From: Flexivirga aerilata
Lineage (GTDB): Bacteria > Actinomycetota > Actinomycetes > Actinomycetales > Dermatophilaceae
NCBI RefSeq assembly: GCF_013002715.1
Contig: NZ_JABENB010000002.1
Location: forward strand, 620,001-684,000
Direction: 5' to 3'
Length of the DNA stretch: 64,000 nucleotides
In this document: positions 1-64,000 of the stretch, piece after piece
Position numbering within the stretch: the stretch's first letter is position 1
How the letters are laid out: each line of letters starts with the position of its first letter
Position numbers and translations under genes: made by a program
The notes under the pieces: model-generated
Database searches by the model: none
What the model saw: the letters and a program-made list of their open reading frames with translations, nothing else
What the model was told of the DNA's origin: nothing

Positions 1-744
1 GGCGCCGAAGTGCGGCAGCTGTGCCGCGTCGAGCGCCTTGAGCGTCGACCCGATGCCGGGGCCGAGCAGGTCCAGGACGTGGTTGTTGCCCAGCCCGACG
101 ACGTCGACACCGGACTGCCGCAGCGCCTCGGCCGCCTTCGGGCTGCTCGCGAACGCCAGGTCCTTGCTCTGGTGGAAGCGCGCGGGACGCGGCTTCTTCG
201 GGTCGTAGTAGGGATTGGGGCCGAGCGGCGTCTCGAGGTTGACCGACGTGAGGTCGCCGTCCTCCAGCAACGGCCGTATGGCGCTCAGCAGTTTCGCGTG
301 GTCGGCGACGCCGGACGAGGCGGTGAGTGCCGGCGGCCGGCCGTCCTTCGGCTCGTAGTAGCGGCGGCCGAACATCACGTCGCCGCCGAAACGCACCGAC
401 AGCGTCCGGTCGGATCCGGTGGTGAGCAGCACGTCTGCGGCGGTGCCGGGCTGGACGGCCTGGGTGCGGGGCAGGTGGCCCGGGGCGACCGCGTTGAGGA
501 GAGCGGGTCGCTCCGCCGGGATCGCGTAGCGGCCGTCGGCGCCCGAGCGTGCGGTGTCGTCCCCGACCCGCAGCGTGGCGCCGGCGACCGGCCGACCGGT
601 CTCGTCACGGACCACACCCTGCACCTGGTCGGTGTCCGGCACCGCACCGGCGCTCGGGCGGGACTGCATGAGGGCCGCGCCGGTGCCGGCGAGGCCGATG
701 GCGAGGGCCGCGGGCACGACCCGGGCGACGAGTCGGCGGCTCAC
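1..744 (-). CDS. capA: CapA/PgsA-type polyglutamate synthesis protein (3' part outside window)
   Basis: This is the 5' part of a CapA-family (PGA_cap, metallophosphatase-like) gene; the rest lies beyond base 1. The GTG start at 744-742 overlaps the stop of pgsC as GTGA. The first 35 residues are an uncleaved-looking membrane anchor. Residues about 40-95 resemble a carboxypeptidase-regulatory-like beta-sandwich (GVVRDETGRPVAGATL), an addition that short CapA proteins lack. The catalytic-like domain then begins with FGGDVMFGR, NLETPL and GNNHVLD, the conserved CapA blocks. In Bacillus this protein works with PgsB and PgsC at the membrane in making or exporting poly-gamma-glutamate. The family call is firm. 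The polymer made here is inferred from the operon only. Confidence 0.85.
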   Translation of the reverse strand, partial: MSRRLVARVVPAALAIGLAGTGAALMQSRPSAGAVPDTDQVQGVVRDETGRPVAGATLRVGDDTARSGADGRYAIPAERPALLNAVAPGHLPRTQAVQPGTAADVLLTTGSDRTLSVRFGGDVMFGRRYYEPKDGRPPALTASSGVADHAKLLSAIRPLLEDGDLTSVNLETPLGPNPYYDPKKPRPARFHQSKDLAFASSPKAAEALRQSGVDVVGLGNNHVLDLLGPGIGSTLKALDAAQLPHFGA

Positions 745-1751
745 AGCAGACCTCCGGCCAGCGCCGCCGCGGCCACGGCGTTGGTGGCGGCCAGCACCCC
801 GACCGCGGTGAGGCCAGTGCCCCACACGGTGCGCTCCCATCCCTGGCGCTGGGCGTCGTTGGCGATCAGCGCCGGCACCATCAGCGTCGCGACGGTCAGC
901 CCGCGCCACGGTTGATATTGCTGATGGGTGAGCACAGACAGCACGATCTCCAGGGACCAGCCGATGAGCGCGCCGACGAGGATCATCGTCGACAGCTTGC
1001 GACGGCCGAAGAGCAGCAGCCGGGGCATCAGCAGGCGGGTCACCACGAACCAGGTGGCGATCGCGACCGTCGCGGTGAAGAACATGTCCGGCCACCGCGG
1101 GCTCACCAGCGCCAGGTAGGCGCCGCTGATGAAGCCACCCGACCGGATGCCGAGGCGGGAGAAGACGAACGTGCCGATGACCACGCTCAGCCCGACCGCG
1201 ATGATGAGCACCTCGCGCGGGTAGCCGAGCACCGACGCCAGCACCGGCTCCGGCTCGGTCTGCCCGGGCACGACATCGAGCAATCGGGTCAGCAGCTGGG
1301 TGACGACCACCAGCGCGGCCGCGGTCACCGCCACCGCGAAGATGGTCCGGCCCGGCTTCTGCCGGCCCATGTCGTGCGCCAGGATGCCGGGGATCAGGAA
1401 GCCGATGCCGGCCAGTCCGGCGAGCCACGGGTCGAGGTGCCCGAAGGCACGCGCGAGGGCCGTGGTCACCAGGATCAAGCCGAGGCCGACCAGCACCTCG
1501 ACCTCGAATTTCTTTCTCCCGTAAAGGATTTTCCGTCGGCCCACGACGTAATGGACGATGAGATAGGTCAGGTAGCCGACGAAGATTGTCACCGCGATCG
1601 CGACCGGCCGGTTGGCCGAGAGCGCGAAGTATGCCGGGACGATCGCCCCGCCGGTCGTCAGCTGGGCACGCTCGTAGAAGAGCATGCTGAGGATGACTCC
1701 CGCCACCAGCACGACCCGTGCGATCTCGGGGGAGACGGCATACTCAGCCAT
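741..1751 (-). CDS. pgsC: PgsC/CapC-like polyglutamate synthase membrane subunit, internally duplicated
   Basis: A 336-aa polytopic membrane protein. Bacillus PgsC/CapC has about 150 residues; this one appears to hold two copies in tandem. The first copy has GRRKILYGRKK at residues 71-81 and PGILAHDMGRQ at 121-131. The second repeats the pattern as PRLLLFGRRKL near 243-253 and PALIANDAQRQ at 293-303, each block followed by similar hydrophobic segments. PgsC is thought to form the membrane part of the PgsB ligase complex. The start overlaps pgsB by 8 bp and the stop overlaps capA by 4 bp, which suggests coupled translation. Confidence 0.85.
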   Translation of the reverse strand: MAEYAVSPEIARVVLVAGVILSMLFYERAQLTTGGAIVPAYFALSANRPVAIAVTIFVGYLTYLIVHYVVGRRKILYGRKKFEVEVLVGLGLILVTTALARAFGHLDPWLAGLAGIGFLIPGILAHDMGRQKPGRTIFAVAVTAAALVVVTQLLTRLLDVVPGQTEPEPVLASVLGYPREVLIIAVGLSVVIGTFVFSRLGIRSGGFISGAYLALVSPRWPDMFFTATVAIATWFVVTRLLMPRLLLFGRRKLSTMILVGALIGWSLEIVLSVLTHQQYQPWRGLTVATLMVPALIANDAQRQGWERTVWGTGLTAVGVLAATNAVAAAALAGGLL

Positions 1752-3063
1752 CGGTGAGCACCGCCCGTCGTGCCGCCGCGCGGTGCATCCGGCGCACCCC
1801 CGCGGGTGCGCGGGAGACCAGTCGTGACTCGGCGAGTTCGTCGACGTGCTCGTCGCCGGCGAGTTCGGCGAAGTGCTCGATCAGCAGCTCGGCCTGCGCG
1901 GTGTGGATGTTGATCATGCCGACGAGCACCGCGCCACCGGGGCCCGCGAGGGACCCGACCAGGTCGAGGATCTGGTCCAGCGAGGGCTGCACGCTGTCGC
2001 CCATCGCGTGGACCCGGTCGGCGGGGTAGCCCTGCTCGGTGATCCGCGGGATCACCGTCTCCTCGTAGGCACCGAAGGTGATCACGTGGTCCAGGTGGTG
2101 GGCCAGATCCTGCGGCACCATGTCGGCAAAGAGCTCGGCCCGGCGCCCGCGGTCGCTGCGGTTGTTGAGGATGCCGATGACAGGGGCGTCCGGCGGGAAC
2201 TGCGCGCGCAAGGTGTCGAAGGTGAGGATGACGCTCTCGCGGTCGTTCGCTGCGAACATCGGCACCCACATCACCTGCGCGCCGCGCACCGGGTAGCTGC
2301 GCAGCCGGACGACGCCGACGTCGGGCACCGAACGCCACATCCCCTGCAGCGCGGCCTCGCGGCTGATGCCGAGCTGCCGGGCGATGACCAGACCGATCGC
2401 GACGTTCTCCTTGAACTGCAGGTAGTCGAAGCCCCGCATGTCCTCGTCGGCGACACCGCGCGGATCGGCGTAGATCAGGGTGCTCCCGCGCTCGGCGGCG
2501 TTGCGCTCCAGGCGGGCCCGCAGGTGCGGGCGGTCCTCGGCGGTCACCAGGATCCCGTCGCGGGGGATGGTGGCCGACATCGAGTCGGCGATCTCCTCGA
2601 GGGTCTCGCCCATCTCCTCCTGGTGGTCCTCACGCACGTTGGTGATCACCGTGATGTGACTGCGGACCATGCGCTCCTGGGAGTACTCCTGGTAGAGCGG
2701 TCGCACCGCCATACATTCGATGACGAGGGCCTCGACCTCGGGCGTCACGTGCTCGGCGACGATGTCGACCTGCTCGTTGATCGTCGGTGCACCGCGCCGC
2801 TTGATCGGGGTCTCCGCGCCGGACGGCGCGATCACCCGGGCGGCACTGCCGGTCGTCTTGGCGACGGTCACGTAGCCGCCTTCGCGCAGGACCCCGGCGA
2901 GCAGTCGGGTGACCGTGGACTTGCCACGAATCCCGTTGACGTGCAAGCGGACTGAGAGATTGTCGATCCGGCGGTTGTGCGCGCGCAGGCTGAGCCACCA
3001 ATAGCCGAAGAGGCCGGTGCACGCCAGCACGAGGATCGCCAGACCCGCGAGCTGACGGATCAT
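1744..3063 (-). CDS. pgsB: Poly-gamma-glutamate synthase subunit PgsB/CapB-like, Mur-ligase-type ATPase
   Basis: 439 aa, a little longer than Bacillus PgsB (about 393). An N-terminal membrane helix (residues about 3-20) precedes the ATP-binding loop HVNGIRGKSTVTR, the hallmark of PgsB/CapB. Other recognisable blocks are TNVREDHQEEMG and ILNNRSDRGRR, as in the amide-ligase family. In Bacillus the enzyme activates glutamate carboxyls with ATP to extend the gamma-linked chain. The ATG start at 3063 overlaps the stop of the GGDEF-like gene (ATGA), and the gene ends inside pgsC. Without a tested substrate, another gamma-linked polyamide remains possible. Confidence 0.9.
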   Translation of the reverse strand: MIRQLAGLAILVLACTGLFGYWWLSLRAHNRRIDNLSVRLHVNGIRGKSTVTRLLAGVLREGGYVTVAKTTGSAARVIAPSGAETPIKRRGAPTINEQVDIVAEHVTPEVEALVIECMAVRPLYQEYSQERMVRSHITVITNVREDHQEEMGETLEEIADSMSATIPRDGILVTAEDRPHLRARLERNAAERGSTLIYADPRGVADEDMRGFDYLQFKENVAIGLVIARQLGISREAALQGMWRSVPDVGVVRLRSYPVRGAQVMWVPMFAANDRESVILTFDTLRAQFPPDAPVIGILNNRSDRGRRAELFADMVPQDLAHHLDHVITFGAYEETVIPRITEQGYPADRVHAMGDSVQPSLDQILDLVGSLAGPGGAVLVGMINIHTAQAELLIEHFAELAGDEHVDELAESRLVSRAPAGVRRMHRAAARRAVLTDG

Positions 3064-3953
3064 GCGACCCAGCTCGCGAGATCGTCGAGCGAGGCCGATG
3101 CCTCGCGCCGGGCCCGCAGGGACAGTGCCTCCGGCGGGGTACCACGCTCGGCGCCGATCGCGGCCACCCCGATGCCGACCTGCAGCACCGACGTGACGGG
3201 TGCACGGCCGCCGTCGCCCAACTCCACGGTGTGCTGGCCGGTGACCCGCAGGATCGGGGCGAGCTGGTCCCAGGCTCCGCTCTCGCCGGTCTCGGGCAGC
3301 AGCAGGGCGAACCTGCCGTCGCCGAGGTCGGCCGGCACATCGGTGTCGCGGGTGGTGGCCTCCATGATGCGGGCGAGGCTGCGCCGCGCACGCTGGTAGG
3401 CCGCCGGCTCGTCCAGGACGCTGCGCGACTCGATGACCACGAGCGTCAGGGGACGGCCGAAGCGCTCCGCGCGGGCGACCTCCTCGGTCACCCGCTGCTC
3501 GAAGGCGTCGGTGGTGAGCAGCCCGAGCGAGCCGTATGCCGGGGCGACCGTGCCGGCCCGCGGCCGCGCCGCGAGGCGAGCCGACGCCCGGGCCGTCGAC
3601 GCCGCGACGCCGCTCAGCCAGCCGAGCAACGGCATGACCGCACAGAGGGCGAGGCTCCAGCCGAAGCGCTCGCTGGTCCACAGGCCTGCCGACTGCAGCA
3701 CGATGGCGGCGACGAGCGCGCCGGCGATCCCCACGCCGAGCCCGGTGAAGGATTCGCCGAACAGCGCGAGCAGGGCCACCGCGACGGCGACGCCGCCGAG
3801 CATGAGGCGGGCCGACCAGGTCGTCTGCACGCCGGCCACGAGGCCGGCTGCGGCGCCGGCGACGCTCACGGCATAGAGGTCGGTGAGGGCGGGGGTCCAG
3901 CGCTCACGGAGCGCCGAACGGAACGAACGTTCTGTTGCCTGGTGCTTGCTCAC
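3060..3953 (-). CDS. Membrane protein with degenerate GGDEF-like domain
   Basis: 297 aa. The N-terminal half (about residues 25-120) has four or five hydrophobic segments. The C-terminal half is laid out like a diguanylate cyclase domain: LLTTDAFEQRVTEEVARAERF, then LTLVVIESR, then LGDGRFALLLPET where GGDEF would sit. The signature is LGDGRF, so the catalytic carboxylates are missing and cyclase activity is unlikely. A sensing, binding or scaffold role is more plausible. The GTG start at 3953 overlaps the stop of the 35-aa peptide gene, and its own stop overlaps pgsB, so it is translated as part of the polymer operon. Confidence 0.6.
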   Translation of the reverse strand: MSKHQATERSFRSALRERWTPALTDLYAVSVAGAAAGLVAGVQTTWSARLMLGGVAVAVALLALFGESFTGLGVGIAGALVAAIVLQSAGLWTSERFGWSLALCAVMPLLGWLSGVAASTARASARLAARPRAGTVAPAYGSLGLLTTDAFEQRVTEEVARAERFGRPLTLVVIESRSVLDEPAAYQRARRSLARIMEATTRDTDVPADLGDGRFALLLPETGESGAWDQLAPILRVTGQHTVELGDGGRAPVTSVLQVGIGVAAIGAERGTPPEALSLRARREASASLDDLASWVA

Positions 3954-4057
3954 GGTCGCCGCTCTCCTCGGAATCGCCAGCGCGCCAGGCCGAAGCCGAC
4001 CACGAAGATGCCGGCGCCGATGGCCGCGTGCACCAGGTCGGTGTGGATCGAGGCCAT
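3950..4057 (-). CDS. 35-residue single-span membrane peptide of the pgs operon
   Basis: A 35-residue frame starts with ATG at 4057-4055, one base inside the preceding stop (TGATG), and ends at 3950 inside the next start (GTGA). It encodes one hydrophobic helix (HAAIGAGIFVVGFGLARW) with an Arg-rich tail (RWRFRGERRP). The double overlap in a row of coupled genes argues that it is real. Bacillus pgs/cap operons also carry a very small extra gene (PgsE/CapE, about 50 aa). I see no sequence similarity strong enough to equate them, so a PgsE-like role is only a guess. Confidence 0.5.
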   Translation of the reverse strand: MASIHTDLVHAAIGAGIFVVGFGLARWRFRGERRP

Positions 4058-4782
4058 CAGCCGTGATCGATCGGCCAGTGGGCGACGGCGAGCGTCCCGG
4101 CCCCGTCGGTGCGGATGTCGAGCGCGGCGGACCGCGCGACCAGCGCGCCCCCGTGCACGCTGACGTGGGCGCCGGATGCGCCGGCGCCGTGGAGACGCTC
4201 GGTGAAGGCCGACATCACGCGGGAGACCTCCGACCAGCGCGGCCTGGCGTGCGGCACGCGCACCCGCACCGACGCCTCGGGTGAGCGACCCGACGGCCCG
4301 TTCGTCGCCCCCGCAGCCTCGGCGGGCGCGTCCTCGGATGCGCCGTCGCACGCGGCGACGGTGACCTCGGGGGTGCCCCAGGAGGCGAGTTCGGCGAGCA
4401 GCAGGCGGAGGGCCTCGGTGACGGCCGGGGCGTCGTTGACCGGCATCCGGGTCGGCTCGGCGTGCAGGTGCAGGTCGGCAATGCCGGCGAAGCGCGCGGC
4501 GTCCTGCGTGCAGGTGACCAGGTCGTCGAGCGCCAGCCGGTCGGCGGCGCGTGCGGTGGTCGGCGCGGGGAGGTGCTTCAGGGCCGTCGCCCGGGAGCGC
4601 ACGACGGCTGCCGGATGGTGCAGCAGCTGGTCGTCGGCATCGTCGGCGGCGTCGGCGAGGGCCAGTGCCGAGACTCGCAGGCTCTCGGCCGCGGTGGCGT
4701 AGGCCGAGGCAGCATCGCGCGTGTCGCGTGCATCGCTCGGGACGGCGTCGGTGGACGGGTAGCGCACCGTTGCGCTGGACAT
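4057..4782 (-). CDS. Hypothetical protein resembling a degenerate histidine kinase core; first gene of the pgs operon
   Basis: 241 aa from an ATG at 4782 preceded by GGAAGGAC; a longer frame from 4887 has no such site. It has no membrane segment. The N-terminal part is helical and Ala-rich. The middle (DAPAVTEALRLLLAELASWG) and the last residues (GAGTLAVAHWP) recall the N-box region and C-terminal strand of histidine-kinase ATPase domains. The catalytic Asn and the glycine boxes are not apparent. It opens the polymer operon and may be a non-catalytic regulator. Similarity is weak and could be chance. Confidence 0.45.
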   Translation of the reverse strand: MSSATVRYPSTDAVPSDARDTRDAASAYATAAESLRVSALALADAADDADDQLLHHPAAVVRSRATALKHLPAPTTARAADRLALDDLVTCTQDAARFAGIADLHLHAEPTRMPVNDAPAVTEALRLLLAELASWGTPEVTVAACDGASEDAPAEAAGATNGPSGRSPEASVRVRVPHARPRWSEVSRVMSAFTERLHGAGASGAHVSVHGGALVARSAALDIRTDGAGTLAVAHWPIDHG

Positions 4783-5456
4783 GACGGTCCTTCCGGTCTG
4801 TCGGCTGCTCGCAGCGACCGCCTGATGGCGGGGCGTGCGCCTCCCGAATGCAGCAACTGGGTAACGGTTTGGGCAAACCAGTGACAACTGATCTGGTGGC
4901 CGCGACTATGCCAGGCCCGAGGGGGCCTTGTCACCTGGCCAGATCGACTTTTCTGGTCAACCGCCAAGCATCGGATCTCGGGGTGCGACCCGCGGCGTGG
5001 CGATCGCCGACATTACCCATGCGTAACTAGTCCGCCTAACCCACTTGGGTGACTCGGACGCCTGACTAATTGAACAATGAACTAGGCCAAGATTTTCGAC
5101 GATTCGCGAAATTCGTTGTGGCGCAACGTGTTTCGAAGTTGCCCCGCGCTGGACAAATGGCTGATGCGCCGTGGCGGTCCGCTGTCCTACTGTGAGGTAA
5201 CTCATCCGGATCGGGCCGGGCGAGCGGTGGCGCGAGCGGTCCGGCCGGCCGGCGGAGGGCGCTCGCGTGACGTCGCGGGCAGTGCGCGGGCGGCCGCTCG
5301 CAGGTGGTCATCGCTCACCTGCATGCAGTCCACATGGCGAGACGTCGCAGGGCGAGGTCACCGGACTCTCAGCCGGCACCAGGAGTGCTCTCAGCAAGCA
5401 CACAACCGGTCTTCCTTGGCTGATGCACCCACCCCGTCGACCGGAAGCAGACCCCC
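4783..5456. other. Intergenic region, divergent promoter zone between the pgs operon and the dsbA-like gene
   Basis: About 670 bases without a convincing gene. The stretch from about 4850 to 5200 is visibly richer in A and T than its surroundings. It separates the minus-strand pgs operon from the plus-strand thiol oxidoreductase gene, so promoters in both directions are expected. I cannot fix the -35/-10 elements by eye. Confidence 0.4.
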
Positions 5457-6191
5457 GTGCCCTCATCAGCTCGTCGTTCCCGTCTCCGGTCCCGCCGGGC
5501 CGTGCTCGCGGTCACGCTGGTCCCGCTGCTCGCCGCCTGCGGCGGCGGCGCCAGCAGTTCTGGTGACGCCGGCGGGGCGGACGCCGTGCGCGGCACGGGT
5601 GGGTCGGTCGCCGCCACGTCGCCCGCGCCGTCCACGAGCGTCGCTCCTCCTGCCGGGATCTCCTACGGCCCGTGGCTGCGGCCCACCTCGCACTTCCTCG
5701 ACCGGGGGTCGTCCAAGGCAGTGCTGGTGGAATTCCTCGACTTCGAGTGCGAGGCGTGCGGCGCGGTGTTCCCGGTGATGGAGCAGTTGCGCGAGCAGTA
5801 CAAGGGCAAGCTCACCTACGCGATCCGCTACTTCCCGCTCGACGGTCACTTCAACTCCAAGCGTGCCGCGTATGCCGTGGAGGCCGCCGCCCGGCAGGGC
5901 CGGCTCGAGCCGATGTACCGCCTCATGTACACCGGCCAGAAGGACTGGGCCGAGCGCCAGGTGCCCACCGACGACACCTTCCGCGGGTATGCCCGGCAGC
6001 TCGGTCTCGACATGACCAGGTGGGAGGCGGACTACACGTCCGACGCGGTCAAGCAGCGGGTCGACGCCGACCTCAAGGACGCGGCGGCCCTGAAGCTCAA
6101 GGGGACGCCGAGCTTCTTCTTCAACGGCAAGCCGTTCGAACCCAAGAGCGTGCAGGATCTGCAGCGGACCGTCGGGGACGCGGTGGCGTGA
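5457..6191 (+). CDS. DsbA-like thiol:disulfide oxidoreductase, lipoprotein
   Basis: 244 aa starting at GTG 5457. An Arg-rich start, a hydrophobic segment and the lipobox LLAAC (residues about 23-27) indicate a lipoprotein on the outer face of the membrane. After a Ser/Ala/Pro-rich linker, the thioredoxin-fold domain shows FLDFECEACGAVFP, with active site CEAC. Later GTPSFFFNGK contains the cis-Pro loop typical of DsbA/BdbD enzymes. It probably oxidises cysteine pairs in exported proteins. The next gene, a VKOR homologue, overlaps it by 4 bp (GTGA) and would re-oxidise it. Confidence 0.85.
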   Translation: MPSSARRSRLRSRRAVLAVTLVPLLAACGGGASSSGDAGGADAVRGTGGSVAATSPAPSTSVAPPAGISYGPWLRPTSHFLDRGSSKAVLVEFLDFECEACGAVFPVMEQLREQYKGKLTYAIRYFPLDGHFNSKRAAYAVEAAARQGRLEPMYRLMYTGQKDWAERQVPTDDTFRGYARQLGLDMTRWEADYTSDAVKQRVDADLKDAAALKLKGTPSFFFNGKPFEPKSVQDLQRTVGDAVA

Positions 6192-6670
6192 CCGCGCTTT
6201 CGCAGGCCTCCCAGATCTCCCACCGGGCACTCGGCTGGATCCTCACGGTCTGCGGCGCGGTCGGCCTGACCGCCGCGGGGATCCTCTCGATCGAGAAATA
6301 CCGATTGCTGACCAACCCGTTCTACGCCCCGTCGTGCAACGTCAACGCGGCCATCAACTGCGGCACGGTCATGCAGTCCGACCAGGCGGCGGCGTTCGGC
6401 TTTCCCAATCCCTACATCGGGCTGGTCGGTTTCGCGGTCGTCCTGACGATCGGGGTCGGAGTGCTCTCCGGAGCGCGGTTCAGCCGATGGTTCTGGTGGG
6501 GGCTCGCCACCGGTGTCGCGGCCGGTCTGGCGTTCGTCGGCTGGCTCGCCGTGCAGAGCATTGTCGTGATCGAAGCGCTGTGCCCCTACTGCATGGCGGT
6601 CTGGGCGGTCATGCTCGTGCTCGCCGGCACGATGATCCGGGTCGTCGTGCGCGGGCCCGGGGTGTCATGA
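6188..6670 (+). CDS. Vitamin K epoxide reductase (VKOR) family membrane protein
   Basis: 160 aa, GTG start at 6188 overlapping the DsbA-like stop. It has four hydrophobic spans. The conserved loop cysteines appear in SCNVNAAINCG (residues about 48-58) and the quinone-site pair in ALCPYCMAVW (about 131-140). In actinobacteria VKOR takes the place of DsbB and passes electrons from DsbA-like proteins to quinone. The overlap with the DsbA-like gene supports that pairing. Confidence 0.9.
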   Translation: MTALSQASQISHRALGWILTVCGAVGLTAAGILSIEKYRLLTNPFYAPSCNVNAAINCGTVMQSDQAAAFGFPNPYIGLVGFAVVLTIGVGVLSGARFSRWFWWGLATGVAAGLAFVGWLAVQSIVVIEALCPYCMAVWAVMLVLAGTMIRVVVRGPGVS

Positions 6671-6722
6671 GCAGGTCGTGACGAGCAGAGTGTGATGAGC
6701 AGGTCGTGACGAGCAGGGTGTG
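6667..6722. repeat. 28-bp tandem direct repeat (two copies) at the end of the VKOR gene
   Basis: ATGAGCAGGTCGTGACGAGC followed by eight bases is repeated at once (6667-6694 and 6695-6722) with a single A/G change. The first copy starts inside the last codons of the VKOR gene. It looks like a recent slippage duplication; no function is visible. Confidence 0.85.
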
Positions 6723-6791
6723 GCGAGTCTCACCGTCGTGCGCGGCCCCCGGCGTACCAAGGCACCCCGCGCAGTCCCGCACCATGGACGT

Positions 6792-7364
6792 ATGACGCAA
6801 CTTGCCGCCGATGACCGCACGACCGCGGTGACCGTGGCGATCACCCGCCGCGTGCAGCCTGGCAACGACGAGCAGATGCTCGCCTGGATCAACGCGGGCA
6901 CCGCTCTCGCGGAACGCTTCCCGGGGTTCCTCGGCACCGGTTGGGTGCGGCCGCGCGGCGACTCCGACGAGTGGCACATGCTCTACCGCTTCGACGACGA
7001 GGACGCGCTGCGCGCGTGGGAGGACTCCGAGCAGCGCAAGTGGTGGCTGCGCAGCGGGGTGGGCATGGTCGAGGACCGGGTCACCCATCGCAGGGTCGGC
7101 ATCGAGGGCTGGTTCGACCCGCCGAGCAGCGAGACCACCACCGTCGCCGCGCCGAAGGTGCCGCCGCGGTGGAAGCAGGCCACGATGATCTGGCTGGCGT
7201 TCTTCCCGCTCTCGCTCGTCGTCAACGTGGTCTTCGCGCCGGTGCTGGCCGGATGGTCCCTGCCGGTGCGGGTGCTCGCGACGACGCTCTTCATGACTCC
7301 GCTGATGACCTACTTCGTGCTGCCCGCGATGAGCCGGCTGCTGCACCGTTGGCTGACCCGCTGA
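6792..7364 (+). CDS. Antibiotic-biosynthesis-monooxygenase-like (ABM) domain protein with membrane anchor
   Basis: 190 aa from ATG 6792. Residues about 10-105 fit the dimeric alpha-beta barrel of the ABM family (VTVAITRRVQPGNDEQMLAW, then FPGFLGTGWVRP, then WHMLYRFDDEDALRAWEDS). Two C-terminal hydrophobic segments follow (about 135-155 and 163-180). Membrane-anchored ABM proteins of this layout are common and uncharacterised; heme-monooxygenase or ligand-binding roles are possible. It is a single gene, ending before a hairpin at 7414-7444. Confidence 0.7.
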   Translation: MTQLAADDRTTAVTVAITRRVQPGNDEQMLAWINAGTALAERFPGFLGTGWVRPRGDSDEWHMLYRFDDEDALRAWEDSEQRKWWLRSGVGMVEDRVTHRRVGIEGWFDPPSSETTTVAAPKVPPRWKQATMIWLAFFPLSLVVNVVFAPVLAGWSLPVRVLATTLFMTPLMTYFVLPAMSRLLHRWLTR

Positions 7365-7413
7365 CGGCTCGGGCTCACGTCGCGGCCACCTGGTCGCCGA
7401 GCGCGCGGCCGCC

Positions 7414-7444
7414 CTACCGGGTCGGTGTCGTGCCGACCCGGTAG
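7414..7444. terminator. Hairpin between convergent genes, likely bidirectional terminator
   Basis: CTACCGGGTCGG (7414-7425) and CCGACCCGGTAG (7433-7444) form a perfect 12-bp stem with a 7-base loop. It lies between the ABM gene (plus) and the phosphodiesterase-like gene (minus). Confidence 0.7.
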
Positions 7445-7450
7445 CCCGGC

Positions 7451-8314
7451 TCAGCGCTGCGCGCGGACGAACTCGCGCAGGCCCGCGAGGTCGTCGGTGT
7501 TGAGGTAGTCGACACCGGCCGCCCAGAGCTCGGTCCACACCGCGGTGCGGGCCGGACCCGGCAGGTCGGGGGTGTTCCAGAAGCGCACCTGGTAACCGGC
7601 GCTGTGCTTCGCGGCGACCAGCTCCTGCAGCCTCGCGCGCTCGGCGGGCGGCATCGGGCCGACGCCCTGCCAGGTGAACATCAGCGCCCAGTTGTCCGAC
7701 AGGAGCGGCAACTGCTCGGGCGTGGCACCCGCGGGGAGCGGGGTGCGCAGGCGGCCGTCGAAGCCCGCCCACCGCAGTCGCTCGGTCGACGTGCGCTGGG
7801 CGAGCTCGCCGCTGAGCACGGCAGTGACCGGCCCGGGGTGGCGACGGCCGTTGCGCCAGTAGGTGAACAGCCCACGATACGAAGCCAATTGGCGCTGGAG
7901 CACCGGCCACACCGGGTCGCCCGGGCTCTTGACGTCGATGAGCAACTGCAGCCCGACCCGGTGGCCGGGGTAGATCCAGCCGCGGCCGGCCTTGGCCAGA
8001 CGGGCGAGGGGGTCCAGGTAGAGCCCGCGCAGGGTGCGCGTGAGATCCGGGCCGTCGTGGCCGATGTAGAGCTCGCCGCCGACCAGCCAGATGTCGGCCT
8101 CGACGCTGACGAAGCCCTGGCCGAGCGCATCGAACAGCGGACGGACGTGCTCGTAGTCGTTGTGGGCGTGGGTGCGCGGGGTGGGCGTGACGCCCTCCAG
8201 CGGACTGCGCGGCCGGGACGACTGCTGGGCGGCATTCGCGGTGCCGGCGAGCGCGAGGGGCACGGTCGCCGCGCCGGCGCCGAGCAGGGTCCTGCGGGTG
8301 ATGGTGGAAGTCAT
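7451..8314 (-). CDS. PI-PLC/GDPD-like phosphodiesterase (AIM6-like) with Tat-type signal
   Basis: 287 aa from ATG 8314. TRRTLLGAGAATVPLALAGTANA (starting near residue 6) is a likely twin-arginine signal. The mature protein has THAHNDYEHVRPLFDAL and FVSVEADIW, matching the His and Glu/Asp blocks of the TIM-barrel phosphodiesterases related to PI-PLC and to fungal AIM6. GLQLLIDVKSPG supplies a further conserved acidic strand. The substrate cannot be read from the sequence; a phosphodiester outside the membrane is likely. It is a single gene, convergent with the ABM gene. Confidence 0.7.
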   Translation of the reverse strand: MTSTITRRTLLGAGAATVPLALAGTANAAQQSSRPRSPLEGVTPTPRTHAHNDYEHVRPLFDALGQGFVSVEADIWLVGGELYIGHDGPDLTRTLRGLYLDPLARLAKAGRGWIYPGHRVGLQLLIDVKSPGDPVWPVLQRQLASYRGLFTYWRNGRRHPGPVTAVLSGELAQRTSTERLRWAGFDGRLRTPLPAGATPEQLPLLSDNWALMFTWQGVGPMPPAERARLQELVAAKHSAGYQVRFWNTPDLPGPARTAVWTELWAAGVDYLNTDDLAGLREFVRAQR

Positions 8315-8381
8315 GGGCCAACGCTCCCGAGCCCGGGCCGTATGGCGGGGAAATCCCCCGTGAACAGCGGGCGACGACCGG

Positions 8382-9380
8382 TCAGCGCCGGGCCGCCCGC
8401 AGCTGCGCCAGCAGGTCCCGCCCGGTCCAGCGCGGTCGCCGGCCGCGTTCGGCGTCGTGCACCAGCTCGACCAGCCGGGCATTCACCGGTGCCGTCGTCC
8501 CGGCGTCTGCGGCGAGTTGCACGACCGCGCCGTTGATCCAGTCGACCTCGGTCGGGCGGCCGGCGGCGAGGTCGTCGGCCATCGACGACCCCGCCGTGGG
8601 ATCGATGGCGAGCACCTGCCCGGCGACGGCCCGGAAGAGCGCGTCCGGCACCGCGAGGGTGCGGGCCATCAGCGCGGGGGAGAGGGCGGTCAGCTTCGCC
8701 GGCGCCGGACCCGAAGCCGCCATGACCGTGAGCGCCTCGCGCTGCGCGAGCGACAGGCAACGGCGAAAAGCCCTCTGCGCCAACTCTTCTCGCAGCGGCA
8801 GTCCGGACAGGGCGTTGATCGCGTTGTTGAGGTTGAGCAGGAGTTTGGCGCGCTGCACCGCGGGCATGTCGGTGCGTTGCTCGATCGGCAGACCGGCTCG
8901 GGCGAAGGCTGCGTCATACCCGGTCCAGACGGGGTCGGCCTGCACCAGGATGTCGCCGGCGGTCGCCTGCCGGAAGGTCGCGCCGTCGCGCACCACGTTG
9001 AAGCCGACCGTCCCAGCGAGCACGGTGTGATCCGGCAGGTCGCTGCGCAGGCCGGCGCCGCCGTGCAGGCCGTTCTGCAGACTGACCACCACAGCGTCCG
9101 CGTCGAGCACGTCGCGCAGCGCGTCGGCAGCCTCGCGGTTGGCGCCGGACTTCACCGTCACCAGCACGAGGTTGCAGCCGGCGGCGGCCGCGGGATCGGT
9201 CTCGAAGCGCGGATCCGCCTCGACCTGCGACCCGTCGATAGCCTGCAGCCGCATGCCGCCGGCGGTCACCCGCCGCATGCTGTCGCGCCCGACGAGGGTC
9301 ACCGGCACACCGGCGGCGGCAAGCCGGCCACCCACGTAACACCCGATGCTCCCGGCTCCGAAGACACATACGCCACGCAT
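8382..9380 (-). CDS. panE: 2-dehydropantoate 2-reductase family protein (PanE/ApbA)
   Basis: 332 aa. The N-terminus CVFGAGSIGCYVGGRLA is the NADP-binding Rossmann motif of ketopantoate reductase. KSGANREAADAL and LQNGLHGG follow at the expected spacing. The C-terminal domain contains KLLLNLNNAINAL, with the catalytic-region Lys and Asn, as in PanE. The enzyme reduces 2-dehydropantoate to pantoate for pantothenate and CoA synthesis. Because panE-like paralogues are common and no other pantothenate gene is near, the exact substrate is less sure than the family. Confidence 0.85.
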   Translation of the reverse strand: MRGVCVFGAGSIGCYVGGRLAAAGVPVTLVGRDSMRRVTAGGMRLQAIDGSQVEADPRFETDPAAAAGCNLVLVTVKSGANREAADALRDVLDADAVVVSLQNGLHGGAGLRSDLPDHTVLAGTVGFNVVRDGATFRQATAGDILVQADPVWTGYDAAFARAGLPIEQRTDMPAVQRAKLLLNLNNAINALSGLPLREELAQRAFRRCLSLAQREALTVMAASGPAPAKLTALSPALMARTLAVPDALFRAVAGQVLAIDPTAGSSMADDLAAGRPTEVDWINGAVVQLAADAGTTAPVNARLVELVHDAERGRRPRWTGRDLLAQLRAARR

Positions 9381-9408
9381 GGCACAGGAGGCTAGCTACC
9401 CTGGGCGT

Positions 9409-9933
9409 ATGTCAACTCCCATGTCCGGAAGTTTCAACCGTCCCGGTGCCGCGCTGCGCGGCGGTCTGTCCCTCGAATACCCGATGTCGCTCGGGGTCTT
9501 CTCCGACTACCTCGAGGCGCAGAAGGCGGTCGACTACCTGTCGGACAACCAGTTCCCGGTGCAGAACGTCATGATCGTCGGCACCGACCTCAAGCAGATC
9601 GAGCGCGTGGTCGGCCGGCTCACCTGGGGCCGGGTGATCGCCGGCGGCGCGCTCTCCGGTGCCTGGTTCGGCGCGTTCATCGGGCTCATCCTGTCGCTGT
9701 TCGACAACGGCGTGAACGTCTTCGCCGTGGTGATCTCGACGATCATCTTCGGTGCGATCTTCGGCGCCATCTGGGCCGCGATCGGCTACAGCCTGACCGG
9801 CGGCCAGCGCGATTTCCAGTCGGTGACCCAGACGGTCGCCACCAAGTACGAGGTGCTGGTCGAGCACAAGTTCGCCGAGCAGGCCCGCGAGCTACTCGCG
9901 AGGATGCCCGGCGGCGGCCCGACGCTCACCTGA
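9409..9933 (+). CDS. Small membrane protein with general-stress-protein-17M-like domain
   Basis: 174 aa from ATG 9409. The part SLGVFSDYLEAQKAVDYLSD (residues about 27-46), followed by VMIVGTDLKQIERVVGRLTWGR, is the N-terminal domain of actinobacterial proteins annotated as general stress protein 17M-like. Two glycine-rich hydrophobic segments (about 80-100 and 105-128) follow, then a short soluble tail. The role is unknown. It is divergent from panE with a 28-bp spacer. Confidence 0.7.
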   Translation: MSTPMSGSFNRPGAALRGGLSLEYPMSLGVFSDYLEAQKAVDYLSDNQFPVQNVMIVGTDLKQIERVVGRLTWGRVIAGGALSGAWFGAFIGLILSLFDNGVNVFAVVISTIIFGAIFGAIWAAIGYSLTGGQRDFQSVTQTVATKYEVLVEHKFAEQARELLARMPGGGPTLT

Positions 9934-9953
9934 TCCTCACCTGATCACACGGC

Positions 9954-10859
9954 TCAGAGGCGCAGCTCGTCGCTGCGGGTGCCGAACCGCGCCCGCAGGA
10001 AGCGGTGGCTGGCGAGCAGCGCGCCGGCATTGGCGCCGTGCGCCTCGCCGACCGCCGCGCGCACCCCGTCGAGCAGCAACTGCAGCTGGATGACGAGGAG
10101 TTCGGCGCCGGTGCGGCCGTCCTGCAGCGGCTCGGTGTCGGCCAGGCCAGGCGGCAGCGCGAGGTAGCCCTGCACCGCCGACGGCGCGAAATCGTTGCGG
10201 ATCTGCTCGATCTCGAAGATCAGCAAGGCGTTGTCGCTGTGCGCGTGCAGGTAGGCCAGGGCGTTCCGGGACTCGGCGTCCAGGGTCCCGAGCTGTGCGC
10301 GGGCCTCGTCCGGCAGCCGCGGGTCGACCAGATATGAGGCCAGGTATGACGAGAGCTGCGAGCCGCCGGCCGGTGCGCCCCGCCAGGGCGCCGGACCCTG
10401 CGCCACCGGAACCTGCGTCATCGAACCCTGCTGCATCGGGCCGACCGGGGCGCCCTGCTGCATCGCGCGGATGCGCTTGCGTTCGTTGCGTGCCGGGCCA
10501 CCGGTGAGGAACCAGAGGGCGACCGCGGCGGCGAGCGGGAAGACCACCCAGGGGTATTGGCCGTTGAGCATCGCGGCGGCGCAGAGCGCGGCCACGAAGC
10601 CGGCCGAGCGGGCGAGTTGCACGCGCACCTTGTAGAGCGGGCGGAAGAGGAACTCCACCACCGCGAACAGGCCGATCGCCATGCCCACGTGCACCACCCA
10701 GCCGGCCGGGGTGAAGGCGAGCGCCACCATCACGGCGGCCCAGGTCAGCGTCCCGCGCGTGGCCGGCGCTTTGGTGCTGAACGCGTAACGGGTCAGCGCG
10801 AACATCGCGAAGACGGCGAGGAACTGCAGCAGTGGGCTGAACGCGTGGAGAGCGTGCAT
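9954..10859 (-). CDS. Hypothetical membrane protein
   Basis: 301 aa. Four hydrophobic segments (about residues 8-25, 38-66, 85-101 and 104-118) are followed by a Gln/Pro/Gly-rich linker and a C-terminal helical domain with LLIFEIEQIRNDF and ELLVIQLQLLLDGVRAA. The C-terminal part faintly recalls proteins annotated as 5-bromo-4-chloroindolyl phosphate hydrolysis (XpaC-like), but I would not rely on that. It is convergent with the preceding stress-protein gene and not obviously in an operon. Confidence 0.5.
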   Translation of the reverse strand: MHALHAFSPLLQFLAVFAMFALTRYAFSTKAPATRGTLTWAAVMVALAFTPAGWVVHVGMAIGLFAVVEFLFRPLYKVRVQLARSAGFVAALCAAAMLNGQYPWVVFPLAAAVALWFLTGGPARNERKRIRAMQQGAPVGPMQQGSMTQVPVAQGPAPWRGAPAGGSQLSSYLASYLVDPRLPDEARAQLGTLDAESRNALAYLHAHSDNALLIFEIEQIRNDFAPSAVQGYLALPPGLADTEPLQDGRTGAELLVIQLQLLLDGVRAAVGEAHGANAGALLASHRFLRARFGTRSDELRL

Positions 10860-10895
10860 GTCTCGACCCCCGGTCGTGAAGCGGTGCGCTTTAGG

Positions 10896-12098
10896 TTAAC
10901 CCGCCGACCTGGGTGTCCCCAACAGGTCGGGAGCGGCGAGCAGCTCCTCGAAGGCGAGCTCGGCGGCGCCGACCAGCGAGGCGTCGCGGATGCCGCCCTG
11001 CAGCAACGTGATGGGTGCGCGCCCGATCGTCACCATGCCCCGCTCGAGTCCTTCGCGCACCGACGGCTCGGCGATGCGCAGCACCTCGGCGAGGTGCCCG
11101 CTCGCGACGAACGCCTCCGGGTTGAGCACGTTGGCCAGGTTGGCGAGGCCGCGTCCGAACCACCGCGCGACGCCGGCGACGACGTCGCGCGCGTCCGGGT
11201 CGCCCAGCTCGGCTCGGCTGAAAAGCGTTGGCAGGTCGATGGATTCGAGGCCGGCTTCCCCGGCGGCGCGCAGGATCGCGGCCTCCCCGACATACTCCTC
11301 GAGACAGCCGTGGTTGCCGCAGTGGCACAGCGGCCCGTCGGCCTGCAGCGACATGTGCCCGAGTTCGCCGGCGTAGCCGCGACCGCCGTGCAGCAGGTGA
11401 CCGGCGACGATGATGCCGCCGCCGACCCCGACCCGCCCGAGCACGCAGACCACGTGCCCGAAACCTGCGGCGGCACCCCGCCGGTGCTCGGCGAGCGTGG
11501 CGAGGTCGGCGTCGTTGCCGACCAGCACCGGCTCGCCCAGTCGCTGCTCGAGCAACCCGCCGAACGGCTCGTTGGACCACTCCAGGTTGGGCGCGTAGAC
11601 CGCCACCCCCTCCGGGTTGTGCACCATCGCCGGCACGCTCGCGCCGATGCCGACGCGCTGGCTGCGCCGCAGTCCGGCCGACAGCTCCCGCACGGCCGCG
11701 GCCACGTCGTCGACGACCGCGACGGGGGAGCGGTTGTCGTCCCGCAGCTGCCAGCCGATCTGGTCCAGCACCCGCCCGGTGAGGCCGATCGCGGCGACCT
11801 GCACCGACTCGACGTCGACGTCCACCGCCACGACGTGCACCGACCGCGGCCGCGGCACCACGAGGTATGCCGGGCGCCCCGCGCCGTCGCGGTTGCGGGT
11901 GGGCGAGCGCTGGCTGACCATGCCCAGGTCGGCGAGGTCACCGACGAGGCCGCCGATCGTGCTGCGGTTGAGCCCGGTCAGCCGGGCGAGCTCGCTGCGC
12001 GACAACTGCCCGTGCAGGTGCAGGTGCCGCAGCAGCGTGCTCAGGTTGTGCCGACGGATCTGCTCCGGGCGGGCGGCTGAGGATCCGGCTGCGCGCAC
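10896..12098 (-). CDS. ROK-family transcriptional repressor of the sugar transporter operon
   Basis: 400 aa, GTG start at 12098, only 4 bp after the permease stop. The N-terminus is a winged helix-turn-helix (LSRSELARLTGLNRSTIGGL). A ROK sugar-kinase-like domain follows with the zinc motif CHCGNHGCLEEY and GRVGVGGGIIV. Such proteins (XylR/NagC type) bind a sugar and leave their operator. Being the last gene of the transporter operon, it probably controls that operon, perhaps through the palindrome at 15527-15549. The inducer is likely the transported sugar. Confidence 0.85.
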   Translation of the reverse strand: MRAAGSSAARPEQIRRHNLSTLLRHLHLHGQLSRSELARLTGLNRSTIGGLVGDLADLGMVSQRSPTRNRDGAGRPAYLVVPRPRSVHVVAVDVDVESVQVAAIGLTGRVLDQIGWQLRDDNRSPVAVVDDVAAAVRELSAGLRRSQRVGIGASVPAMVHNPEGVAVYAPNLEWSNEPFGGLLEQRLGEPVLVGNDADLATLAEHRRGAAAGFGHVVCVLGRVGVGGGIIVAGHLLHGGRGYAGELGHMSLQADGPLCHCGNHGCLEEYVGEAAILRAAGEAGLESIDLPTLFSRAELGDPDARDVVAGVARWFGRGLANLANVLNPEAFVASGHLAEVLRIAEPSVREGLERGMVTIGRAPITLLQGGIRDASLVGAAELAFEELLAAPDLLGTPRSAG

Positions 12099-12102
12099 CG
12101 GG

Positions 12103-13461
12103 TCAGCCCAGCCCGGTCGAGCCCGCGCGACGGCGCGACACGGCGTCGACGGTCGCGGCGAGCAACAGCACCAGACCGGTCACGATCCACTGCCAGGCGG
12201 AGTTGTTCTTGCCCTGCAGCAGGTCGGCCATGCCGTTGATGATCACCGCGACCACCGCGCCACCGACGACCGCGTCGGTGATCTTGCCCTTGCCGCCGAA
12301 CAGGCTGGTGCCGCCGACCACCGCGGCACCGACCGCGAGCAGCAGCGTGTTGCCCGCGCCCTGAGCGGCGTTGACCGCGGTCTGGGAGGCGAGCACCACA
12401 CCGGAGACGACCGCCATCGTGGAGCAGATCACGAAGACCGAGATCCGCACCGCGTTGACCCGGATGCCCGCGCGGCGGGCGGCCTCGTCGCTGCCGCCGA
12501 CCGCGTAGATGTGCCGGCCGTAGCGCGTGCGATTCAGCACGAAGCCGAGCACGACCACCAGCACCAGGATGACCGGCACCACCCACGGCACGCCGCCGAG
12601 GAACTCACCGCCGGTCTTGACCGTGACCAGCTTGCCGTTCTGCTCGACGATCTTGGTGCCGCCCGCGGAGTTGGGGGAGCGGTTGAGGTTCAACACGAAG
12701 GTGAAGCCGAAGGCCAGCACGGCGATGGCGAGCACCTTGGCCGCGGTGACCGCGACCGGCTCGGTCGGCAGCGACCGCTTGCGGCGGGCCGCGACGGCGA
12801 GCAGCTTCTGCACGGCATACCCGACGACGAGGAGCGCGGCCATCAGCCAGCCGAGCCACACCGGCATGTTGCTGTTCTCCAGCGCCACCAGCGCGTCACT
12901 CTGCAGCGACAGGTTGCCCTGGGTGTTGGCGCTGTTGACCACGATCTGCACCACACCCTGCAGGCCGAGGAAGAGCGCGAGCGTCGAGACGAACGACGGC
13001 ACCCGCAGGAAGGTGCGCATCCAGCCGATGCCGAGGCCGATGAGCGCACCGACGACGAGCGCGACGAGGACGGCGAGCGGCCACGGCCAGTTCTTCAGCA
13101 GCAGCACCGCGACGATCGCGCCGCCGACGCCCGAGGCGGTGCCGGCCGACAGGTCGATCTCGCCGAGCAGGAGCACGAAGACCAGCCCCATCGCGAGCAG
13201 GATGCCCGGGGCGGCCTGGGTGATCAGGCTGGCGAAGTTGGCCTTGGACAGGAAGCCGTTCTCGACGATCGAGAAGACCAGGAAGAGCACGACGAGGGCC
13301 GCGACCGCGGGCAGCGAGCCCATGTCGCCGCCCCGGATGCGCTGCCAGTAGTGCCGCAGGTAGTCGCCGACGGCGTTGCCGGAGGGGACCGTCACGGCGG
13401 CGCCGGACAGTTCGTCGGCGAGGGTGCCCGTGTCCGAAGACTTTTCGAGGTTGGTGCTCAT
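12103..13461 (-). CDS. Sugar ABC transporter permease (XylH/RbsC family)
   Basis: 452 aa with about ten or more membrane segments and the BPD_transp_2 pattern (GIRVNAVRISVFVICSTMA, GGTSLFGGKGKITDA). A long extra loop (about residues 225-310) holds charged and Gly/Asn-rich sequence (NRSPNSAGGTKIVEQNGKL), as in xylose-type permeases that exceed the ribose-type length of about 330. The ATG at 13461 overlaps the ATPase stop. It forms the membrane channel of the import system. Confidence 0.88.
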   Translation of the reverse strand: MSTNLEKSSDTGTLADELSGAAVTVPSGNAVGDYLRHYWQRIRGGDMGSLPAVAALVVLFLVFSIVENGFLSKANFASLITQAAPGILLAMGLVFVLLLGEIDLSAGTASGVGGAIVAVLLLKNWPWPLAVLVALVVGALIGLGIGWMRTFLRVPSFVSTLALFLGLQGVVQIVVNSANTQGNLSLQSDALVALENSNMPVWLGWLMAALLVVGYAVQKLLAVAARRKRSLPTEPVAVTAAKVLAIAVLAFGFTFVLNLNRSPNSAGGTKIVEQNGKLVTVKTGGEFLGGVPWVVPVILVLVVVLGFVLNRTRYGRHIYAVGGSDEAARRAGIRVNAVRISVFVICSTMAVVSGVVLASQTAVNAAQGAGNTLLLAVGAAVVGGTSLFGGKGKITDAVVGGAVVAVIINGMADLLQGKNNSAWQWIVTGLVLLLAATVDAVSRRRAGSTGLG

Positions 13462-14243
13462 GCGTTTGCTCCGGCTCCGGCGGTCGCAGGTTGGATGCCG
13501 AGGTCGCCGCTGCGCCCGGTGGTGATCAGCTCGACCACCTGGGTCTGGTTGACGTCGGCACGGTGGACGGTGGCCGCCATCCGGCCGAGGTAGAGCACTG
13601 CGATCTCGTCGGCGACCTGCAGCACGTCGAGCATGTTGTGCGAGATGAGGATGACCGCGACGCCCTGGTCGGCGAGCCGGCGCACCAGCTCGAGGACCTG
13701 CTCGGTCTGGGCGACGCCGAGCGCCGCCGTCGGTTCGTCGAGGATGACGACGCGCGACTTCCAGAGCGCGGCCTTGGCGATGGCGACGGTCTGCCGCTGG
13801 CCGCCGGACAGGCTCGACACCCGCTGGCGCACCGACTTCAGGGTGCGCACCGACAGCGAGGTCAGCGTCTCCGCCGCCGCGATCTCCATCGACTCCTCGT
13901 CCAGCACGACGCCGCGCATGCGCTCGCGGCCGAGGAACATGTTCTGGACGACGTCGAGGTTCTCGCAGAGCGCCAGGTCCTGGTAGACGATCTCGACGCC
14001 GAGCGCCGCGGCGTCGCGCGGGCCGGAGACGTGCACCTGCTTGCCCTCGAACTCGTAGCTGCCGGAGTCGATCGCGTAGGTGCCGCCGATGCACTTCACG
14101 AGGGTGGACTTGCCGGCGCCGTTGTCACCGACGAGCGCGGTGACCTTCCCGGCATACGCCTCGAAGTCGACGTCGTCGAGCACGTGCACGGCGCCGAAAC
14201 TCTTGTTGACCCCGCGCAGGCGCAGGATCGGCTGGTCAGACAT
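13458..14243 (-). CDS. Sugar ABC transporter ATP-binding protein, single-domain
   Basis: 261 aa. Walker A is GDNGAGKSTLVK, the signature is SLSGGQRQTVAIAKA, Walker B is VVILDEPTAALG, and the switch His is in ILISHNM. The protein has one ATPase domain, where E. coli XylG and RbsA have two, so it must act as a homodimer. It lies between the binding-protein gene, from which a strong hairpin separates it, and the permease gene, which overlaps it by 4 bp. Confidence 0.9.
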   Translation of the reverse strand: MSDQPILRLRGVNKSFGAVHVLDDVDFEAYAGKVTALVGDNGAGKSTLVKCIGGTYAIDSGSYEFEGKQVHVSGPRDAAALGVEIVYQDLALCENLDVVQNMFLGRERMRGVVLDEESMEIAAAETLTSLSVRTLKSVRQRVSSLSGGQRQTVAIAKAALWKSRVVILDEPTAALGVAQTEQVLELVRRLADQGVAVILISHNMLDVLQVADEIAVLYLGRMAATVHRADVNQTQVVELITTGRSGDLGIQPATAGAGANA

Positions 14244-14267
14244 GAAACTCCCGATCGGGTGCGGCGG

Positions 14268-14297
14268 GCAGGTGGGCGGCAGCGGCCGCCCACCTGC
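14268..14297. terminator. Strong hairpin between binding-protein and ATPase genes (attenuator-like)
   Basis: GCAGGTGGGCGGC (14268-14280) and GCCGCCCACCTGC (14285-14297) form a perfect 13-bp stem with a 4-base loop. Such hairpins after a binding-protein gene usually stabilise its message or thin out transcription of the downstream transporter genes. No T-run follows. Confidence 0.65.
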
Positions 14298-14309
14298 GCT
14301 CGCGGGTGA

Positions 14310-15485
14310 TTACTTGACGCCGGCCGCCGTGCACTTGGCGGCGTACGCGCCGGTGCAGGTGGTCGACTTCGGGGTGTAGCCGTCGTTGATCGGCTGCGCG
14401 ACGTTCGTCTTGGTGATCGCGATCGGCGGCGCCAGAATCGCTGGCACCTCGCGGCCGGACTTGCTGTCCTTGATCGTGGTCGACGTCTTCGGCGCCTGGC
14501 CGTTGGCCAGCTGCGCGGCGGCGTCGACGACCGGGAACGCCTCGTCCTTGGACGGCTTGTAGATCGTGAAGCACTGGGTGCCGTCCATGATCCGCTGCAG
14601 CCCCTCGACCGTGGCGTCCTGACCGGAGACCGCGACCTTGCCGGCCAGCCCCTGCTTCTTCAGCGCGGTGACGACCGAGCCCGCCATACCGTCGTTGGCG
14701 ACCATGACGGCGCCCATGTCACTGGTCTTCTGCAGCATCGAGGTGAAGATGACGCCGGCCTGCTGGTTGTCCCAGTCGGGCACCGACTGGTCGCCGACCT
14801 TGGTCCAGCCCTGCTGCTTGGACAGCACGCCGTCGTAGCCCTGCTTGAAGAGGGTGGCGTTGTTGTCGGTGGGGGCGCCGTTGAGGTCGACGTATTTCAC
14901 CGCCGACTTGCCCTTGACCTGGTCGCAGCCGGTGAGCGTCTTGCCCTGCAGCTCACCGACCTTCACGTTGTCGTAGGAGACGTAGAGGCTGGCCGAGCCG
15001 CCGAGGGTGAGGCGGTCGTAGTCGATCGTGTAGATGCCCTTGCTCTTGGCGGTGTTCTCGATCTGCGCGGCGGACGCGGAGTCGAGGTTGACCAGCGCGA
15101 GCACCTTCACGCCGTCGTTCATCATCTTGGTCGCGATCGTGGTCATCTGCTGCGCCGAGCCGTTGGCGTTCTGGATGTCGCACTGCAGTTTGTCGGCCGC
15201 GCAGCGCTGCTTGAGCGCGTCGGGGTCGGAGGAGATCCAGCGGTTGGAAGACTGCCGGTCCGGCAGGATGATGCCGACCTTGGCGTTCTTGCCGTCGATG
15301 GCTGCGCCGCCGGTGCTGCCACCGGTCGCGGCGCCCGTGCCCGCCGCACTCGCCGAGCTCGACGAGCCGCCGCCGGCCGCCGCGGCGCTGGAGTTGTTGC
15401 TGCCGCCGCTACCGCTGCTGCCGCAGCCCGCGAGGGCGATGACGCCCGCCGTACCGCATGCCGTCAGAAGCGCACCTTTGCGCAT
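14310..15485 (-). CDS. Sugar-binding lipoprotein, xylose type (XylF-like)
   Basis: 391 aa from ATG 15485, preceded by GGAAAGGTGGGA. The lipoprotein signal ends at IALAGCGSS (Cys at about residue 21), followed by a long Ser/Gly/Ala-rich linker. The periplasmic-binding fold shows VGIILPDRQSSNRW, LVNLDSASAAQIEN, IDYDRLTLGG and YVSYDNVKVGELQG. The last two blocks are close to XylF/ChvE-type xylose and arabinose binders. It should capture a pentose, most likely xylose, outside the membrane. It is the first gene of the operon. Confidence 0.87.
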   Translation of the reverse strand: MRKGALLTACGTAGVIALAGCGSSGSGGSNNSSAAAAGGGSSSSASAAGTGAATGGSTGGAAIDGKNAKVGIILPDRQSSNRWISSDPDALKQRCAADKLQCDIQNANGSAQQMTTIATKMMNDGVKVLALVNLDSASAAQIENTAKSKGIYTIDYDRLTLGGSASLYVSYDNVKVGELQGKTLTGCDQVKGKSAVKYVDLNGAPTDNNATLFKQGYDGVLSKQQGWTKVGDQSVPDWDNQQAGVIFTSMLQKTSDMGAVMVANDGMAGSVVTALKKQGLAGKVAVSGQDATVEGLQRIMDGTQCFTIYKPSKDEAFPVVDAAAQLANGQAPKTSTTIKDSKSGREVPAILAPPIAITKTNVAQPINDGYTPKSTTCTGAYAAKCTAAGVK

Positions 15486-15526
15486 GGGTCCCACCTTTCC
15501 GAGCGGCCCAGCTGCAGCCGCGCTCA

Positions 15527-15549
15527 ATATGTTGCGACCGGCAACATAT
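15527..15549. promoter_or_regulatory. Candidate ROK repressor operator upstream of the sugar-binding gene
   Basis: ATATGTTGC, five bases, then GCAACATAT form a perfect 9-bp inverted repeat about 40 bp upstream of the binding-protein start. This is the typical place and form of a XylR/NagC-type operator, and the ROK gene closes the same operon. Its use by that protein is inferred. Confidence 0.65.
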
Positions 15550-15664
15550 CCGATTCGGACGTGATTCACCTCACATTCACCACAAATTGGTGGCGGCGGG
15601 TCCTCCAGTGCTCCTTCAGCAGGCGCACGGGAAACATCCGGGTTGGCTGCCTACCGTCGACGCC

Positions 15665-16957
15665 ATGCTGCTGCGAGTCGCCGACGTGCCGCCGGGGCGC
15701 CGTCGGGTACGACGCAACCGGCTGCTCACGATCGGGCTCACCCTGCTGCTCGTGGTGGTCGGCTCCGGCGCGGCGATCTACCTGCACCTGCAGGGCAATC
15801 TGCGCACCTCGGCGCTGACCGGCGGCGGTCACGAGCACGCGAACGCCGCCGGCGACGCCCCGATCAACCTGCTCGTGCTGGGCTCGGACACCCGGGCCAG
15901 CAAGGGCGACTGCTCGATCGGCGGCGACTGCTCCGCCGCGAGCGCGACCAGCGGCAACGCAACCTCGGCCGGCGCCAACGCCGACGTGGAGATGCTGGTG
16001 CACATCTCGGCCGACCGCAGCAACGCCACCGTCATGAGCATCCCGCGCGACACTATGGTCACCGTGCCGCAGTGCACCAACTCCTCCACCGGCCGCAGCG
16101 AGGCGCCGCATCTGGACCGGATCAACAGCACGCTGCAGTACGGCCCGGGGTGCACAGCCTCGGCGGTCCACCAGCTCACCGGGGTGCCGATCGACCACTT
16201 CATGGTGATCGACTTCTCCGGCGTCGTGACGATGTCCGACGCGGTCGGGGGCGTGCAGGTGTGCGTCGACAACAACGTCTACGACCCCTACTCCCACCTC
16301 AAGCTCGCCAAGGGCCGGCACACGCTCAAGGGGCTGGCCGCGCTCGAATTCCTGCGCACCCGACACGGATTCGGCGACGGCGGCGACATCGGCCGCACGG
16401 TGGCACAGCACATCTTCCTGTCCTCGATGCTGCGCGACATGGAGAGCGCCTCCACCCTCGCCAACCCGGTGAAGGTGCTCGGCCTGGCCAACGCCGCCAC
16501 CTCGGCGGTCACCGTCGACGACAAGCTCGGCAGCATCCCGGCGCTGACCGACCTGGCCTACCAGCTCAACCAGGTGCCGGGCTCGCGCACGACGTTCGTG
16601 ACCATGCCGACCGTCGCCGATCCGTCGAGCGCGGCTGCCGTCATACCTGCGCAGAACGCGAGTGCGTTGTTCGGCAAGATCGCCGGCGACGTCAGCCTGA
16701 CCCCCGGGCAGGGGCGCAAGGGGAGTGCGGCGAAGTCCTCCGCGTCGGTGCCCGCCGCGTCGTCCTCGGCGAGTCCGTCGGTCTCGTCCTCAGGTCCGAC
16801 GGCGTCGGCCGCCGCCGACGAGCACGCGACGACGGTCGAGGCGGCGACCGGGTGCGCCCGGGTCGGCACGGCGGCCACGGTGTCGGTCGGCGGGGTGGCG
16901 ATGAACCCGACTCAGGCGTTCGCGGCGAGCAGATCGGTGCCGGTTTCGGCGCCGTAG
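15665..16957 (+). CDS. LytR-CpsA-Psr (LCP) family cell-wall glycopolymer transferase
   Basis: 430 aa from ATG 15665. A basic N-terminus and one membrane helix (about residues 21-42) precede the LCP domain. Conserved blocks include INLLVLGSDTR, MSIPRDTMV, DRINSTLQYGP, DFSGVVTMSDAVGGV and EFLRTRHGFGDGGDIGR, with the Arg/Asp residues that bind the polyprenyl phosphate. The C-terminal Ser/Ala-rich tail has no known domain. LCP enzymes attach teichoic-acid-like or arabinogalactan-like polymers to peptidoglycan. It is divergent from the sugar-transport operon. Confidence 0.9.
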   Translation: MLLRVADVPPGRRRVRRNRLLTIGLTLLLVVVGSGAAIYLHLQGNLRTSALTGGGHEHANAAGDAPINLLVLGSDTRASKGDCSIGGDCSAASATSGNATSAGANADVEMLVHISADRSNATVMSIPRDTMVTVPQCTNSSTGRSEAPHLDRINSTLQYGPGCTASAVHQLTGVPIDHFMVIDFSGVVTMSDAVGGVQVCVDNNVYDPYSHLKLAKGRHTLKGLAALEFLRTRHGFGDGGDIGRTVAQHIFLSSMLRDMESASTLANPVKVLGLANAATSAVTVDDKLGSIPALTDLAYQLNQVPGSRTTFVTMPTVADPSSAAAVIPAQNASALFGKIAGDVSLTPGQGRKGSAAKSSASVPAASSSASPSVSSSGPTASAAADEHATTVEAATGCARVGTAATVSVGGVAMNPTQAFAASRSVPVSAP

Positions 16958-17092
16958 GGCGCCCCTGGTGCCCGTGTGACTGATGGGGCACAATAGGCGC
17001 GGAAGAACCGCATCAGCACGCCACGGCGCATCGGCACCTGTGCTCGCGAGGTCGTTGGGGAAGACGTCCCTCGCACAAGTCAGGAGGCCCGG

Positions 17093-17608
17093 ATGTCTGC
17101 CGCAAATGCGCGTGCCGTGACTCGCGGGGTGGTGTTCGTGCACGCCACCCCTGCTGCGCTGTGCCCGCACATCGGGTGGGCGTTGGAAAGCGTCCTGGGT
17201 GCGGCCGCACCGATCGACTGGATCAAGCAGCCGGTCGCTCCCGGCATGCTGCGCACCGAACTGTCCTGGATGGGCGAGCCCGGCACGGGCGCCCGCCTGG
17301 CGAGCGCGCTGCGCGGCTGGACCGACGTGCGCTACGAGGTGACCGAGGAGCCCAGCCCGGGTTGTGACGGGTCGCGGTGGTCGCACACCCCGTCGCTCGG
17401 CATCCACCACACCTGGACCGCTGCGTCGGGGGACGCGGTCGTCGGTGAGGACCGGTTGCGCGCGGCGCTCGCCGCCAGCCACGGCGACCCCGAGCAGTTC
17501 CGCCACGAGATGGCCGAGTTGCTCGGGACCGCCTGGGACCAGGAGCTCGAGCCGTTCCGCTACGCCGGAGACGGTGCGCCCGTGCGCTGGTTGCACCGGG
17601 TGTCCTGA
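17093..17608 (+). CDS. DUF3145 family protein
   Basis: 171 aa. It matches the actinobacterial DUF3145 family: RGVVFVHATPAALCPHIGWALE near the N-terminus, DWIKQPVAPGMLRTELSW in the middle, and a C-terminal ELEPFRYAGDG. No catalytic motif is evident and the function is unknown. It is commonly encoded beside the FAS-II operon, as here, where it converges on fabF. A GGAGG ribosome site lies just before the ATG. Confidence 0.85.
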   Translation: MSAANARAVTRGVVFVHATPAALCPHIGWALESVLGAAAPIDWIKQPVAPGMLRTELSWMGEPGTGARLASALRGWTDVRYEVTEEPSPGCDGSRWSHTPSLGIHHTWTAASGDAVVGEDRLRAALAASHGDPEQFRHEMAELLGTAWDQELEPFRYAGDGAPVRWLHRVS

Positions 17609-17679
17609 CCCGTCCCCGACGCACCTCTCGCGTCCCCGACCCACACCGCGCGCGACTGACGGCTCGCTCTCTTCACGCG

Positions 17680-17743
17680 ACTGACGGCTCCCTCGCCGAC
17701 TGACGCCCGGATCGGGCCGTCACTCGCCGAGGGAGCCGTCAGT
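17680..17743. repeat. Large imperfect palindrome (25-bp arms) between DUF3145 and a decayed gene
   Basis: The left arm 17680-17704 begins ACTGACGGCTCCCTCG. The right arm 17719-17743 is its reverse complement with two mismatches. The 14-base centre is itself palindromic (GCCCG-GAT-CGGGC). Further direct copies of CTGACGGCTC occur just upstream, from about 17656. It could be a bidirectional terminator or a dispersed palindromic element. The right arm lies where the GNAT reading frame loses its homology. Confidence 0.7.
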
Positions 17744-18093
17744 GGGGAGCTAGCGAGCGGGCGCTGCTCCGGCAGGCTGGTCGTCGACAGGACGTCGTCG
17801 GTGGTGACCGAAATGCCTTGCGGCGCATAGTGATCCACGCTCGGCAGGGCCGGCAGCGAGATCGCCACGTGGCGCGCGTCCGGAAACTCCGTGCGGAAGA
17901 CGTCGAGCCAGCGGTCAGCGTCACCGGGGTCCCCGGTGGTCACGTGCACGTAGTTGCGCCAGTGGAACTCCGGGTTGCGGGGCGATCGCACGACGAGGTG
18001 ATCGCCCCGGTCGTCGAGCTGGGCACCCTGCAACTGCAGGATGCCCAGTCCGGTGCGTGCGCCGGGGGAGAGGAGTGCGAGCTCCCCCCCCGG
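17744..18093 (-). pseudogene. GNAT acetyltransferase remnant (N-terminal part only)
   Basis: Directly after the fabF stop, and in its frame, the minus strand encodes about 115 residues typical of the N-terminus of a GNAT family (GDHLVVRSPRNPEFHWRNY, then DADRWLDVFRTEFPDARHVAI). There is no ATG or GTG at the proper place; a run of eight Cs (18084-18091) sits where the start would be. The acetyl-CoA-binding C-terminal half is missing: similarity stops near 17745, at the palindrome. I read it as a gene broken at both ends. Confidence 0.6.
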
Positions 18094-19341
<1,248 letters not shown>

Positions 19342-19436
19342 GAGTGGCTCCTGATCAAAATGGTGATGCGTGACGGGTCATGCTGCTGCGACGGCCCGGC
19401 CTCCCCAGCCGGGCCGTCGGCAGGCAGACGACTGGC

Positions 19437-19685
19437 TCAGCCCTGAGCGTCCTTGATGTACTTCACGGCGTCGCCGACGGTCGACAGGTTCTTCACGTCG
19501 TCGTCGGGGATGCGGACGCCGAACTTCTCCTCGGCGTTGACGACGATCGTCATCATCGACAGCGAGTCGATGTCGAGGTCCTCGGTGAACGACTTGTCCA
19601 GCTGCACGTCGGCAGCGTCGACACCGGTCTCCTCGTTGACGATCTCGGCAAGGCCCTCCAGGATCTCCTGGTCACTCTGCGCCAT
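19437..19685 (-). CDS. acpP: Acyl carrier protein
   Basis: 82 aa, acidic, with the phosphopantetheine serine in DLDIDSLSMMTIV (Ser about residue 43). The start is the ATG at 19685; upstream in-frame codons lack a ribosome site. It carries growing acyl chains for FabH and FabF, whose genes flank it. Confidence 0.95.
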   Translation of the reverse strand: MAQSDQEILEGLAEIVNEETGVDAADVQLDKSFTEDLDIDSLSMMTIVVNAEEKFGVRIPDDDVKNLSTVGDAVKYIKDAQG

Positions 19686-19791
19686 GTTCGGGTGCTCCTC
19701 GGGTGATGTGAATTTCGTGATGTGAATTTCGTTGTGCTGACCCGGTTTTCCCGCCGGGCCGCGGGTGGACTGGTGGCCCCTTCCGGGACGG

Positions 19792-20865
19792 TCAGGGCAG
19801 CTCGACGACCTGTGCGGCATACGCCAGACCGGCACCGAAGCCGATCTGCAACGCCAGGCCGCCGTGCGGTGCCTCGCCCTCGCGCAGCATGCGCTCGGTG
19901 GCGAGCGGGATCGACGCCGCGGAGGTGTTGCCGGTCTCGGCGATGTCGCGGGCGACGGGTATGTCGGCGGGCAGCTTCAACTGCTTGATCATCGCATCGA
20001 TGATGCGCATGTTGGCCTGGTGCGGGATGAAGACGTCGAGATCGCCCGCGGTGATGCCGGCTGCGTCGATCGCCTGCTGCGCGACCGGCGCCATCTGCCA
20101 CACCGCCCAGCGGAACACCGAGGGGCCGGCCATCGCGAGGGAGGTCGCCGCGTAGGTCTTGGCCGGGTCGATCGCCGAGGTCGGGGCGTCGGCGGCGGCC
20201 TCGGCCTGCCACTCCCGGCGCACGTCGGTCCACGGCTCCTTCTGCATGATCGTCTCCCAGTGGGTGCCGTCCGAGCCCCACACGGTCGGGCCGATCGCCG
20301 CGTGGTCCGACGGGCCCACAACGGCCGCGCCCGCGCCGTCACCGAAGATGAACGCGGTGCCGCGGTCGTGCTCGTCGGTGAACGCCGAGAGCTTCTCGAC
20401 GCCGATCACCAGGACGTGCTCGGCGCTGCCGCCGCGCACCATGTCGCTGGCGATCGAGATCGCGTGGCAGTAGCCGGCGCAGGCAGCCGAAATGTCAAAC
20501 GCCGGAACGCCGTTCGCGCCCAGACGGGTCGCCAGCAGCGGTGCCGCGGCGGGGGTCTGATAGGGGTGGGTGACGGTCGCGACGACGACCGCGCTGAGCT
20601 GGTCGGCGGTGATGCCGGCCGCTTCGAGCGCGGGTCGTGCGGCCGCCTCGCTCATGTCGACGACGGTCTCGTCGGGTGCCGCCCAGCGGCGCGAGACGAT
20701 GCCCGAGCGTTCGCGGATCCACTCGTCGGAGGAGTCGATCCAGGTGCAGACCTCCTCGTTGGTGATGACGCGCTGCGGCCGGTATCCGCCGACGCCCATG
20801 ATGCGGGCGTAGCGGGCGCCGGGGGAGGTGCTCAGCGTGCCGGTGCCCTTGGGGGTGGATGTCAT
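19792..20865 (-). CDS. fabH: Beta-ketoacyl-ACP synthase III
   Basis: 357 aa. The catalytic Cys is in DISAACAGYCHA, the His in FIPHQANMRI and the Asn in TGNTSAASIP, the complete KAS III triad. It starts fatty acid synthesis by condensing an acyl-CoA primer with malonyl-ACP. In actinobacteria it usually prefers branched primers. It is separated from fabD by 4 bp. Confidence 0.95.
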   Translation of the reverse strand: MTSTPKGTGTLSTSPGARYARIMGVGGYRPQRVITNEEVCTWIDSSDEWIRERSGIVSRRWAAPDETVVDMSEAAARPALEAAGITADQLSAVVVATVTHPYQTPAAAPLLATRLGANGVPAFDISAACAGYCHAISIASDMVRGGSAEHVLVIGVEKLSAFTDEHDRGTAFIFGDGAGAAVVGPSDHAAIGPTVWGSDGTHWETIMQKEPWTDVRREWQAEAAADAPTSAIDPAKTYAATSLAMAGPSVFRWAVWQMAPVAQQAIDAAGITAGDLDVFIPHQANMRIIDAMIKQLKLPADIPVARDIAETGNTSAASIPLATERMLREGEAPHGGLALQIGFGAGLAYAAQVVELP

Positions 20866-20869
20866 CGCG

Positions 20870-21814
20870 TCATTCTCCTTCAGCCTGCGTGCCGTGCTCG
20901 GCGACCATGCGCTGTGCCTTTTCGAGATCGTCCGGCGACTTGATCGCCAGTGTCTCGACGCCGGGCATGCCGCGCTTGGCCAGGCCGGTGAGCGTGCCGG
21001 CCGGCGGGATCTCGATCAGGCCGGTCACGCCCATGTCCACCATTGTCTGCATCGTGGCGTCCCAGCGCACCGGATTGCTGACCTGGGACACCAGTCGGCG
21101 CAGCACCTCGGCGCCGTCGGCGACCGCGGCGCCGTCCTTGTTGGACAGCAGCTGCACCCGCGGGTCGTGGGTGGTGATCGCGCGGGCGTAACCGGCGAGC
21201 ACGTCGACGGCCGGTGCCATGTGCTCGGTGTGGAACGCCCCGGCCACGGCCAGGGGTATGACGCGGGCCTTCGCCGGCGGGGCGTCCTTGAGGGCGGCCA
21301 GTTGGTCCATCGTGCCGGCCGCGACGACCTGGCCGGCGCCGTTGCGGTTGGCGGGGGTGAGCCCGTGCTCGTCGAGCGCGGCCTGCACGTCGTCGGGGTC
21401 GCCGCCGAGGACAGCGCTCATGCCGGTCGGCTGCACCGCGCTCGCCTGCGCCATCGCGTTGCCGCGCTCGCGGACGAAGACCATCGCCTGCTCGGCGGTG
21501 AGCACGCCGGACGCGGCGGCCGCGGTGATCTCGCCGACCGAGTGACCGGCACCGACGCTCACCGCGTCGAAGCCCTGCGACGGGTGCTCGAACAGCTCCA
21601 GCAGGCTCACCAGGCCGGCGGCGACGATGAGCGGCTGGGCGACCGCGGTGTCCTTGATCGTGTCCGCGTCGGAGGTGGTGCCGTGCGCGACCAGGTCGAT
21701 GCCCGCGACCGCCGACAGCCAGCGCAGCCGGTCGCCGAAGCCGGGCAACTCCATCCAGGGGGAGAGGAAACCGGGGGTCTGGGAACCCTGTCCAGGGCAG
21801 ACGATCGCAAGCAC
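20870..21814 (-). CDS. fabD: Malonyl-CoA:ACP transacylase
   Basis: 314 aa if translation begins at the GTG 21814 (VLAIVCPGQGSQTPGF, where most homologues start). A GTG three codons earlier (21823) is possible. The active Ser lies in GAGHSVGEITA and the His in AFHTEHM. It loads malonate onto ACP. It is the first FAS gene after the regulator fasR, with a 171-bp gap (21815-21985) that probably holds the promoter FasR acts on. Confidence 0.93.
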   Translation of the reverse strand: MLAIVCPGQGSQTPGFLSPWMELPGFGDRLRWLSAVAGIDLVAHGTTSDADTIKDTAVAQPLIVAAGLVSLLELFEHPSQGFDAVSVGAGHSVGEITAAAASGVLTAEQAMVFVRERGNAMAQASAVQPTGMSAVLGGDPDDVQAALDEHGLTPANRNGAGQVVAAGTMDQLAALKDAPPAKARVIPLAVAGAFHTEHMAPAVDVLAGYARAITTHDPRVQLLSNKDGAAVADGAEVLRRLVSQVSNPVRWDATMQTMVDMGVTGLIEIPPAGTLTGLAKRGMPGVETLAIKSPDDLEKAQRMVAEHGTQAEGE

Positions 21815-21985
21815 GAGGTCCACTCTCGCCGACGCGGGCGCCGGGAGGGGTCACCGAATCCTCCGAAGCTCATCGAGCCTGCTTGGAGGAAGGCTACAAA
21901 ACCGGTCGCTCGCGCACCCCTACTCTCCGGTTGCCCGGCGAGTAGCGATCGGACGACCGGCGCGTCCCCGGGCCCGGGGTGCGTC

Positions 21986-23116
21986 TCAGAGCCGGGACAT
22001 CGCGAGGGCGAGCCGCACGGTGAACGCGTCGCGACTGTCGACCAGGTCGTAGCCGGTCAGGTCGGCGATCCGGCCGAGCCGGTAGCGCACGGTGTTGGGA
22101 TGCACGAAGAGCTGGCGGGCGGTCGCCTCCAGGTTGTTCCGGTCCAGGTATGCCGCGGCGGTCTCCCGCAGTGCCGGCCGGTCGCGCAACGGCCTGGTCA
22201 CCTTGTCCACGAGCAGCCGCCGGGCCCGGGTGTCGCCGGAGATGGCGCGTTCGGGCAGCAGCTCCGAGGCCGCGCACGGCCGCGGCGCGTCCGGCCAGGC
22301 GGGGGCGGCGGCATAGCCGGCGAGGGCGGCACGGGCGCTGCGACCTGCGGCATACAGGTGGGGGACGAGCGGGCCGACGACGACCGGTCCCGCGCCCCAG
22401 AGCCGGTGCAGTGCGGCGGCGACCTCGTGGGGGTCGTCGACGCCACCGAGCACGGCGACCAGCAGACGGCCCTGCACGGACGCCAGCGTCGTCAGGCCGT
22501 GGTGAGTTCCGCTGCGGCGCAACGCATCCAGCGCGTCACTGCCCGACCCGGGAGGCGCACCTCCGGCGATCACCACGACCCCACGGACCTCGTCCCAGCC
22601 GAGCGCGGCGACGCGCGACCGCAGGGACTCGTCGGCCTCTCCGCGCAGCACGGCGTCGACCACGAGCGCTTCGAGCCGGGCGTCCCACGCGCCCCGGGAC
22701 TCGGCCGCCTGCGCGTAGACGTGCGCGGCCGCAAAGGCGATCTCCCGCGAATAGGTCAGCACCGCCTCCCGCAGCTGCTGCTCCTCACCCGGGGCGGCGA
22801 GCTGCGGCGTCTGCTGCTCGACGACGTCGATCACCGTGCGCACCATCTGCAGCGTCTGCTGCAGCGCGATCGACCGGGTCAGGTCACGCGGGGCGGTCGC
22901 GAAGACGTCGATCGTCGTCGGCGGCGACGACTCCGGGTCGCGATACCAGGCGATGAATGCGCCGATGCCGGCCTGCGCGACCAGGCCCACCCACGACCGG
23001 TCCTCGGCCGGCAGCGCGCGATACCAGTCGTGGCTGGCCTCCAGCTGCTCGATCGCCGCCGTCGACAGCCGGCCCGCGGCGTGCTCGAGCCGCTGTCCGG
23101 TGCTGAGGCTCGCCAT
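21986..23116 (-). CDS. fasR: PucR/CdaR-type regulator of fatty acid synthesis (FasR-like)
   Basis: 376 aa from ATG 23116. The C-terminus is a PucR-type helix-turn-helix (NNLEATARQLFVHPNTVRYR), with a GGDEF-like middle region and a helical N-terminal domain. Position directly upstream of fabD-fabH-acpP-fabF matches FasR of Streptomyces and Rv2242 of M. tuberculosis, regulators of the FAS operon. Only 10 bp separate it from the stop of the catabolic monooxygenase gene upstream, so read-through from that operon could affect it. Confidence 0.88.
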   Translation of the reverse strand: MASLSTGQRLEHAAGRLSTAAIEQLEASHDWYRALPAEDRSWVGLVAQAGIGAFIAWYRDPESSPPTTIDVFATAPRDLTRSIALQQTLQMVRTVIDVVEQQTPQLAAPGEEQQLREAVLTYSREIAFAAAHVYAQAAESRGAWDARLEALVVDAVLRGEADESLRSRVAALGWDEVRGVVVIAGGAPPGSGSDALDALRRSGTHHGLTTLASVQGRLLVAVLGGVDDPHEVAAALHRLWGAGPVVVGPLVPHLYAAGRSARAALAGYAAAPAWPDAPRPCAASELLPERAISGDTRARRLLVDKVTRPLRDRPALRETAAAYLDRNNLEATARQLFVHPNTVRYRLGRIADLTGYDLVDSRDAFTVRLALAMSRL

Positions 23117-23126
23117 GCCGGCGAGT

Positions 23127-24683
23127 TTAGTTTGAATTTTGTATGACGTGCACAGGCGAGTACGCCGGGACCGCGCGGGCCAGGTCGCTCGCCCGCCCGC
23201 TGCGCGCGACGGTGCCGTCCGGCCGGACGAGCGCGGCCATGACGTGGTGGTCGTGCAGCCATGCGTGCAGCGCGGTGCCCTCGGCGGCGTCGAGCACGAG
23301 CGCACCCCGCTGCGCGACCAGCGCCCGGTCGTGCTGCCCGAGTGTTCCCCGGCAGACGAGCACGTAACGCCCCAGTGCGACGTCGTCGAAGCGAGGCTGC
23401 CGGTCCGCCGCGTCGTCCGGGCCGATGACGGCGTTGGGGCAGAGTGACCCGGCCAGCCGGTCGCGGCGGGTGTGCAGCGCCGGGGTGTTGCCGTGCAGCC
23501 GCGGCGACGCCGCGTCGTTGACGAACGCCCGCAGGCCGCGGGCGGATGCCAGGCGTGGTGCGATCAGGCGGCGCGCGAGGTCGCCGGCCCGGCCGCCCTG
23601 GGTCATGGCACGTCCGAGGAGGATGGCGGTGCGGATGAGCTCGGCGGCGTGCCGGGTGCGTTCGGTCTCGTAGGTCGCGAGCCACTGCTCGGGCAGGTCG
23701 CCGCGCAGGACGCCCGCGATCTTCCAGGTCAGGTTGAGGGCGTCGCGCAGCCCTGCGCCCATCCCCTGGCCGATGAAGGGCGGAGTGAGGTGGGCGGCGT
23801 CGCCGAGGAGCAAGACCCGGCGGTCCTGCCACCGGTCGGCGACCTGGGCGCGGAAGGTGTAGTCGGTCACTCGGCGCAGCGTCAGGTCGGCGGCATCGCA
23901 CGGTCCGGTCCACGGCGCGATGAGTGGGCGGATGGCGTCGAGGTCGCCGAAGTCGGCGGCGGTCTCGCCGTCGAGGAGGCGGAACTCCCAGCGATAGCGC
24001 CGGTCGCCGATGCGCATGTAGGTGCCGGCGCGGTGGGTGTCGCAGAGCTGGTGCACGCCCTCCCACGCGTCGATCGGCACCCCGGTCTCCACGTCGACGA
24101 CCAGCCACCGCTGCTCGAAGCCCTTGTCGACCATCCGGGCACCGATCGCCGAGCGCACGACACTGTTGGCACCGTCGCAGCCGAGGACGAACGCCGCGGT
24201 GGTGCGGTGTTCGGTGCCGGACCCGGTGTCGCGGTAGGTGACCTCGGCTCGCCCGTGGGCGACGTTTGCCACCGCCGTGACCTCCGCGCCGCCGACGAAC
24301 CGCACCGCGTCCTCGCGGGCCAGCCGGGTGCGCAGCAGCTGCTCCAGCTCCGGCTGGTCGAACATATTGGCCTGCGGGTAGCCGTGCACCCCGACGAGCC
24401 GGTCGCGGCTGAACTCGGCGAGGGTGCGGTGCTGCCGGTCGATCAGGCGCAGCCCTCGCGCGGGTCGGGAGATGGCAGCGAAGTCGTCCGCGAGTCCCAG
24501 CCGGCCGAGGATGCGGTAGATCTCGTCGTCGAGGTGCACCGCCCGCGGTTGCGGGTAGGCCTCGTGCCAGCGGTCCAGCACCAGGCACCGCACGCCATAC
24601 GCGGCGAGCAGGGACGCGGCGACGACCCCGGTGGGGCCCGCGCCGACCACGATGACGTCGGGCCCACGGCCGGTCGCGGTCAT
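23127..24683 (-). CDS. FAD-dependent aromatic monooxygenase (MhpA/phenol hydroxylase type)
   Basis: 518 aa. The FAD site VVGAGPTGVVAASLLA begins near residue 12. DRWHEAYPQPRAVHLDDE and GCDGANSVVR are group A flavin hydroxylase blocks, and GDAAHLTPPFIGQGMGAGLRD is the second FAD motif. The C-terminal thioredoxin-like domain of this family follows. It should add a hydroxyl to an aromatic ring with NAD(P)H and O2. It overlaps the CoA-ligase gene by 4 bp and is the last gene of the TetR-headed catabolic operon. The ring substrate is unknown; MhpA-like 3-(3-hydroxyphenyl)propionate hydroxylation is one option. Confidence 0.85.
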   Translation of the reverse strand: MTATGRGPDVIVVGAGPTGVVAASLLAAYGVRCLVLDRWHEAYPQPRAVHLDDEIYRILGRLGLADDFAAISRPARGLRLIDRQHRTLAEFSRDRLVGVHGYPQANMFDQPELEQLLRTRLAREDAVRFVGGAEVTAVANVAHGRAEVTYRDTGSGTEHRTTAAFVLGCDGANSVVRSAIGARMVDKGFEQRWLVVDVETGVPIDAWEGVHQLCDTHRAGTYMRIGDRRYRWEFRLLDGETAADFGDLDAIRPLIAPWTGPCDAADLTLRRVTDYTFRAQVADRWQDRRVLLLGDAAHLTPPFIGQGMGAGLRDALNLTWKIAGVLRGDLPEQWLATYETERTRHAAELIRTAILLGRAMTQGGRAGDLARRLIAPRLASARGLRAFVNDAASPRLHGNTPALHTRRDRLAGSLCPNAVIGPDDAADRQPRFDDVALGRYVLVCRGTLGQHDRALVAQRGALVLDAAEGTALHAWLHDHHVMAALVRPDGTVARSGRASDLARAVPAYSPVHVIQNSN

Positions 24684-26614
24684 GGCTGCAGCACTCTCCA
24701 GGCCAGGGCGAACCCGGCGAGTGCGGCGGTGACCTCGGCGTCGGAGACCTGCGGCCCGTCGCCCGCCCGGGGCACGAGGGTGACGACGACCCCGTCCTCA
24801 CCGAGCTCGGCACGGACATCCTCGATGCCGTCGTCGGCTCCGGCCGCCGCGAGCGCGGCGCGCACCGCACGACACGTGGCGTCGAGCCGCAGCGGGACCT
24901 TGTGGATCTTGCCGACCGACGTCATCGGTATGGCGTCGACGACGTACACCGCCTTGGGCGCCGCGGCCGGCTCCGGCACCCGGCCGGCGGCCCACGCGCG
25001 CAGGTCACCGCCGGCGACCGGCTCGGCGACGCTGACGTAGGCGACGGGCACCTCGCCCGAGTGCAGATCGGGCATCCCGACCGCGGCCGCACCGGTGACG
25101 GCGGGGTGGGCGAGCAACGCCTCCTCGACGACCGCGGGGTCGAGGTTGTGGCCGCCGCGCACGATGAGGTCCTTCGCACGTCCCACCAGGTGGATGAAGC
25201 CGTCGTCGTCGACCCGTGCGAGGTCACCGGTGTCGAGCCAGCCGTCGCGCAGCTTGCCGAGACCCTCCACGATCAGCCGTCCGCCCGGCTCGCGGCCGGT
25301 GACGTAGCCGGGGAACACCGTCGGGCCAGTGATGACGAGGGTGCCGCTGCTGCCCGCGGGCAGGTCGGTCCAGCTGCCGTCGTCCTCGATCCGCACGGTC
25401 TTCAAATCCTGATAGGGCAGCCGCTGGCCCACCGTGCCGGGCCGCGGGTGGGCGGCGAAGCCGCGCGCGCTCGCGCAGGTGGCCTCGGTGAGGCCGTACC
25501 CCTCGACGAGGGTGACGCCGGTGGTGGTCTCGAACGCCGAGCGCACACCCGGCGGCAGCGCAGCCGCGCCGACGATGGCGAACCGCATCGAGGAGATGTC
25601 GGCGTCGACCGGCACCCCGGCGAGGACGGCATACACGGTCGGCACGGCGCTCATCGTGCTGATCCGCCGGCTCTCGACGAGCTTCCAGAAGACGCCGTAG
25701 AGGTGCGGATCGCGGTAGCCGAGCGGGCCGGCCCACACCGACCGCTGCCCGCGCAGGATCGGCGCGAGCAGGGTGACCACGAGGGCGTTGACGTGGAACA
25801 ACGGGAGCGCGGCGAAAATCGACGCGTCGTCGTCGAGAGCGGTGTTGGCCGCGACGCTCCAGGCGTCGACCACCTCGTTGCGGTGGGTGTGCGCGGCGAG
25901 CTTGGGGTTGCCGGTGGTGCCGCCGGTGTGGAAGACCGACGCCAGGTCGTCAGCGTGCGGCGGCTCGCCGTCGAACCGGTCGGCGTGCGCCCGGGCGGCC
26001 TCCGCCGTGAGGTCGACGACGCGGGCGGTGTCGCCAACGTCGGCGGGTCGCCCCGCGTCGGCCGGCGCGGACGCGCCGCCCGTCGGGCCGAGGACGACGA
26101 CCGCGTCGACCGCGCCGCTCCTCGCGAGCGCGGCACCGTGCTCCCACGACGCGGCGTCGAGCTCGCGGGAGGCGACGACCACCACGCGGGCGCCCGTGAC
26201 GCCGAGGAGCCGGTGCACCTGCTGCTCCGAGAGCGCGCTGTTGACGGGCGCGGCGATGCCGGCGAGCTCGGCGGCCAGCGTCGCGGTCACGAGCTGGTCG
26301 CAGTTGGGGCTGATCAGCGCGACCGTGTCGTCGCGCCGTACGCCGAGTCCGTGGAGCACGTTGGCGACGCGGTGCACGTCGGCCAGCAGTTCGGCATACG
26401 TCCGCGACACCGTCTGCTGCCAGTGCTCGGCGTCGGGCATGACGCTGACGGCCGTGCGCTGCGGCCACTGCGCTGCGGACCGCACGAGTGCTTCGTAGGT
26501 CGTGGCGGGCAGGTCGCGCTGTGCGAGCGGGATCTGCTCGATCTGCGCCAGGTCGTCGGGTGCGTCGTACCGCGCCGGCCACGCGGTGCGCCCGGTCAGG
26601 ACGGGGCCCGCCAT
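24680..26614 (-). CDS. Acyl-CoA synthetase (AMP-forming)
   Basis: 644 aa from ATG 26614, which shares a base with the previous stop (TGATG). The ANL motifs are complete: FHTGGTTGNPKLAAH (ATP loop), EGYGLTEAT, GWLDTGDLARVDDDGFI with RAKDLIVRGGHN, and the catalytic Lys in SVGKIHKVPL. It activates a carboxylic acid as its CoA thioester. In this operon it may activate an aromatic acid or the aliphatic acid left after ring cleavage. Confidence 0.87.
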   Translation of the reverse strand: MAGPVLTGRTAWPARYDAPDDLAQIEQIPLAQRDLPATTYEALVRSAAQWPQRTAVSVMPDAEHWQQTVSRTYAELLADVHRVANVLHGLGVRRDDTVALISPNCDQLVTATLAAELAGIAAPVNSALSEQQVHRLLGVTGARVVVVASRELDAASWEHGAALARSGAVDAVVVLGPTGGASAPADAGRPADVGDTARVVDLTAEAARAHADRFDGEPPHADDLASVFHTGGTTGNPKLAAHTHRNEVVDAWSVAANTALDDDASIFAALPLFHVNALVVTLLAPILRGQRSVWAGPLGYRDPHLYGVFWKLVESRRISTMSAVPTVYAVLAGVPVDADISSMRFAIVGAAALPPGVRSAFETTTGVTLVEGYGLTEATCASARGFAAHPRPGTVGQRLPYQDLKTVRIEDDGSWTDLPAGSSGTLVITGPTVFPGYVTGREPGGRLIVEGLGKLRDGWLDTGDLARVDDDGFIHLVGRAKDLIVRGGHNLDPAVVEEALLAHPAVTGAAAVGMPDLHSGEVPVAYVSVAEPVAGGDLRAWAAGRVPEPAAAPKAVYVVDAIPMTSVGKIHKVPLRLDATCRAVRAALAAAGADDGIEDVRAELGEDGVVVTLVPRAGDGPQVSDAEVTAALAGFALAWRVLQP

Positions 26615-27552
26615 CACGAGTGCCTGACCGTGGTCCGCTGCGTGCCCAGGTCGAGTGCGCCGTCCGGGGTGGCGATCGTGAGCTCGAGGCGGTCGCCGTC
26701 CTGGAGATAGTGGGGATTCTTGGCCTGGGACTGGAAGAACTTGCGCCACTTCAGCGCCGGCGGCAGCAGCGCGCCGATCAGCTCGACCGGCCGCGGCGGT
26801 GCCTTGAGCGCGGTGCCGCCCGGCGTGCCCGTCAGCAGCAGGTCGCCGGTGTCCAGGCGCTGGAAGCGAGCCAGTGCGGCGAGGGCCTGCTCGGGGCTGT
26901 AGATCATGTCGAGGCAGGTGCTGTCCTGGCGCACCTGGCCGTCGACCGTGAGGCGCAGCCGCAGCTCGGGCAGCCGCCGGAGCTCGGCGTCGTCGAGCAG
27001 CAACAGGACCGGGCCGACCGGGGTGAAGGTCGGGTAGGACTTGGCCTCGAAGAACTGGGTCTTGGGCAACTGGACGTCACGGGCCGAGACGTCGTTGGTG
27101 ATGACGAGGCCGGCCACGTGACGGGTCCAGGTGGACGAGGTGACGGTGTCACCGACCGTGAGGGGCTCGCCGATGACCAGGCCGAGCTCGATCTCGTAGT
27201 CGAGGAAGCGGACGTGCTCCGGCCGGACGATGTCGTCGGTGGGGCCGCTGATCGAGCCGGACGTCTTGCGGAAGAAGGTCAACGGCACCGTCTCGGGGTT
27301 CATGCCCGAGTCCTCGACGTGGCTGACGTAGTTGGTCATCTGCGCGACGACCCGGCATGGGGCCGTGACGGGGGAGACCAGGTCGAGGCTCGCGACGGCG
27401 GTCCCGCCGGGGCCGGCCGCGGCGGCGTCGACCGCGGCGCGGTCGGCGAGAAGCTGCCCGGTCGTGACCGCGTCGGTCGCGACCCGGGCGGCGGTGCCGT
27501 CGGCGGTGAGCACCCACCAGGCGTCGGCGGTGCGCAGAACGGAGGTAGTCAT
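26614..27552 (-). CDS. Fumarylacetoacetate hydrolase (FAH) family protein
   Basis: 312 aa. The C-terminal FAH domain has the metal-binding acidic set in FLDYEIELGLVIG and TNDVSARDVQ, followed by KSYPTFTPVGP and LLTGTPGG. Members hydrolyse C-C bonds of acylpyruvates, or hydrate or decarboxylate oxo acids in meta-cleavage routes. Lying next to an extradiol-type dioxygenase gene, it probably handles the ring-cleavage product. The stop touches the CoA-ligase start and the start overlaps the dioxygenase stop. Confidence 0.85.
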   Translation of the reverse strand: MTTSVLRTADAWWVLTADGTAARVATDAVTTGQLLADRAAVDAAAAGPGGTAVASLDLVSPVTAPCRVVAQMTNYVSHVEDSGMNPETVPLTFFRKTSGSISGPTDDIVRPEHVRFLDYEIELGLVIGEPLTVGDTVTSSTWTRHVAGLVITNDVSARDVQLPKTQFFEAKSYPTFTPVGPVLLLLDDAELRRLPELRLRLTVDGQVRQDSTCLDMIYSPEQALAALARFQRLDTGDLLLTGTPGGTALKAPPRPVELIGALLPPALKWRKFFQSQAKNPHYLQDGDRLELTIATPDGALDLGTQRTTVRHS

Positions 27553-28712
27553 GAGGAGGCAACTTTCAGCAGGCCGCGGAGGCGTTCGAGGTCGAACTCG
27601 TTGTCCTCGCGCAGGGATCGGATGATGGAACGGGCCTCGGCGAGCGCATCCTTGCCCGGAGCGACACCGAGGAAGTCGGGGGTGGCAGGCGGCCCCCACT
27701 GGGCCAGGCCGGAGGCGGACATCGGGGCCCAGCCCGGAGTGAGGTGGCAGTCGAACAGGTCGCCGTCGGCGAAATGTTCGACGAGGAAGCCGTCCGGGTC
27801 GCGCCAGTAGTCGAACAGCTGGCTGCCCTGGATGTGCCGGCCGATGCCCCAGGACCGCCGGTAGCCCTCGTCCAGCAGGTACTGCCCACCCGCGGCCATC
27901 GCGTCGAGGTCGGCGACCTGGTAGGCCGAGTGCACGTAACGGTTGGAGGGGCCGAGGTTCATCGCGAGCGTGTGGTGGTCGGCCGGTTCGTCGCCCCGGT
28001 CGCAGCGGATGAAGCTCATGGTCGGCCCGCGGTGCCGCTGCCCCTCGTAATAGAGGAAGTCGCTGACGATCAGCCCGAGGTTCTCGAGGTACCAGTCGAG
28101 CGCCTCGCCATACCGGGTCGACTGCAGCACCACGTGCCCGAGTCGTTGCACCCTGGCCGGTGCGCGCAGCGGCCGTTGCGTGGCGTTGACGCGGCGAGCC
28201 TCGCCGCCGAGGTTGAGCGCCAAGGGCGCCTGGGCAGGGAGCCGGGGGAGTTCGTGGGTGTCGGCGACGACCCGGACGGGCAGACCGCTCGGGTCGACCA
28301 GCTCGACCCCGACGCCGCCGATCGACTCCGGCAGCGGTCGCACCGTGGTCCGGTGCGCAGCGGCCAGCCGGAGCAGGTCGGTGGCGTCTGCGGCGCGGAA
28401 GGTCGGGCCGAGGAACCGGCTCTCGCGGCGTTTGCGGACGATCACGCACGGGCTGCCCGGATCGGTGCCGCGCAGCTGGAGTTCGTCGGGCGATGTCGCG
28501 GCCGTCACGAAGCCGAAGGCGTGCGCGAAGCGCTCGGCCGCGGCCAGGTCGGGCTTGGCGAACTCGAGCCAGGCGAGGTCGCGCACCTTGATGACCGGGT
28601 TGCGGTGCCGGCCGGGGTGTTCGCCGGGCAGGCCGCCCTGTTCGGAGTGGACGCCGCTGTGCGGGTCGTGAGCCTGGTGCCCGGGGAGTTCGCGCGGGGT
28701 CGTCGTCGTCAT
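27549..28712 (-). CDS. Extradiol-type ring-cleavage dioxygenase, VOC superfamily
   Basis: 387 aa with two VOC repeats (about residues 40-150 and 190-310). In the C-terminal repeat RLGHVVLQSTRYGEAL supplies the first His, DHHTLAMNLG the second and GFLVEHFADGD the Glu, the iron-binding triad of type I extradiol enzymes. The first 35 residues are His/Gly/Pro-rich and probably disordered. It likely opens a catecholic ring at the meta position. It is the first gene of the operon, with a palindromic operator 42 bp upstream. Confidence 0.82.
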   Translation of the reverse strand: MTTTTPRELPGHQAHDPHSGVHSEQGGLPGEHPGRHRNPVIKVRDLAWLEFAKPDLAAAERFAHAFGFVTAATSPDELQLRGTDPGSPCVIVRKRRESRFLGPTFRAADATDLLRLAAAHRTTVRPLPESIGGVGVELVDPSGLPVRVVADTHELPRLPAQAPLALNLGGEARRVNATQRPLRAPARVQRLGHVVLQSTRYGEALDWYLENLGLIVSDFLYYEGQRHRGPTMSFIRCDRGDEPADHHTLAMNLGPSNRYVHSAYQVADLDAMAAGGQYLLDEGYRRSWGIGRHIQGSQLFDYWRDPDGFLVEHFADGDLFDCHLTPGWAPMSASGLAQWGPPATPDFLGVAPGKDALAEARSIIRSLREDNEFDLERLRGLLKVASS

Positions 28713-28753
28713 CGCGCCACCACCTTCCTTACGAAGATGACTGTATCATCAAA

Positions 28754-28771
28754 ACTGATCATATGATCAGT
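28754..28771. promoter_or_regulatory. Palindromic operator upstream of the catabolic operon (TetR site 1)
   Basis: ACTGATCATATGATCAGT is a perfect 18-bp palindrome, 42 bp upstream of the dioxygenase start and between it and the tetR gene. The same core, ACTGATCANATGATCA, recurs at 29486 and 38898. A TetR-family dimer is the natural reader. Confidence 0.75.
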
Positions 28772-28853
28772 GAATCGGGTATGGCGATTCTGCCGATTCG
28801 ACGATTACGGCGATCCCGGCGATTGCGTCGCCGACCGGGGTGGTGTGCGTTCC

Positions 28854-29474
28854 TTACGCCTGGGGCGCCGGGGGAAGCTCGATCGCGCTGATGCGTTCGG
28901 CCTCGCGCCGGTCCAGGCCGAGCATGAGCAGCACCCGCCGGGCGAGGTCGGTCGCGGTCGACTCCGCGTCGAGGTCCTCGTCCTCGAGCAGCAGTTGCGC
29001 GGTGCCGAGGAACGCCCCGCCCACCATCATGAACAGGTGCTGCGGGTCTCCGACGAATCGTCCCTGCGCCACGCCGGCCGTCAGGTCCGCCAGCGCTCCC
29101 TGCCGGAACCCGCGGTCGATCGTCAGGATCCGGGGGCCGACCGCCAGTGCCAGCCGTGCGACCAGCGGCTGGGATCGCACCAGCACCAGCGCGAACCGGT
29201 AGCTGGTGGCGAACAACTCCGCGGGCTCGGTGAGTCCGACGGTCGCCACCGCGCGCCACTCGTCGAACATGTCGAGCGTCGCCAGCACGGCGGCGTCGAA
29301 CAGGTCCTCCTTGGATGCGAAGTGGTTGTAGAACGACCCGAAGCCGACATCGGCCCGGTCGGTGATCTCCCGGATCGTGGCGGCCGAGTTGCCCTCGGCC
29401 AGGAACTCCTGCGCCGATCGGATGAGGGCGGCCCGGGTGTGCGCCTTACGGCGATCGAGGCGTGAGGACTCCAT
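28854..29474 (-). CDS. TetR-family transcriptional regulator
   Basis: 206 aa. The N-terminal HTH reads TRAALIRSAQEFLAEG, then IREITDRADVGFGSFYNHF with KEDLFDAAV, the typical TetR layout. The C-terminal ligand domain is not diagnostic. It lies upstream of, and in the same direction as, the aromatic operon. The palindrome core ACTGATCANATGATCA occurs in front of its own start and in front of the operon, so it probably represses both and responds to a pathway compound. Confidence 0.88.
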   Translation of the reverse strand: MESSRLDRRKAHTRAALIRSAQEFLAEGNSAATIREITDRADVGFGSFYNHFASKEDLFDAAVLATLDMFDEWRAVATVGLTEPAELFATSYRFALVLVRSQPLVARLALAVGPRILTIDRGFRQGALADLTAGVAQGRFVGDPQHLFMMVGGAFLGTAQLLLEDEDLDAESTATDLARRVLLMLGLDRREAERISAIELPPAPQA

Positions 29475-29485
29475 GAGCCGATGCT

Positions 29486-29503
29486 ACTGATCAGATGATC
29501 ACC
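29486..29503. promoter_or_regulatory. Palindromic operator upstream of tetR (TetR site 2)
   Basis: ACTGATCAGATGATCACC lies 11 bp before the tetR start. Read on the minus strand, TGATCAGT is followed by AGCAT exactly as at the pucR site. TAGCAT could serve as a -10 box, placing the operator over the promoter. It implies autoregulation. Confidence 0.7.
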
Positions 29504-29582
29504 TCACCGGGGAGGTGTGGCCGCCCCGCGGGTCAGTCGGGCAATTCCTCGATGGTGACCGGCTCCCGTTCGGCGACGCCGT

Positions 29583-31004
29583 TCACACCGTGCCGGAAGC
29601 TGCTCGTCGACTCCACGTCACTGGCATCGGGCGCTTCCCGAGGCGGCGGACGAGCATCTGGGCCGCCTGGCTGATCCCTTCGGCGAAGGTCGGAAACGCG
29701 AATTCCATCTCAGCGACCGCCTCGATGCGCATGCCCGCAGCCATGCTCGTCGCGGCGACCTGGATGACCTCGGCGGAGTACTCGCCGAGGACGTGGGCGC
29801 CGACGATGCGGCGCTCTTGCGTGTCGATGATCAGCTTGCAGAAGCCGTTGGGGCGACCGTCGGCGATAGGCCGCAGGAGATCGTCGTAGCGAGCGACCGC
29901 CACCTCGCAGGGGTAGCGTTGCCGAGCTTGTTCCTCGGTCAGGCCGACCATGCCGTACTCCGGGTCGGTGAAGCTGCCGACGGGGACGACCTCGTGGGTG
30001 ACGCCTCGCGTCGGTCCTAGCACGGCGTTCTCCGCCGCGACGCGGCCCTCGTGGACGGCGCTCGAGACGAGCATGCTGTTCCCGTCGACGTCGCCGCAGG
30101 CGAAGATGTGCGGCGCCGAGGACTGCAGGTGCTCGTCGACGACGACATAGCCGCGATCGGTGACGACCCCGGCAGCCGCCGCGTCGACGAGGTCGGCGTT
30201 GCCTGGCCAGCCGACTGCGGTAATGGTGCGCTGGACGTCGACGACCCTTGGCGTCCCGTCGCGCAGTGACAGGCAGACCTGCATGCCACCGGGTCGAGCG
30301 TCGAGCTGGTCCACGGAGGCGCCGGTCACGACCGTCATGCCACGTGCCGTGAAGGCCGACGCGAGGCCGACGGAGATCGCGTGATCGGCCCGCGGAAGCA
30401 GTCGCGGCGCCGCGCCGATCAGGGTGTCCTGGCAGCCGAAGCCGTGCAGGATCGAGGCGAGCTGGCAGCCGGTGTCGGACGTGCCGACGATGCAGGCACT
30501 CGTGGGGATGCGGGTGATCGCGCGAGCGTCTTCGTAGGTGATCGCGAGCTCGGCCCCGGGCACGTCCAACCGCCCAGGGCGGCCGCCGATGGCGAGGATG
30601 ATCCGGTCGGCGCTCCAGGTTCGACCGTCGTCTGCGGCGATCGTGTGAGTCCCGACGAAGCGGAGGTCGCCGGTGTTTTCCGCGAGGGAGACCGCACCGG
30701 CCCGCAGGTGGTCGGCGAGACGCTTGCCCTCGTAGGCGTAACGCGCGACGCGATCGGCGTTGGCCAACGCTGCACCGACGTCGATCTCCGGACGGGGACC
30801 GGTCAGGCCGAATGCCGGCCACGACTCCCAGTCGCGGGCCAGCCGGGCAGCACGAGCCAGGGCCCGCACCGGGGCCGGTCCCCGGCTGAGCGCGGTCCCG
30901 CCGACCTGGTGACGCTCGACGAGGGTCACCTCCGCACCGAGCTCCGCCGCGTGCAGGGCCGCCGTCAACCCGGCCGGCCCGCCACCGACGACGAGGACAC
31001 GCAT
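29583..31004 (-). CDS. NAD(P)/FAD-dependent oxidoreductase lacking the redox disulfide
   Basis: 473 aa from ATG 31004. It has the full class I pyridine nucleotide-disulfide reductase layout: the FAD motif VLVVGGGPAGLTAALHAAE, a second FAD block FACGDVDGNSMLVSSA, and a dimerisation domain (FTDPEYGMVGLTEEQA). The CxxxxC redox pair is replaced (GGTALSRGPAPVRA), and the catalytic His near the C-terminus is Phe (FAFPTFAEGI). It cannot act as a disulfide reductase and may be a transhydrogenase-like or diaphorase enzyme. It is the last gene of the DyP cluster, 14 bp after the TPR gene. Confidence 0.8.
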   Translation of the reverse strand: MRVLVVGGGPAGLTAALHAAELGAEVTLVERHQVGGTALSRGPAPVRALARAARLARDWESWPAFGLTGPRPEIDVGAALANADRVARYAYEGKRLADHLRAGAVSLAENTGDLRFVGTHTIAADDGRTWSADRIILAIGGRPGRLDVPGAELAITYEDARAITRIPTSACIVGTSDTGCQLASILHGFGCQDTLIGAAPRLLPRADHAISVGLASAFTARGMTVVTGASVDQLDARPGGMQVCLSLRDGTPRVVDVQRTITAVGWPGNADLVDAAAAGVVTDRGYVVVDEHLQSSAPHIFACGDVDGNSMLVSSAVHEGRVAAENAVLGPTRGVTHEVVPVGSFTDPEYGMVGLTEEQARQRYPCEVAVARYDDLLRPIADGRPNGFCKLIIDTQERRIVGAHVLGEYSAEVIQVAATSMAAGMRIEAVAEMEFAFPTFAEGISQAAQMLVRRLGKRPMPVTWSRRAASGTV

Positions 31005-31018
31005 GCGCCCGCGCCGCC

Positions 31019-32089
31019 TCAGCGCACGTCGGGCGACGACGCGCCGACGGCGGCGCGGGCGCGCTCGACCACGGCGCGGGCGCGGGGCGTCTGGCGCATG
31101 ACCAGCGTCCACTGGGCGAGGCGCAGCGCCCGGCCGGGATCGCCACCTGCTCCCAGCCAGAAGTCCCCGGCGTGGTCGGCGTAAGCCTCCGGGTGGAGCC
31201 GCACGAGCTCGTCATACCGGCGCTTCGCCCGATCCCGCCAAACCCGGGCCCGGTCATGCTGCCCGAGGCCCCGCAGGGCGAGGGCAAGGTGCGCGGCGTA
31301 CTCCGGGTCGTCGCTCGTCTCCGCCACCGGGCGCAGGTAGCCGGCGGCTGCAGCGGCATCACCGCGGAGCAGCTCGATCTCCGCGAGGTGACCGGTGGCG
31401 GGCGCGTAGGCCGGGACTCGGCGCCGCGCCGCGTCGAATGCCTCGTGTGCAGCCGTGAGGTCTCCCTCCCGCATCCACATCACCCCACGCCGGAAGTCCA
31501 GCTGAGCCAGGGGGAAGGGCGAGACACCACGGTGCGCGTCGTGGGCCGCGGCGAAGGCCTGCACGGCTTCGGCGATGCTGCCGCGCTCGGCATACAGGAC
31601 GGCTTGCGCGCTGAGGCTGGCGAAGTCCGACTGGTGCGAAGCGGCGTTCTGCAGCAGGAGTTCAGCTTCCTCGTAGCAGCCGACCGCCTGCAGGATCGCT
31701 GACCGGTCCGCATCGAGGCCGTCGACGGACGGTTCGGCTCGGTGCGCAGCGTCGAGGTCGGACCAGGCGTCGGCGAACCGGTGCAGGGTCGCCCTGGTCC
31801 TGGCTCTTGCCGACAGGGCGATGGCGCTGTGCGGCGCGGTGGCGACCATCCGGTCGGCGACCTGGAAGGCCAGCTCGTAGTCGGCGACGCAGCCGAGCAG
31901 GTGCCCCCGCAGGGTCAGCAGATCGACGAGAGCGGCTTGCTGCTCGAGGACCCGGTGGGCAGCCGAGTCCGGTGACCCTGCCGGGAGTGCCTGCCCCGCC
32001 AGCATGTCGACCTGCGCGGTGAGGTTGGCCAGAGCGAGCGTGCCGTCCGTGGTCCGTACGTCGCCTCGGTCCATGACCGTCGCGGTCAC
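31019..32089 (-). CDS. TPR-repeat protein
   Basis: 356 aa, GTG start at 32089 overlapping the DUF4331 stop. It is almost wholly helical, with successive TPR-like pairs (for example ADYELAFQVADRMVATAP, IALSARARTRATLHRFADAW, GDLTAAHEAFDAARRR, AAHLALALRGLGQHDRA). There is no signal peptide. TPR proteins act as scaffolds. The overlap with DUF4331 suggests the two products work together. Confidence 0.75.
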   Translation of the reverse strand: MTATVMDRGDVRTTDGTLALANLTAQVDMLAGQALPAGSPDSAAHRVLEQQAALVDLLTLRGHLLGCVADYELAFQVADRMVATAPHSAIALSARARTRATLHRFADAWSDLDAAHRAEPSVDGLDADRSAILQAVGCYEEAELLLQNAASHQSDFASLSAQAVLYAERGSIAEAVQAFAAAHDAHRGVSPFPLAQLDFRRGVMWMREGDLTAAHEAFDAARRRVPAYAPATGHLAEIELLRGDAAAAAGYLRPVAETSDDPEYAAHLALALRGLGQHDRARVWRDRAKRRYDELVRLHPEAYADHAGDFWLGAGGDPGRALRLAQWTLVMRQTPRARAVVERARAAVGASSPDVR

Positions 32090-33249
32090 GGCGCCGGCTC
32101 TTCAGCGGCCGGCGGCAACAGGGAGCGGAGGACCGTCATCGCGTCCGGGGGCGTCGGGTTGGGGGCGACCAGGTAGGGGAAGGTGTGGGTCGCGGGCCTC
32201 GTCGCCTGGTCGACTCCGTCGCTGATCCGCTCACCGTCGACGCCGTTGACCAGGAGCGTGTAGAGGGTGTCCACGATGTCGTCGTTGGGCGCTCGGCCAC
32301 CGCAGGTCGTGTGTTCCCGCCCAACGAGTGCGGCGCGCTCGATCTCGAAGCTGCTGCTCTCGGAGAACGGCTTGGAGGTGTCGACGACGAGAAAGTCGGC
32401 GAAGAGCAGGTCGGTCAGGGGGTGCGTGCCGTGCTCGCCCGGCGGCCAGACGATGTCGCCGGCAAGGCGGTCGAAGAAAGCCAGGTTGGCGTCGAAGCGG
32501 GCACGGTAGGCGCCCTCGTAGTCCGGTCGGACGGCGAAGGCGTCCTCCTCGTTGTAGAGGTCCCGGATCTCCAGGTCGCGGTTGACCTGGTCGAACTTCT
32601 TGCTCGCGAGGATGACGTTCTTGATCTCCGGACGCCCCATGCGCTCCAGCCGTGTTGGTCGGCCACCCGCGATCACCGTCTCGCCGACCACCCCGAGCAG
32701 CGGACCGGCGTCGGGTCCGAAGACTGCTGCGGGGTCGATCTCGATGACGATGGCCAGGACGTTCGCGCCCTGCAGGGCATTGGACGCGCCCTCGGGCTGG
32801 AAGGCGAGCTGCTCGATGGCGTCGGTCGCGAGGACGCCCTTGAGGTCGATGAAGAACGGGTCGAGGCGGGGGCCGGCGAAGATCCGCACCCCGCCGGTCT
32901 CGGTCGGCTCGTCGACCGGGAACCGGAGCTGCTCCCCGCCGGGCAGCGTGCACGTGCCGGTCTGCGCCGACGGCTCGCTGCCCGCGCTCGCGCCCGGAGC
33001 GTCGAAGGTGACGTCGAGGGTGTATTCCTGGTCACCGACGGAGAAGCCCTGCCCGTCCCGTGCGACGGGTCGTACTCGGAAGCGGTAGACGAGCGCGTCC
33101 GAGAAGCGCGCCGCCGGGGCGGCCGCAGGGAACACATCGAGCGCCAGGACGAGACGACCGGGGCGGTCCGGGCTGGGGAAGGTGTAGACGTCCGCCACGT
33201 CAGAGGCTGGGTCGATGAGAATCCGTGGTCCGGAGAAGTGGTCAGCCAT
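32086..33249 (-). CDS. DUF4331 family protein
   Basis: 387 aa from ATG 33249. The N-terminus ADHFSGPRILIDPASDVADVYTF, ALDVFPAAAP, FAGPRLDPFFIDLKGV and GRPEIKNVILA are marks of DUF4331, a mostly beta family of unknown function. No signal peptide is seen, so it appears cytosolic, whereas many DUF4331 proteins are exported. It lies between the first DyP gene and the TPR gene in the same operon. Confidence 0.8.
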   Translation of the reverse strand: MADHFSGPRILIDPASDVADVYTFPSPDRPGRLVLALDVFPAAAPAARFSDALVYRFRVRPVARDGQGFSVGDQEYTLDVTFDAPGASAGSEPSAQTGTCTLPGGEQLRFPVDEPTETGGVRIFAGPRLDPFFIDLKGVLATDAIEQLAFQPEGASNALQGANVLAIVIEIDPAAVFGPDAGPLLGVVGETVIAGGRPTRLERMGRPEIKNVILASKKFDQVNRDLEIRDLYNEEDAFAVRPDYEGAYRARFDANLAFFDRLAGDIVWPPGEHGTHPLTDLLFADFLVVDTSKPFSESSSFEIERAALVGREHTTCGGRAPNDDIVDTLYTLLVNGVDGERISDGVDQATRPATHTFPYLVAPNPTPPDAMTVLRSLLPPAAEEPAP

Positions 33250-33284
33250 GGTGGGCTCCTTAGGCGGGTGAATGGGTTGTTGGG

Positions 33285-34613
33285 TCAGGTGTCGAGGTCC
33301 GCGATCCAACGCAGAGCGCTCAGGCTCGGAAGGAAGCAGTACTCGCCGCCACGGTTGACGACGAACGGTGGCAGTCCTTGGAAGCGGCGGCGGATCGGGG
33401 TGCGTGGAACGGTGAACTGTCCGTCGTCATTCGCGCCCACGAGCGGGTCTTTCTCGACGGGGACGCCGATGAACTTGCCATCGTTGACCCACTGCGCCTG
33501 GACGAACTCGAATTGCCGGGCCAGATGAGCGCCGATGAAGGCGAAGACGATGCCGCGGTCGGCGCCGTCATCCTCGTAGACACCCTGGGGCAGCGGTGGG
33601 CCGTAGTTGGTGCCGCGCCGGATCATCCGATGCAGCCGCACCTCGCCGGTGATGATCGCGTCGCGAGGGTTCATTCGCCGGGCGTGCGAGCCGAGCGGAC
33701 ACTTCAGGCCGCGCGGGTCGTCGCCGTACTGGAAGTCGTTGTTCCGGTGCGGGTCGGCCCCGAGCTCCGGGTCGTCCCGGTCGGGCGACAAAGGAAGTGG
33801 GGCGCCACTGGGCCAGCGGCCGACGACCTTGGCCGCCAGCAGCTCCTCGTCGGCTCGGTCGGCGGCACGGTCGCGCAGGTACTGACGGAAATCGGCGACT
33901 CGGGTGTGCAGCTTGCGGAAGGCGGCATAGGTGCCGCCTCGGCCCAGAATGTCGGGCTGCGGCACCGCCGCGATGCTGCCGGTCTCGTCTTCGAATCCCA
34001 GCAGGAACTCGCCCGCCTTCAACCGCTCTTCGCGGGAGTTGGTGCAGGGTATGGCGGCGCCCTCGATCGCCGGCTGGCCGATGCCGTCCTTGAAGCCGAA
34101 CGGCTCCCGCTCATTGGGCGCAGCAAAGACCTCCTGCTGCCAGATGGTCGCCACCCCGGGCAGATCTCGCAAGGCGTCGCGAGCCAAGAGCAGGATCGCC
34201 TCCAATCGGGGGGCATCGGGAGCCAAGCCGACCAGCATGAGGTGGACGTCTTTGGATCCCAAGGGACCCTCCCAGTTCGCTGGTGAGCTGTCGCCGACAT
34301 CGCCGAGCTCCGCCGCGCGAGCGGCCATGCCCTGCTGGAACTCGGGGGAGAAGGTCGCCAGAGAGTCCTCCGGCACGCCGATCGCGCGCAGGCCTTCGAA
34401 GCTGAACCCGATGGCGAGCGAGACCTGACGCTCGGCGTCGAAGGAAGCGACGGAGTCGAGCATCGGGAGCATCCGCTGCACGAGCGCTCGCGCCTGCCTG
34501 CGGTCGTCGATGCGCAACGCCAGATACGTGCCGGCATACGGCGTTGGGCGCGGCTGGAGTACCGCCGCTTGAACGTCGGCAAGATTCGGGACACTGCCGT
34601 GGTCCGTACTCAT
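33285..34613 (-). CDS. DyP-type peroxidase, copy 1
   Basis: 442 aa from ATG 34613. The distal catalytic motif is FGFKDGIGQPA (GxxDG; Asp near residue 171). The proximal heme ligand region is CPLGSHARRMNPRD, and the distal Arg lies in HRMIRRGTNYG. The final part resembles long B/C-type DyPs with FVQAQWVND. There is no Tat signal and no visible encapsulin-targeting tail, so it is probably a free cytosolic heme peroxidase. DyPs oxidise dyes, phenols and lignin-like aromatics with H2O2. It follows the small partner gene at 34702-35322. Confidence 0.9.
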   Translation of the reverse strand: MSTDHGSVPNLADVQAAVLQPRPTPYAGTYLALRIDDRRQARALVQRMLPMLDSVASFDAERQVSLAIGFSFEGLRAIGVPEDSLATFSPEFQQGMAARAAELGDVGDSSPANWEGPLGSKDVHLMLVGLAPDAPRLEAILLLARDALRDLPGVATIWQQEVFAAPNEREPFGFKDGIGQPAIEGAAIPCTNSREERLKAGEFLLGFEDETGSIAAVPQPDILGRGGTYAAFRKLHTRVADFRQYLRDRAADRADEELLAAKVVGRWPSGAPLPLSPDRDDPELGADPHRNNDFQYGDDPRGLKCPLGSHARRMNPRDAIITGEVRLHRMIRRGTNYGPPLPQGVYEDDGADRGIVFAFIGAHLARQFEFVQAQWVNDGKFIGVPVEKDPLVGANDDGQFTVPRTPIRRRFQGLPPFVVNRGGEYCFLPSLSALRWIADLDT

Positions 34614-34701
34614 GGTGTCGGGCAACCTCCAACACGGGTGTCGTGCACAGCGGGTCTACGGAAGGGGTGGGGTGCCCGCCCCCGCCTGCACGTGGACTGG
34701 A

Positions 34702-35322
34702 TCAGGAAGAGGCCAGGTCGAGTAGGGGCTTCAGCGCGGGGTGCGAGAGTGCCTCCTCGGCCGCGGGGTTGTCGAGCACCTGCTGGAACGCCTGGTCCAA
34801 CAGCTGCCCCTTGATGATCTGGGTCATCGTCACCGCGCCCAGAGGGTTGAAGTAGACCGCGGCCGGAGTCTGCCTGGACTGGATGATCTTTTTCAGGCCG
34901 GCGCTGGCTCTGCGGGCATTCGTCTCGAAGTCCGGGTGGTCCTTGTCCAGTGCGTCGATGCCGCCAGACTCCTCCAGCCACTGGACGATGACGTCGGCCT
35001 CGGTGGTGTGCTGCATCCAGTCAAAGAAGTGCGGGGCGCCGACCACCAGCAGGGCGTCTTCCAGGTAGGGGTCCCATTCGGTCTCGAAGGTCGTGGCCCA
35101 CAACAATTGGCGGCCTTCGTCGAAGATGACGTGGCGGGAGTCGCGCAGCCCGGTCCGGATGGTCTCGGCGGGGTCGGAGGTGCGCAGCACCTCGACGAAG
35201 CGGTCCAACGCGGCCCGCAGTTGCTCTTCGTGACCCGGCTTGACGCCGAAGAACGCCGCAAGCTCGGAAACGACGCCGTCGCTCGTGCCCTTGCCGGAGT
35301 TTTTCTCGATGGTCGATGTCAT
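34702..35322 (-). CDS. DyP-partner protein 1, unknown family (alpha/beta-barrel-like)
   Basis: 206 aa from ATG 35322 (AAGGAC upstream). I cannot name a family. It shares a layout with the 202-aa product at 36739-37347: SEL..(6)..KPG near the N-terminus, a strand pair ending LLWATTFETEWDPYLEDA, and a closing segment (IIQSRQTPAAVYF). These look like ferredoxin-type alpha/beta halves as in dimeric alpha-beta barrels, the fold DyP itself uses. It lies just upstream of a DyP gene, so it may be a partner or substrate-delivery protein. Confidence 0.55.
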   Translation of the reverse strand: MTSTIEKNSGKGTSDGVVSELAAFFGVKPGHEEQLRAALDRFVEVLRTSDPAETIRTGLRDSRHVIFDEGRQLLWATTFETEWDPYLEDALLVVGAPHFFDWMQHTTEADVIVQWLEESGGIDALDKDHPDFETNARRASAGLKKIIQSRQTPAAVYFNPLGAVTMTQIIKGQLLDQAFQQVLDNPAAEEALSHPALKPLLDLASS

Positions 35323-35383
35323 GAATGTGTCCTTCAACTGTTTCGCGAACTGTGCTGATCGAGACGTGTGTATGGCTGGCTGG

Positions 35384-36727
35384 TCAAGTCGATGGCTCTC
35401 GGCTCAGCCAGGCGATGGCCGAAAGGCTCGGCATGAAGAGGTACTCCCCGCCGAGGAGGGTGTTGAAGCTCTGGATGCCCTGCACGCGGCGGGGAGGGGT
35501 GCCGGGCACGGTGAAGTGGGCGCCGTGGTCCTGGCGGGAGATGAGCGGGTCCTTCTCCTTGTCGAGTCCGACGAAGTTGCCGGAGTTGACCCACTCGCTC
35601 TGCAGGAACTCGACGGTGTCGACGGCTCGCGCGCTGATCGCGATGAAGTCCAGGCCGCGGCTCTTGCCGTCGTCGCGGGTCACGTCCTCGGGGACGGGGT
35701 CGCCGTAGGACGTGCCCCGGCGGATGATCCGCCGGATGCGCGTGTCGGTGAGGATCGCGAGCTTCGCGTCCCGGGGGTTCATCCGCCGGGTGTGCGATCC
35801 GAGCGGAGTGCGCAGCCCGCGCGGGTCCCCGCTGTAGGTGAAGTCGTTCAGGCGGGTCGGGTCGTCGCCGAGCGCCGGGTCGTCCCGGTCGGGTGAGAGA
35901 GCGAGCGGGGCGCCGCTGCGCCACCGGCCCACCAGCTTGGCACCGAGCAGATCTCGCTCCTGCGCGGTGCCGGCGTGGTCGTGCAGGAAACGATTGAACG
36001 CCGCAACGTGGGAGTGGTACTTGCGGAAGACCACGAAGGTGCCGTTGCGGCCGAGCACGTCCGGACTGGGCATCGGGAGCGGCTGGCCGGTCTCGCTGGG
36101 GTAGCCCAGCACGAACTCGCCCGGCCGGATGGGCCGCCCGTCGCCGGGCATCGTCTCGGCGCCACTGCCTTCGACGGCCGGCTGCGCGAAGCCGTCGCGG
36201 TAGCCGAAGACGTTGAAGCCGGTCGCGCCGAAGTCCTGATGCGACAGCAGCTGAACGCCCGGCACCTGGTCCAGTTCACGCGCGTAGCCATCGACCGCCG
36301 CCTGCCACGCCTGCTCGCTGTCGGCATACACGCTGATCGCGAGGTGGGCGCGGCCGGTGCCGAACGGGAACTCCCAGTGCTCCGGCGCATTGGGGCCGGT
36401 GTCGCGCAGCCGCTCCGCCCGGGCCGCCATCCCCGCGCGGAAGTTCGCCGGGAATGACGCCAGGCTGCTCTCGGGGACGCCGAGAGCCACCAGGCCGGGA
36501 TAGCTGATCGCCAGCATGGTCCACGCTGGCACCGGCTCGTCCCATCGGGCCGCGGAGGTGATCCGGGGCGAGAGCCGCCGCAGCAACTCGCGGCCCGATG
36601 CCGGATCGGCGATCTCGAGGATCGCGTGGGTGCCGAAGTAGGGCTCGGGCCGCGAACGCAGGACGGCGGCCTGGATGTCGTCCAGCTCGAGCGTCGGTCG
36701 TCGGGTCAGGCGGCGGAACAGATCCAC
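35384..36727 (-). CDS. DyP-type peroxidase, copy 2
   Basis: 447 aa from GTG 36727, 11 bp after the partner-2 gene. Distal motif FGYRDGFAQPA, proximal heme region TPLGSHTRRMNPRD and distal IRRIIRRGTSYGD are complete. It is clearly related to copy 1 (SGAPLALSPDRDDP; DVLGRNGTFVVFRK) but diverged throughout, so this is an old duplication and not a recent one. No export signal or encapsulin tail is seen. Confidence 0.9.
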   Translation of the reverse strand: MDLFRRLTRRPTLELDDIQAAVLRSRPEPYFGTHAILEIADPASGRELLRRLSPRITSAARWDEPVPAWTMLAISYPGLVALGVPESSLASFPANFRAGMAARAERLRDTGPNAPEHWEFPFGTGRAHLAISVYADSEQAWQAAVDGYARELDQVPGVQLLSHQDFGATGFNVFGYRDGFAQPAVEGSGAETMPGDGRPIRPGEFVLGYPSETGQPLPMPSPDVLGRNGTFVVFRKYHSHVAAFNRFLHDHAGTAQERDLLGAKLVGRWRSGAPLALSPDRDDPALGDDPTRLNDFTYSGDPRGLRTPLGSHTRRMNPRDAKLAILTDTRIRRIIRRGTSYGDPVPEDVTRDDGKSRGLDFIAISARAVDTVEFLQSEWVNSGNFVGLDKEKDPLISRQDHGAHFTVPGTPPRRVQGIQSFNTLLGGEYLFMPSLSAIAWLSREPST

Positions 36728-36738
36728 GGGCGCGAACT

Positions 36739-37347
36739 TCAGTTGAGCTCGGTCAGGAAGCTCTGCACCGTGCGGTCGAGTCGCTTGAGACGGGTGGCGC
36801 CGGCGACAGTGAGGTTGGGGTGAGCGACGAACCACGCCTCGGCGGGCAGCTGATATTGGACGATGAAGTCCTTCACCTCCGGCGAGTGGATGCCCGGCCA
36901 GCCCTCGACGTTGCCGAAGAGGTAGTCCATCATCTCGGGGATCTTCGTGGCGAAGTCGTCGATGTAGGGGTCCCACTCGCCGTCGTACGCCGTCGCGAAC
37001 AGCAGCTTGGTGTCGTCGTCGAGGAACACGAAGCGCATGTTGTGCAGGGTGCCGACATCGCCGGCGCCGGCGAGATTGCCGTCGACCAGCTTGAAGAACT
37101 TGCGCAGGCGCTCCGCGCCACCGGGTTTCAACGGCATGATCGCGGTCAACTCGGACACCTCGCCGCTCTTGGCACCGACCCGGCCGGCCGTGGTGACGGC
37201 GTGCTCGGCCACTTCCTCCTTGTCGGCGAGGAGTTCGCCGACCCGCACCTTGAGCGCGACCTTTGCGTCGTCGATGACGGCGTCGACCTTCTGCCGGACG
37301 GTGGCGGGCAGGCCCTGGAATCGCTGCTCGAGCGACGACTGACTCAT
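36739..37347 (-). CDS. DyP-partner protein 2, paralogue of partner 1
   Basis: 202 aa from ATG 37347. A helical N-terminus (about residues 1-55, KEEVAEHAVTTAGRVGAKS) is followed by the shared core: VSELTAIMPLKPGGAERLRKF, RFVFLDDDTKLLFATAYDG with EWDPYIDDF, and FIVQYQLPAEAWFVAHPN. The motif EWDPY(L/I)(E/D)D is common to both partners. It is the first gene after the regulator and stands 11 bp before the second DyP gene. Function unknown; the repeated pairing with a DyP gene is the main clue. Confidence 0.55.
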   Translation of the reverse strand: MSQSSLEQRFQGLPATVRQKVDAVIDDAKVALKVRVGELLADKEEVAEHAVTTAGRVGAKSGEVSELTAIMPLKPGGAERLRKFFKLVDGNLAGAGDVGTLHNMRFVFLDDDTKLLFATAYDGEWDPYIDDFATKIPEMMDYLFGNVEGWPGIHSPEVKDFIVQYQLPAEAWFVAHPNLTVAGATRLKRLDRTVQSFLTELN

Positions 37348-37477
37348 CTCGTACTCCTTCGGTGTCGGGCGCGCGGGCGTCGGCCCGGCGCGGTGGAATC
37401 CCCACCGCATTCATTGCAACTCCGGGGCAGCCCGGAAGGCTTGGCCCCGGGTCCAAGGTTGTGCGCCGTGCATTGGT

Positions 37478-37509
37478 GTCTGGTGCAATCACCGTCTGGT
37501 GCAATCACC
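37478..37509. repeat. 16-bp tandem direct repeat in front of the DyP gene set
   Basis: GTCTGGTGCAATCACC occurs twice in immediate succession (37478-37493, 37494-37509), about 130 bp upstream of the partner-2 start and just past the pucR stop. A related TGCATTGG precedes it. Being in the only long gap of the cluster, it is a candidate binding site for the PucR-type protein encoded next to it. Confidence 0.6.
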
Positions 37510-37532
37510 CGGCCGCTGCGCGGGGTGGCCCC

Positions 37533-38894
37533 TCAGGCATCCGCGTTGGTGACGGCGAACTCGTCGCCGAACTCCTCGACGAGCGCGAGTGCGGCCTGCA
37601 GTTGCATGCGCCGGTCGCCCACCCCACGTCCGCGCAGGGCCTCGGCCCGCCCGACCCGGTAGGCGACGGTGTTGCGCGCCACGTGCAGCGCCCCGGCTGC
37701 CGCGTTGAGGCTGCGTTCGTTGTCCAGATAGCACTTCAGCGTCGCCCGGAGGACACCGGCCGCCTCGCCCGGCGCGGCGAGGTCACCGAGCTCCCGGCGT
37801 ACGAACTGGCGCGCGACGTCGTCACGGTGCGTCAGCATCGTCAGCATGTCGACGTCGCCGTAGTCCCACACCCGCCGGGGCTGCTTGGACGCCATGCCGA
37901 TCCGGGCCGCCTCCAGCGCCTGGCCGTGGCTGGTCCGGAAGCCCGACACTCCCGCTCCGGGCAGGCCCGCGGCGACCTGAACGCCGACGGTGGGCTCGTA
38001 GGAGCCGATGCTCGGAGGCGGGGCATTGCCGCGGACGGTCGAACCCCATGCCCACACGCGGCGCCGACCGATCGGCAGGACCAGGGCGGCGGAGTGTCCC
38101 GACGCGCGCAGCACCTGGGCCGCCGTCGACTCCAGCACGCCCGGGCCGGGCTGCGCCGCGTCCGCGACCCAGACGACGAGCGCGGTGTGGCGTCGGGTCA
38201 GGTCGTACTCGAGCACCCTCGTCGCCCGCTCCGACGAGACCTCCGCGCCGCTCAGGATGTCGTCGACCAACTCCATGCGCACCGCCGCCGAGGTCGTCAG
38301 CCAGGCCGCCTGCACCCGGCTGAACTCCGCCGCCATCCGGGACGACAGCAGGTCGGTGATGGCGAAGAGCCGCTCGGAGATCAGGCGCAGCGCGGCGAAT
38401 CTCTCCTCGGGAGGCAGGCTGTGCGAAGCAGCCTCGACGAACTGGTGGTGGGCGTAGGTGTGGGCGACCTGGATGCTGCGCAGGATGTGCTCGATGCCGA
38501 CGCCGCGGATGACCGCCTCGGCCGGCCCCGCGAAGACCTCGGGGGAGAGGACGGCGTCGAGGTCGAAGTTCTCCCTGGCCAGGGCGGCCACGGTCTGGAC
38601 CGCGACCGCCTCGCACCCCTTGCGCATCTCCTGGACGAACCCGTCGACGCCGAGCTCGGGGATCACCGCGAGGATGCTCTGCGCCATGCCGCCCGCCACC
38701 TCGACCGCCCAGCCGATAGGCCCGGGCCCGACCCGGTCGACGAGCTCGGCGACACAGGTACGCGACAGCACGGCGTGGCTGATCGCGTCGGGCTCGACCG
38801 GCCGCGCGGCCCGGATCCAGGTCCCGTTCTCCGCCCCGGCCGCCCGACAAGGGTCGTCCCCTGTGTGAGTCCTCGCGTCAACCATGACCACCAT
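37533..38894 (-). CDS. PucR-family transcriptional regulator heading the DyP cluster
   Basis: 453 aa from ATG 38894 (450 aa from the ATG at 38885). The C-terminus is the PucR-type HTH (NERSLNAAAGALHVARNTVAYRVG). The middle part is GGDEF-like and the N-terminal half helical. Neither start has a clear ribosome site, and the operator at 38898 sits 3 bp before the first ATG, so the message may be leaderless. It is transcribed toward the DyP genes and is a likely local activator, itself placed under TetR control by the operator. Confidence 0.82.
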   Translation of the reverse strand: MVVMVDARTHTGDDPCRAAGAENGTWIRAARPVEPDAISHAVLSRTCVAELVDRVGPGPIGWAVEVAGGMAQSILAVIPELGVDGFVQEMRKGCEAVAVQTVAALARENFDLDAVLSPEVFAGPAEAVIRGVGIEHILRSIQVAHTYAHHQFVEAASHSLPPEERFAALRLISERLFAITDLLSSRMAAEFSRVQAAWLTTSAAVRMELVDDILSGAEVSSERATRVLEYDLTRRHTALVVWVADAAQPGPGVLESTAAQVLRASGHSAALVLPIGRRRVWAWGSTVRGNAPPPSIGSYEPTVGVQVAAGLPGAGVSGFRTSHGQALEAARIGMASKQPRRVWDYGDVDMLTMLTHRDDVARQFVRRELGDLAAPGEAAGVLRATLKCYLDNERSLNAAAGALHVARNTVAYRVGRAEALRGRGVGDRRMQLQAALALVEEFGDEFAVTNADA

Positions 38895-38897
38895 GCT

Positions 38898-38915
38898 ACT
38901 GATCAAATGATCAGT
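38898..38915. promoter_or_regulatory. Palindromic operator at the pucR start (TetR site 3)
   Basis: ACTGATCAAATGATCAGT repeats the TetR palindrome about 9.4 kb from tetR. Read on the minus strand it is preceded by CAAA, as site 1 is on the plus strand, and followed by AGCAT as at site 2. It lies between pucR (minus) and the GDPD gene (plus) and could control either one. Confidence 0.72.
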
Positions 38916-39119
38916 TTTGTAGTCACGCTGGCGAGGCGGCCGGTGGTGGCCACCGCGCTCCGGGCTGGTCGTGGCTGTTGGTCCTGGCTGCTGGTCCCGG
39001 CTGTTCATCGAACCGTCAGCGACACGGTGCCCGTATGCCGCGCCGACGTCTCCCGCGGCCGGTCGACTGAGCGGCGTAGTGTCCGGCGACCTCGAGCCCG
39101 ACGGGAGCGGCAACGAGCG

Positions 39120-40178
39120 ATGGCGATCACCGATCAGCCGACGGCGACCCTCGATCCCCGGCGAGCGGCCTACCGGCTGGGCGCGGAGCCGCTCGTGGTC
39201 GGTCACCGCGGTGCCAGCGGATATCGGCCCGAGCACACGCTCGCGTCATATGAACTGGCGGCGCGGATGGGCGCCGACTCCCTCGAACCCGACCTGGTGG
39301 CGACCCGAGACCACGTGTTGGTATGCCGGCACGACGCGGAGCTGTCACGCTCGACGGACGTCGCCGACCACCCGGAGTTCGCCGATCGCCACACGACCCG
39401 GGAGATCGACGGCGAGACCCAAACCGGTTGGTTCGTCTGCGATTTCACCGTGGCGGAGCTGAAGTCGCTCTGGGCCCGCGAGCGCTTTGCAACCCTGCGG
39501 CAGTCGAACACCATCTATGAGGGGCGGCTGCGGATCGCGACCTTCGAGGAGTTGCTGCGGTTGCGCGCACGGCTCTCGCGTGAGCTCGGCCGGGTGATCG
39601 GGCTGAGCCCGGAGCTGAAGCACACCACCTGGCACCGATCGATCGGGCTGGACCTGGAGCGACCGCTCGTGACCGGGCTGCGCAGCGCCGGACTGGATCG
39701 GCCGAGCGCGCCGGTCTTCGTGCAGGCCTTCGAACCGACCAGCCTCATGCGGCTGCGGCAGGAGCTCGGCCTGCAGGCGCCGAGCATCCTGCTGACCGAG
39801 GCGGAGGGCGGACCGGTCGACCTGCCCGGGCGCTGCTACGACGAGCTGCTGCAACCGGCCGGTCTGCAACGGCTGCGGAAGTGGGCGACGGGGGTCGGCC
39901 CGAGCAAGGACCAGGTGATCCCGCGGCGTGCGGACGGGAGTCTGCGCGGCCCGACCGGGCTGGTGCGGTCGGCGCACGACGCCGGGCTACGCGTCCACAC
40001 CTGGACGTTTCGCGCCGAAAACGCCTTCCTGCCAACGGATTTGCGCTCGACCGCGTCCGACGCCGACTTCGGCGACGTGCTCGCCGAGATGACGACGTTC
40101 CTGCACGCCGGCGTCGACGCGCTGATCACCGACCACGTCGACCTCGGCACGCTCGCCCGGTCGGAGGTTTTCGTTTAG
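39120..40178 (+). CDS. glpQ: Glycerophosphodiester phosphodiesterase
   Basis: 352 aa from ATG 39120. VVGHRGASGYRPEHTLASY supplies the catalytic His-Arg and Glu, followed by LEPDLVATRDHVLVCRHD with the metal Glu/Asp and second His. Later blocks are LSPELKHTTWH, FVQAFEP and HTWTFRAEN. This is the complete GlpQ-type GDPD pattern. No signal peptide is evident, although GlpQ is often exported. It hydrolyses glycerophosphodiesters to glycerol 3-phosphate and an alcohol. Divergent from pucR and convergent with aceE. Confidence 0.9.
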   Translation: MAITDQPTATLDPRRAAYRLGAEPLVVGHRGASGYRPEHTLASYELAARMGADSLEPDLVATRDHVLVCRHDAELSRSTDVADHPEFADRHTTREIDGETQTGWFVCDFTVAELKSLWARERFATLRQSNTIYEGRLRIATFEELLRLRARLSRELGRVIGLSPELKHTTWHRSIGLDLERPLVTGLRSAGLDRPSAPVFVQAFEPTSLMRLRQELGLQAPSILLTEAEGGPVDLPGRCYDELLQPAGLQRLRKWATGVGPSKDQVIPRRADGSLRGPTGLVRSAHDAGLRVHTWTFRAENAFLPTDLRSTASDADFGDVLAEMTTFLHAGVDALITDHVDLGTLARSEVFV

Positions 40179-40185
40179 GGGCGGG

Positions 40186-40307
40186 GGTCTCGATACGCGG
40201 CTCGTTCCTCGCCGCTACTCGACCACCGTTGGGCCCGCCGCTACTCGACCAGCGTTTGCTGGTCGAGTAGCCGGAGGAGCGAAGCGGGGGAGGCGTATCG
40301 AGACCCA
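40186..40307. repeat. Dispersed intergenic repeat with strong hairpin, between GDPD and aceE
   Basis: The unit GGTCTCGATACGCGGCTCGT, continuing to CTCGACCA, runs 40186-40225. A second partial copy and an inverted version follow to 40307. GCTACTCGACCAGC (40240-40253) and GCTGGTCGAGTAGC (40258-40271) form a 14-bp stem with a 4-base loop. The same unit occurs at 49338, 49391 and 49439. Between two convergent genes it may also end transcription. Confidence 0.8.
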
Positions 40308-40320
40308 CCGCCCGGCGTGG

Positions 40321-43083
40321 TTACGCGTCGCCGCCGGTGTTGCCGGACGTGCCGGCCTGGACGTTGAGCAACTCGTACTTCGCCGCGGCGTCGCGCGGCA
40401 CCTGCGGGTCGATCTCGCCGCGCTTGGCGAGCGTCTGCAGGGTGCGCACCGCGAGTGACGGGCCGTCGATGTGGAAATAACGCCGGGCCGCCGCGCGGGT
40501 GTCGCTGAAGCCGAAACCGTCGGCGCCGAGCGCGACGTAGTCGCCGGGCACCCACGGCCGGATTTGCTCCTGCACGTCGGTCATCCAGTCCGACACCGCG
40601 AGCACCGGACCTTGCGTGCCCTCCAGCCGCTGGGTGACGTAGGGCACGCGCTGCTCGTCCTCGGGGTGCAGGAACGCCTGCTCGTCCGCGGCGGCACCGT
40701 CGCGGCGCAGCTCGTTCCAGGACGTCACCGACCACACGTCGGCCACCACGCCCCAGTCGTCCTTCAGCAACTGCTGCGCCTCGAGCGCCCACGGCACCCC
40801 GACGCCCGACGCCAGCAGCTGCGCGTGCGGTGCGTCCTCGCCCACGCCCTCGGTGCTGCCCTCGGCGACGCGGTGCATGCCCCGCAGGATGCCCTCGACG
40901 TCGACGTCGGCGGGCTCCGCCGGCTGCTGCATCGGCTCGTTGTAGGCGGTCAGGTAGTAGATGACGTTTTCCGGGTTGTCCCCGAACATCCGCCGCAGAC
41001 CGTCCTGCATGATGTGCGCGACCTCATAGCCGTATGCCGGATCGTAAGCAACCACAGCGGGATTGGTCGCCGCCAGCAGATGCGATTGACCGTCGGCGTG
41101 CTGCAGGCCCTCGCCGGTCAGCGTGGTGCGCCCCGCGGTCGCACCGATCAGGAAGCCGCGCGCCATCTGGTCGGCGGCCGCCCAGATGAAGTCGCCGGTG
41201 CGCTGGAAGCCGAACATCGAGTAGAAGATGTAGATCGGCACCATCGGCACGCCGTGCGTGGCGTATGACGTGCCGGCCGCGGTGAACGCCGCGACCGAGC
41301 CCGCCTCGTTGATCCCGAGGTGCAGGATCTGCCCGTCGGTCGCCTCCTTGTAGGCGAGCATCAGCTCGGCGTCGACCGAGGTGTAGTGCTGGCCGTGCGG
41401 GTTGTAGATCTTGGAGGTCGGGAAGAACGAGTCCATCCCGAAGGTGCGGGCCTCGTCGGGGATGATCGGCACCACGTGCTTGCCGAACTCCTTGTCGCGC
41501 ATCAGGTCTCGCAGGATGCGCACGAAGGCCATCGTGGTCGCGACCTCCTGCTTGCCGGAGCCCTTCTTCGCGACGGCATACGCCTTGTCGTCCGGCAGCT
41601 TCAGCGCGCTGGTGGTGTGCCGACGGCTCGGCACCCCGCCGCCGAGCTTCTCGCGGCGCTCGCGGAGATATTGGATCGCCGGGTCGCTCTCGCCCGGGTG
41701 GAAGTACGGCGGCAGGTAGGGGTTGTCCTCGAGCTGCTTGTCGCTGATCGGGATCTGCAGCGAGTCGCGGAAGTTCTTCAGGTCGTCCAGCGCCAGCTTC
41801 TTCATCTGGTGCGTGGCGTTGCGGCCGGCGAAGTGGGTGCCGAGGCTGTAGCCCTTGATCGTCTTGGCGAGGATCACCGTCGGCTGACCGTGGTGCTCGG
41901 TGGCGGCGCGGTAGGCGGCATACACCTTGCGGTAGTCGTGCCCGCCGCGCTTGAGCTTCCACCAGATGTCGTCGTCGGACCAGTCCTTGACCATCTCGCG
42001 GGTGCGGGGGTCGCGGCCGAAGAAGTGCTCGCGCACGTAGGCGCCGTCATTGGCACGGAAGGTCTGGTAGTCGCCGTCCGGCGTGGAGTTCATCAGGTTG
42101 ACCAGGGCGCCGTCGCGGTCGGCCGCGAGCAGCGGGTCCCAGCCGCGGCCCCAGATGTCCTTGATGACGTTCCAGCCGGCGCCGCGGAAGAAGCTCTCCA
42201 GCTCCTGGATGATCTTGCCGTTGCCGCGCACCGGTCCGTCGAGTCGCTGCAGGTTGCAGTTGATGACGAAGGTGAGGTTGTCGAGCTCCTCGTTGGCCGC
42301 GAGTTGCAGCAGGCCGCGCGACTCGGGCTCGTCCATCTCGCCGTCGCCGAGGAACGCCCACACGTGCTGCTGGCTGGTGTCCTTGAACCCGCGGGCGTGC
42401 AGGTATTTGTTGAACTGCGCCTGGTAGATCGCGTTCATCGGGCCGATGCCCATGGAAACCGTTGGGAATTCCCAGAAGTCGGGCATGTTGCGCGGGTGCG
42501 GGTATGACGGCAGCCCCATCCGCTGGCCCTGCACGATGTGCGAGTGCTCCTGGCGGAAGCCGTCGAGCTGGTCCTCGGACAGCCGGCCCTCGAGGAACGC
42601 GCGGGAGTAGATGCCGGGGGAGGCGTGGCCCTGGATGAAGACCTGGTCGCCACCGCCCGGGTGGTCCTTGCCGCGGAAGAAGTGGTTGAAGCCGACCTCG
42701 TAGAGGGTCGCGGCCGATGCATAGGTGGAGATGTGGCCGCCGACACCGACGCCCGGGCGCTGCGCGCGGTGCACCATCATCGCGGCGTTCCACCGGATCC
42801 AGGCGCGGTAGCGGCGCTCGACCTCTTCGTCACCGGGGAACCAGGGCTCGGCCTCCGGGCTGATCGTGTTGATGTAGTCGGTCGCCGTCAGGGACGGCAC
42901 CCCGATCTGCCGCTGCCGCGAGCGTTCGAGCAGCTTGAGCATGACGTAGCGCGCCCGTGCCTGCCCTCCCTCGTCGATGACGCCGTCGAGGGAGTCCAGC
43001 CATTCCTGGGTCTCCTCGGGGTCGATGTCGGGCAGCTGGCTGGGGATTCCGTTGAGGATCGGTCCTGCGTCCTCGCGCGCCAT
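40321..43083 (-). CDS. aceE: Pyruvate dehydrogenase E1 component, homodimeric type
   Basis: 920 aa, slightly longer than E. coli AceE (887). The thiamine-diphosphate site is [12 protein letters not shown] followed by [14 protein letters not shown]. Other conserved blocks are [38 protein letters not shown] and [11 protein letters not shown]. It decarboxylates pyruvate and passes the acetyl group to the E2 subunit, not encoded here. In M. tuberculosis it is adjacent to the fasR homologue; here about 17 kb lies between them. Confidence 0.95.
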
Positions 43084-43219
43084 GAGTGGCTCCTCTCATG
43101 TGGCACTCGCGTCGTCATGCGACTTCGTTGTCGGTGCCTCCATCCTCCACCCGGCCAGGCTCGCGCGGGCGCGCGGGGTCTTGACCGATGGGTAACGGAG
43201 GGCGTATGGCGCCGCCCGC

Positions 43220-44041
43220 TTACGGCAGGTTCAGCGCCGCGTGCCGGTTGACGTCCTTGTAGAGCAGGTAGCGGAAGCGGCCGGGCCCACCGGCGTAACA
43301 GGCCTGCGGGCAGAAGGCGCGCAGCCACATGAAGTCGCCCGCCTCGACCTCGACCCAGTCCCTGTTGAGCAGGTAGACCGCCTTGCCCTCGAGCACGTAG
43401 AGGCCGTGCTCCATGACGTGCGTCTCCGGGAACGGGATCACCCCGCCGGGCTCGAAATTGACGATGTTGACGTGCATGTCGTGGCGCACGTCGGAGGGGT
43501 CGACGAAACGCTGGGTCGTCCACCGCCCGTCGGTGTCCGGCATGGCACCCGCCTCCACGTCGGACTCGTGCGTGACGAACGCGTCCGGGGCGTCGATGCC
43601 GTCGACGGCGTCATACCTCTTGCGGATCCAGTGGAAGGTCGCGGTCGCGTCGCTGGTGTTGTGCAGCGACCACCTAGTGCCCGGTGGGACGAAAACGTAA
43701 CTGCCGGGCCGCAATGAGTGCTGCTCACCGGCGAGGTCGAGCTCCAGCGCGCCGTCGACCACGAAGAGCACACCCTCCGCGGCGGGGTTGAGCTCCGGCT
43801 TGTCGCTGCCGCCGCCCGGCGACACCTCGACGAGGTATTGCGAGAACGTCTCGCTGAAGCCGGTCAGCGGGCGGGCGAGCACCCAGAGCCGGGTGGCGTC
43901 CCAGAAGGGCAGGTTGCTGGTGACGATGTCGGTCATCGTGCGGGCGGGCAGCACCGCGTAGGCCTCGGTGAAGATCGAGCGATCCGTCGTCAGGTCGGTC
44001 TGCGCGGGGAGCCCTCCGCGTGGCGTGTAGTAGCCGCTCAT
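43220..44041 (-). CDS. allE: (S)-ureidoglycine aminohydrolase, bicupin
   Basis: 273 aa with two cupin domains. Conserved parts are YYTPRGGLPAQTDL at the N-terminus, SYVFVPPGTRWSLHN, and MHVNIVNFEPGGVIPFPETHVMEHGLYVLEGKAVY with the metal-binding His/Glu set. AllE releases ammonia from ureidoglycine to give ureidoglycolate. It is the last gene of the minus-strand ureide operon and overlaps allB by 4 bp. The enzyme that makes its substrate, allantoate amidohydrolase, is not encoded in the window. Confidence 0.9.
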   Translation of the reverse strand: MSGYYTPRGGLPAQTDLTTDRSIFTEAYAVLPARTMTDIVTSNLPFWDATRLWVLARPLTGFSETFSQYLVEVSPGGGSDKPELNPAAEGVLFVVDGALELDLAGEQHSLRPGSYVFVPPGTRWSLHNTSDATATFHWIRKRYDAVDGIDAPDAFVTHESDVEAGAMPDTDGRWTTQRFVDPSDVRHDMHVNIVNFEPGGVIPFPETHVMEHGLYVLEGKAVYLLNRDWVEVEAGDFMWLRAFCPQACYAGGPGRFRYLLYKDVNRHAALNLP

Positions 44042-45390
44042 GGTGTCCTTTCGTGTCGCAACAGGGTGCCGGTCGGTGACCTGTCGAGGCCGATCTCGTT
44101 GCCGCGCAACCAGATCCGGTCGGCTCGGCCGGCGAGGGTGAGGTCCTGGTATGCCGTCAGCTTGCTCTTGTGCTGCAGCGTCGCGGCGTCGACCGCGGTC
44201 TCGACGTCGGGGGAGTAGGCGACCAGGTCGGCGTCGGCACCGACCGCGATGCGGCCCTTCTGCCGTAGGCCCACCAGGTCGGCAGGCGCGCTCGCCATCC
44301 AGCCGGTCACGTCGGCGAGGGTGTGCCCGCGCCGGCGGGCCTCGGTCCAGACGGCGGAAAGCGCGAGTTGCACACTCGCGACCCCGCCCCATGCGCTCGC
44401 CAGGTCGCCCTGCTTGAGGTCGATCGTGCTCGGTGAGTGGTCGCTGACGACGCAGTCGATCGTGCCGTCCGCCAGCGCCTCCCACAGCTGAGATCTGTTG
44501 GCATCACTGCGGATCGGCGGGCAGCACTTGTGCGCGGTCGAGCCGTCCCGGATGGTCTCGGCGGTGAAGGTGAGGTAGTGCGGACAGGTCTCGACCGTCA
44601 GCCGGACTCCGCGCTCTCTGGCCGCGCGGATCGCGGGCAGCGCCGCGGCGCTGGACAGGTGCAGGATGTGCGCCCGCCCGCCGGTCTCCTCGGCTGCGGC
44701 AATCACCGCCTCGATCGCGGTGACCTCGCCGGCGTCGGGGCGGGAGGCGGTGAAGTCGGTGTAGCGGTTGCTTTGCGTCGGCGGGGTCGCCGCGAGGGTC
44801 GCGGCGTCCTCGGCGTGCACGATGAGCAGGGCGTCCAGCTCGGCGCACCGGCGCAGGTAGGTCACCAACTCGTCGGCCGCGAGCGGCGGGAACTCCGGCA
44901 CACCGGAGTCGGCGAGGAAGCACTTGAAGCCGAAAACGCCTGCCGCGTCGAGCTTTTCCAGATCATCGAGGTTGCCGGGTATGGCGCCGCCCCAGAAGCC
45001 GACGTCGACCCACACCTGCGGTCGCGCGGCGTCGCGCTTGGTCTCCAGGGCCGCGGCGGTGGTCGTCGGCGGCAGGCTGTTGAGCGGCATGTCGACGATC
45101 GTGGTGGTGCCACCGGCGAGGGCCGCGCGGGTGGCGGTGGCGAAGCCCTCCCAGTCGGTGCGGCCCGGCTCGTTGACGTGCACGTGGGTGTCGACCATGC
45201 CGGGGAGCAGCACGTGGTCCGCGTCGAGCGTGACGGTTGCGGTTGCCTGCCAGCCGATTTCGCCGGACGTGTCTGGTCCGGTCAGCACGGCGGCTACGCG
45301 TCCGGCATTGACCACGACGGTCGCTGGTTGCTCGATACCGTCGACGACCGCACGGTCGGCGTGGACGATCAGGTCTGCGGTGTGGGTCAT
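44038..45390 (-). CDS. allB: Allantoinase
   Basis: 450 aa. The metal site opens with GMVDTHVHVNEPG. FGFKCFLADSG holds the carboxylated Lys, VHAEDA and HILHLSSA give further His ligands, and VVSDHSPS the Asp. This is the cyclic amidohydrolase pattern of allantoinase. It opens allantoin to allantoate. Overlaps at both ends (with the glycerate kinase and allE genes) show coupled translation. Confidence 0.92.
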   Translation of the reverse strand: MTHTADLIVHADRAVVDGIEQPATVVVNAGRVAAVLTGPDTSGEIGWQATATVTLDADHVLLPGMVDTHVHVNEPGRTDWEGFATATRAALAGGTTTIVDMPLNSLPPTTTAAALETKRDAARPQVWVDVGFWGGAIPGNLDDLEKLDAAGVFGFKCFLADSGVPEFPPLAADELVTYLRRCAELDALLIVHAEDAATLAATPPTQSNRYTDFTASRPDAGEVTAIEAVIAAAEETGGRAHILHLSSAAALPAIRAARERGVRLTVETCPHYLTFTAETIRDGSTAHKCCPPIRSDANRSQLWEALADGTIDCVVSDHSPSTIDLKQGDLASAWGGVASVQLALSAVWTEARRRGHTLADVTGWMASAPADLVGLRQKGRIAVGADADLVAYSPDVETAVDAATLQHKSKLTAYQDLTLAGRADRIWLRGNEIGLDRSPTGTLLRHERTP

Positions 45391-46574
45391 CGTGCCTCAC
45401 TGGTGCGGGGTCGAAGGAGGGTGTCGAGGTCGCCGCCGATACGGGCACCGATCGACTCCAGCAGGGCGCCGGCGTCGCGGATGGAGGTCGCGGTGTCGGG
45501 TGCGAGGTCACTGAGCGGATAAGCGCGGCTGATGCCCGCGCCGGTCAGCTCGGTCTCGGTGAGCGTGACCCGGCCGGCGACCGCAACGACCGGCACACCG
45601 TGGCGTGCGGCGGCTGCCGCCACCCCGACCGGCGCCTTGCCCTGCAGGCTCTGCGCGTCGAGCGAGCCCTCGCCGGTCACCACCAGATCGGCATCCGAGA
45701 GGTGGTCGTCCAGTCCGACGAGATCCAGCACCACCTCGATGCCAGGCCGGAAGGACGCGCCGAGCAGGAGCGCGGCGTAGCCGGCCCCACCTGCCGCGCC
45801 GGCGCCTGGACGCGCCGCCACGTCTCGTGCACCGGCGTCAGCCGTGGCGAGGACATCGACGAATCCGCCGAGCAATGCGTCGAGTTCGAGCACCTGCTCG
45901 GCCGTCGCGCCCTTCTGCGGGCCGTAGACCGCGGCGGCGCCGTCGGCGCCGAGCAACGGGTTGGCGACGTCACTGGCGAGGGTGAGTGCGATGCCGGCCA
46001 GCAGGTCGCGAGCCGGGGTCAGGTCGGCGCCGCGCAACCCGGCCAGTGCCGTCGCGCCCGGACCGATCGCAGCGCCCGACGCGTCGGTGAGCTGCGCGCC
46101 GAGAGCCTGGAGCAGACCGGCGCCGCCGTCGGTGCTCGCCGAACCACCGACCCCGATCACGATGTCGCGGGCACCCATCTCGACCGCGGCGCGGATCGCC
46201 TGACCGACGCCCCGGCTCGAGGCCGTCATCGGCGCCGGGACACCCCCGGGCAGCAGCTGCAGTCCACACGTCGAGGCCAGCTCCACGACCGCACGGTCGG
46301 GGAGCGTCGCGATGTAGGTCGAGACCGGCGCGCCGGTAGGCCCGTCGACCTCCACCGGCGACGACCGGTAGCCGGCGGCGAGGGCGGCGTCGACGGTGCC
46401 GTCCCCGCCGTCCGCGATCGGCACCTCGACGACCTCGATCACCTCGGCGGCCTCGACCACTTTCGGGGCCGCCGCGCCGGGTGCGGCTCCCGTCATACCG
46501 ATGCGAAGGTGGTGTGCGACGTCGGCCGCGGACAGCGATCCCTTGAACTTGTCCACCGCGACGACGATCTTCAT
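45387..46574 (-). CDS. glxK: Glycerate kinase
   Basis: 395 aa from ATG 46574. The N-terminus MKIVVAVDKFKGSLSA and VPIADGGDGTVDA are signatures of class I glycerate 2-kinases (GlxK/GarK), as are GVGGSASTDGGAGLLQALG and LVVTGEGSLDAQSLQGKAP. It phosphorylates D-glycerate, feeding glyoxylate-derived carbon into glycolysis. Confidence 0.93.
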   Translation of the reverse strand: MKIVVAVDKFKGSLSAADVAHHLRIGMTGAAPGAAAPKVVEAAEVIEVVEVPIADGGDGTVDAALAAGYRSSPVEVDGPTGAPVSTYIATLPDRAVVELASTCGLQLLPGGVPAPMTASSRGVGQAIRAAVEMGARDIVIGVGGSASTDGGAGLLQALGAQLTDASGAAIGPGATALAGLRGADLTPARDLLAGIALTLASDVANPLLGADGAAAVYGPQKGATAEQVLELDALLGGFVDVLATADAGARDVAARPGAGAAGGAGYAALLLGASFRPGIEVVLDLVGLDDHLSDADLVVTGEGSLDAQSLQGKAPVGVAAAAARHGVPVVAVAGRVTLTETELTGAGISRAYPLSDLAPDTATSIRDAGALLESIGARIGGDLDTLLRPRTSEAR

Positions 46575-46593
46575 GCCCGCATTCTCATCCAAC

Positions 46594-48363
46594 TCAGTCG
46601 AGCATGGCGATCGTCGCGGTCGGTGCGTCCGCCCCGGACGCGGCCAGTTCCTCGAACTCCACGACGTTGTCGATCTCGGTGCCCATGGACACGTTGGTGA
46701 CCCGCTCCAGGATCACCTCGACCACGACCGGCACCTCGAACTCCACCAGCAGCTTCTTCGCCAACTCCAGCGCCGGCAGGATGTCGTCGGGCTCGGTCAC
46801 CCGAATCGCCTTGCAGCCCAGGCCTTCCGCGACCTTGACGTGATCGACGCCGTATCCGCCGAGCTCGGCGGAGTTGACGTTGTCGAAGGACAGCTGGACG
46901 CAGTAGTCCATGTCGAAGCCACGTTGCGCCTGGCGGATCAGTCCGAGGTAGGCGTTGTTGACGACGACGTGGATGTAGGGCAGGTGGAACTGTGCGCCGA
47001 CGGCAAGCTCCTCGATCAGGAACTGGAAGTCGTAGTCTCCCGAGAGCGCGACGACGGTGGCCTCCGGGTCGGCCGCGGCGACACCGAGCGCCGCCGGGAC
47101 GGTCCAGCCGAGCGGACCGGCCTGACCGGCGTTGATCCAGTGCCGTGGCGCGAAGACGTGCAGCAGCTGAGCCGCCTGGATCTGCGACAGCCCGATGGTC
47201 GACACGTAGCGGGTGTCCGGCCCGAAGGCGGTGTTCATCTCCTGGTAGACCCGCTGCGGTTTGATCGGCACCGCATCGAAGTTGGTCTTGCGCTGCAGAC
47301 TGCTGCGTCGTGCGCGGCAGTCGTCGGCCCACGCCGTGCGGTCGGGCAGCGCGCCACGCTCGCGAGCGAGCGCGACGAGTTGCTCCAGCGCAGCGCCGGC
47401 ATCGGACACGACCCCATAGTCGGGCGCGAAAACCCTTCCGATCTGGGTGGGTTCGATGTCGATGTGCACGAACGTGCGACCGGCTGTGTAGGTCGCGACC
47501 GACCCGGTGTGGCGGTTGGCCCACCGGTTGCCGATGCCGAGGACGAAGTCGGACTCCAGGAGCGATGCGTTGCCATAGCGGTGCGAGGTCTGCAGCCCGA
47601 CCATCCCGGCCATCAGTGAGTGGTTGTCCGGGATCGCGCCCCACCCCATCAGGGTCGGTATGACGGGAACCCCTGTCAGCTCGGCGAATTCGACGAGCGC
47701 CGCGGACGCGTCGGCGTTGACGACCCCGCCACCGGCCACGATCAGCGGCCGCTGCGACGCGGTGAGCAGGTCGAGCACCCGCGCCGCCTGTGCCCGGGTC
47801 ATCGCCGGCTTGTCGACCGGGAGCGGTTCGTAGGTGTCGATGTCGAAGTCGATCTCGGCCCGCTGCACGTCGATCGGCAGATCGAGCAGCACCGGACCGG
47901 GACGGCCGGAGCGCATCAGCTGGAACGCCCGCTGGAACGCGCCCGGCACCTGGCCCGGCTCCATCACCGTGCTGGCCCACTTGGTGACCGGTCCGGCGAC
48001 CGCCGCGATGTCGACCGCCTGGAAGTCCTCCTTGTGCAGCTTGTCGACCGGTGCCTGACCGGTGATCGCGAGGATCGGGATCGAATCGGCCTGCGCGGAG
48101 TAGAGGCCGGTGATCATGTCGGTCCCCGCCGGCCCGGAGGTGCCGACGCACACGCCGATGTTGCCGGCACGGGCGCGGGTGTATCCCTCGGCCATGTGCG
48201 ACGCAGCCTCGACGTGACGGGCCAGCACGTGCCGCAGACGGCCGTGGGCGCGCAGCGCACTGTAGAACGGGTTGATCGCCGCACCCGGAAGGCCGAAAAG
48301 CTGCGTGGATCCTTCCTTCTCGAGGATCAGCACAGCGGCGTCGACGGCTCGCATGCGGGTCAT
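46594..48363 (-). CDS. gcl: Glyoxylate carboligase
   Basis: 589 aa, thiamine-diphosphate enzyme. The first domain has [15 protein letters not shown] and [24 protein letters not shown]. The E. coli enzyme is unusual in having Val where relatives have the catalytic Glu, and here too VCVGTSGP leads into the motif. The diphosphate site is [19 protein letters not shown] with [12 protein letters not shown]. It joins two glyoxylates to tartronate semialdehyde and CO2. The 4-bp overlap with the next reductase gene fits the pathway order. Confidence 0.93.
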
Positions 48364-49286
48364 GACGCGACCTCCTGTCCGTCCGGCGACTGCCCCGACA
48401 GGCGGCGCACGCCGCGCAGCAGCGCGCTGTGGTCCAGCTTCCCGTCGCCGCAGGCGCGCGCCGAGGCGACCAGCTGGGCGACCACCGCACCGAGGGGGAG
48501 AGCGACGCCGGCCTCGCGGGCGGCCGCGGTCACGATGCCCATGTCCTTGTGGTGCAGGTCGATCCGGAAGCCCGGGTCGAAGGTGTTGGAGGTGACGTTG
48601 GCGCGCTTCTGGTCCAGCACGGCGCTGCCGGCCAGTCCGCCGCCGAGCACGTCGAGCGCCGCGTCGAGGTCGACGCCATGGGCCTGGAGGAAGACGACCG
48701 CCTCGGCGAGCAACTCGATGTTGCCGGCGACGATGAGCTGATTGGCCGCCTTCACCGTCTGGCCGGCGCCGTTGCCGCCCACGTGCACGATCGTCGCGCC
48801 GACCGCGTTGAGCACCGGCTGTGCCTGCGCGAAGTCGGCATCCGCGCCACCGACCATGATCGACAACTTGGCCGACTTCGCACCCGCCTCCCCGCCGGAC
48901 ACCGGGGCATCGATCAGCCGGAATCCCTTCTCCTGCGCGGTTTTTGCCAGGTCGCTGGTGACGTCGGGGCGGATGGTGGAGAAGTCGATCACCAGGGTGC
49001 CGGGTGCGGCGTGGGCGAAGACTCCGTCGTCGCCGAGCAGGACGTCCTGGACGTCCGGGGAGTCCGGCACCATCACGCAGACGATGTCGGCGCCGTCGAC
49101 AGCTGCCGCGACGCTCTCGGCGGCGGTGCCGCCTGCCTCGACCAAAGCGTCCGTGCGGGCCGGAGGCGGGTTGTAGCCGCGCACCGCGAAGCCGGCGCGT
49201 TGCAGGTTGACCGACATCGGGTTGCCCATGATGCCGAGGCCGATGAAGGCGACGGTCGTCTCGTGGTGGGGGTTGTTCGTGCTCAC
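48360..49286 (-). CDS. glxR: Tartronate semialdehyde reductase
   Basis: 308 aa from GTG 49286 with GAAGGAG upstream. [16 protein letters not shown] is the NAD(P) motif of beta-hydroxyacid dehydrogenases. [22 protein letters not shown] and [17 protein letters not shown] contain the substrate-binding Ser and catalytic Lys. It reduces tartronate semialdehyde, the Gcl product, to D-glycerate. It shares an operon with gcl; a repeat-filled 191-bp gap separates it from hyi. Confidence 0.92.
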
Positions 49287-49337
49287 TCCTGGCTCCTTCG
49301 GGTGAGTTGTGCGGTGGGAGAGGGTTGTTGGGGTGCT

Positions 49338-49491
49338 GGTCTCGATACGCGGCTCGTTCCTCGCCGCTACTCGACCAGCGGGGTGGTGGTGGTCTCGATA
49401 CGCGGCTCGTTCCTCGCCGCTACTCGACCAGCGAGGGCGCGGCTCGTTCCTCGCCGCTACTTGACCAGCGGGTGGGGCTACTCGACCAGCG
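49338..49491. repeat. Cluster of dispersed GGTCTCGATACGCGGCTCG repeats between hyi and glxR
   Basis: Two full units (49338-49380 and 49391-49433) and two partial ones (49439-49470, 49477-49491) stand in a row, all in the same direction and matching the element at 40186. The hyi stop codon (49478-49480) and last codons lie in the final partial copy. The rest of the 49287-49477 gap shows no gene. Confidence 0.85.
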
Positions 49492-50326
49492 TGGGTGTGG
49501 CTGTGCCGGCGCGGTGGGCCCGGGGCAGCCAGGCGTCGAGGCCGCGGGCGGTGTCGCCGGACGGCTTGTACTCCAGGGCGACCCGGCCGCGATAGCCGCG
49601 GTCGATGAGTGCATCGAGCGGACCGTCGAGGTCGAGGTCGCCGGTGCCGGGTTCGCCGCGACCAGGTGCGTCGGCGAGCTGCACGTGCGCAACCCGGTCG
49701 CCATAGCGCTCGACGACGGCGGTGAGATCGTCCCCGTTGATCGCCAAATGGTAGAGATCGCAGAGGAATCCGAGGTTGCGGGTGCCGGTCTCCGCGGCGA
49801 CGCTGTCGATCACGCTGACGGCGTCGGCGGCCGTCTTGACCGGGTAGGTCGGGCTGCCACTCACCGGCTCGATCAGGACCGTGCCGCCGATCCCGGCGAC
49901 AGCGGCGCCCGCCGCGGCGAGGGCCTCCACGGCATACGCATCGGCGGTCGCGGGATCCTCGCCCGGTGCCCGGTTGCCGTAGAGCGCGTTGAACTGCCGG
50001 CAGCCGAGTCGCTCGCCGAGCGCGGCAACGACGGGGAGGTTGGCCTCCCACTCACCACGCCGCGCCGCCAGGCAGACGATGCCGCGTTCGCCGGCGGGCA
50101 TGTCGCCGGCGAAGAAGTTGAGCCCGGTCAGGTGCACCCGGGCGTCCTCGACGGCGGTGACGAAGTCGGAGCGTTCCTGCTCGGTCGGGGTGGCGGTCGG
50201 CCACGGCCACCAGCACTCGACGGCGGTGAAACCGGCGGCAGCGGCGGCGGCGGGCCGGGCGAGGAACGGCAGGTCGGCGAACAGCATCGAGATGTTCGCG
50301 ACCCACGGGCGGAGAGTGTTCGTCAT
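49478..50326 (-). CDS. hyi: Hydroxypyruvate isomerase
   Basis: 282 aa from ATG 50326 (TTGGAG upstream). It is a TIM-barrel sugar-isomerase-like protein with VANISMLFADLPFLARPAAAAAAGFTAVE at the N-terminus, as in Hyi. The metal residues lie in VLIEPVSGSP, FLCDLYHLAINGDD, HVQLADAPGRGEPGTG and VALEYKPSG. It interconverts hydroxypyruvate and tartronate semialdehyde beside Gcl. The last residues (TLVE) are encoded by the dispersed repeat. It is the first gene of the glyoxylate operon, next to a TTCCG/CGGAA palindrome. Confidence 0.88.
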   Translation of the reverse strand: MTNTLRPWVANISMLFADLPFLARPAAAAAAGFTAVECWWPWPTATPTEQERSDFVTAVEDARVHLTGLNFFAGDMPAGERGIVCLAARRGEWEANLPVVAALGERLGCRQFNALYGNRAPGEDPATADAYAVEALAAAGAAVAGIGGTVLIEPVSGSPTYPVKTAADAVSVIDSVAAETGTRNLGFLCDLYHLAINGDDLTAVVERYGDRVAHVQLADAPGRGEPGTGDLDLDGPLDALIDRGYRGRVALEYKPSGDTARGLDAWLPRAHRAGTATPTLVE

Positions 50327-50336
50327 GCTGGCTCCA

Positions 50337-50353
50337 ATTCCGTAATGCGGAAT
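50337..50353. promoter_or_regulatory. Candidate IclR operator upstream of hyi
   Basis: ATTCCGTAATGCGGAAT is a 17-bp palindrome (6-bp arms) 10 bp upstream of the hyi start, just before its ribosome site. A near-identical TTCCTGAATGCGGAA lies at 52702 in front of uraD. The IclR gene between them is the likely reader. Confidence 0.65.
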
Positions 50354-50426
50354 CCAAATTTCGAATGACGTAAGCGTGTCATGCTCCCCGGGTGCGGTCA
50401 ACCGTTTCGGTCAGATCCGTCGCCGC

Positions 50427-51698
50427 TCAGCGCGCGAGCGCACTGAGCGTGGAAATGCCTGCGCCAGAGGACTTTTCGACCTCGGTCGCATCGAGCGCGC
50501 CGCAGTGCACGCCGCGCAACAGCGCCGCCGCGAGCATCCGGGCCGTGGCCGGCTCGTCCATCACGTCGCCACCGGCCGACCTGTCGAGGTAGGCGGCGAG
50601 GCGCGCCGCCGCACTCGGCAGCGCGCGCCGGAAGAACAGGAAGTTGGCCAGGTAGCGCGACGCCAGATGGCCCGGGTGCATGTCCCAGCCCTGATAGATC
50701 CCGCGCACGAGCGAGCGCTCGACGAGCGCCGCGTGCAGCCCCCAGGTCGCGTGGGCCGCCTCGCGGTCGCCGAAGGCGACGACGTTGGTCGATCCGTCGC
50801 ACACCCGCGCGCCGGTCTGGGCGGCGGCAACCTGCATGACGGCCTTGGCGTGGTCGGCGGCCGGGTGGTCGAGCGCCTGGTAGGGCGCGGCGATGCCGAG
50901 ACCGGCGCTGTAGTCGTAGGTCCCGTAGACGAGGGACGTGACCCGGCCCTCGGTGACGTGCACCATCGGCGCGACCGCCGCCAGGCCGTCGGCGCCGAGG
51001 ATCGCCTGCGGGGTCTCGACCTGGATCTCGAAGGTGAGGCCACCGGCCGGCAGGTCGAGCTCGCGCTCGAGTGCGCCGCAGGCCGCGGTCATCGCGACGA
51101 CCTGGTCGACGCCGGTGACCTTCGGCAGGGTCAGCACGGTGTGCGGGAGCGCGGCGGCATCGAGCAGGCCCGCGTCGCGCACGGCATACAGGTAGTCCAC
51201 GAGCGTGTGCAGCCCGCGCGCCCGGGTGGGTGCCTCGAAGGACTTGAAGCGGATCCCGCGCCAGGCCGGGAGCGTCCCGGCGGACTGCAGCGACGCGAAG
51301 GCCTCGACGACCTGCTGCAGGTGCGCGTCCTCGGCGTCGTCGCTCCGCACGCCGTAACCGTCCTCGAAGTCCGCGCGCAGGTCCTCGATCGGTTCGCGGC
51401 TCAGCTTGCTGGTGAGCCGGTCGTAGACCTGCGCCACGTCGTCGACGGAATGCCCTGTAGCGCTTGCGAGTTCACCCGCATCCGGGGCGTATGACGCAAG
51501 GAGCTCCAGCGCGGTCGGACCGAAGGAGCCGATCGCCTGCGCGGTGCACCGGTCGGCGGGCACATAGACGGTGTGCACCGGGTGGCGGCCGCTCGCCGCG
51601 CCCGGATATTGCGAGGCGAGCGCCGCATCGGCGGCGGACAGCTGGGCGTCCAGTTGCGCGGTGAGGTTGCTGCGGAAGTCTGCTCGGGGGTCGGCCAT
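50427..51698 (-). CDS. DUF6986-type aldolase/citrate-lyase-like protein of the ureide locus
   Basis: 423 aa from ATG 51698 with AGAGGTG upstream. The core resembles the HpcH/HpaI and malate-synthase-like TIM barrel: ADFEDGYGVRSDDAEDAH (acidic metal site), TLPKVTG, FEIQVETPQAI and YGTYDYSAGLGI. Proteins of this group, annotated DUF6986, occur with allantoin genes in actinobacteria. A lyase or synthase acting on glyoxylate would suit the place, but this is inference. It is divergent from iclR and precedes the hyi operon by 100 bp. Confidence 0.7.
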   Translation of the reverse strand: MADPRADFRSNLTAQLDAQLSAADAALASQYPGAASGRHPVHTVYVPADRCTAQAIGSFGPTALELLASYAPDAGELASATGHSVDDVAQVYDRLTSKLSREPIEDLRADFEDGYGVRSDDAEDAHLQQVVEAFASLQSAGTLPAWRGIRFKSFEAPTRARGLHTLVDYLYAVRDAGLLDAAALPHTVLTLPKVTGVDQVVAMTAACGALERELDLPAGGLTFEIQVETPQAILGADGLAAVAPMVHVTEGRVTSLVYGTYDYSAGLGIAAPYQALDHPAADHAKAVMQVAAAQTGARVCDGSTNVVAFGDREAAHATWGLHAALVERSLVRGIYQGWDMHPGHLASRYLANFLFFRRALPSAAARLAAYLDRSAGGDVMDEPATARMLAAALLRGVHCGALDATEVEKSSGAGISTLSALAR

Positions 51699-51770
51699 GA
51701 TGGCACCTCTCACGTCGGATGGGGCACGGGCCGTCGGCGGACGGGACCTGCGTGCGGGTTATTTCGTATC

Positions 51771-51788
51771 ATGGAGTTTCAATTCCAT
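51771..51788. promoter_or_regulatory. TGGA/TCCA inverted repeat between the DUF6986 gene and iclR
   Basis: ATGGAGTTTCAATTCCAT has 5-bp perfect arms and sits in the divergent spacer, 73 bp from one start and 35 bp from the other. The half-site form agrees with the palindromes before hyi and uraD. Probably an autoregulatory IclR site. Confidence 0.5.
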
Positions 51789-51822
51789 GTCAGGCTTCGG
51801 CCGGACACGTCCAAGGAGAGTC

Positions 51823-52599
51823 ATGGCAGCGGAGCGTTCCGGCACAGCGGCGAAATCGGCCGGCGGGGTGCAGTCGGTCGGGCGCGCGCTCGACATCCTG
51901 GAACTGATCGACGCGGCCGGCGGCCGGATGGCGCTGGTCGAGATGAGCGCCGCGTCGGGGCTGCCGATGCCGACCATCCACCGCCTCGTCCGCACCCTGG
52001 TCGACCGGTCCTACCTGCGGCAGCTGCCGGACCGGCGTTACGCGCTCGGCTCCCGGTTGATCCCGCTCGGCAACAGTGCCCGCGACGTCTTCGGGTCGCA
52101 GAGCAGCGCCGCCCTCGCGTCGGTCGTCGACCAGCTGGGGGAGACCGCCAATCTCGCGGCGCTCGACGGCGACATGCTCGTGTATGTCGGCCAGGCGCCG
52201 TCCCCGCACGCCATGCGGATGTTCACCCAGCTCGGCGAGCACGTGCACCCGCACTGCCGCGCGGCCGGCAAGGCGCTGCTCTCTCAGCTGTCCGACGACC
52301 AGGTGCGCGGCATCCTCGGCCGGGTCGGCATGCCGTCGATGACGTCGACCACGATCACCGATCCCGACGCCTTCGTCGCGGAGCTTGCGACCGTGCGCGC
52401 CGAGGGCATCGCGCACGACCGCAGTGAGATGGAGGACGGTGTCGTGTGCCTGGCCGCCCCGGTGCCGAGCGCGACCACGCAGCTCGCGGTGTCGATCTCC
52501 GGGCCGGTGTCGCGGATGACCGATGATCTGCAGCGCAGGGCGATCCCGGTGCTGCGCTCGGTCGCCGGCCGGCTCGCGACCGACCTGGCGAGCGCCTGA
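51823..52599 (+). CDS. IclR-family regulator of purine/ureide degradation (AllR-like)
   Basis: 258 aa from ATG 51823 after AAGGAGAG. The N-terminal winged HTH (SVGRALDILELIDAAGGRM, ASGLPMPTIHRLVRTLVD) and the C-terminal effector domain (HCRAAGKALLSQL; SEMEDGVVCLAAPVP) are complete. It lies between the urate and allantoin/glyoxylate arms. By analogy with AllR of E. coli it would sense glyoxylate or allantoin and repress both arms. Confidence 0.88.
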   Translation: MAAERSGTAAKSAGGVQSVGRALDILELIDAAGGRMALVEMSAASGLPMPTIHRLVRTLVDRSYLRQLPDRRYALGSRLIPLGNSARDVFGSQSSAALASVVDQLGETANLAALDGDMLVYVGQAPSPHAMRMFTQLGEHVHPHCRAAGKALLSQLSDDQVRGILGRVGMPSMTSTTITDPDAFVAELATVRAEGIAHDRSEMEDGVVCLAAPVPSATTQLAVSISGPVSRMTDDLQRRAIPVLRSVAGRLATDLASA

Positions 52600-52701
52600 C
52601 CGAACTCGAGCGCCTGACCGGCCTCCGCGTCCCGGCAGACCGTCCGTGCTTGCGAGAAATCCCGCGAATCCCTTGACAGCGGGAAGCGACAGCGCCGACT
52701 A

Positions 52702-52737
52702 TTCCTGAATGCGGAACGCAGATTCCATCAGATGGAA
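52702..52737. promoter_or_regulatory. Two palindromes overlapping the uraD start, candidate IclR sites
   Basis: TTCCTGAATGCGGAA (52702-52716) matches the hyi operator at 13 of 15 bases. TTCCATCAGATGGAA (52723-52737) is a perfect palindrome. The uraD ATG (52709) lies inside the first. Two adjacent sites suggest cooperative binding that would block both transcription and translation start. Confidence 0.6.
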
Positions 52738-53233
52738 GTCGTGGGACGAGTTCAACGACCAGCCGTCGACGACCGCCGCGGCCGGGCTGCTCCCGCTCTG
52801 CGGCAGTCGCCGGTGGGCGCACGAGGTCGCCGCCCGCCGTCCGTATGACGCACGCACCGCTCTCCTCCAGGCATCCGACGCGGCGTTCGCCGGTCTCACC
52901 GAGGCGGATCTCGCCGAGGCGCTCGCCGGCCATCCGCGCATCGGCGACCGGGTGCGCGGCGACGGGGCCGCGGCGACCCTGTCGCGATCGGAACAAGCGT
53001 CGATGGCCGGTGCCGACGCCGACGTCTCCGAGGCGATCCTGCGCGGAAACGCCGACTACGAAAGCAAATTCGACCGCGTCTTCCTGATCCGTGCCGCAGG
53101 GCGCACCCCGCAGGAGATGCTGGGGGAGTTGCGTCGCCGACTCGGCAACGACCCCGAGACCGAGGTCGCCGAGGTGCGCGAGCAATTGCGGCAGATCACG
53201 ACCCTGCGACTCGAGGGAGCCTTCCCGGCATGA
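52709..53233 (+). CDS. uraD: 2-oxo-4-hydroxy-4-carboxy-5-ureidoimidazoline (OHCU) decarboxylase
   Basis: 174 aa. The signature GHPRIGDR, with its catalytic His, appears at residues about 73-80. DEFNDQP at the N-terminus, LLPLCGSRRWA and NADYESKFDRVFLIRAAGR are typical of UraD. It decarboxylates OHCU to (S)-allantoin. The ATG 52709 is the first in frame (a stop precedes it) and no ribosome site is visible, so the leader may be very short or absent. Its stop overlaps uraH (ATGA). Confidence 0.9.
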   Translation: MRNADSIRWKSWDEFNDQPSTTAAAGLLPLCGSRRWAHEVAARRPYDARTALLQASDAAFAGLTEADLAEALAGHPRIGDRVRGDGAAATLSRSEQASMAGADADVSEAILRGNADYESKFDRVFLIRAAGRTPQEMLGELRRRLGNDPETEVAEVREQLRQITTLRLEGAFPA

Positions 53234-53571
53234 CGTCATCGCTGTCCACCCACGTGCTCGACGCCGTCCGGGGCGCACCCGCGCCCGGCATCGCCGTCGA
53301 GGTGCACACCCGCACTGCCTCCGGAAATGACTGGGAAACCATCGGATCCGGGGTCACCGACGATGACGGGCGCGTCACCGCCCTGGTGCCGGACGGCCTC
53401 GCGCCGGGCGAGCACCGCATCGTCTTCGCCACCGGCGCGTTCTTCGAGCGCGCCGGGGTCCGGGCCTTCTATCCCGAGGTGGCGATCACCTTCGTCGTCG
53501 ACGAAGAGCGGCACTACCACGTGCCGTTGCTACTGAGTCCGTTCGCGTTCTCCACCTATCGAGGGAGCTGA
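53230..53571 (+). CDS. uraH: 5-hydroxyisourate hydrolase
   Basis: 113 aa, transthyretin-related. LSTHVLDAVRGAPAPGI at the N-terminus holds the first active His, and YHVPLLLSPFAFSTYRGS is the diagnostic C-terminal tetrapeptide YRGS with its preceding His. It hydrolyses 5-hydroxyisourate to OHCU, the substrate of UraD. Confidence 0.95.
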   Translation: MTSSLSTHVLDAVRGAPAPGIAVEVHTRTASGNDWETIGSGVTDDDGRVTALVPDGLAPGEHRIVFATGAFFERAGVRAFYPEVAITFVVDEERHYHVPLLLSPFAFSTYRGS

Positions 53572-53578
53572 TCTCCAC

Positions 53579-54466
53579 ATGTCCTACGTCCTCGGGCACA
53601 ACCAGTACGGCAAGGCGGAAGTGCACGTCGTGCGGGTCTTCCGCGACGACCCCAAAGCACCCCACGACATCGTCGACTACAACGTATCCGTAGCGTTGAC
53701 AGGCGATTTCGACGATGCACACATCACCGGTGACCAGGCCAAGGTGCTGACCACCGACGCCTGCAAGAACACCGTCAACGCCTTCGCCAAGAAGGCCGGG
53801 GACGCGGTGCGCCAGCCGGAGTCCTTCGGGCTGGCCCTCGCCGAGCACTTCGCGCAGGTGCCGCAGGTCGAGCGCGTCCGGGTCAACATCGAGGCGTTCC
53901 CGTGGCAGCGCGCCCACAACCACCCGCACGCGTTCGTCAAGAACGGCGACTACGTGCGCACGGTGACCGTCACCCGCACCGGCGGTTCGTCGACCGTGGT
54001 CAGTGGCCTCAAGGACCTGACGGTGCTGAAGACCACCGACTCGGAGTTCCACGGCTTCTACCAGGACAAGTACACGACCCTACAGCCGACCAACGACCGG
54101 ATCATGGCGACCGCGGTCACCGCGCAGTGGGCGCACGACGCGGCCGACGTCGACTGGAACAAGTCCTTCGACGCCGTGCTGGACGCCATCACCGGCAGCT
54201 TCTCCGCGGCATACAGCTATGCCCTGCAGCACACCCTGTGGGAGATGGGCACCGCCGTGCTGGACGCCGCGCCGAGCGTCGCCGAGGTGCGCTTCAGCTG
54301 CCCCAACAAGCACCACTTCGTGATCGACCTCAGCCACTTCGGCCTCGACAACCACAACGAGGTGCACCACGCCGACGACCGTCCCTACGGCCTCATCGAG
54401 GCGACGATCAAGCGGTCCGAGGACGTCGACACGACCGGCGCCTACGACCCCGGACAGGCCTGGTAA
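53579..54466 (+). CDS. uox: Urate oxidase (uricase)
   Basis: 295 aa, close to the usual 300. Conserved parts: YGKAEVHVVRVFRD, the Lys-Thr charge relay around GDQAKVLTTDACKNTVNAFAKK, and SEFHGFYQDKYTTL with the substrate Phe/Asp region. It oxidises urate to 5-hydroxyisourate and needs no cofactor. It lies 7 bp after uraH and 2 bp before the permease gene. Confidence 0.95.
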   Translation: MSYVLGHNQYGKAEVHVVRVFRDDPKAPHDIVDYNVSVALTGDFDDAHITGDQAKVLTTDACKNTVNAFAKKAGDAVRQPESFGLALAEHFAQVPQVERVRVNIEAFPWQRAHNHPHAFVKNGDYVRTVTVTRTGGSSTVVSGLKDLTVLKTTDSEFHGFYQDKYTTLQPTNDRIMATAVTAQWAHDAADVDWNKSFDAVLDAITGSFSAAYSYALQHTLWEMGTAVLDAAPSVAEVRFSCPNKHHFVIDLSHFGLDNHNEVHHADDRPYGLIEATIKRSEDVDTTGAYDPGQAW

Positions 54467-54468
54467 TC

Positions 54469-55860
54469 ATGGCTGTTCGCGCGCCCGAACGTCACCCGGT
54501 CGACCAGGCCATGCCGTTGCCGCAGTCCGCGCTCTACGGGCTGCAGCACGTCCTGTCGATGTATGCCGGGGTGGTCGCCGTGCCGCTCATCGTCGCGGGC
54601 GCGCTGAAGCTCAGCGCCGCCGACACCATCTACCTGGTGTCGGCAGCGCTGCTCATGTCGGGCTTCGCGACGCTGCTGCAGACGCTCGGCGTATGGCGGA
54701 TCGGAGCACGGCAGCCGATCGTGCAGGGCACGTCGTTCGTGGCGGTCTCGACGATGCTGTCGGTCGGTGCCGCGGCGGGCGGCGGGCACAAGGGCCTGCA
54801 GGCGATCTACGGCTCGCTGATCGTCGCCGGCGTCGTCGGCTTCCTGGTGGCTCCGTTCTTCACCCGGCTGCTGCGCTTCTTCCCGGAGGTGGTGACCGGC
54901 TCGGTGATCACCATGATCGGCCTGTCGCTGGTGCCGGTCGGCGTGCAGTGGGCGGCCGGCGGGGTCGGCGCGAAGGACTTCGGTGAGCCGAAGAACCTCG
55001 GCATGGCGTTGCTGACGTTGACGATCGTGGTGTTGATCTACCGCTTCCTGCCCGGCTTCTTCGGCCGCATCGCGATCCTGCTCGGCCTGGTCGCCGGCAC
55101 CCTGGTCGCGCTCCCGCTCGGGATGGCGCACGTCGACGCGATCAACGACGCCCGCGTCTTCCAGGTGCCCGCGCCGTTCCACTTCGGCACCCCGACCTTC
55201 ACGATCAGCGCGATCGTCTCGATGATCATCGTGATGCTGGTGATCATGACCGAGGCGACCGCCGACATCCTCGCGCTCGGCCAGGTGACGGGTAAGCCGG
55301 CCGACCGCGACACGGTCACCGCCGGCATCCGGGCCGACACGATCTCCACCGCGATCGCCGGGATCTTCAACGGGTTCTCGCTGAGCGCGTTCGCGCAGAA
55401 CGTCGGGCTGGTCGCGATCACCGGCATCCGCAGCAGGTATGTCGTCGCCGTCGGCGGCGGGATCCTGGTGCTGCTGGGGCTCTTTCCCGTGCTCGGTGCG
55501 GTCGTCGCCGCGGTGCCGCTGCCGGTGCTCGGCGGGGCCGGGCTGGTGCTCTTCGGCACGGTCGCGGCCTCCGGCATACGGACCCTGCGGGAGGTCGACT
55601 TCTCCGGCAACGCCAACATCGTGGTGGTCGCCTGCTCGCTCGGCTTCGGGATGGCGCCCATCGTGCAACCCGACCTCTACGCCAAGATGCCCGACTGGTT
55701 CCGAACCATCTTCGACTCGGGCATCACCTCGACCGCGATCGTCGCCGTGCTGCTCAACCTGCTCTTCAACATCCTCGGCCGCCGCGAGCCCGACGAGGGG
55801 CCGGTCTTCAGTCACGCGCCGGCGCCCGCGACCTTCGGCCAGGCGTCGAAGGGCGAGTGA
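54469..55860 (+). CDS. Urate/xanthine permease, NCS2 family
   Basis: 463 aa with about 12-14 membrane segments. YGLQHVLSMYAG gives the family Gln-His motif in segment 1. MTEATADILALGQ, with the conserved Glu, and the signature FAQNVGLVAITGIRSRYV are those of nucleobase:cation symporters (UacT/PucJ/UapA type). It closes the urate arm and probably imports urate or xanthine. Confidence 0.92.
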   Translation: MAVRAPERHPVDQAMPLPQSALYGLQHVLSMYAGVVAVPLIVAGALKLSAADTIYLVSAALLMSGFATLLQTLGVWRIGARQPIVQGTSFVAVSTMLSVGAAAGGGHKGLQAIYGSLIVAGVVGFLVAPFFTRLLRFFPEVVTGSVITMIGLSLVPVGVQWAAGGVGAKDFGEPKNLGMALLTLTIVVLIYRFLPGFFGRIAILLGLVAGTLVALPLGMAHVDAINDARVFQVPAPFHFGTPTFTISAIVSMIIVMLVIMTEATADILALGQVTGKPADRDTVTAGIRADTISTAIAGIFNGFSLSAFAQNVGLVAITGIRSRYVVAVGGGILVLLGLFPVLGAVVAAVPLPVLGGAGLVLFGTVAASGIRTLREVDFSGNANIVVVACSLGFGMAPIVQPDLYAKMPDWFRTIFDSGITSTAIVAVLLNLLFNILGRREPDEGPVFSHAPAPATFGQASKGE

Positions 55861-55959
55861 ACTCACCCAAATCTTTGCCTGCGCTTCACCCGCCGCTGAC
55901 CATGCGAGGGGCACGCTGAGAGACGGCCCGAAAACCGTTGTCAGCGAAAGGCTTCCCAC

Positions 55960-57990
55960 GTGCCCGCACTTGATCGCCGCCGCTTCCTCCAGATCGCCGG
56001 CGCGACGGCCGCCGCGACCGCCCTCTCCCAGAGCGTCGCGCGCGCCGCGGCCATCCCGGCATACCGCGGCACCGGCTCCATCGCGGACGTCGAACACGTG
56101 GTAATCCTGATGCAGGAGAACCGCTCCTTCGACCACTACTTCGGCACGCTGCGCGGGGTGCGCGGCTTCGACGACCCGCGCGCCGCGACGCTGCCGAGCG
56201 GCCGCCCGGTGTGGGAGCAACAGGACGCCGCGGGCGTCGTCGTGCCGTTCCGGCCCGATGTCGACAACTACGGCACGAAGTTCCTGGAGGGCCTCGACCA
56301 CTCCTGGAACGGCGGTCACGACGCCTTCGCGCGCGGCTGCTACGACCGCTGGATCCAGGCCAAGAGCGGCGTCACGATGACCCACATGCGGCGCGGCGAC
56401 ATGCCGTTCCACTACGCGCTCGCCGACGCCTTCACGATCTGCGACGCCTACCACTGCTCGCTGATGGGCCCGACCGACCCCAACCGCTACTACATGTGGA
56501 CCGGCTGGGTCGGCAACGACGGCAAGGGCGGCGGCCCGGTGATCGACAACGCCGAGGCCGGTTACGACTGGAAGACCTACCCGGAACGCCTTGAGAATGC
56601 AGGGATTTCGTGGAAGGTCTACCAGGACGTCGGCACCGGCCTGGACGCCGCCGGCTCCTGGGGCTGGGTCGACGACGCCTACATCGGCAACTACGGCGAC
56701 AACTCGCTGCTCTACTTCGACGCCTACCGCAACGCCGCTCCCGGCAGCCCGCTCTATGAGAAGGCGCGCACCGGCACGAATGCCAAGGCGGGAGAGGGCT
56801 ACTTCGACCAGCTGCGCGCCGACGTGCAGGGCGGCAAGCTGCCGCAGGTGTCCTGGATCGCCGCACCCGAGGCGTTCAGCGAACACCCGAACTGGCCGGT
56901 GCAGTATGGCGAGTGGTACGTCTCCCAGGTGCTCGACGCACTCACCTCCGACCCCGAGGTATGGCGCCGCACGGCACTCTTCATCACCTACGACGAGAAC
57001 GACGGCTACTTCGACCACATCGTGCCGCCCTACGCGAATGTGTCCGGTTTGCCGGGGGATTCGACGGTCAGCACGCAGTTCGAGGGCTACCCGGGCGGCA
57101 ACGGCCAGCCCGCGCCCTACGGTCTCGGGCAGCGGGTGCCGATGCTCGTCGTGTCGCCGTGGAGCGTCGGGGGCTGGGTCTGCTCCGAGACCTTCGACCA
57201 CACCTCGATCATCCGTTTCCTCGAGCGGCGCTTCGGGGTGCAGGAGCCGCAGATCAGTCCGTGGCGGCGCGCGGTGTGCGGCGACCTCACGGCAGCGTTC
57301 GACTTCGGGGGCACCGCAACACCGAAACCCCTTCCGGCACAGACCAAACCGAACGATCACAGCCGTCACCCGAGCTACGTGCCGCCGACCCCGCGCGGGG
57401 GCACCGTGCCCCGGCAGGAGACCGGCACCCGGCCCTCGCGGGCCCTCGGCTACCGCCTCGCAGTCGACGCGCACCGGGCCGGCAACGCGCTGCAGGCGAC
57501 GTTCCGCAACGACGGCGCGCTCGGCGCGCACTTCCAGGTGCGCTCCAACGACGTCCCGGGAGCGCCGTTCAGCTACACGGTCGAGGCCGGCAAGCAGCTG
57601 ACCGCGTCCTGGCCGGTCGCTGCGTCATACGACGTGCAGGTGCACGGGCCAGGCGGCTTCTGGCAGCGCCTCACCGGCGGATCGGGCGCCGAGCCGCAGG
57701 TGCAGGTGCGCCAGGAGGGCAACGGCATGGGGCGGGTGACGCTCGAGGTGACCGCGCCGGCCGGCCGCGCCCTGACCGTGCGGGTACGCGACAACTACGG
57801 CCACGCCCAGGAGGTACGACGGCACACCCCGGCCGGCGCACGCGCGCGGATCGTCACCTCGACCGGCAGCACGCAGGGCTGGTACGACCTGACGGTCACC
57901 GCCGACGGCGAGCAGGGGTGGTCCCGGCAGGTGGCGGGGCGCGTCGAGACCGGCCGCCCGTCGGTCAGCGATCCGCATATCGGTGCCTGA
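55960..57990 (+). CDS. plcN: Phospholipase C, phosphocholine-specific type
   Basis: 676 aa, GTG start at 55960. DRRRFLQIAGATAAATAL is a twin-arginine signal. The phosphoesterase domain has VILMQENRSFDHYFGTLRG (metal and nucleophile region), CDAYHCSLMGPTDPNR, WVGNDGK and FITYDENDGYFDHIVPP. Two beta domains typical of bacterial Plc follow (about residues 485-560 and 575-660). It cleaves phospholipid head groups outside the cell. It is a single gene; the GDPD and PI-PLC-like genes of the window act on related esters but are not linked to it. Confidence 0.9.
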   Translation: MPALDRRRFLQIAGATAAATALSQSVARAAAIPAYRGTGSIADVEHVVILMQENRSFDHYFGTLRGVRGFDDPRAATLPSGRPVWEQQDAAGVVVPFRPDVDNYGTKFLEGLDHSWNGGHDAFARGCYDRWIQAKSGVTMTHMRRGDMPFHYALADAFTICDAYHCSLMGPTDPNRYYMWTGWVGNDGKGGGPVIDNAEAGYDWKTYPERLENAGISWKVYQDVGTGLDAAGSWGWVDDAYIGNYGDNSLLYFDAYRNAAPGSPLYEKARTGTNAKAGEGYFDQLRADVQGGKLPQVSWIAAPEAFSEHPNWPVQYGEWYVSQVLDALTSDPEVWRRTALFITYDENDGYFDHIVPPYANVSGLPGDSTVSTQFEGYPGGNGQPAPYGLGQRVPMLVVSPWSVGGWVCSETFDHTSIIRFLERRFGVQEPQISPWRRAVCGDLTAAFDFGGTATPKPLPAQTKPNDHSRHPSYVPPTPRGGTVPRQETGTRPSRALGYRLAVDAHRAGNALQATFRNDGALGAHFQVRSNDVPGAPFSYTVEAGKQLTASWPVAASYDVQVHGPGGFWQRLTGGSGAEPQVQVRQEGNGMGRVTLEVTAPAGRALTVRVRDNYGHAQEVRRHTPAGARARIVTSTGSTQGWYDLTVTADGEQGWSRQVAGRVETGRPSVSDPHIGA

Positions 57991-58107
57991 TCCCGGTGAC
58001 GTCCCGGGTGGCAACCCATGGCACCTCGCGCGCCGCATCACGTCCACGAAGCGGCGAAATGACCGGCTCCGGTTGCAAACCCCGCGCGATCCTAGTGAAC
58101 TACGCCC

Positions 58108-58530
58108 ATGGCAACTGAGGCCCCGAATGCGGGACTGGCGGAAAGGCTCGGCTTCGAGAACGACCAGGTGGTGCAGGAGCTCGGGTGGGACGAGGACGTC
58201 GACGACGCGGTCCGCACCCAGATCGAGGACGCGATCGGCTCCGGCCTGGAGGACGAGGACTACGACGGGGTGGTCGACGCGGTCGTGCTGTGGTGGCGCG
58301 ACGGCGACGGTGACCTCATCGATGACTGCGTCGACGCACTGACCAACCTGGCCGACAAGGGTTTCGTCGTACTCCTGGTGCCGGGGGCGGGTCACCCCGA
58401 CCACGTCGACGCCAGCGACATCGCCGAGGCGGCCCAGACCGCCGGGCTCAACGCCGGCACGTCGACTCGGGCCGGCGACGAGTGGATCGCCACCAAGCTC
58501 GTGCAGGGCGGGGTGGCCAAGCAGCGATGA
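58108..58530 (+). CDS. DUF3052 family protein
   Basis: 140 aa, very acidic. It matches Rv2239c-type DUF3052: LAERLGFENDQVVQELGWDEDVD, DDAVVLWWRDGDGDL-like centre (VVDAVVLWWRDGDGDLIDD), and GDEWIATKLV at the end. The function is unknown. It overlaps ahpE (ATGA), the same pair order as in mycobacteria. Confidence 0.9.
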   Translation: MATEAPNAGLAERLGFENDQVVQELGWDEDVDDAVRTQIEDAIGSGLEDEDYDGVVDAVVLWWRDGDGDLIDDCVDALTNLADKGFVVLLVPGAGHPDHVDASDIAEAAQTAGLNAGTSTRAGDEWIATKLVQGGVAKQR

Positions 58531-58997
58531 GCGAGGCACCCGTGGCGGTCGGCGACACCGCGCCCGACTTCACCCTGCGCAATCAGAACGGCGAGGAGAT
58601 CACCCTCGCCGAGCAACTCGGGCAGGGGCCGGTCCTGTTGGTCTTCTACCCGTTCGCGTGGAGCGGCATCTGCACCGGCGAGCTGTGCTCGATCCGCGAC
58701 GACCTCGCCGGCTACACCGGCGACGGCGCCGCGCAGGTGCTGGCGATCTCCTGCGACCCGATGTTCACGCTGCGCGCCTGGGCCGACGCCGAGGGCTACA
58801 CCTTCGGGCTGCTGTCCGATTTCTGGCCGCACGGCGCGGTGGCGAGCGACTACGGGGTCTTCGACGCCGACTCCGGTATGGCGATCCGCGGCACCTTCCT
58901 GATCGGCACCGACGGCAAGGTCGCCTGGTCGCAGGTCAACGGTCCCGGGCAGGCGCGCGACTTCGCCGGCTACCGGGACGCGCTCGCGGCGCTCTGA
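58527..58997 (+). CDS. ahpE: Peroxiredoxin, AhpE type
   Basis: 156 aa. APDFTLRNQNGEEITLAE, VFYPFAWSGICTGELCSIRDD (peroxidatic Cys about residue 47) and the distal Arg region fit AhpE. A second Cys follows five residues after the first, which M. tuberculosis AhpE (GELDQLRD) lacks. It reduces peroxides in the cytosol. Its start overlaps DUF3052. Confidence 0.9.
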   Translation: MSEAPVAVGDTAPDFTLRNQNGEEITLAEQLGQGPVLLVFYPFAWSGICTGELCSIRDDLAGYTGDGAAQVLAISCDPMFTLRAWADAEGYTFGLLSDFWPHGAVASDYGVFDADSGMAIRGTFLIGTDGKVAWSQVNGPGQARDFAGYRDALAAL

Positions 58998-59094
58998 CCG
59001 GTCGGGCCCTTCGTCGCGGCGCGGGGTTCGTCGGCTCGGGGTTCGGCGGCTCGGCGCAGCGCGTCGTCGGCTGGCCGGACCGCGTGCGTCCCCG

Positions 59095-59176
59095 GCAAAA
59101 GTCGACCCTCGGCATACGAACACGCCGAGAATCGCGCGTTTCTCGGCGCGCCGCTATGCCGAGGGTCGACTTTTGC
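59095..59176. repeat. 82-bp nested perfect palindrome between ahpE and tRNA-Val
   Basis: Outer arms are 22 bp and perfect (59095-59116 beginning GCAAAAGTCGACCCTCGG; 59155-59176 its reverse complement). Inside, CGCCGAGAA and TTCTCGGCG form a second stem. There is no ORF. It may end the ahpE transcript or be a miniature palindromic mobile element. Confidence 0.8.
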
Positions 59177-59257
59177 GCGACCTGGCCGGTATGCCGCGGC
59201 TCGCGAAGCATGCGACCTGGCAGAATGTGCCGCGCCGTGCGGCAAACCGCCGCGCAC

Positions 59258-59330
59258 GGGCCTGTAGCTCAGTTGGTAGAGCACCGCGTTTACACCGCGG
59301 TTGTCGTCGGTTCGAGACCGGCCGGGCCCA
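59258..59330 (+). tRNA. tRNA-Val (anticodon TAC)
   Basis: 73 nt with the full cloverleaf: acceptor GGGCCTG/CGGGCCC, D arm GCTC-AGTTGGTAGA-GC, anticodon stem CCGCG/CGCGG with loop TTTACAC, and T arm GTCGG-TTCGAGA-CCGGC. The anticodon TAC reads GUA and GUG valine codons. CCA is not encoded. Confidence 0.95.
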
Positions 59331-59700
59331 CTCCTCGCTCCGCCGGCAGCGGGTGCCACGGCGGTCCTGCTTACGTCGCTCGGGAGTCGGCCCGGCGGGC
59401 AGGAGCCGCCCAGGCGCGGCCTACATGGGATGGACTGCCGGAAACGTCGTGGCCGGAATCCTCTTGGCTCGGATGGCGATGCCGGTGTTGACCTGGACGG
59501 CGTCGATACGCCACGGCATTCTTCAACGTCAGCTTGACCTTGAAGTCGGCGATCTTGGTCGCCCCGCCCGTCCGGGTGGGGCCCGGGGAGTCGGATCGCG
59601 AGGATTCGTTCAGTCGTTCAACTATGACCCGGATCACATCGCGACGGGGGTTTTGAAGACGTCGGTTTGCGTCGCTCGCGGCCCGACTAAGCTGGTCCGA
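59331..59700. other. Gap after tRNA-Val with no convincing gene
   Basis: About 370 bases. Short open frames exist on both strands; on the minus strand the phrase TKIADFKVKLTLKNAVA looks protein-like, but the frame soon changes to low-complexity Arg/His/Pro. The sequence around 59500-59560 could be a remnant of an element once inserted at the tRNA. I see no integrase, no attachment repeat of the tRNA end, and no promoter I can fix. Confidence 0.4.
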
Positions 59701-60588
59701 ATGGCGACGGTGCACGGGCAGGAGAAGGCAGCGACCCTCGCCGATGTGGTGCGGGTGCTGGACGGTTTCTACCCGCCGGACACCGCCGCCGGGTGGGACC
59801 GCGTCGGCCTCGTGAGCGGCGATCCCGCGCAGCCGGTGCGGCGGGTCCATTTCGCCGTCGACCCGACGCTCGCCGTCATCGAGGAGGCCCGCGACGCGGG
59901 CGCCGACCTGCTGGTGACCCACCACCCGCTGCTGCTGCGCGGCGTGCACTCGGTGGCGACCACCACCGCGAAGGGCGCCGCGCTCACCACGCTCGTGGTC
60001 GCCGACCTGGCGCTCTACTGCGCCCACACCAACGCCGATGTCGCCACGCCGGGCGTCAACGACGCGCTCGCGGCCGCGTGCGGGCTGCCGGCGGACGCCG
60101 CACCGCTCGACGAGGAGGACGGCCAGCCGATCGGCAAGGTCGCCGACCTGCCCGAGGCGACCACCCTGCGCGACTTCGCCGAGCGCCTCGCCGCCGCACT
60201 TCCCGCGGCGCCCGTCGGGCTGCGGGTGAGCGGCGACCCGGGGGCGACCGTGCGCCGGGTCGCGGTGCAGGGCGGCGCCGGGGACACCCGCTTCGACGCC
60301 GTGCGGGCGGCCGGCGCCGACGTCTACGTGACCGCCGACCTGCGCCACCACCCGGCCCTGGAGGCCCGGGAGGACGCGCGCGGCGGCCCGCCATACCTGA
60401 TCGACGCGGGGCACTGGGCGACCGAGGCCCTGTGGCTCGACGGGAGCGCCGAGCGGCTCGCCGCGGCGATGGCGCAGGATGGGTACGACGTGCAGACCTG
60501 GGTCTCCCGGCTGCGCACCGACCCCTGGGATTTCCTGGTGACCACCAGGACGGACGATGACAGCGAAGGACCAGTGACCGCCTCGTGA
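59701..60588 (+). CDS. Nif3-like dinuclear metal centre protein (YbgI/YqfO family)
   Basis: 295 aa. It opens with LADVVRVLDGFYPPDTAAGWDRVGLVSGD. The metal ligands lie in LLVTHHPLLLRGV, YCAHTNAD, and the C-terminal DAGHWATE, as expected for the two-metal centre. The family has been linked to GTP cyclohydrolase I type 2 by annotation, but its true role is unsettled. It forms a row with the zinc-ribbon and RNase H genes, as in M. tuberculosis. Confidence 0.9.
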   Translation: MATVHGQEKAATLADVVRVLDGFYPPDTAAGWDRVGLVSGDPAQPVRRVHFAVDPTLAVIEEARDAGADLLVTHHPLLLRGVHSVATTTAKGAALTTLVVADLALYCAHTNADVATPGVNDALAAACGLPADAAPLDEEDGQPIGKVADLPEATTLRDFAERLAAALPAAPVGLRVSGDPGATVRRVAVQGGAGDTRFDAVRAAGADVYVTADLRHHPALEAREDARGGPPYLIDAGHWATEALWLDGSAERLAAAMAQDGYDVQTWVSRLRTDPWDFLVTTRTDDDSEGPVTAS

Positions 60589-61325
60589 AGGCTGATCTCA
60601 CCCGGCAGTGGAAGCTGCTGGACCTGCAGAAGCTCGACACCCGACTCGACCAGCTCGCCCACCGTGAGCGCACCCTGCCCGCGCAGGCCGAGCTCGACAC
60701 CGCGACTGCTCGCGCGCAGACGCTCGCCGAGGACGTGGTGCTCGCCCGGACCGCGGTGCAGGACAACGAACGCGCGGTCAGCAAGGCCGACGCCGACGTG
60801 CAGCTGGTGCGCGATCGGGCCGCCCGCGACCGGGAGCGCCTCGAGGGCGGCTCCGGGTCGGCCAAGGAGCTGCAGGGCCTGCAGCACGAGCTTGACACCC
60901 TCGCCCGCCGGCAGGCGGAGCTGGAGGACGTCGAGCTGGAGGTGATGGAGCGCGCCGAGACTCTGCAGCGCGAGCTCACCGCCAAGGAGGGTGCCCAGGC
61001 GGAGGCGCAGGACACCGTCGCGCGGCTCACCGAGCAGCGGGACAAGGAGGTCGCCGACATCACCGCCGAGCGCGAGCAGGTGCAGCGCGACCGCGCCAAT
61101 GTCGCACCCGGCGTGGGGCAGGAGCTGCTCGACCTCTATGAGAAGGTGCGCGCGCAGCAGGGTGGCGTCGGTGCCGCCGCGTTGCAGCAAAAGCGTTGCA
61201 CCGGTTGCGGATTGGAGCTGGTGCAGGCCGAGCTGTCCCGCATCCGCAGCGCCCCCGAGGACGAGGTGCTGCGCTGCGAGGAGTGCCGCCGCATCCTGGT
61301 CCGCACCGCCGAATCCGGGCTGTAA
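60585..61325 (+). CDS. Coiled-coil protein with C-terminal zinc ribbon (CT398/Rv2229c type)
   Basis: 246 aa from GTG 60585, overlapping the Nif3 gene stop. Residues about 10-190 are a long charged coiled coil (heptads of Leu/Ala with Glu/Arg/Gln). The C-terminus has CTGCGLELVQAEL and VLRCEECRRILVR, a four-Cys zinc ribbon. Function unknown; nucleic-acid binding is suspected. Encoded 6 bp before the RNase H fusion. Confidence 0.88.
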   Translation: MKADLTRQWKLLDLQKLDTRLDQLAHRERTLPAQAELDTATARAQTLAEDVVLARTAVQDNERAVSKADADVQLVRDRAARDRERLEGGSGSAKELQGLQHELDTLARRQAELEDVELEVMERAETLQRELTAKEGAQAEAQDTVARLTEQRDKEVADITAEREQVQRDRANVAPGVGQELLDLYEKVRAQQGGVGAAALQQKRCTGCGLELVQAELSRIRSAPEDEVLRCEECRRILVRTAESGL

Positions 61326-61331
61326 CCGGAC

Positions 61332-62471
61332 ATGGGCAAGTCACTCATCGTCGAGGCCGACGGAGGGTCTCGCGGCAACCCCGGCGTGGCCGGGTATGGC
61401 GCCCTCGTGCGCGACGGGCGCAGCGGCGAACTCCTCGCCGAGCGCGCCGCACCGCTCGGCAAGGCCAGCAACAACGTCGCCGAATATCAAGGGATGATCG
61501 CCGGGCTGCTCGCCGCGCAGGCGATCGACCCGGCCGCCGACATCACCGTGCGGATGGACTCCCGCCTCGTCGTCGAGCAGATGGCCGGGCGGTGGAAGAT
61601 CAAGCACGAGGACATGCGCCGGCTCGCCGGCGAAGCGCAGGAGGTGGTGCGCACCCTGCGCGCCGCGGGCGGCTCGGTCGACTGGACCTGGATCCCGCGT
61701 GAGCAGAACAAGGCCGCCGACAAGCTGTCCAACGTCGGGATGGACGGCGAGCACGTCAGCCGCGACCTGTGGCGGCAGGAGGAGCGCCGGGAGGGGACCG
61801 GCGCGCCCGCGGGCGACGACGCCGCGACCCAGCCTCCGCCGGTGCCGCACCGTGAGGTGACCACGCGGCTGATCCTGGTGCGCCACGGCGTCACCGACTT
61901 CACCCTCGCCGGCCGCCTCGACGGGCGAGACGGTGCCGACCCGTCCCTCAACGCCGAGGGCCGGGAGCAGGCCCGTCGCGCGGCCGACGCGGTCGCGCGA
62001 CTGGTCACCGGGCCGGTCACGGTCATCAGTTCCTCCCTGGCCCGCGCGCGCGAGACCGGCGCCGCGGTCGCCGACGCGCTCGGGGTCGAGCCCACCGTCG
62101 ATGCCGACTGGGACGAGCAGAACTTCGGGATCTGGGACGGGCTGTCGTTCGCCGAGATCGGCGAGCGCTTCCCGGGCCAGGCCACCCGTCTGCGGCTCGA
62201 GGACGACTTCCGGGTCGAGGGCGGCGAGACGCACCACGACCTGGCGGCCCGGGTCGATGCCGCCCGGCAGCGGGCGATCGCCCACGGTGGCACCGTGGTC
62301 GTGGCCACGCACCGCAAGCCGATCATGGTGGTGCTGCAGTCGCTGCTCGGCCTGTCCACCGGGCACTCCTGGCTGCTCGCCACCGATCCCGCGTCGCTGA
62401 CCGCGATCGAGGTGCGCGACGACGGGTCGGCCGTGGTCGACTACACCAACGACACCCACCACCTGCGATAA
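61332..62471 (+). CDS. Bifunctional RNase H / acid phosphatase
   Basis: 379 aa. Residues about 1-135 are an RNase HI-like domain (IVEADGGSRGNPGVAGYGALV with the first Asp, NNVAEYQGMIAGL with the Glu, VRMDSRLVVEQM with the next Asp, EQNKAADKLSN). A Pro/Ala linker leads to a histidine phosphatase domain from about residue 180 (LVRHGVTDFTLAGRLDG with the nucleophile His, SSSLARARETG, VATHRKPI). This fusion equals Rv2228c, in which the phosphatase has CobC-like activity. Confidence 0.93.
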   Translation: MGKSLIVEADGGSRGNPGVAGYGALVRDGRSGELLAERAAPLGKASNNVAEYQGMIAGLLAAQAIDPAADITVRMDSRLVVEQMAGRWKIKHEDMRRLAGEAQEVVRTLRAAGGSVDWTWIPREQNKAADKLSNVGMDGEHVSRDLWRQEERREGTGAPAGDDAATQPPPVPHREVTTRLILVRHGVTDFTLAGRLDGRDGADPSLNAEGREQARRAADAVARLVTGPVTVISSSLARARETGAAVADALGVEPTVDADWDEQNFGIWDGLSFAEIGERFPGQATRLRLEDDFRVEGGETHHDLAARVDAARQRAIAHGGTVVVATHRKPIMVVLQSLLGLSTGHSWLLATDPASLTAIEVRDDGSAVVDYTNDTHHLR

Positions 62472-62496
62472 CCGGCGCTATGGGAAACTCCCGAGC

Positions 62497-62904
62497 ATGA
62501 GTTATGCGGGAGACGTGACGCCGCAGCAGGCGTATGACGCGCTGCGCGACGATCCGGACGCGGTGCTGGTCGACGTGCGCACCCAGGCCGAGTGGACCTA
62601 CGTCGGTGTGCCCGACCTGTCGCCGATCGGCAAGCGGGTCGTCTGCGTGGAGTGGCAGGACTTCCCGGCCGGCGCCCAGAATGCCCGGTTCGTCGACGAC
62701 GTGCGCGAGGCCAACGCGGCCGGCGGAGCGGTCTACCTGCTGTGCCGGTCGGGCGCACGGTCCGTCGCCGCCGCGGAGGCGCTGTCGGCGGCGGGGGTCG
62801 GCCCGGCATACAACGTGGTGGACGGGTTCGAGGGCAACCTCGACGAGCACGGCCACCGGGCGCTCGCCGGCTGGAAGGTGGCCGGCCTGCCGTGGCGTCA
62901 GTGA
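62497..62904 (+). CDS. Rhodanese-like sulfurtransferase domain protein
   Basis: 135 aa, one rhodanese domain. LVDVRTQAEWTYVGVPDL is the N-terminal block. The active loop is LLCRSGARSVAAAEAL with Cys at about residue 84. It could transfer sulfane sulfur. The stop region overlaps the start of metZ (GTGA), a sulfur-amino-acid gene, which supports a sulfur-linked role. Confidence 0.88.
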   Translation: MSYAGDVTPQQAYDALRDDPDAVLVDVRTQAEWTYVGVPDLSPIGKRVVCVEWQDFPAGAQNARFVDDVREANAAGGAVYLLCRSGARSVAAAEALSAAGVGPAYNVVDGFEGNLDEHGHRALAGWKVAGLPWRQ

Positions 62905-64000
62905 CCCCGCCCGAGGGCGGCTGGCAGCCGGACACCCTGGCTGTTCGAGCCGGGCTGGATCGCAGCGGCTTCGAGGAGACCGCCGAGGCGCTTTATCTGA
63001 CCTCCGGTTTCGTCTACGAGACGGCGGAGGAGGCCGAAGCGGCCTTCACCGAGGAGATCGAGCGCTTCGTCTACAGCCGTTACGGCAACCCGACGGTCGC
63101 CGTCTTCGAGGAGCGGCTGCGCGCGCTGGAGGGCGCGGAGGCCTGCTACGCCACGGGATCCGGCATGGGCGCGGTCTTCACTGCGCTCGCCGCCCTGCTC
63201 GGCGCGGGGGACCGGGTGGTCGCCTCGCGAGGGCTGTTCGGCTCGTGCTTCGTGATCCTCGACGAGATCCTGCCACGCTGGGGCGTCGAGACGGTCTTCG
63301 TCGACGGCGGCGACAACGAGCAGTGGCGGGCGGCGCTCGCCGAGCCGACGACGGCGGTCTTCTTCGAGACCCCGAGCAACCCGATGCAGGAGCTGGTCGA
63401 CATCGAATTCGTCTGCGAACAGGCGCATTCGGCGGGCGCGCAGGTGGTGGTCGACAACGTCTTCGGCACGCCGGTCTTCTCCCGTCCGCTCGACCACGGC
63501 GCCGACATCGTCGTCTACTCGGCGACCAAGCACATCGACGGTCAGGGGCGGGTGCTCGGCGGCGCCATCCTCGGCCCGGCCGACTACATCAACGGGCCGG
63601 TGAAGAACCTCATCCGGCACACCGGGCCGTCGCTGTCGCCCTTCAATGCCTGGGTGCTCGTCAAGGGCCTGGAGACCCTGCGGCTGCGGGTGGAGCACCA
63701 GGCGCGCTCGGCGCGGCAGCTGGCCGAGGCGCTGGAGGCGCACGACGCGGTGCGCACCGTCTGGTATCCCTTCCTCGAGTCGCACCCGCAGCACGAGCTC
63801 GCCAAGCGGCAGATGCTCGGCGGCGGCACGGTCGTCACCTTCGAGCTCGACGGTGACAAGCCCGAGGCGTTCGCGATGATGAACGCCCTTGAGATCATTG
63901 ACATTTCGAACAACCTGGGTGACTCGAAGTCGTTGATCACCCACCCGGCAACCACGACCCACCGCCGGATGGGGGAGGAGGCGCGTGCCCAGGTGGGGAT
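62901..64000 (+). CDS. metZ: O-succinylhomoserine sulfhydrylase (3' end outside window)
   Basis: The visible 366 residues hold almost the whole Cys/Met-metabolism PLP enzyme: VYSRYGNPTVAVFEERLRALEG, ATGSGMGAVFTALAAL, VVVDNVFGTPVF with the PLP Asp, and SATKHIDGQGRVLGG with the Schiff-base Lys. The LITHPATTTH block is near the right edge. The GTG at 62901 gives a 4-bp overlap with the rhodanese stop; another GTG in frame is at 62892. It makes homocysteine from O-succinylhomoserine and sulfide. MetZ and MetB are alike, so the exact reaction is likely but not certain. Confidence 0.9.
   Translation, partial: MTPPEGGWQPDTLAVRAGLDRSGFEETAEALYLTSGFVYETAEEAEAAFTEEIERFVYSRYGNPTVAVFEERLRALEGAEACYATGSGMGAVFTALAALLGAGDRVVASRGLFGSCFVILDEILPRWGVETVFVDGGDNEQWRAALAEPTTAVFFETPSNPMQELVDIEFVCEQAHSAGAQVVVDNVFGTPVFSRPLDHGADIVVYSATKHIDGQGRVLGGAILGPADYINGPVKNLIRHTGPSLSPFNAWVLVKGLETLRLRVEHQARSARQLAEALEAHDAVRTVWYPFLESHPQHELAKRQMLGGGTVVTFELDGDKPEAFAMMNALEIIDISNNLGDSKSLITHPATTTHRRMGEEARAQVG

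Follow-up and report, generated by a model that had tools for sequence, protein, structure and literature searches.

The DyP-type peroxidases of the encapsulin-cargo and EfeUOB systems belong to other DyP classes than the enzymes described below, and their partners are unrelated. They are likewise encoded with dedicated partner genes (PMC8197335). DrDyP from Deinococcus radiodurans (DRA0145, class C/V) falls in the same clade as the present DyPs; its heme is six-coordinate and low-spin at pH 7.5, the enzyme shows no activity at physiological pH, and its authors ask which event could activate it (PMC10820274). DrDyP was studied alone, and the main text makes no mention of an operon, genomic context or neighbors (PMC10820274). 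The paper on SaDyP1 from Streptomyces mentions no operon, gene cluster, or upstream or adjacent genes. Within the main texts of the open-licence literature, we found no account of a DyP gene neighborhood, none linking a DyP-type peroxidase with DUF4331, oleate hydratase, sulfite oxidase plus enoyl-CoA hydratase, or a catalase-family operon, and none on DUF4331 itself or on a mycobacterial catalase-like protein.

We analyzed a window of 64,000 nucleotides from Flexivirga aerilata (contig NZ_JABENB010000002.1, positions 620,001 to 684,000). All eight genes of the original prediction are present in the order and on the strand it gave: on the minus strand, a PucR-family regulator, partner 2 (P2), DyP2, partner 1 (P1), DyP1, a DUF4331 protein, a TPR-like protein and an FAD oxidoreductase. 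Starts were corrected for the FAD gene (near 31004), DUF4331 (33249), DyP2 (near 36727, GTG) and PucR (near 38894), and a longer start at 37410 is possible for P2. The P2 and DyP2 genes are 11 bases apart, and those encoding DUF4331 and TPR overlap by 4 bases. Because scans of the region gave no clear sites (no sigma-70-type promoter, and 2 terminator-like sites versus 2.3 in shuffles), we delimit the operon by gene spacing. The genes just downstream, also on the minus strand, encode a TetR regulator, a glyoxalase/dioxygenase-family protein, an FAA hydrolase, an AMP-binding ligase and a PF01494 FAD monooxygenase.

We read the region, with a probability of roughly 55%, as two modules of an undescribed multicomponent family built on a class V (C) DyP clade and activated by the partner proteins. 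Conservation, adjacency, matched ancestry, catalytic motifs and the predicted partner fold argue for this reading.

DyP1 (33285..34625, minus strand) and DyP2 (35384..36727, minus strand) share 47% identity and match TIGR01413 with E values of 2.4e-31 and 8.8e-26, the latter below the curated cut-off. The columns for the distal Asp of the GXXDG motif (GFKDG in DyP1, GYRDG in DyP2), the proximal His and the distal Arg are invariant in 102/102 DyPs of the clade, both window proteins included. The last Gly of GXXDG is kept in 89/102; both window DyPs have it, whereas DrDyP carries a Met there. By catalytic motif, both are class V (C) DyP-type peroxidases, with putative heme binding and peroxidase activity. 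In a search with DyP1 alone, all 20 PDB sequences matched are DyPs, which we take to belong to classes V, C and D. The class V/D structures Alr1585 (5c2i), DyP2 (4g2c), 7d8m and fungal DyP (2d3q) share the DyP fold and catalytic residues but match DyP1 much less closely (E 5e-24 to 3e-40) than 8re3 does (E 6e-123).

The original prediction had noted the absence of encapsulin, a Tat signal and an iron-uptake set. This absence is unsurprising, since class C DyPs are predicted to be cytoplasmic (PMC10820274). Inspection of the N-termini by eye revealed neither a signal peptide nor a twin-arginine signal, and a search for encapsulin (PF04454) found none in this genome, while the same search was positive in 3 of 14 control genomes. 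An encapsulin-cargo DyP was rejected for lack of a shell gene, and the predicted cytosolic location is plausible.

The two partners, P1 (34702..35337, minus strand) and P2 (36739..37347, minus strand, with an N-terminal extension), are homologous (31% over 114 aa, E 2e-13), as had been proposed. Both match a partner profile, built with both included, at E values of 1.6e-55 and 7.4e-47, respectively. The original prediction would have failed had homologous partners and DyPs been mostly unlinked in other genomes; linkage was found instead. Of 80 related genome loci, 76 have a partner no more than 2.6 kb from the DyP, as do 17/17 opened plasmid loci; in the four loci without one (L039, L055, L077 and L104) the sequence available ahead of the DyP match is shorter than 2.4 kb. 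Across 97 loci (1.59 Mb) the profile gave 101 matches. Of these, 98 lie less than 2 kb from a DyP, every one of them on the DyP's strand, so the pairing is beyond chance. Same-strand adjacency occurs twice in the window. No partner was found at 31 control loci of other DyP classes, where flanks were only 1.5 kb, and one is also missing beside certain remoter class V DyPs despite ample flanks (L034, L171, L172 and L176). Two rounds of partner-first searches each returned 5 of 296 genomes, with this genome in both, although the second used an alignment of mostly DyP-linked partners and could under-detect unlinked kin; the two rounds together gave 9 distinct genomes, all of which have the partner next to a DyP. 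Partner and DyP distances are correlated (r 0.66, reached in 0 of 2000 permutations), for which shared vertical descent may be the source. In 72 of the 76 partner-bearing genome loci a single third gene is present, drawn from an exchangeable set that encodes a mini-catalase, DUF4331 or an unnamed protein of ~338 aa. The widespread module of partner, DyP and, usually, a third protein is apparently undescribed, and the finding gives DUF4331, the unnamed 338-aa family and the mini-catalase a shared biochemical setting.

The pairing of partner with DyP is therefore real and conserved, as predicted, but the window does not hold one repeated module. Judged by the nearest relatives of both proteins, P2–DyP2 belongs to a mini-catalase lineage, with all six nearest relatives of P2 being of that type, and P1–DyP1 to a DUF4331–TPR lineage. 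Local tandem duplication of a single module was rejected because the two pairs differ in the nearest relatives of both proteins. The P1–DyP1 module has its third component, the DUF4331 protein (32086..33249, minus strand; PF14224, E 6e-29), directly following DyP1. No third component belongs to P2–DyP2: the window contains neither a mini-catalase nor the 338-aa protein, its sole DUF4331 goes with DyP1, and elsewhere in the genome only a distant catalase match was found. The AlphaFold2 model of DUF4331, of moderate confidence (pLDDT 73), has no credible fold match in the PDB, and sequence searches found no significant solved relative of DUF4331 or of the 338-aa protein. The best solved match of the mini-catalase component is the mini-catalase-related protein 3e4w (E 2.1e-39), the place of which DUF4331 occupies in the window. 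The mini-catalase has been reported to lack catalase activity.

Downstream of DUF4331, the TPR-like protein (31019..32089, minus strand) gave only weak TPR matches, all below Pfam cut-offs. TPR-like relatives occur in 6 of 97 loci, in all of which DUF4331 also occurs and the partner, DyP, DUF4331 and TPR stand in one cluster (L035, L036, L090, L124, L125 and L129). These six loci bear out the proposal of one functional system insofar as DUF4331 and TPR accompany P1–DyP1-type pairs. That proposal does not extend to PucR (37533..38894, minus strand; PF13556, PF17853), which recurs in 0 of 108 related loci; neither PucR nor the downstream aromatic-type genes, which lack conservation, were accepted as parts of the module.

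P2–DyP2 could be a relic that lost its mini-catalase and is carried along by the intact DUF4331-type module. A mini-catalase lineage with no mini-catalase in the window would fit, as would a genome of the same family that keeps mini-catalase, partner and DyP together (L018); the P2 and DyP2 frames are nevertheless open, with catalytic motifs and the 11-base spacing kept, and we consider a relic unlikely. About equally unlikely, in our estimate, is that the partner is a heme-delivery or stress protein merely coexpressed with the DyP, with no direct action on it. The AlphaFold2 model of P1 (pLDDT 88) gave ferredoxin-like Foldseek matches, the top eight at probability 1.00 with a best E value of 3.2e-3 (none below 0.001), and the partner is modelled as a predicted ferredoxin-like alpha+beta domain, as in DyPs, followed in P1 by C-terminal helices; neither P1 nor P2 matched Pfam ABM or NIPSNAP, and sequence searches yielded no significant solved relative. 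The superfamily to which this predicted fold would belong, the dimeric alpha+beta barrels (ABM/NIPSNAP-like), has several heme-binding members (PMC4835899), and one His is kept in 96/102 partners. That residue is an Arg in P1, however, and no His is invariant, on which ground a His-ligated heme protein was rejected; the residues invariant among 26 partners are D89, Y91 and D94. DRA0145 and DRA0146 of D. radiodurans are both reported as raised following UVC/vacuum (PMC5731708), in line with a stress role, but mere coexpression sits poorly with a partner closely linked to one DyP clade and matched to it in lineage.

We favor direct action of the partner on its DyP, with physical binding, activation and the substrate being inferred. 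Each DyP gene is accompanied by one for a dedicated alpha+beta partner and usually by one for an exchangeable third protein; here P2–DyP2, of mini-catalase lineage but without the catalase, stands upstream of P1–DyP1 with its DUF4331 and TPR, followed by the flavoprotein. The partner would bind its own DyP and displace an inhibitory distal ligand or shape the substrate entrance, and a low-spin DyP would thereby gain activity in the cytosol at neutral pH, with DUF4331 and TPR positioning or processing the substrate. In D. radiodurans a partner gene (E 5.3e-47) lies directly upstream of a DyP that we take to be DrDyP. This DyP is 45.3% identical to DyP1 by tblastn; its locus (L123) falls in DyP2's clade and has a mini-catalase instead of DUF4331. 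We propose that the partner may be the missing activating subunit of the D. radiodurans DyP. The physiological function of DyPs is not settled, and a partner upstream of the presumed DrDyP makes the activation question testable.

The modules might handle lipid-derived peroxides or unsaturated fatty acids, with DyP, partner and mini-catalase converting fatty-acid hydroperoxides and DUF4331 or the 338-aa protein taking the catalase-like step elsewhere. Some conserved neighbors point weakly to fatty-acid chemistry: by profile, 3-hydroxyacyl-CoA dehydrogenase occurs in 6 of 17 opened plasmid loci, D. radiodurans among them, and oleate hydratase in 4 of 17. Of the 80 genome loci, 20 carry enoyl-CoA hydratase (ECH), which in 17 cases belongs to the string partner–DUF4331–DyP–ECH–SOX. 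The mini-catalase alignment keeps R44, H47, R331 and Y335 invariant; H47 and Y335 presumably correspond to the distal histidine and the proximal tyrosine of catalases. Yet the window has no such fatty-acid gene, the 80 genome loci have neither 3-hydroxyacyl-CoA dehydrogenase nor oleate hydratase, and plasmid loci L133–L135, near-identical in spacing, could represent a single mobile segment in several copies, leaving a lipid substrate somewhat doubtful. Less probable still is what the original prediction envisaged, a cytosolic peroxidase assembly whose substrates are phenolic or lignin-derived. The downstream TetR-to-PF01494 set on the same strand resembles aromatic catabolism, but these genes recur in only 0 to 4 of 108 related loci (E 1e-15) and are therefore local, so that conserved neighbors lend the aromatic substrate no support.

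In the two-module reading that we prefer, the FAD pyridine-nucleotide oxidoreductase (29583..31004, minus strand) would supply electrons from NAD(P)H or recycle product. A fuller version, which we hold tentatively and at less than even odds, makes the DyP clade the catalytic subunit of a multicomponent peroxidase in which a barrel partner would switch a low-spin heme to activity at neutral pH and a third subunit would set the chemistry; the operon would combine two lineages, and the flavoprotein would have traded its disulfide for a feeding role. The protein shares its domains with lipoamide dehydrogenase and MerA but lacks both of their redox cysteines, and none of its scores in the 25 families listed reaches the curated cut-off. 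As had been predicted, the CxxxxC of FAD disulfide reductases is absent: the window protein has GGTALSRGPAPVRAL where unlinked relatives carry this motif. The cysteine pair is missing in 14/14 DyP-linked FAD proteins examined and kept in 11/11 unlinked relatives, the family being found away from DyPs as well.

On the minus strand of the window, a PucR gene (38894-37533) is followed by the genes for the small partner protein P2 (37347-36739), the class V (C) DyP-type peroxidase DyP2 (36727-35384), the second partner P1 (35337-34702), DyP1 (34625-33285), a DUF4331 (PF14224) protein (33249-32086), a TPR-like protein (32089-31019), and a flavoprotein without a CxxxxC motif, here called FAD (31004-29583). 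These starts leave gaps of 11, 46, 76, 35, −4, and 14 bases between successive genes from P2 to FAD. A scan found no promoter-like site and no excess of terminator-like sites over chance. DyP1 and DyP2 are 47% identical, and P1 and P2 31% identical over 114 residues. The genome encodes two more DyPs outside the window (G000:C2:425766-426788 and G000:C1:1383886-1384782); these belong to other classes and have no partner within 1.5 kb.

The original prediction proposed looking for the same gene order elsewhere, and the partner–DyP pairing indeed recurs. A DyP-alignment scan of one genome per species (84,980 species) confirmed at least 498 relatives, and the analysis used the best 80 (57 Actinomycetota, 8 Pseudomonadota, 6 Myxococcota, 4 Chloroflexota, 2 Acidobacteriota, 2 Melainabacteria, and 1 Vulcanimicrobiota). 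Of these best 80, 76 have a partner no more than 2.6 kb from the DyP; the loci without one (L039, L055, L077, and L104) have 375, 361, 1,727, and 2,366 bases, respectively, before the DyP match. All 17 plasmid loci examined, out of 69 plasmid records, also carry it. The 97 loci scanned with the partner profile (1.59 Mb) gave 101 matches, 98 of them within 2 kb of a DyP and on its strand. Partner-first searches agreed: P1 matched 5 of 296 genomes of the class and a 26-partner alignment 5 of 296 genomes of the phylum, own genome included each time, and in all nine distinct genomes the partner adjoins a clade DyP. Of the two, the alignment search offers less independent evidence, because its sequences came mostly from DyP-linked loci. 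With DyP1 as query, seven of 296 phylum genomes matched at E 1e-40, two of them (G403 and G468) without a partner; in G403 the 3.3-kb contig stops within the DyP gene. As a separate observation, a Streptomyces plasmid (L124:2534-9879) holds two identical partner copies that are separated by ∼6.6 kb and flank an MFS transporter gene, and three loci with more distant class V DyPs (L032, L175, and L177) have two tandem or overlapping partner matches upstream.

The partner was found at none of 31 other-class DyP loci, for which the flanks were only 1.5 kb. As a further control, we inspected the 13 lowest-scoring DyP places in 60 genomes of the class. A partner was present at eight of them (both window DyPs, L015, L030, L173, L174, L175, and L177) and absent from five (L171, L172, L176, L178, and L179); of these five, L178 and L179 gave either a 1e-4 match or none to the clade DyP profile. 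Because the control loci and some of the lowest-scoring DyPs have no partner, the partner is the mark of one large class V DyP clade, not of all class V DyPs. The four partner-less DyPs included in the tree (L034, L171, L172, and L176) group together on the same side of one branch (support 96/76), but each of them is itself long-branched.

Neither P1 nor P2 matched a Pfam family at its cut-off. An AlphaFold2 model of the partner from 26 sequences (pLDDT 88) gave as top Foldseek matches antibiotic-biosynthesis-monooxygenase-like and NIPSNAP-like ferredoxin-fold proteins, with a probability of 1.00 at the top and a best E of only 3.2e-3. The alpha+beta barrel superfamily has been described as including DyPs (PMC4835899). 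Columns R41, D89, Y91, D94, and L188 (P1 numbering) are invariant in the 26 sequences; in the wider set of 102 partners, Y91 and D94 never vary, and 96 have His in a column occupied by Arg in P1. Partner and DyP distances correlate (r 0.66, 77 dereplicated pairs; none of 2,000 permutations was as high, the top being 0.11), which is consistent with co-inheritance, not proof of contact.

Neighbour clustering and profile searches revealed that each partner–DyP pair is usually accompanied by one of three third genes: a mini-catalase (CAT), a ∼338-residue family (U338), or DUF4331. Exactly one kind lies within 2.6 kb of the DyP in 76 of the best 80 loci (CAT 29, U338 26, DUF4331 21), and 72 of these 76 also have a partner. 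L102 has both CAT and U338 nearby, and L063, L090, and L097 have no third gene within that distance, with DUF4331 3 kb away in L090 and U338 on the other strand in L097. CAT is on the opposite strand in L057, L061, and L062. The slot between partner and DyP can hold DUF4331, U338, or CAT, the last in two Mycobacterium MAGs (L054 and L058). The 17 plasmid loci carry CAT in 11, DUF4331 in 3, and U338 in 3. On the DyP tree the third-gene labels are clustered, yet switch several times (13 changes for six groups together versus a shuffled mean of 41).

Several arrangements stood out individually. In L102:7418-15516, a complete partner-U338-DyP module stands back to back with a complete CAT-DyP-partner module. 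In L037:10367-12322 and 17 further loci, from Actinomycetota, Chloroflexota, and Acidobacteriota, DUF4331, DyP, enoyl-CoA hydratase, and a sulfite-oxidase-like molybdoenzyme follow one fixed order; 17 of these 18 also have the partner, and the remaining locus is cut by a contig end. A Sinorhizobium plasmid (L129:1890-11299) has partner-DyP-NIPSNAP-second partner-like protein-DUF4331-TPR-cytochrome c, with hemA upstream. U338 (L044:8018-9034 and 27 further loci; 14 aligned) is 60 to 71% identical across phyla to the first aligned member, had no Pfam, NCBIfam, or significant PDB match, and is possibly metal-binding, given its many invariant His and Asp residues (PHHDV, LPHY).

The two pairs in the window belong to different lineages. 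The six nearest relatives of DyP2, and likewise of P2, are all of CAT type, and those of DyP1 and P1 all of DUF4331 type. DyP2 falls within a CAT clade (support 99/91 and 100/99), and DyP1 groups with Streptomyces loci of the order partner-DyP-DUF4331-TPR (100/99). In another genome from this family (G273, locus L018), the arrangement is CAT-partner-DyP. Profile searches found neither CAT nor U338 in the window; the sole catalase match in the genome is distant and outside the window, and U338 had no match there in a search that had no positive control.

All 102 partner-bearing DyPs of the clade retain the catalytic Asp, the proximal His, and the distal Arg. Among solved structures, those closest to DyP1 are 8re3 and 8re2, titled "Peroxidase, putative," which we take to be the D. 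radiodurans enzyme (DrDyP, DRA0145; locus L123). The D. radiodurans plasmid record reads 3-hydroxyacyl-CoA dehydrogenase, hypothetical protein, DyP, catalase family protein; the hypothetical protein scores E 5.3e-47 against the partner profile, and the DyP carries GYKDM. A Met variant of this motif is described for DrDyP, which is reported as six-coordinate low-spin at pH 7.5 and as inactive at physiological pH; its activity on ABTS peaks at pH 2.8 and nearly vanishes above pH 4 (PMC10820274). DRA0146, taken from its locus number to be the neighbouring catalase-family protein, is reported to lack catalase activity (PMC7247583), and both proteins are reported as raised after UVC/vacuum (PMC5731708). 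A multi-subunit enzyme could look like this: a pair of heme-family proteins, each seemingly idle by itself, encoded next to an unstudied third.

As for substrate, the phenolic or lignin-derived compounds first proposed gained no backing from conserved neighbours, as the downstream aromatic-type genes of the window are kept with the module in only 0 to 4 of 108 related loci. Those genes (23133-29474, minus strand) encode an FAD monooxygenase, AMP-binding ligase, FAA hydrolase, glyoxalase/dioxygenase-family protein, and TetR, and look like an aromatic-catabolism set. Genes of fatty-acid chemistry do turn up repeatedly in some lineages: among the 17 plasmid loci, 6 carry 3-hydroxyacyl-CoA dehydrogenase and 4 carry oleate hydratase, and among the best 80 genome loci, 20 carry enoyl-CoA hydratase and 18 the molybdoenzyme; none of the four had a match in the window with these profiles. 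Compared with lignin, a lipid or some other hydrophobic compound is the substrate that we weakly prefer. The DyPs belong to an established family. Within the literature searched, the partner family and three-way module appear undescribed: no open-licence paper was found on DUF4331, alone or with a peroxidase, or on the further gene combinations looked up, and the main text of a DyP review that describes the EfeUOB operon does not contain the word "partner" (PMC8197335).

Both CxxxxC cysteines are absent from all 14 DyP-linked FAD homologues (window plus 13 loci; two sequence types), the L077 fragment being left out. The pair is kept in 11 of 11 close unlinked relatives, which have neither DyP nor partner within 1.5 kb; these are the best matches among 20 other matching genomes of 296, and all are relatives of the first sequence type. 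At what we take to be the catalytic-His position of disulfide reductases, neither the linked nor the unlinked homologues have His. Judged from the missing cysteines and His, the FAD protein may act simply as an electron donor that depends on NAD(P)H. Because it is present in 14 of the 80 loci (the best 80 of at least 498), we regard it as an accessory part.
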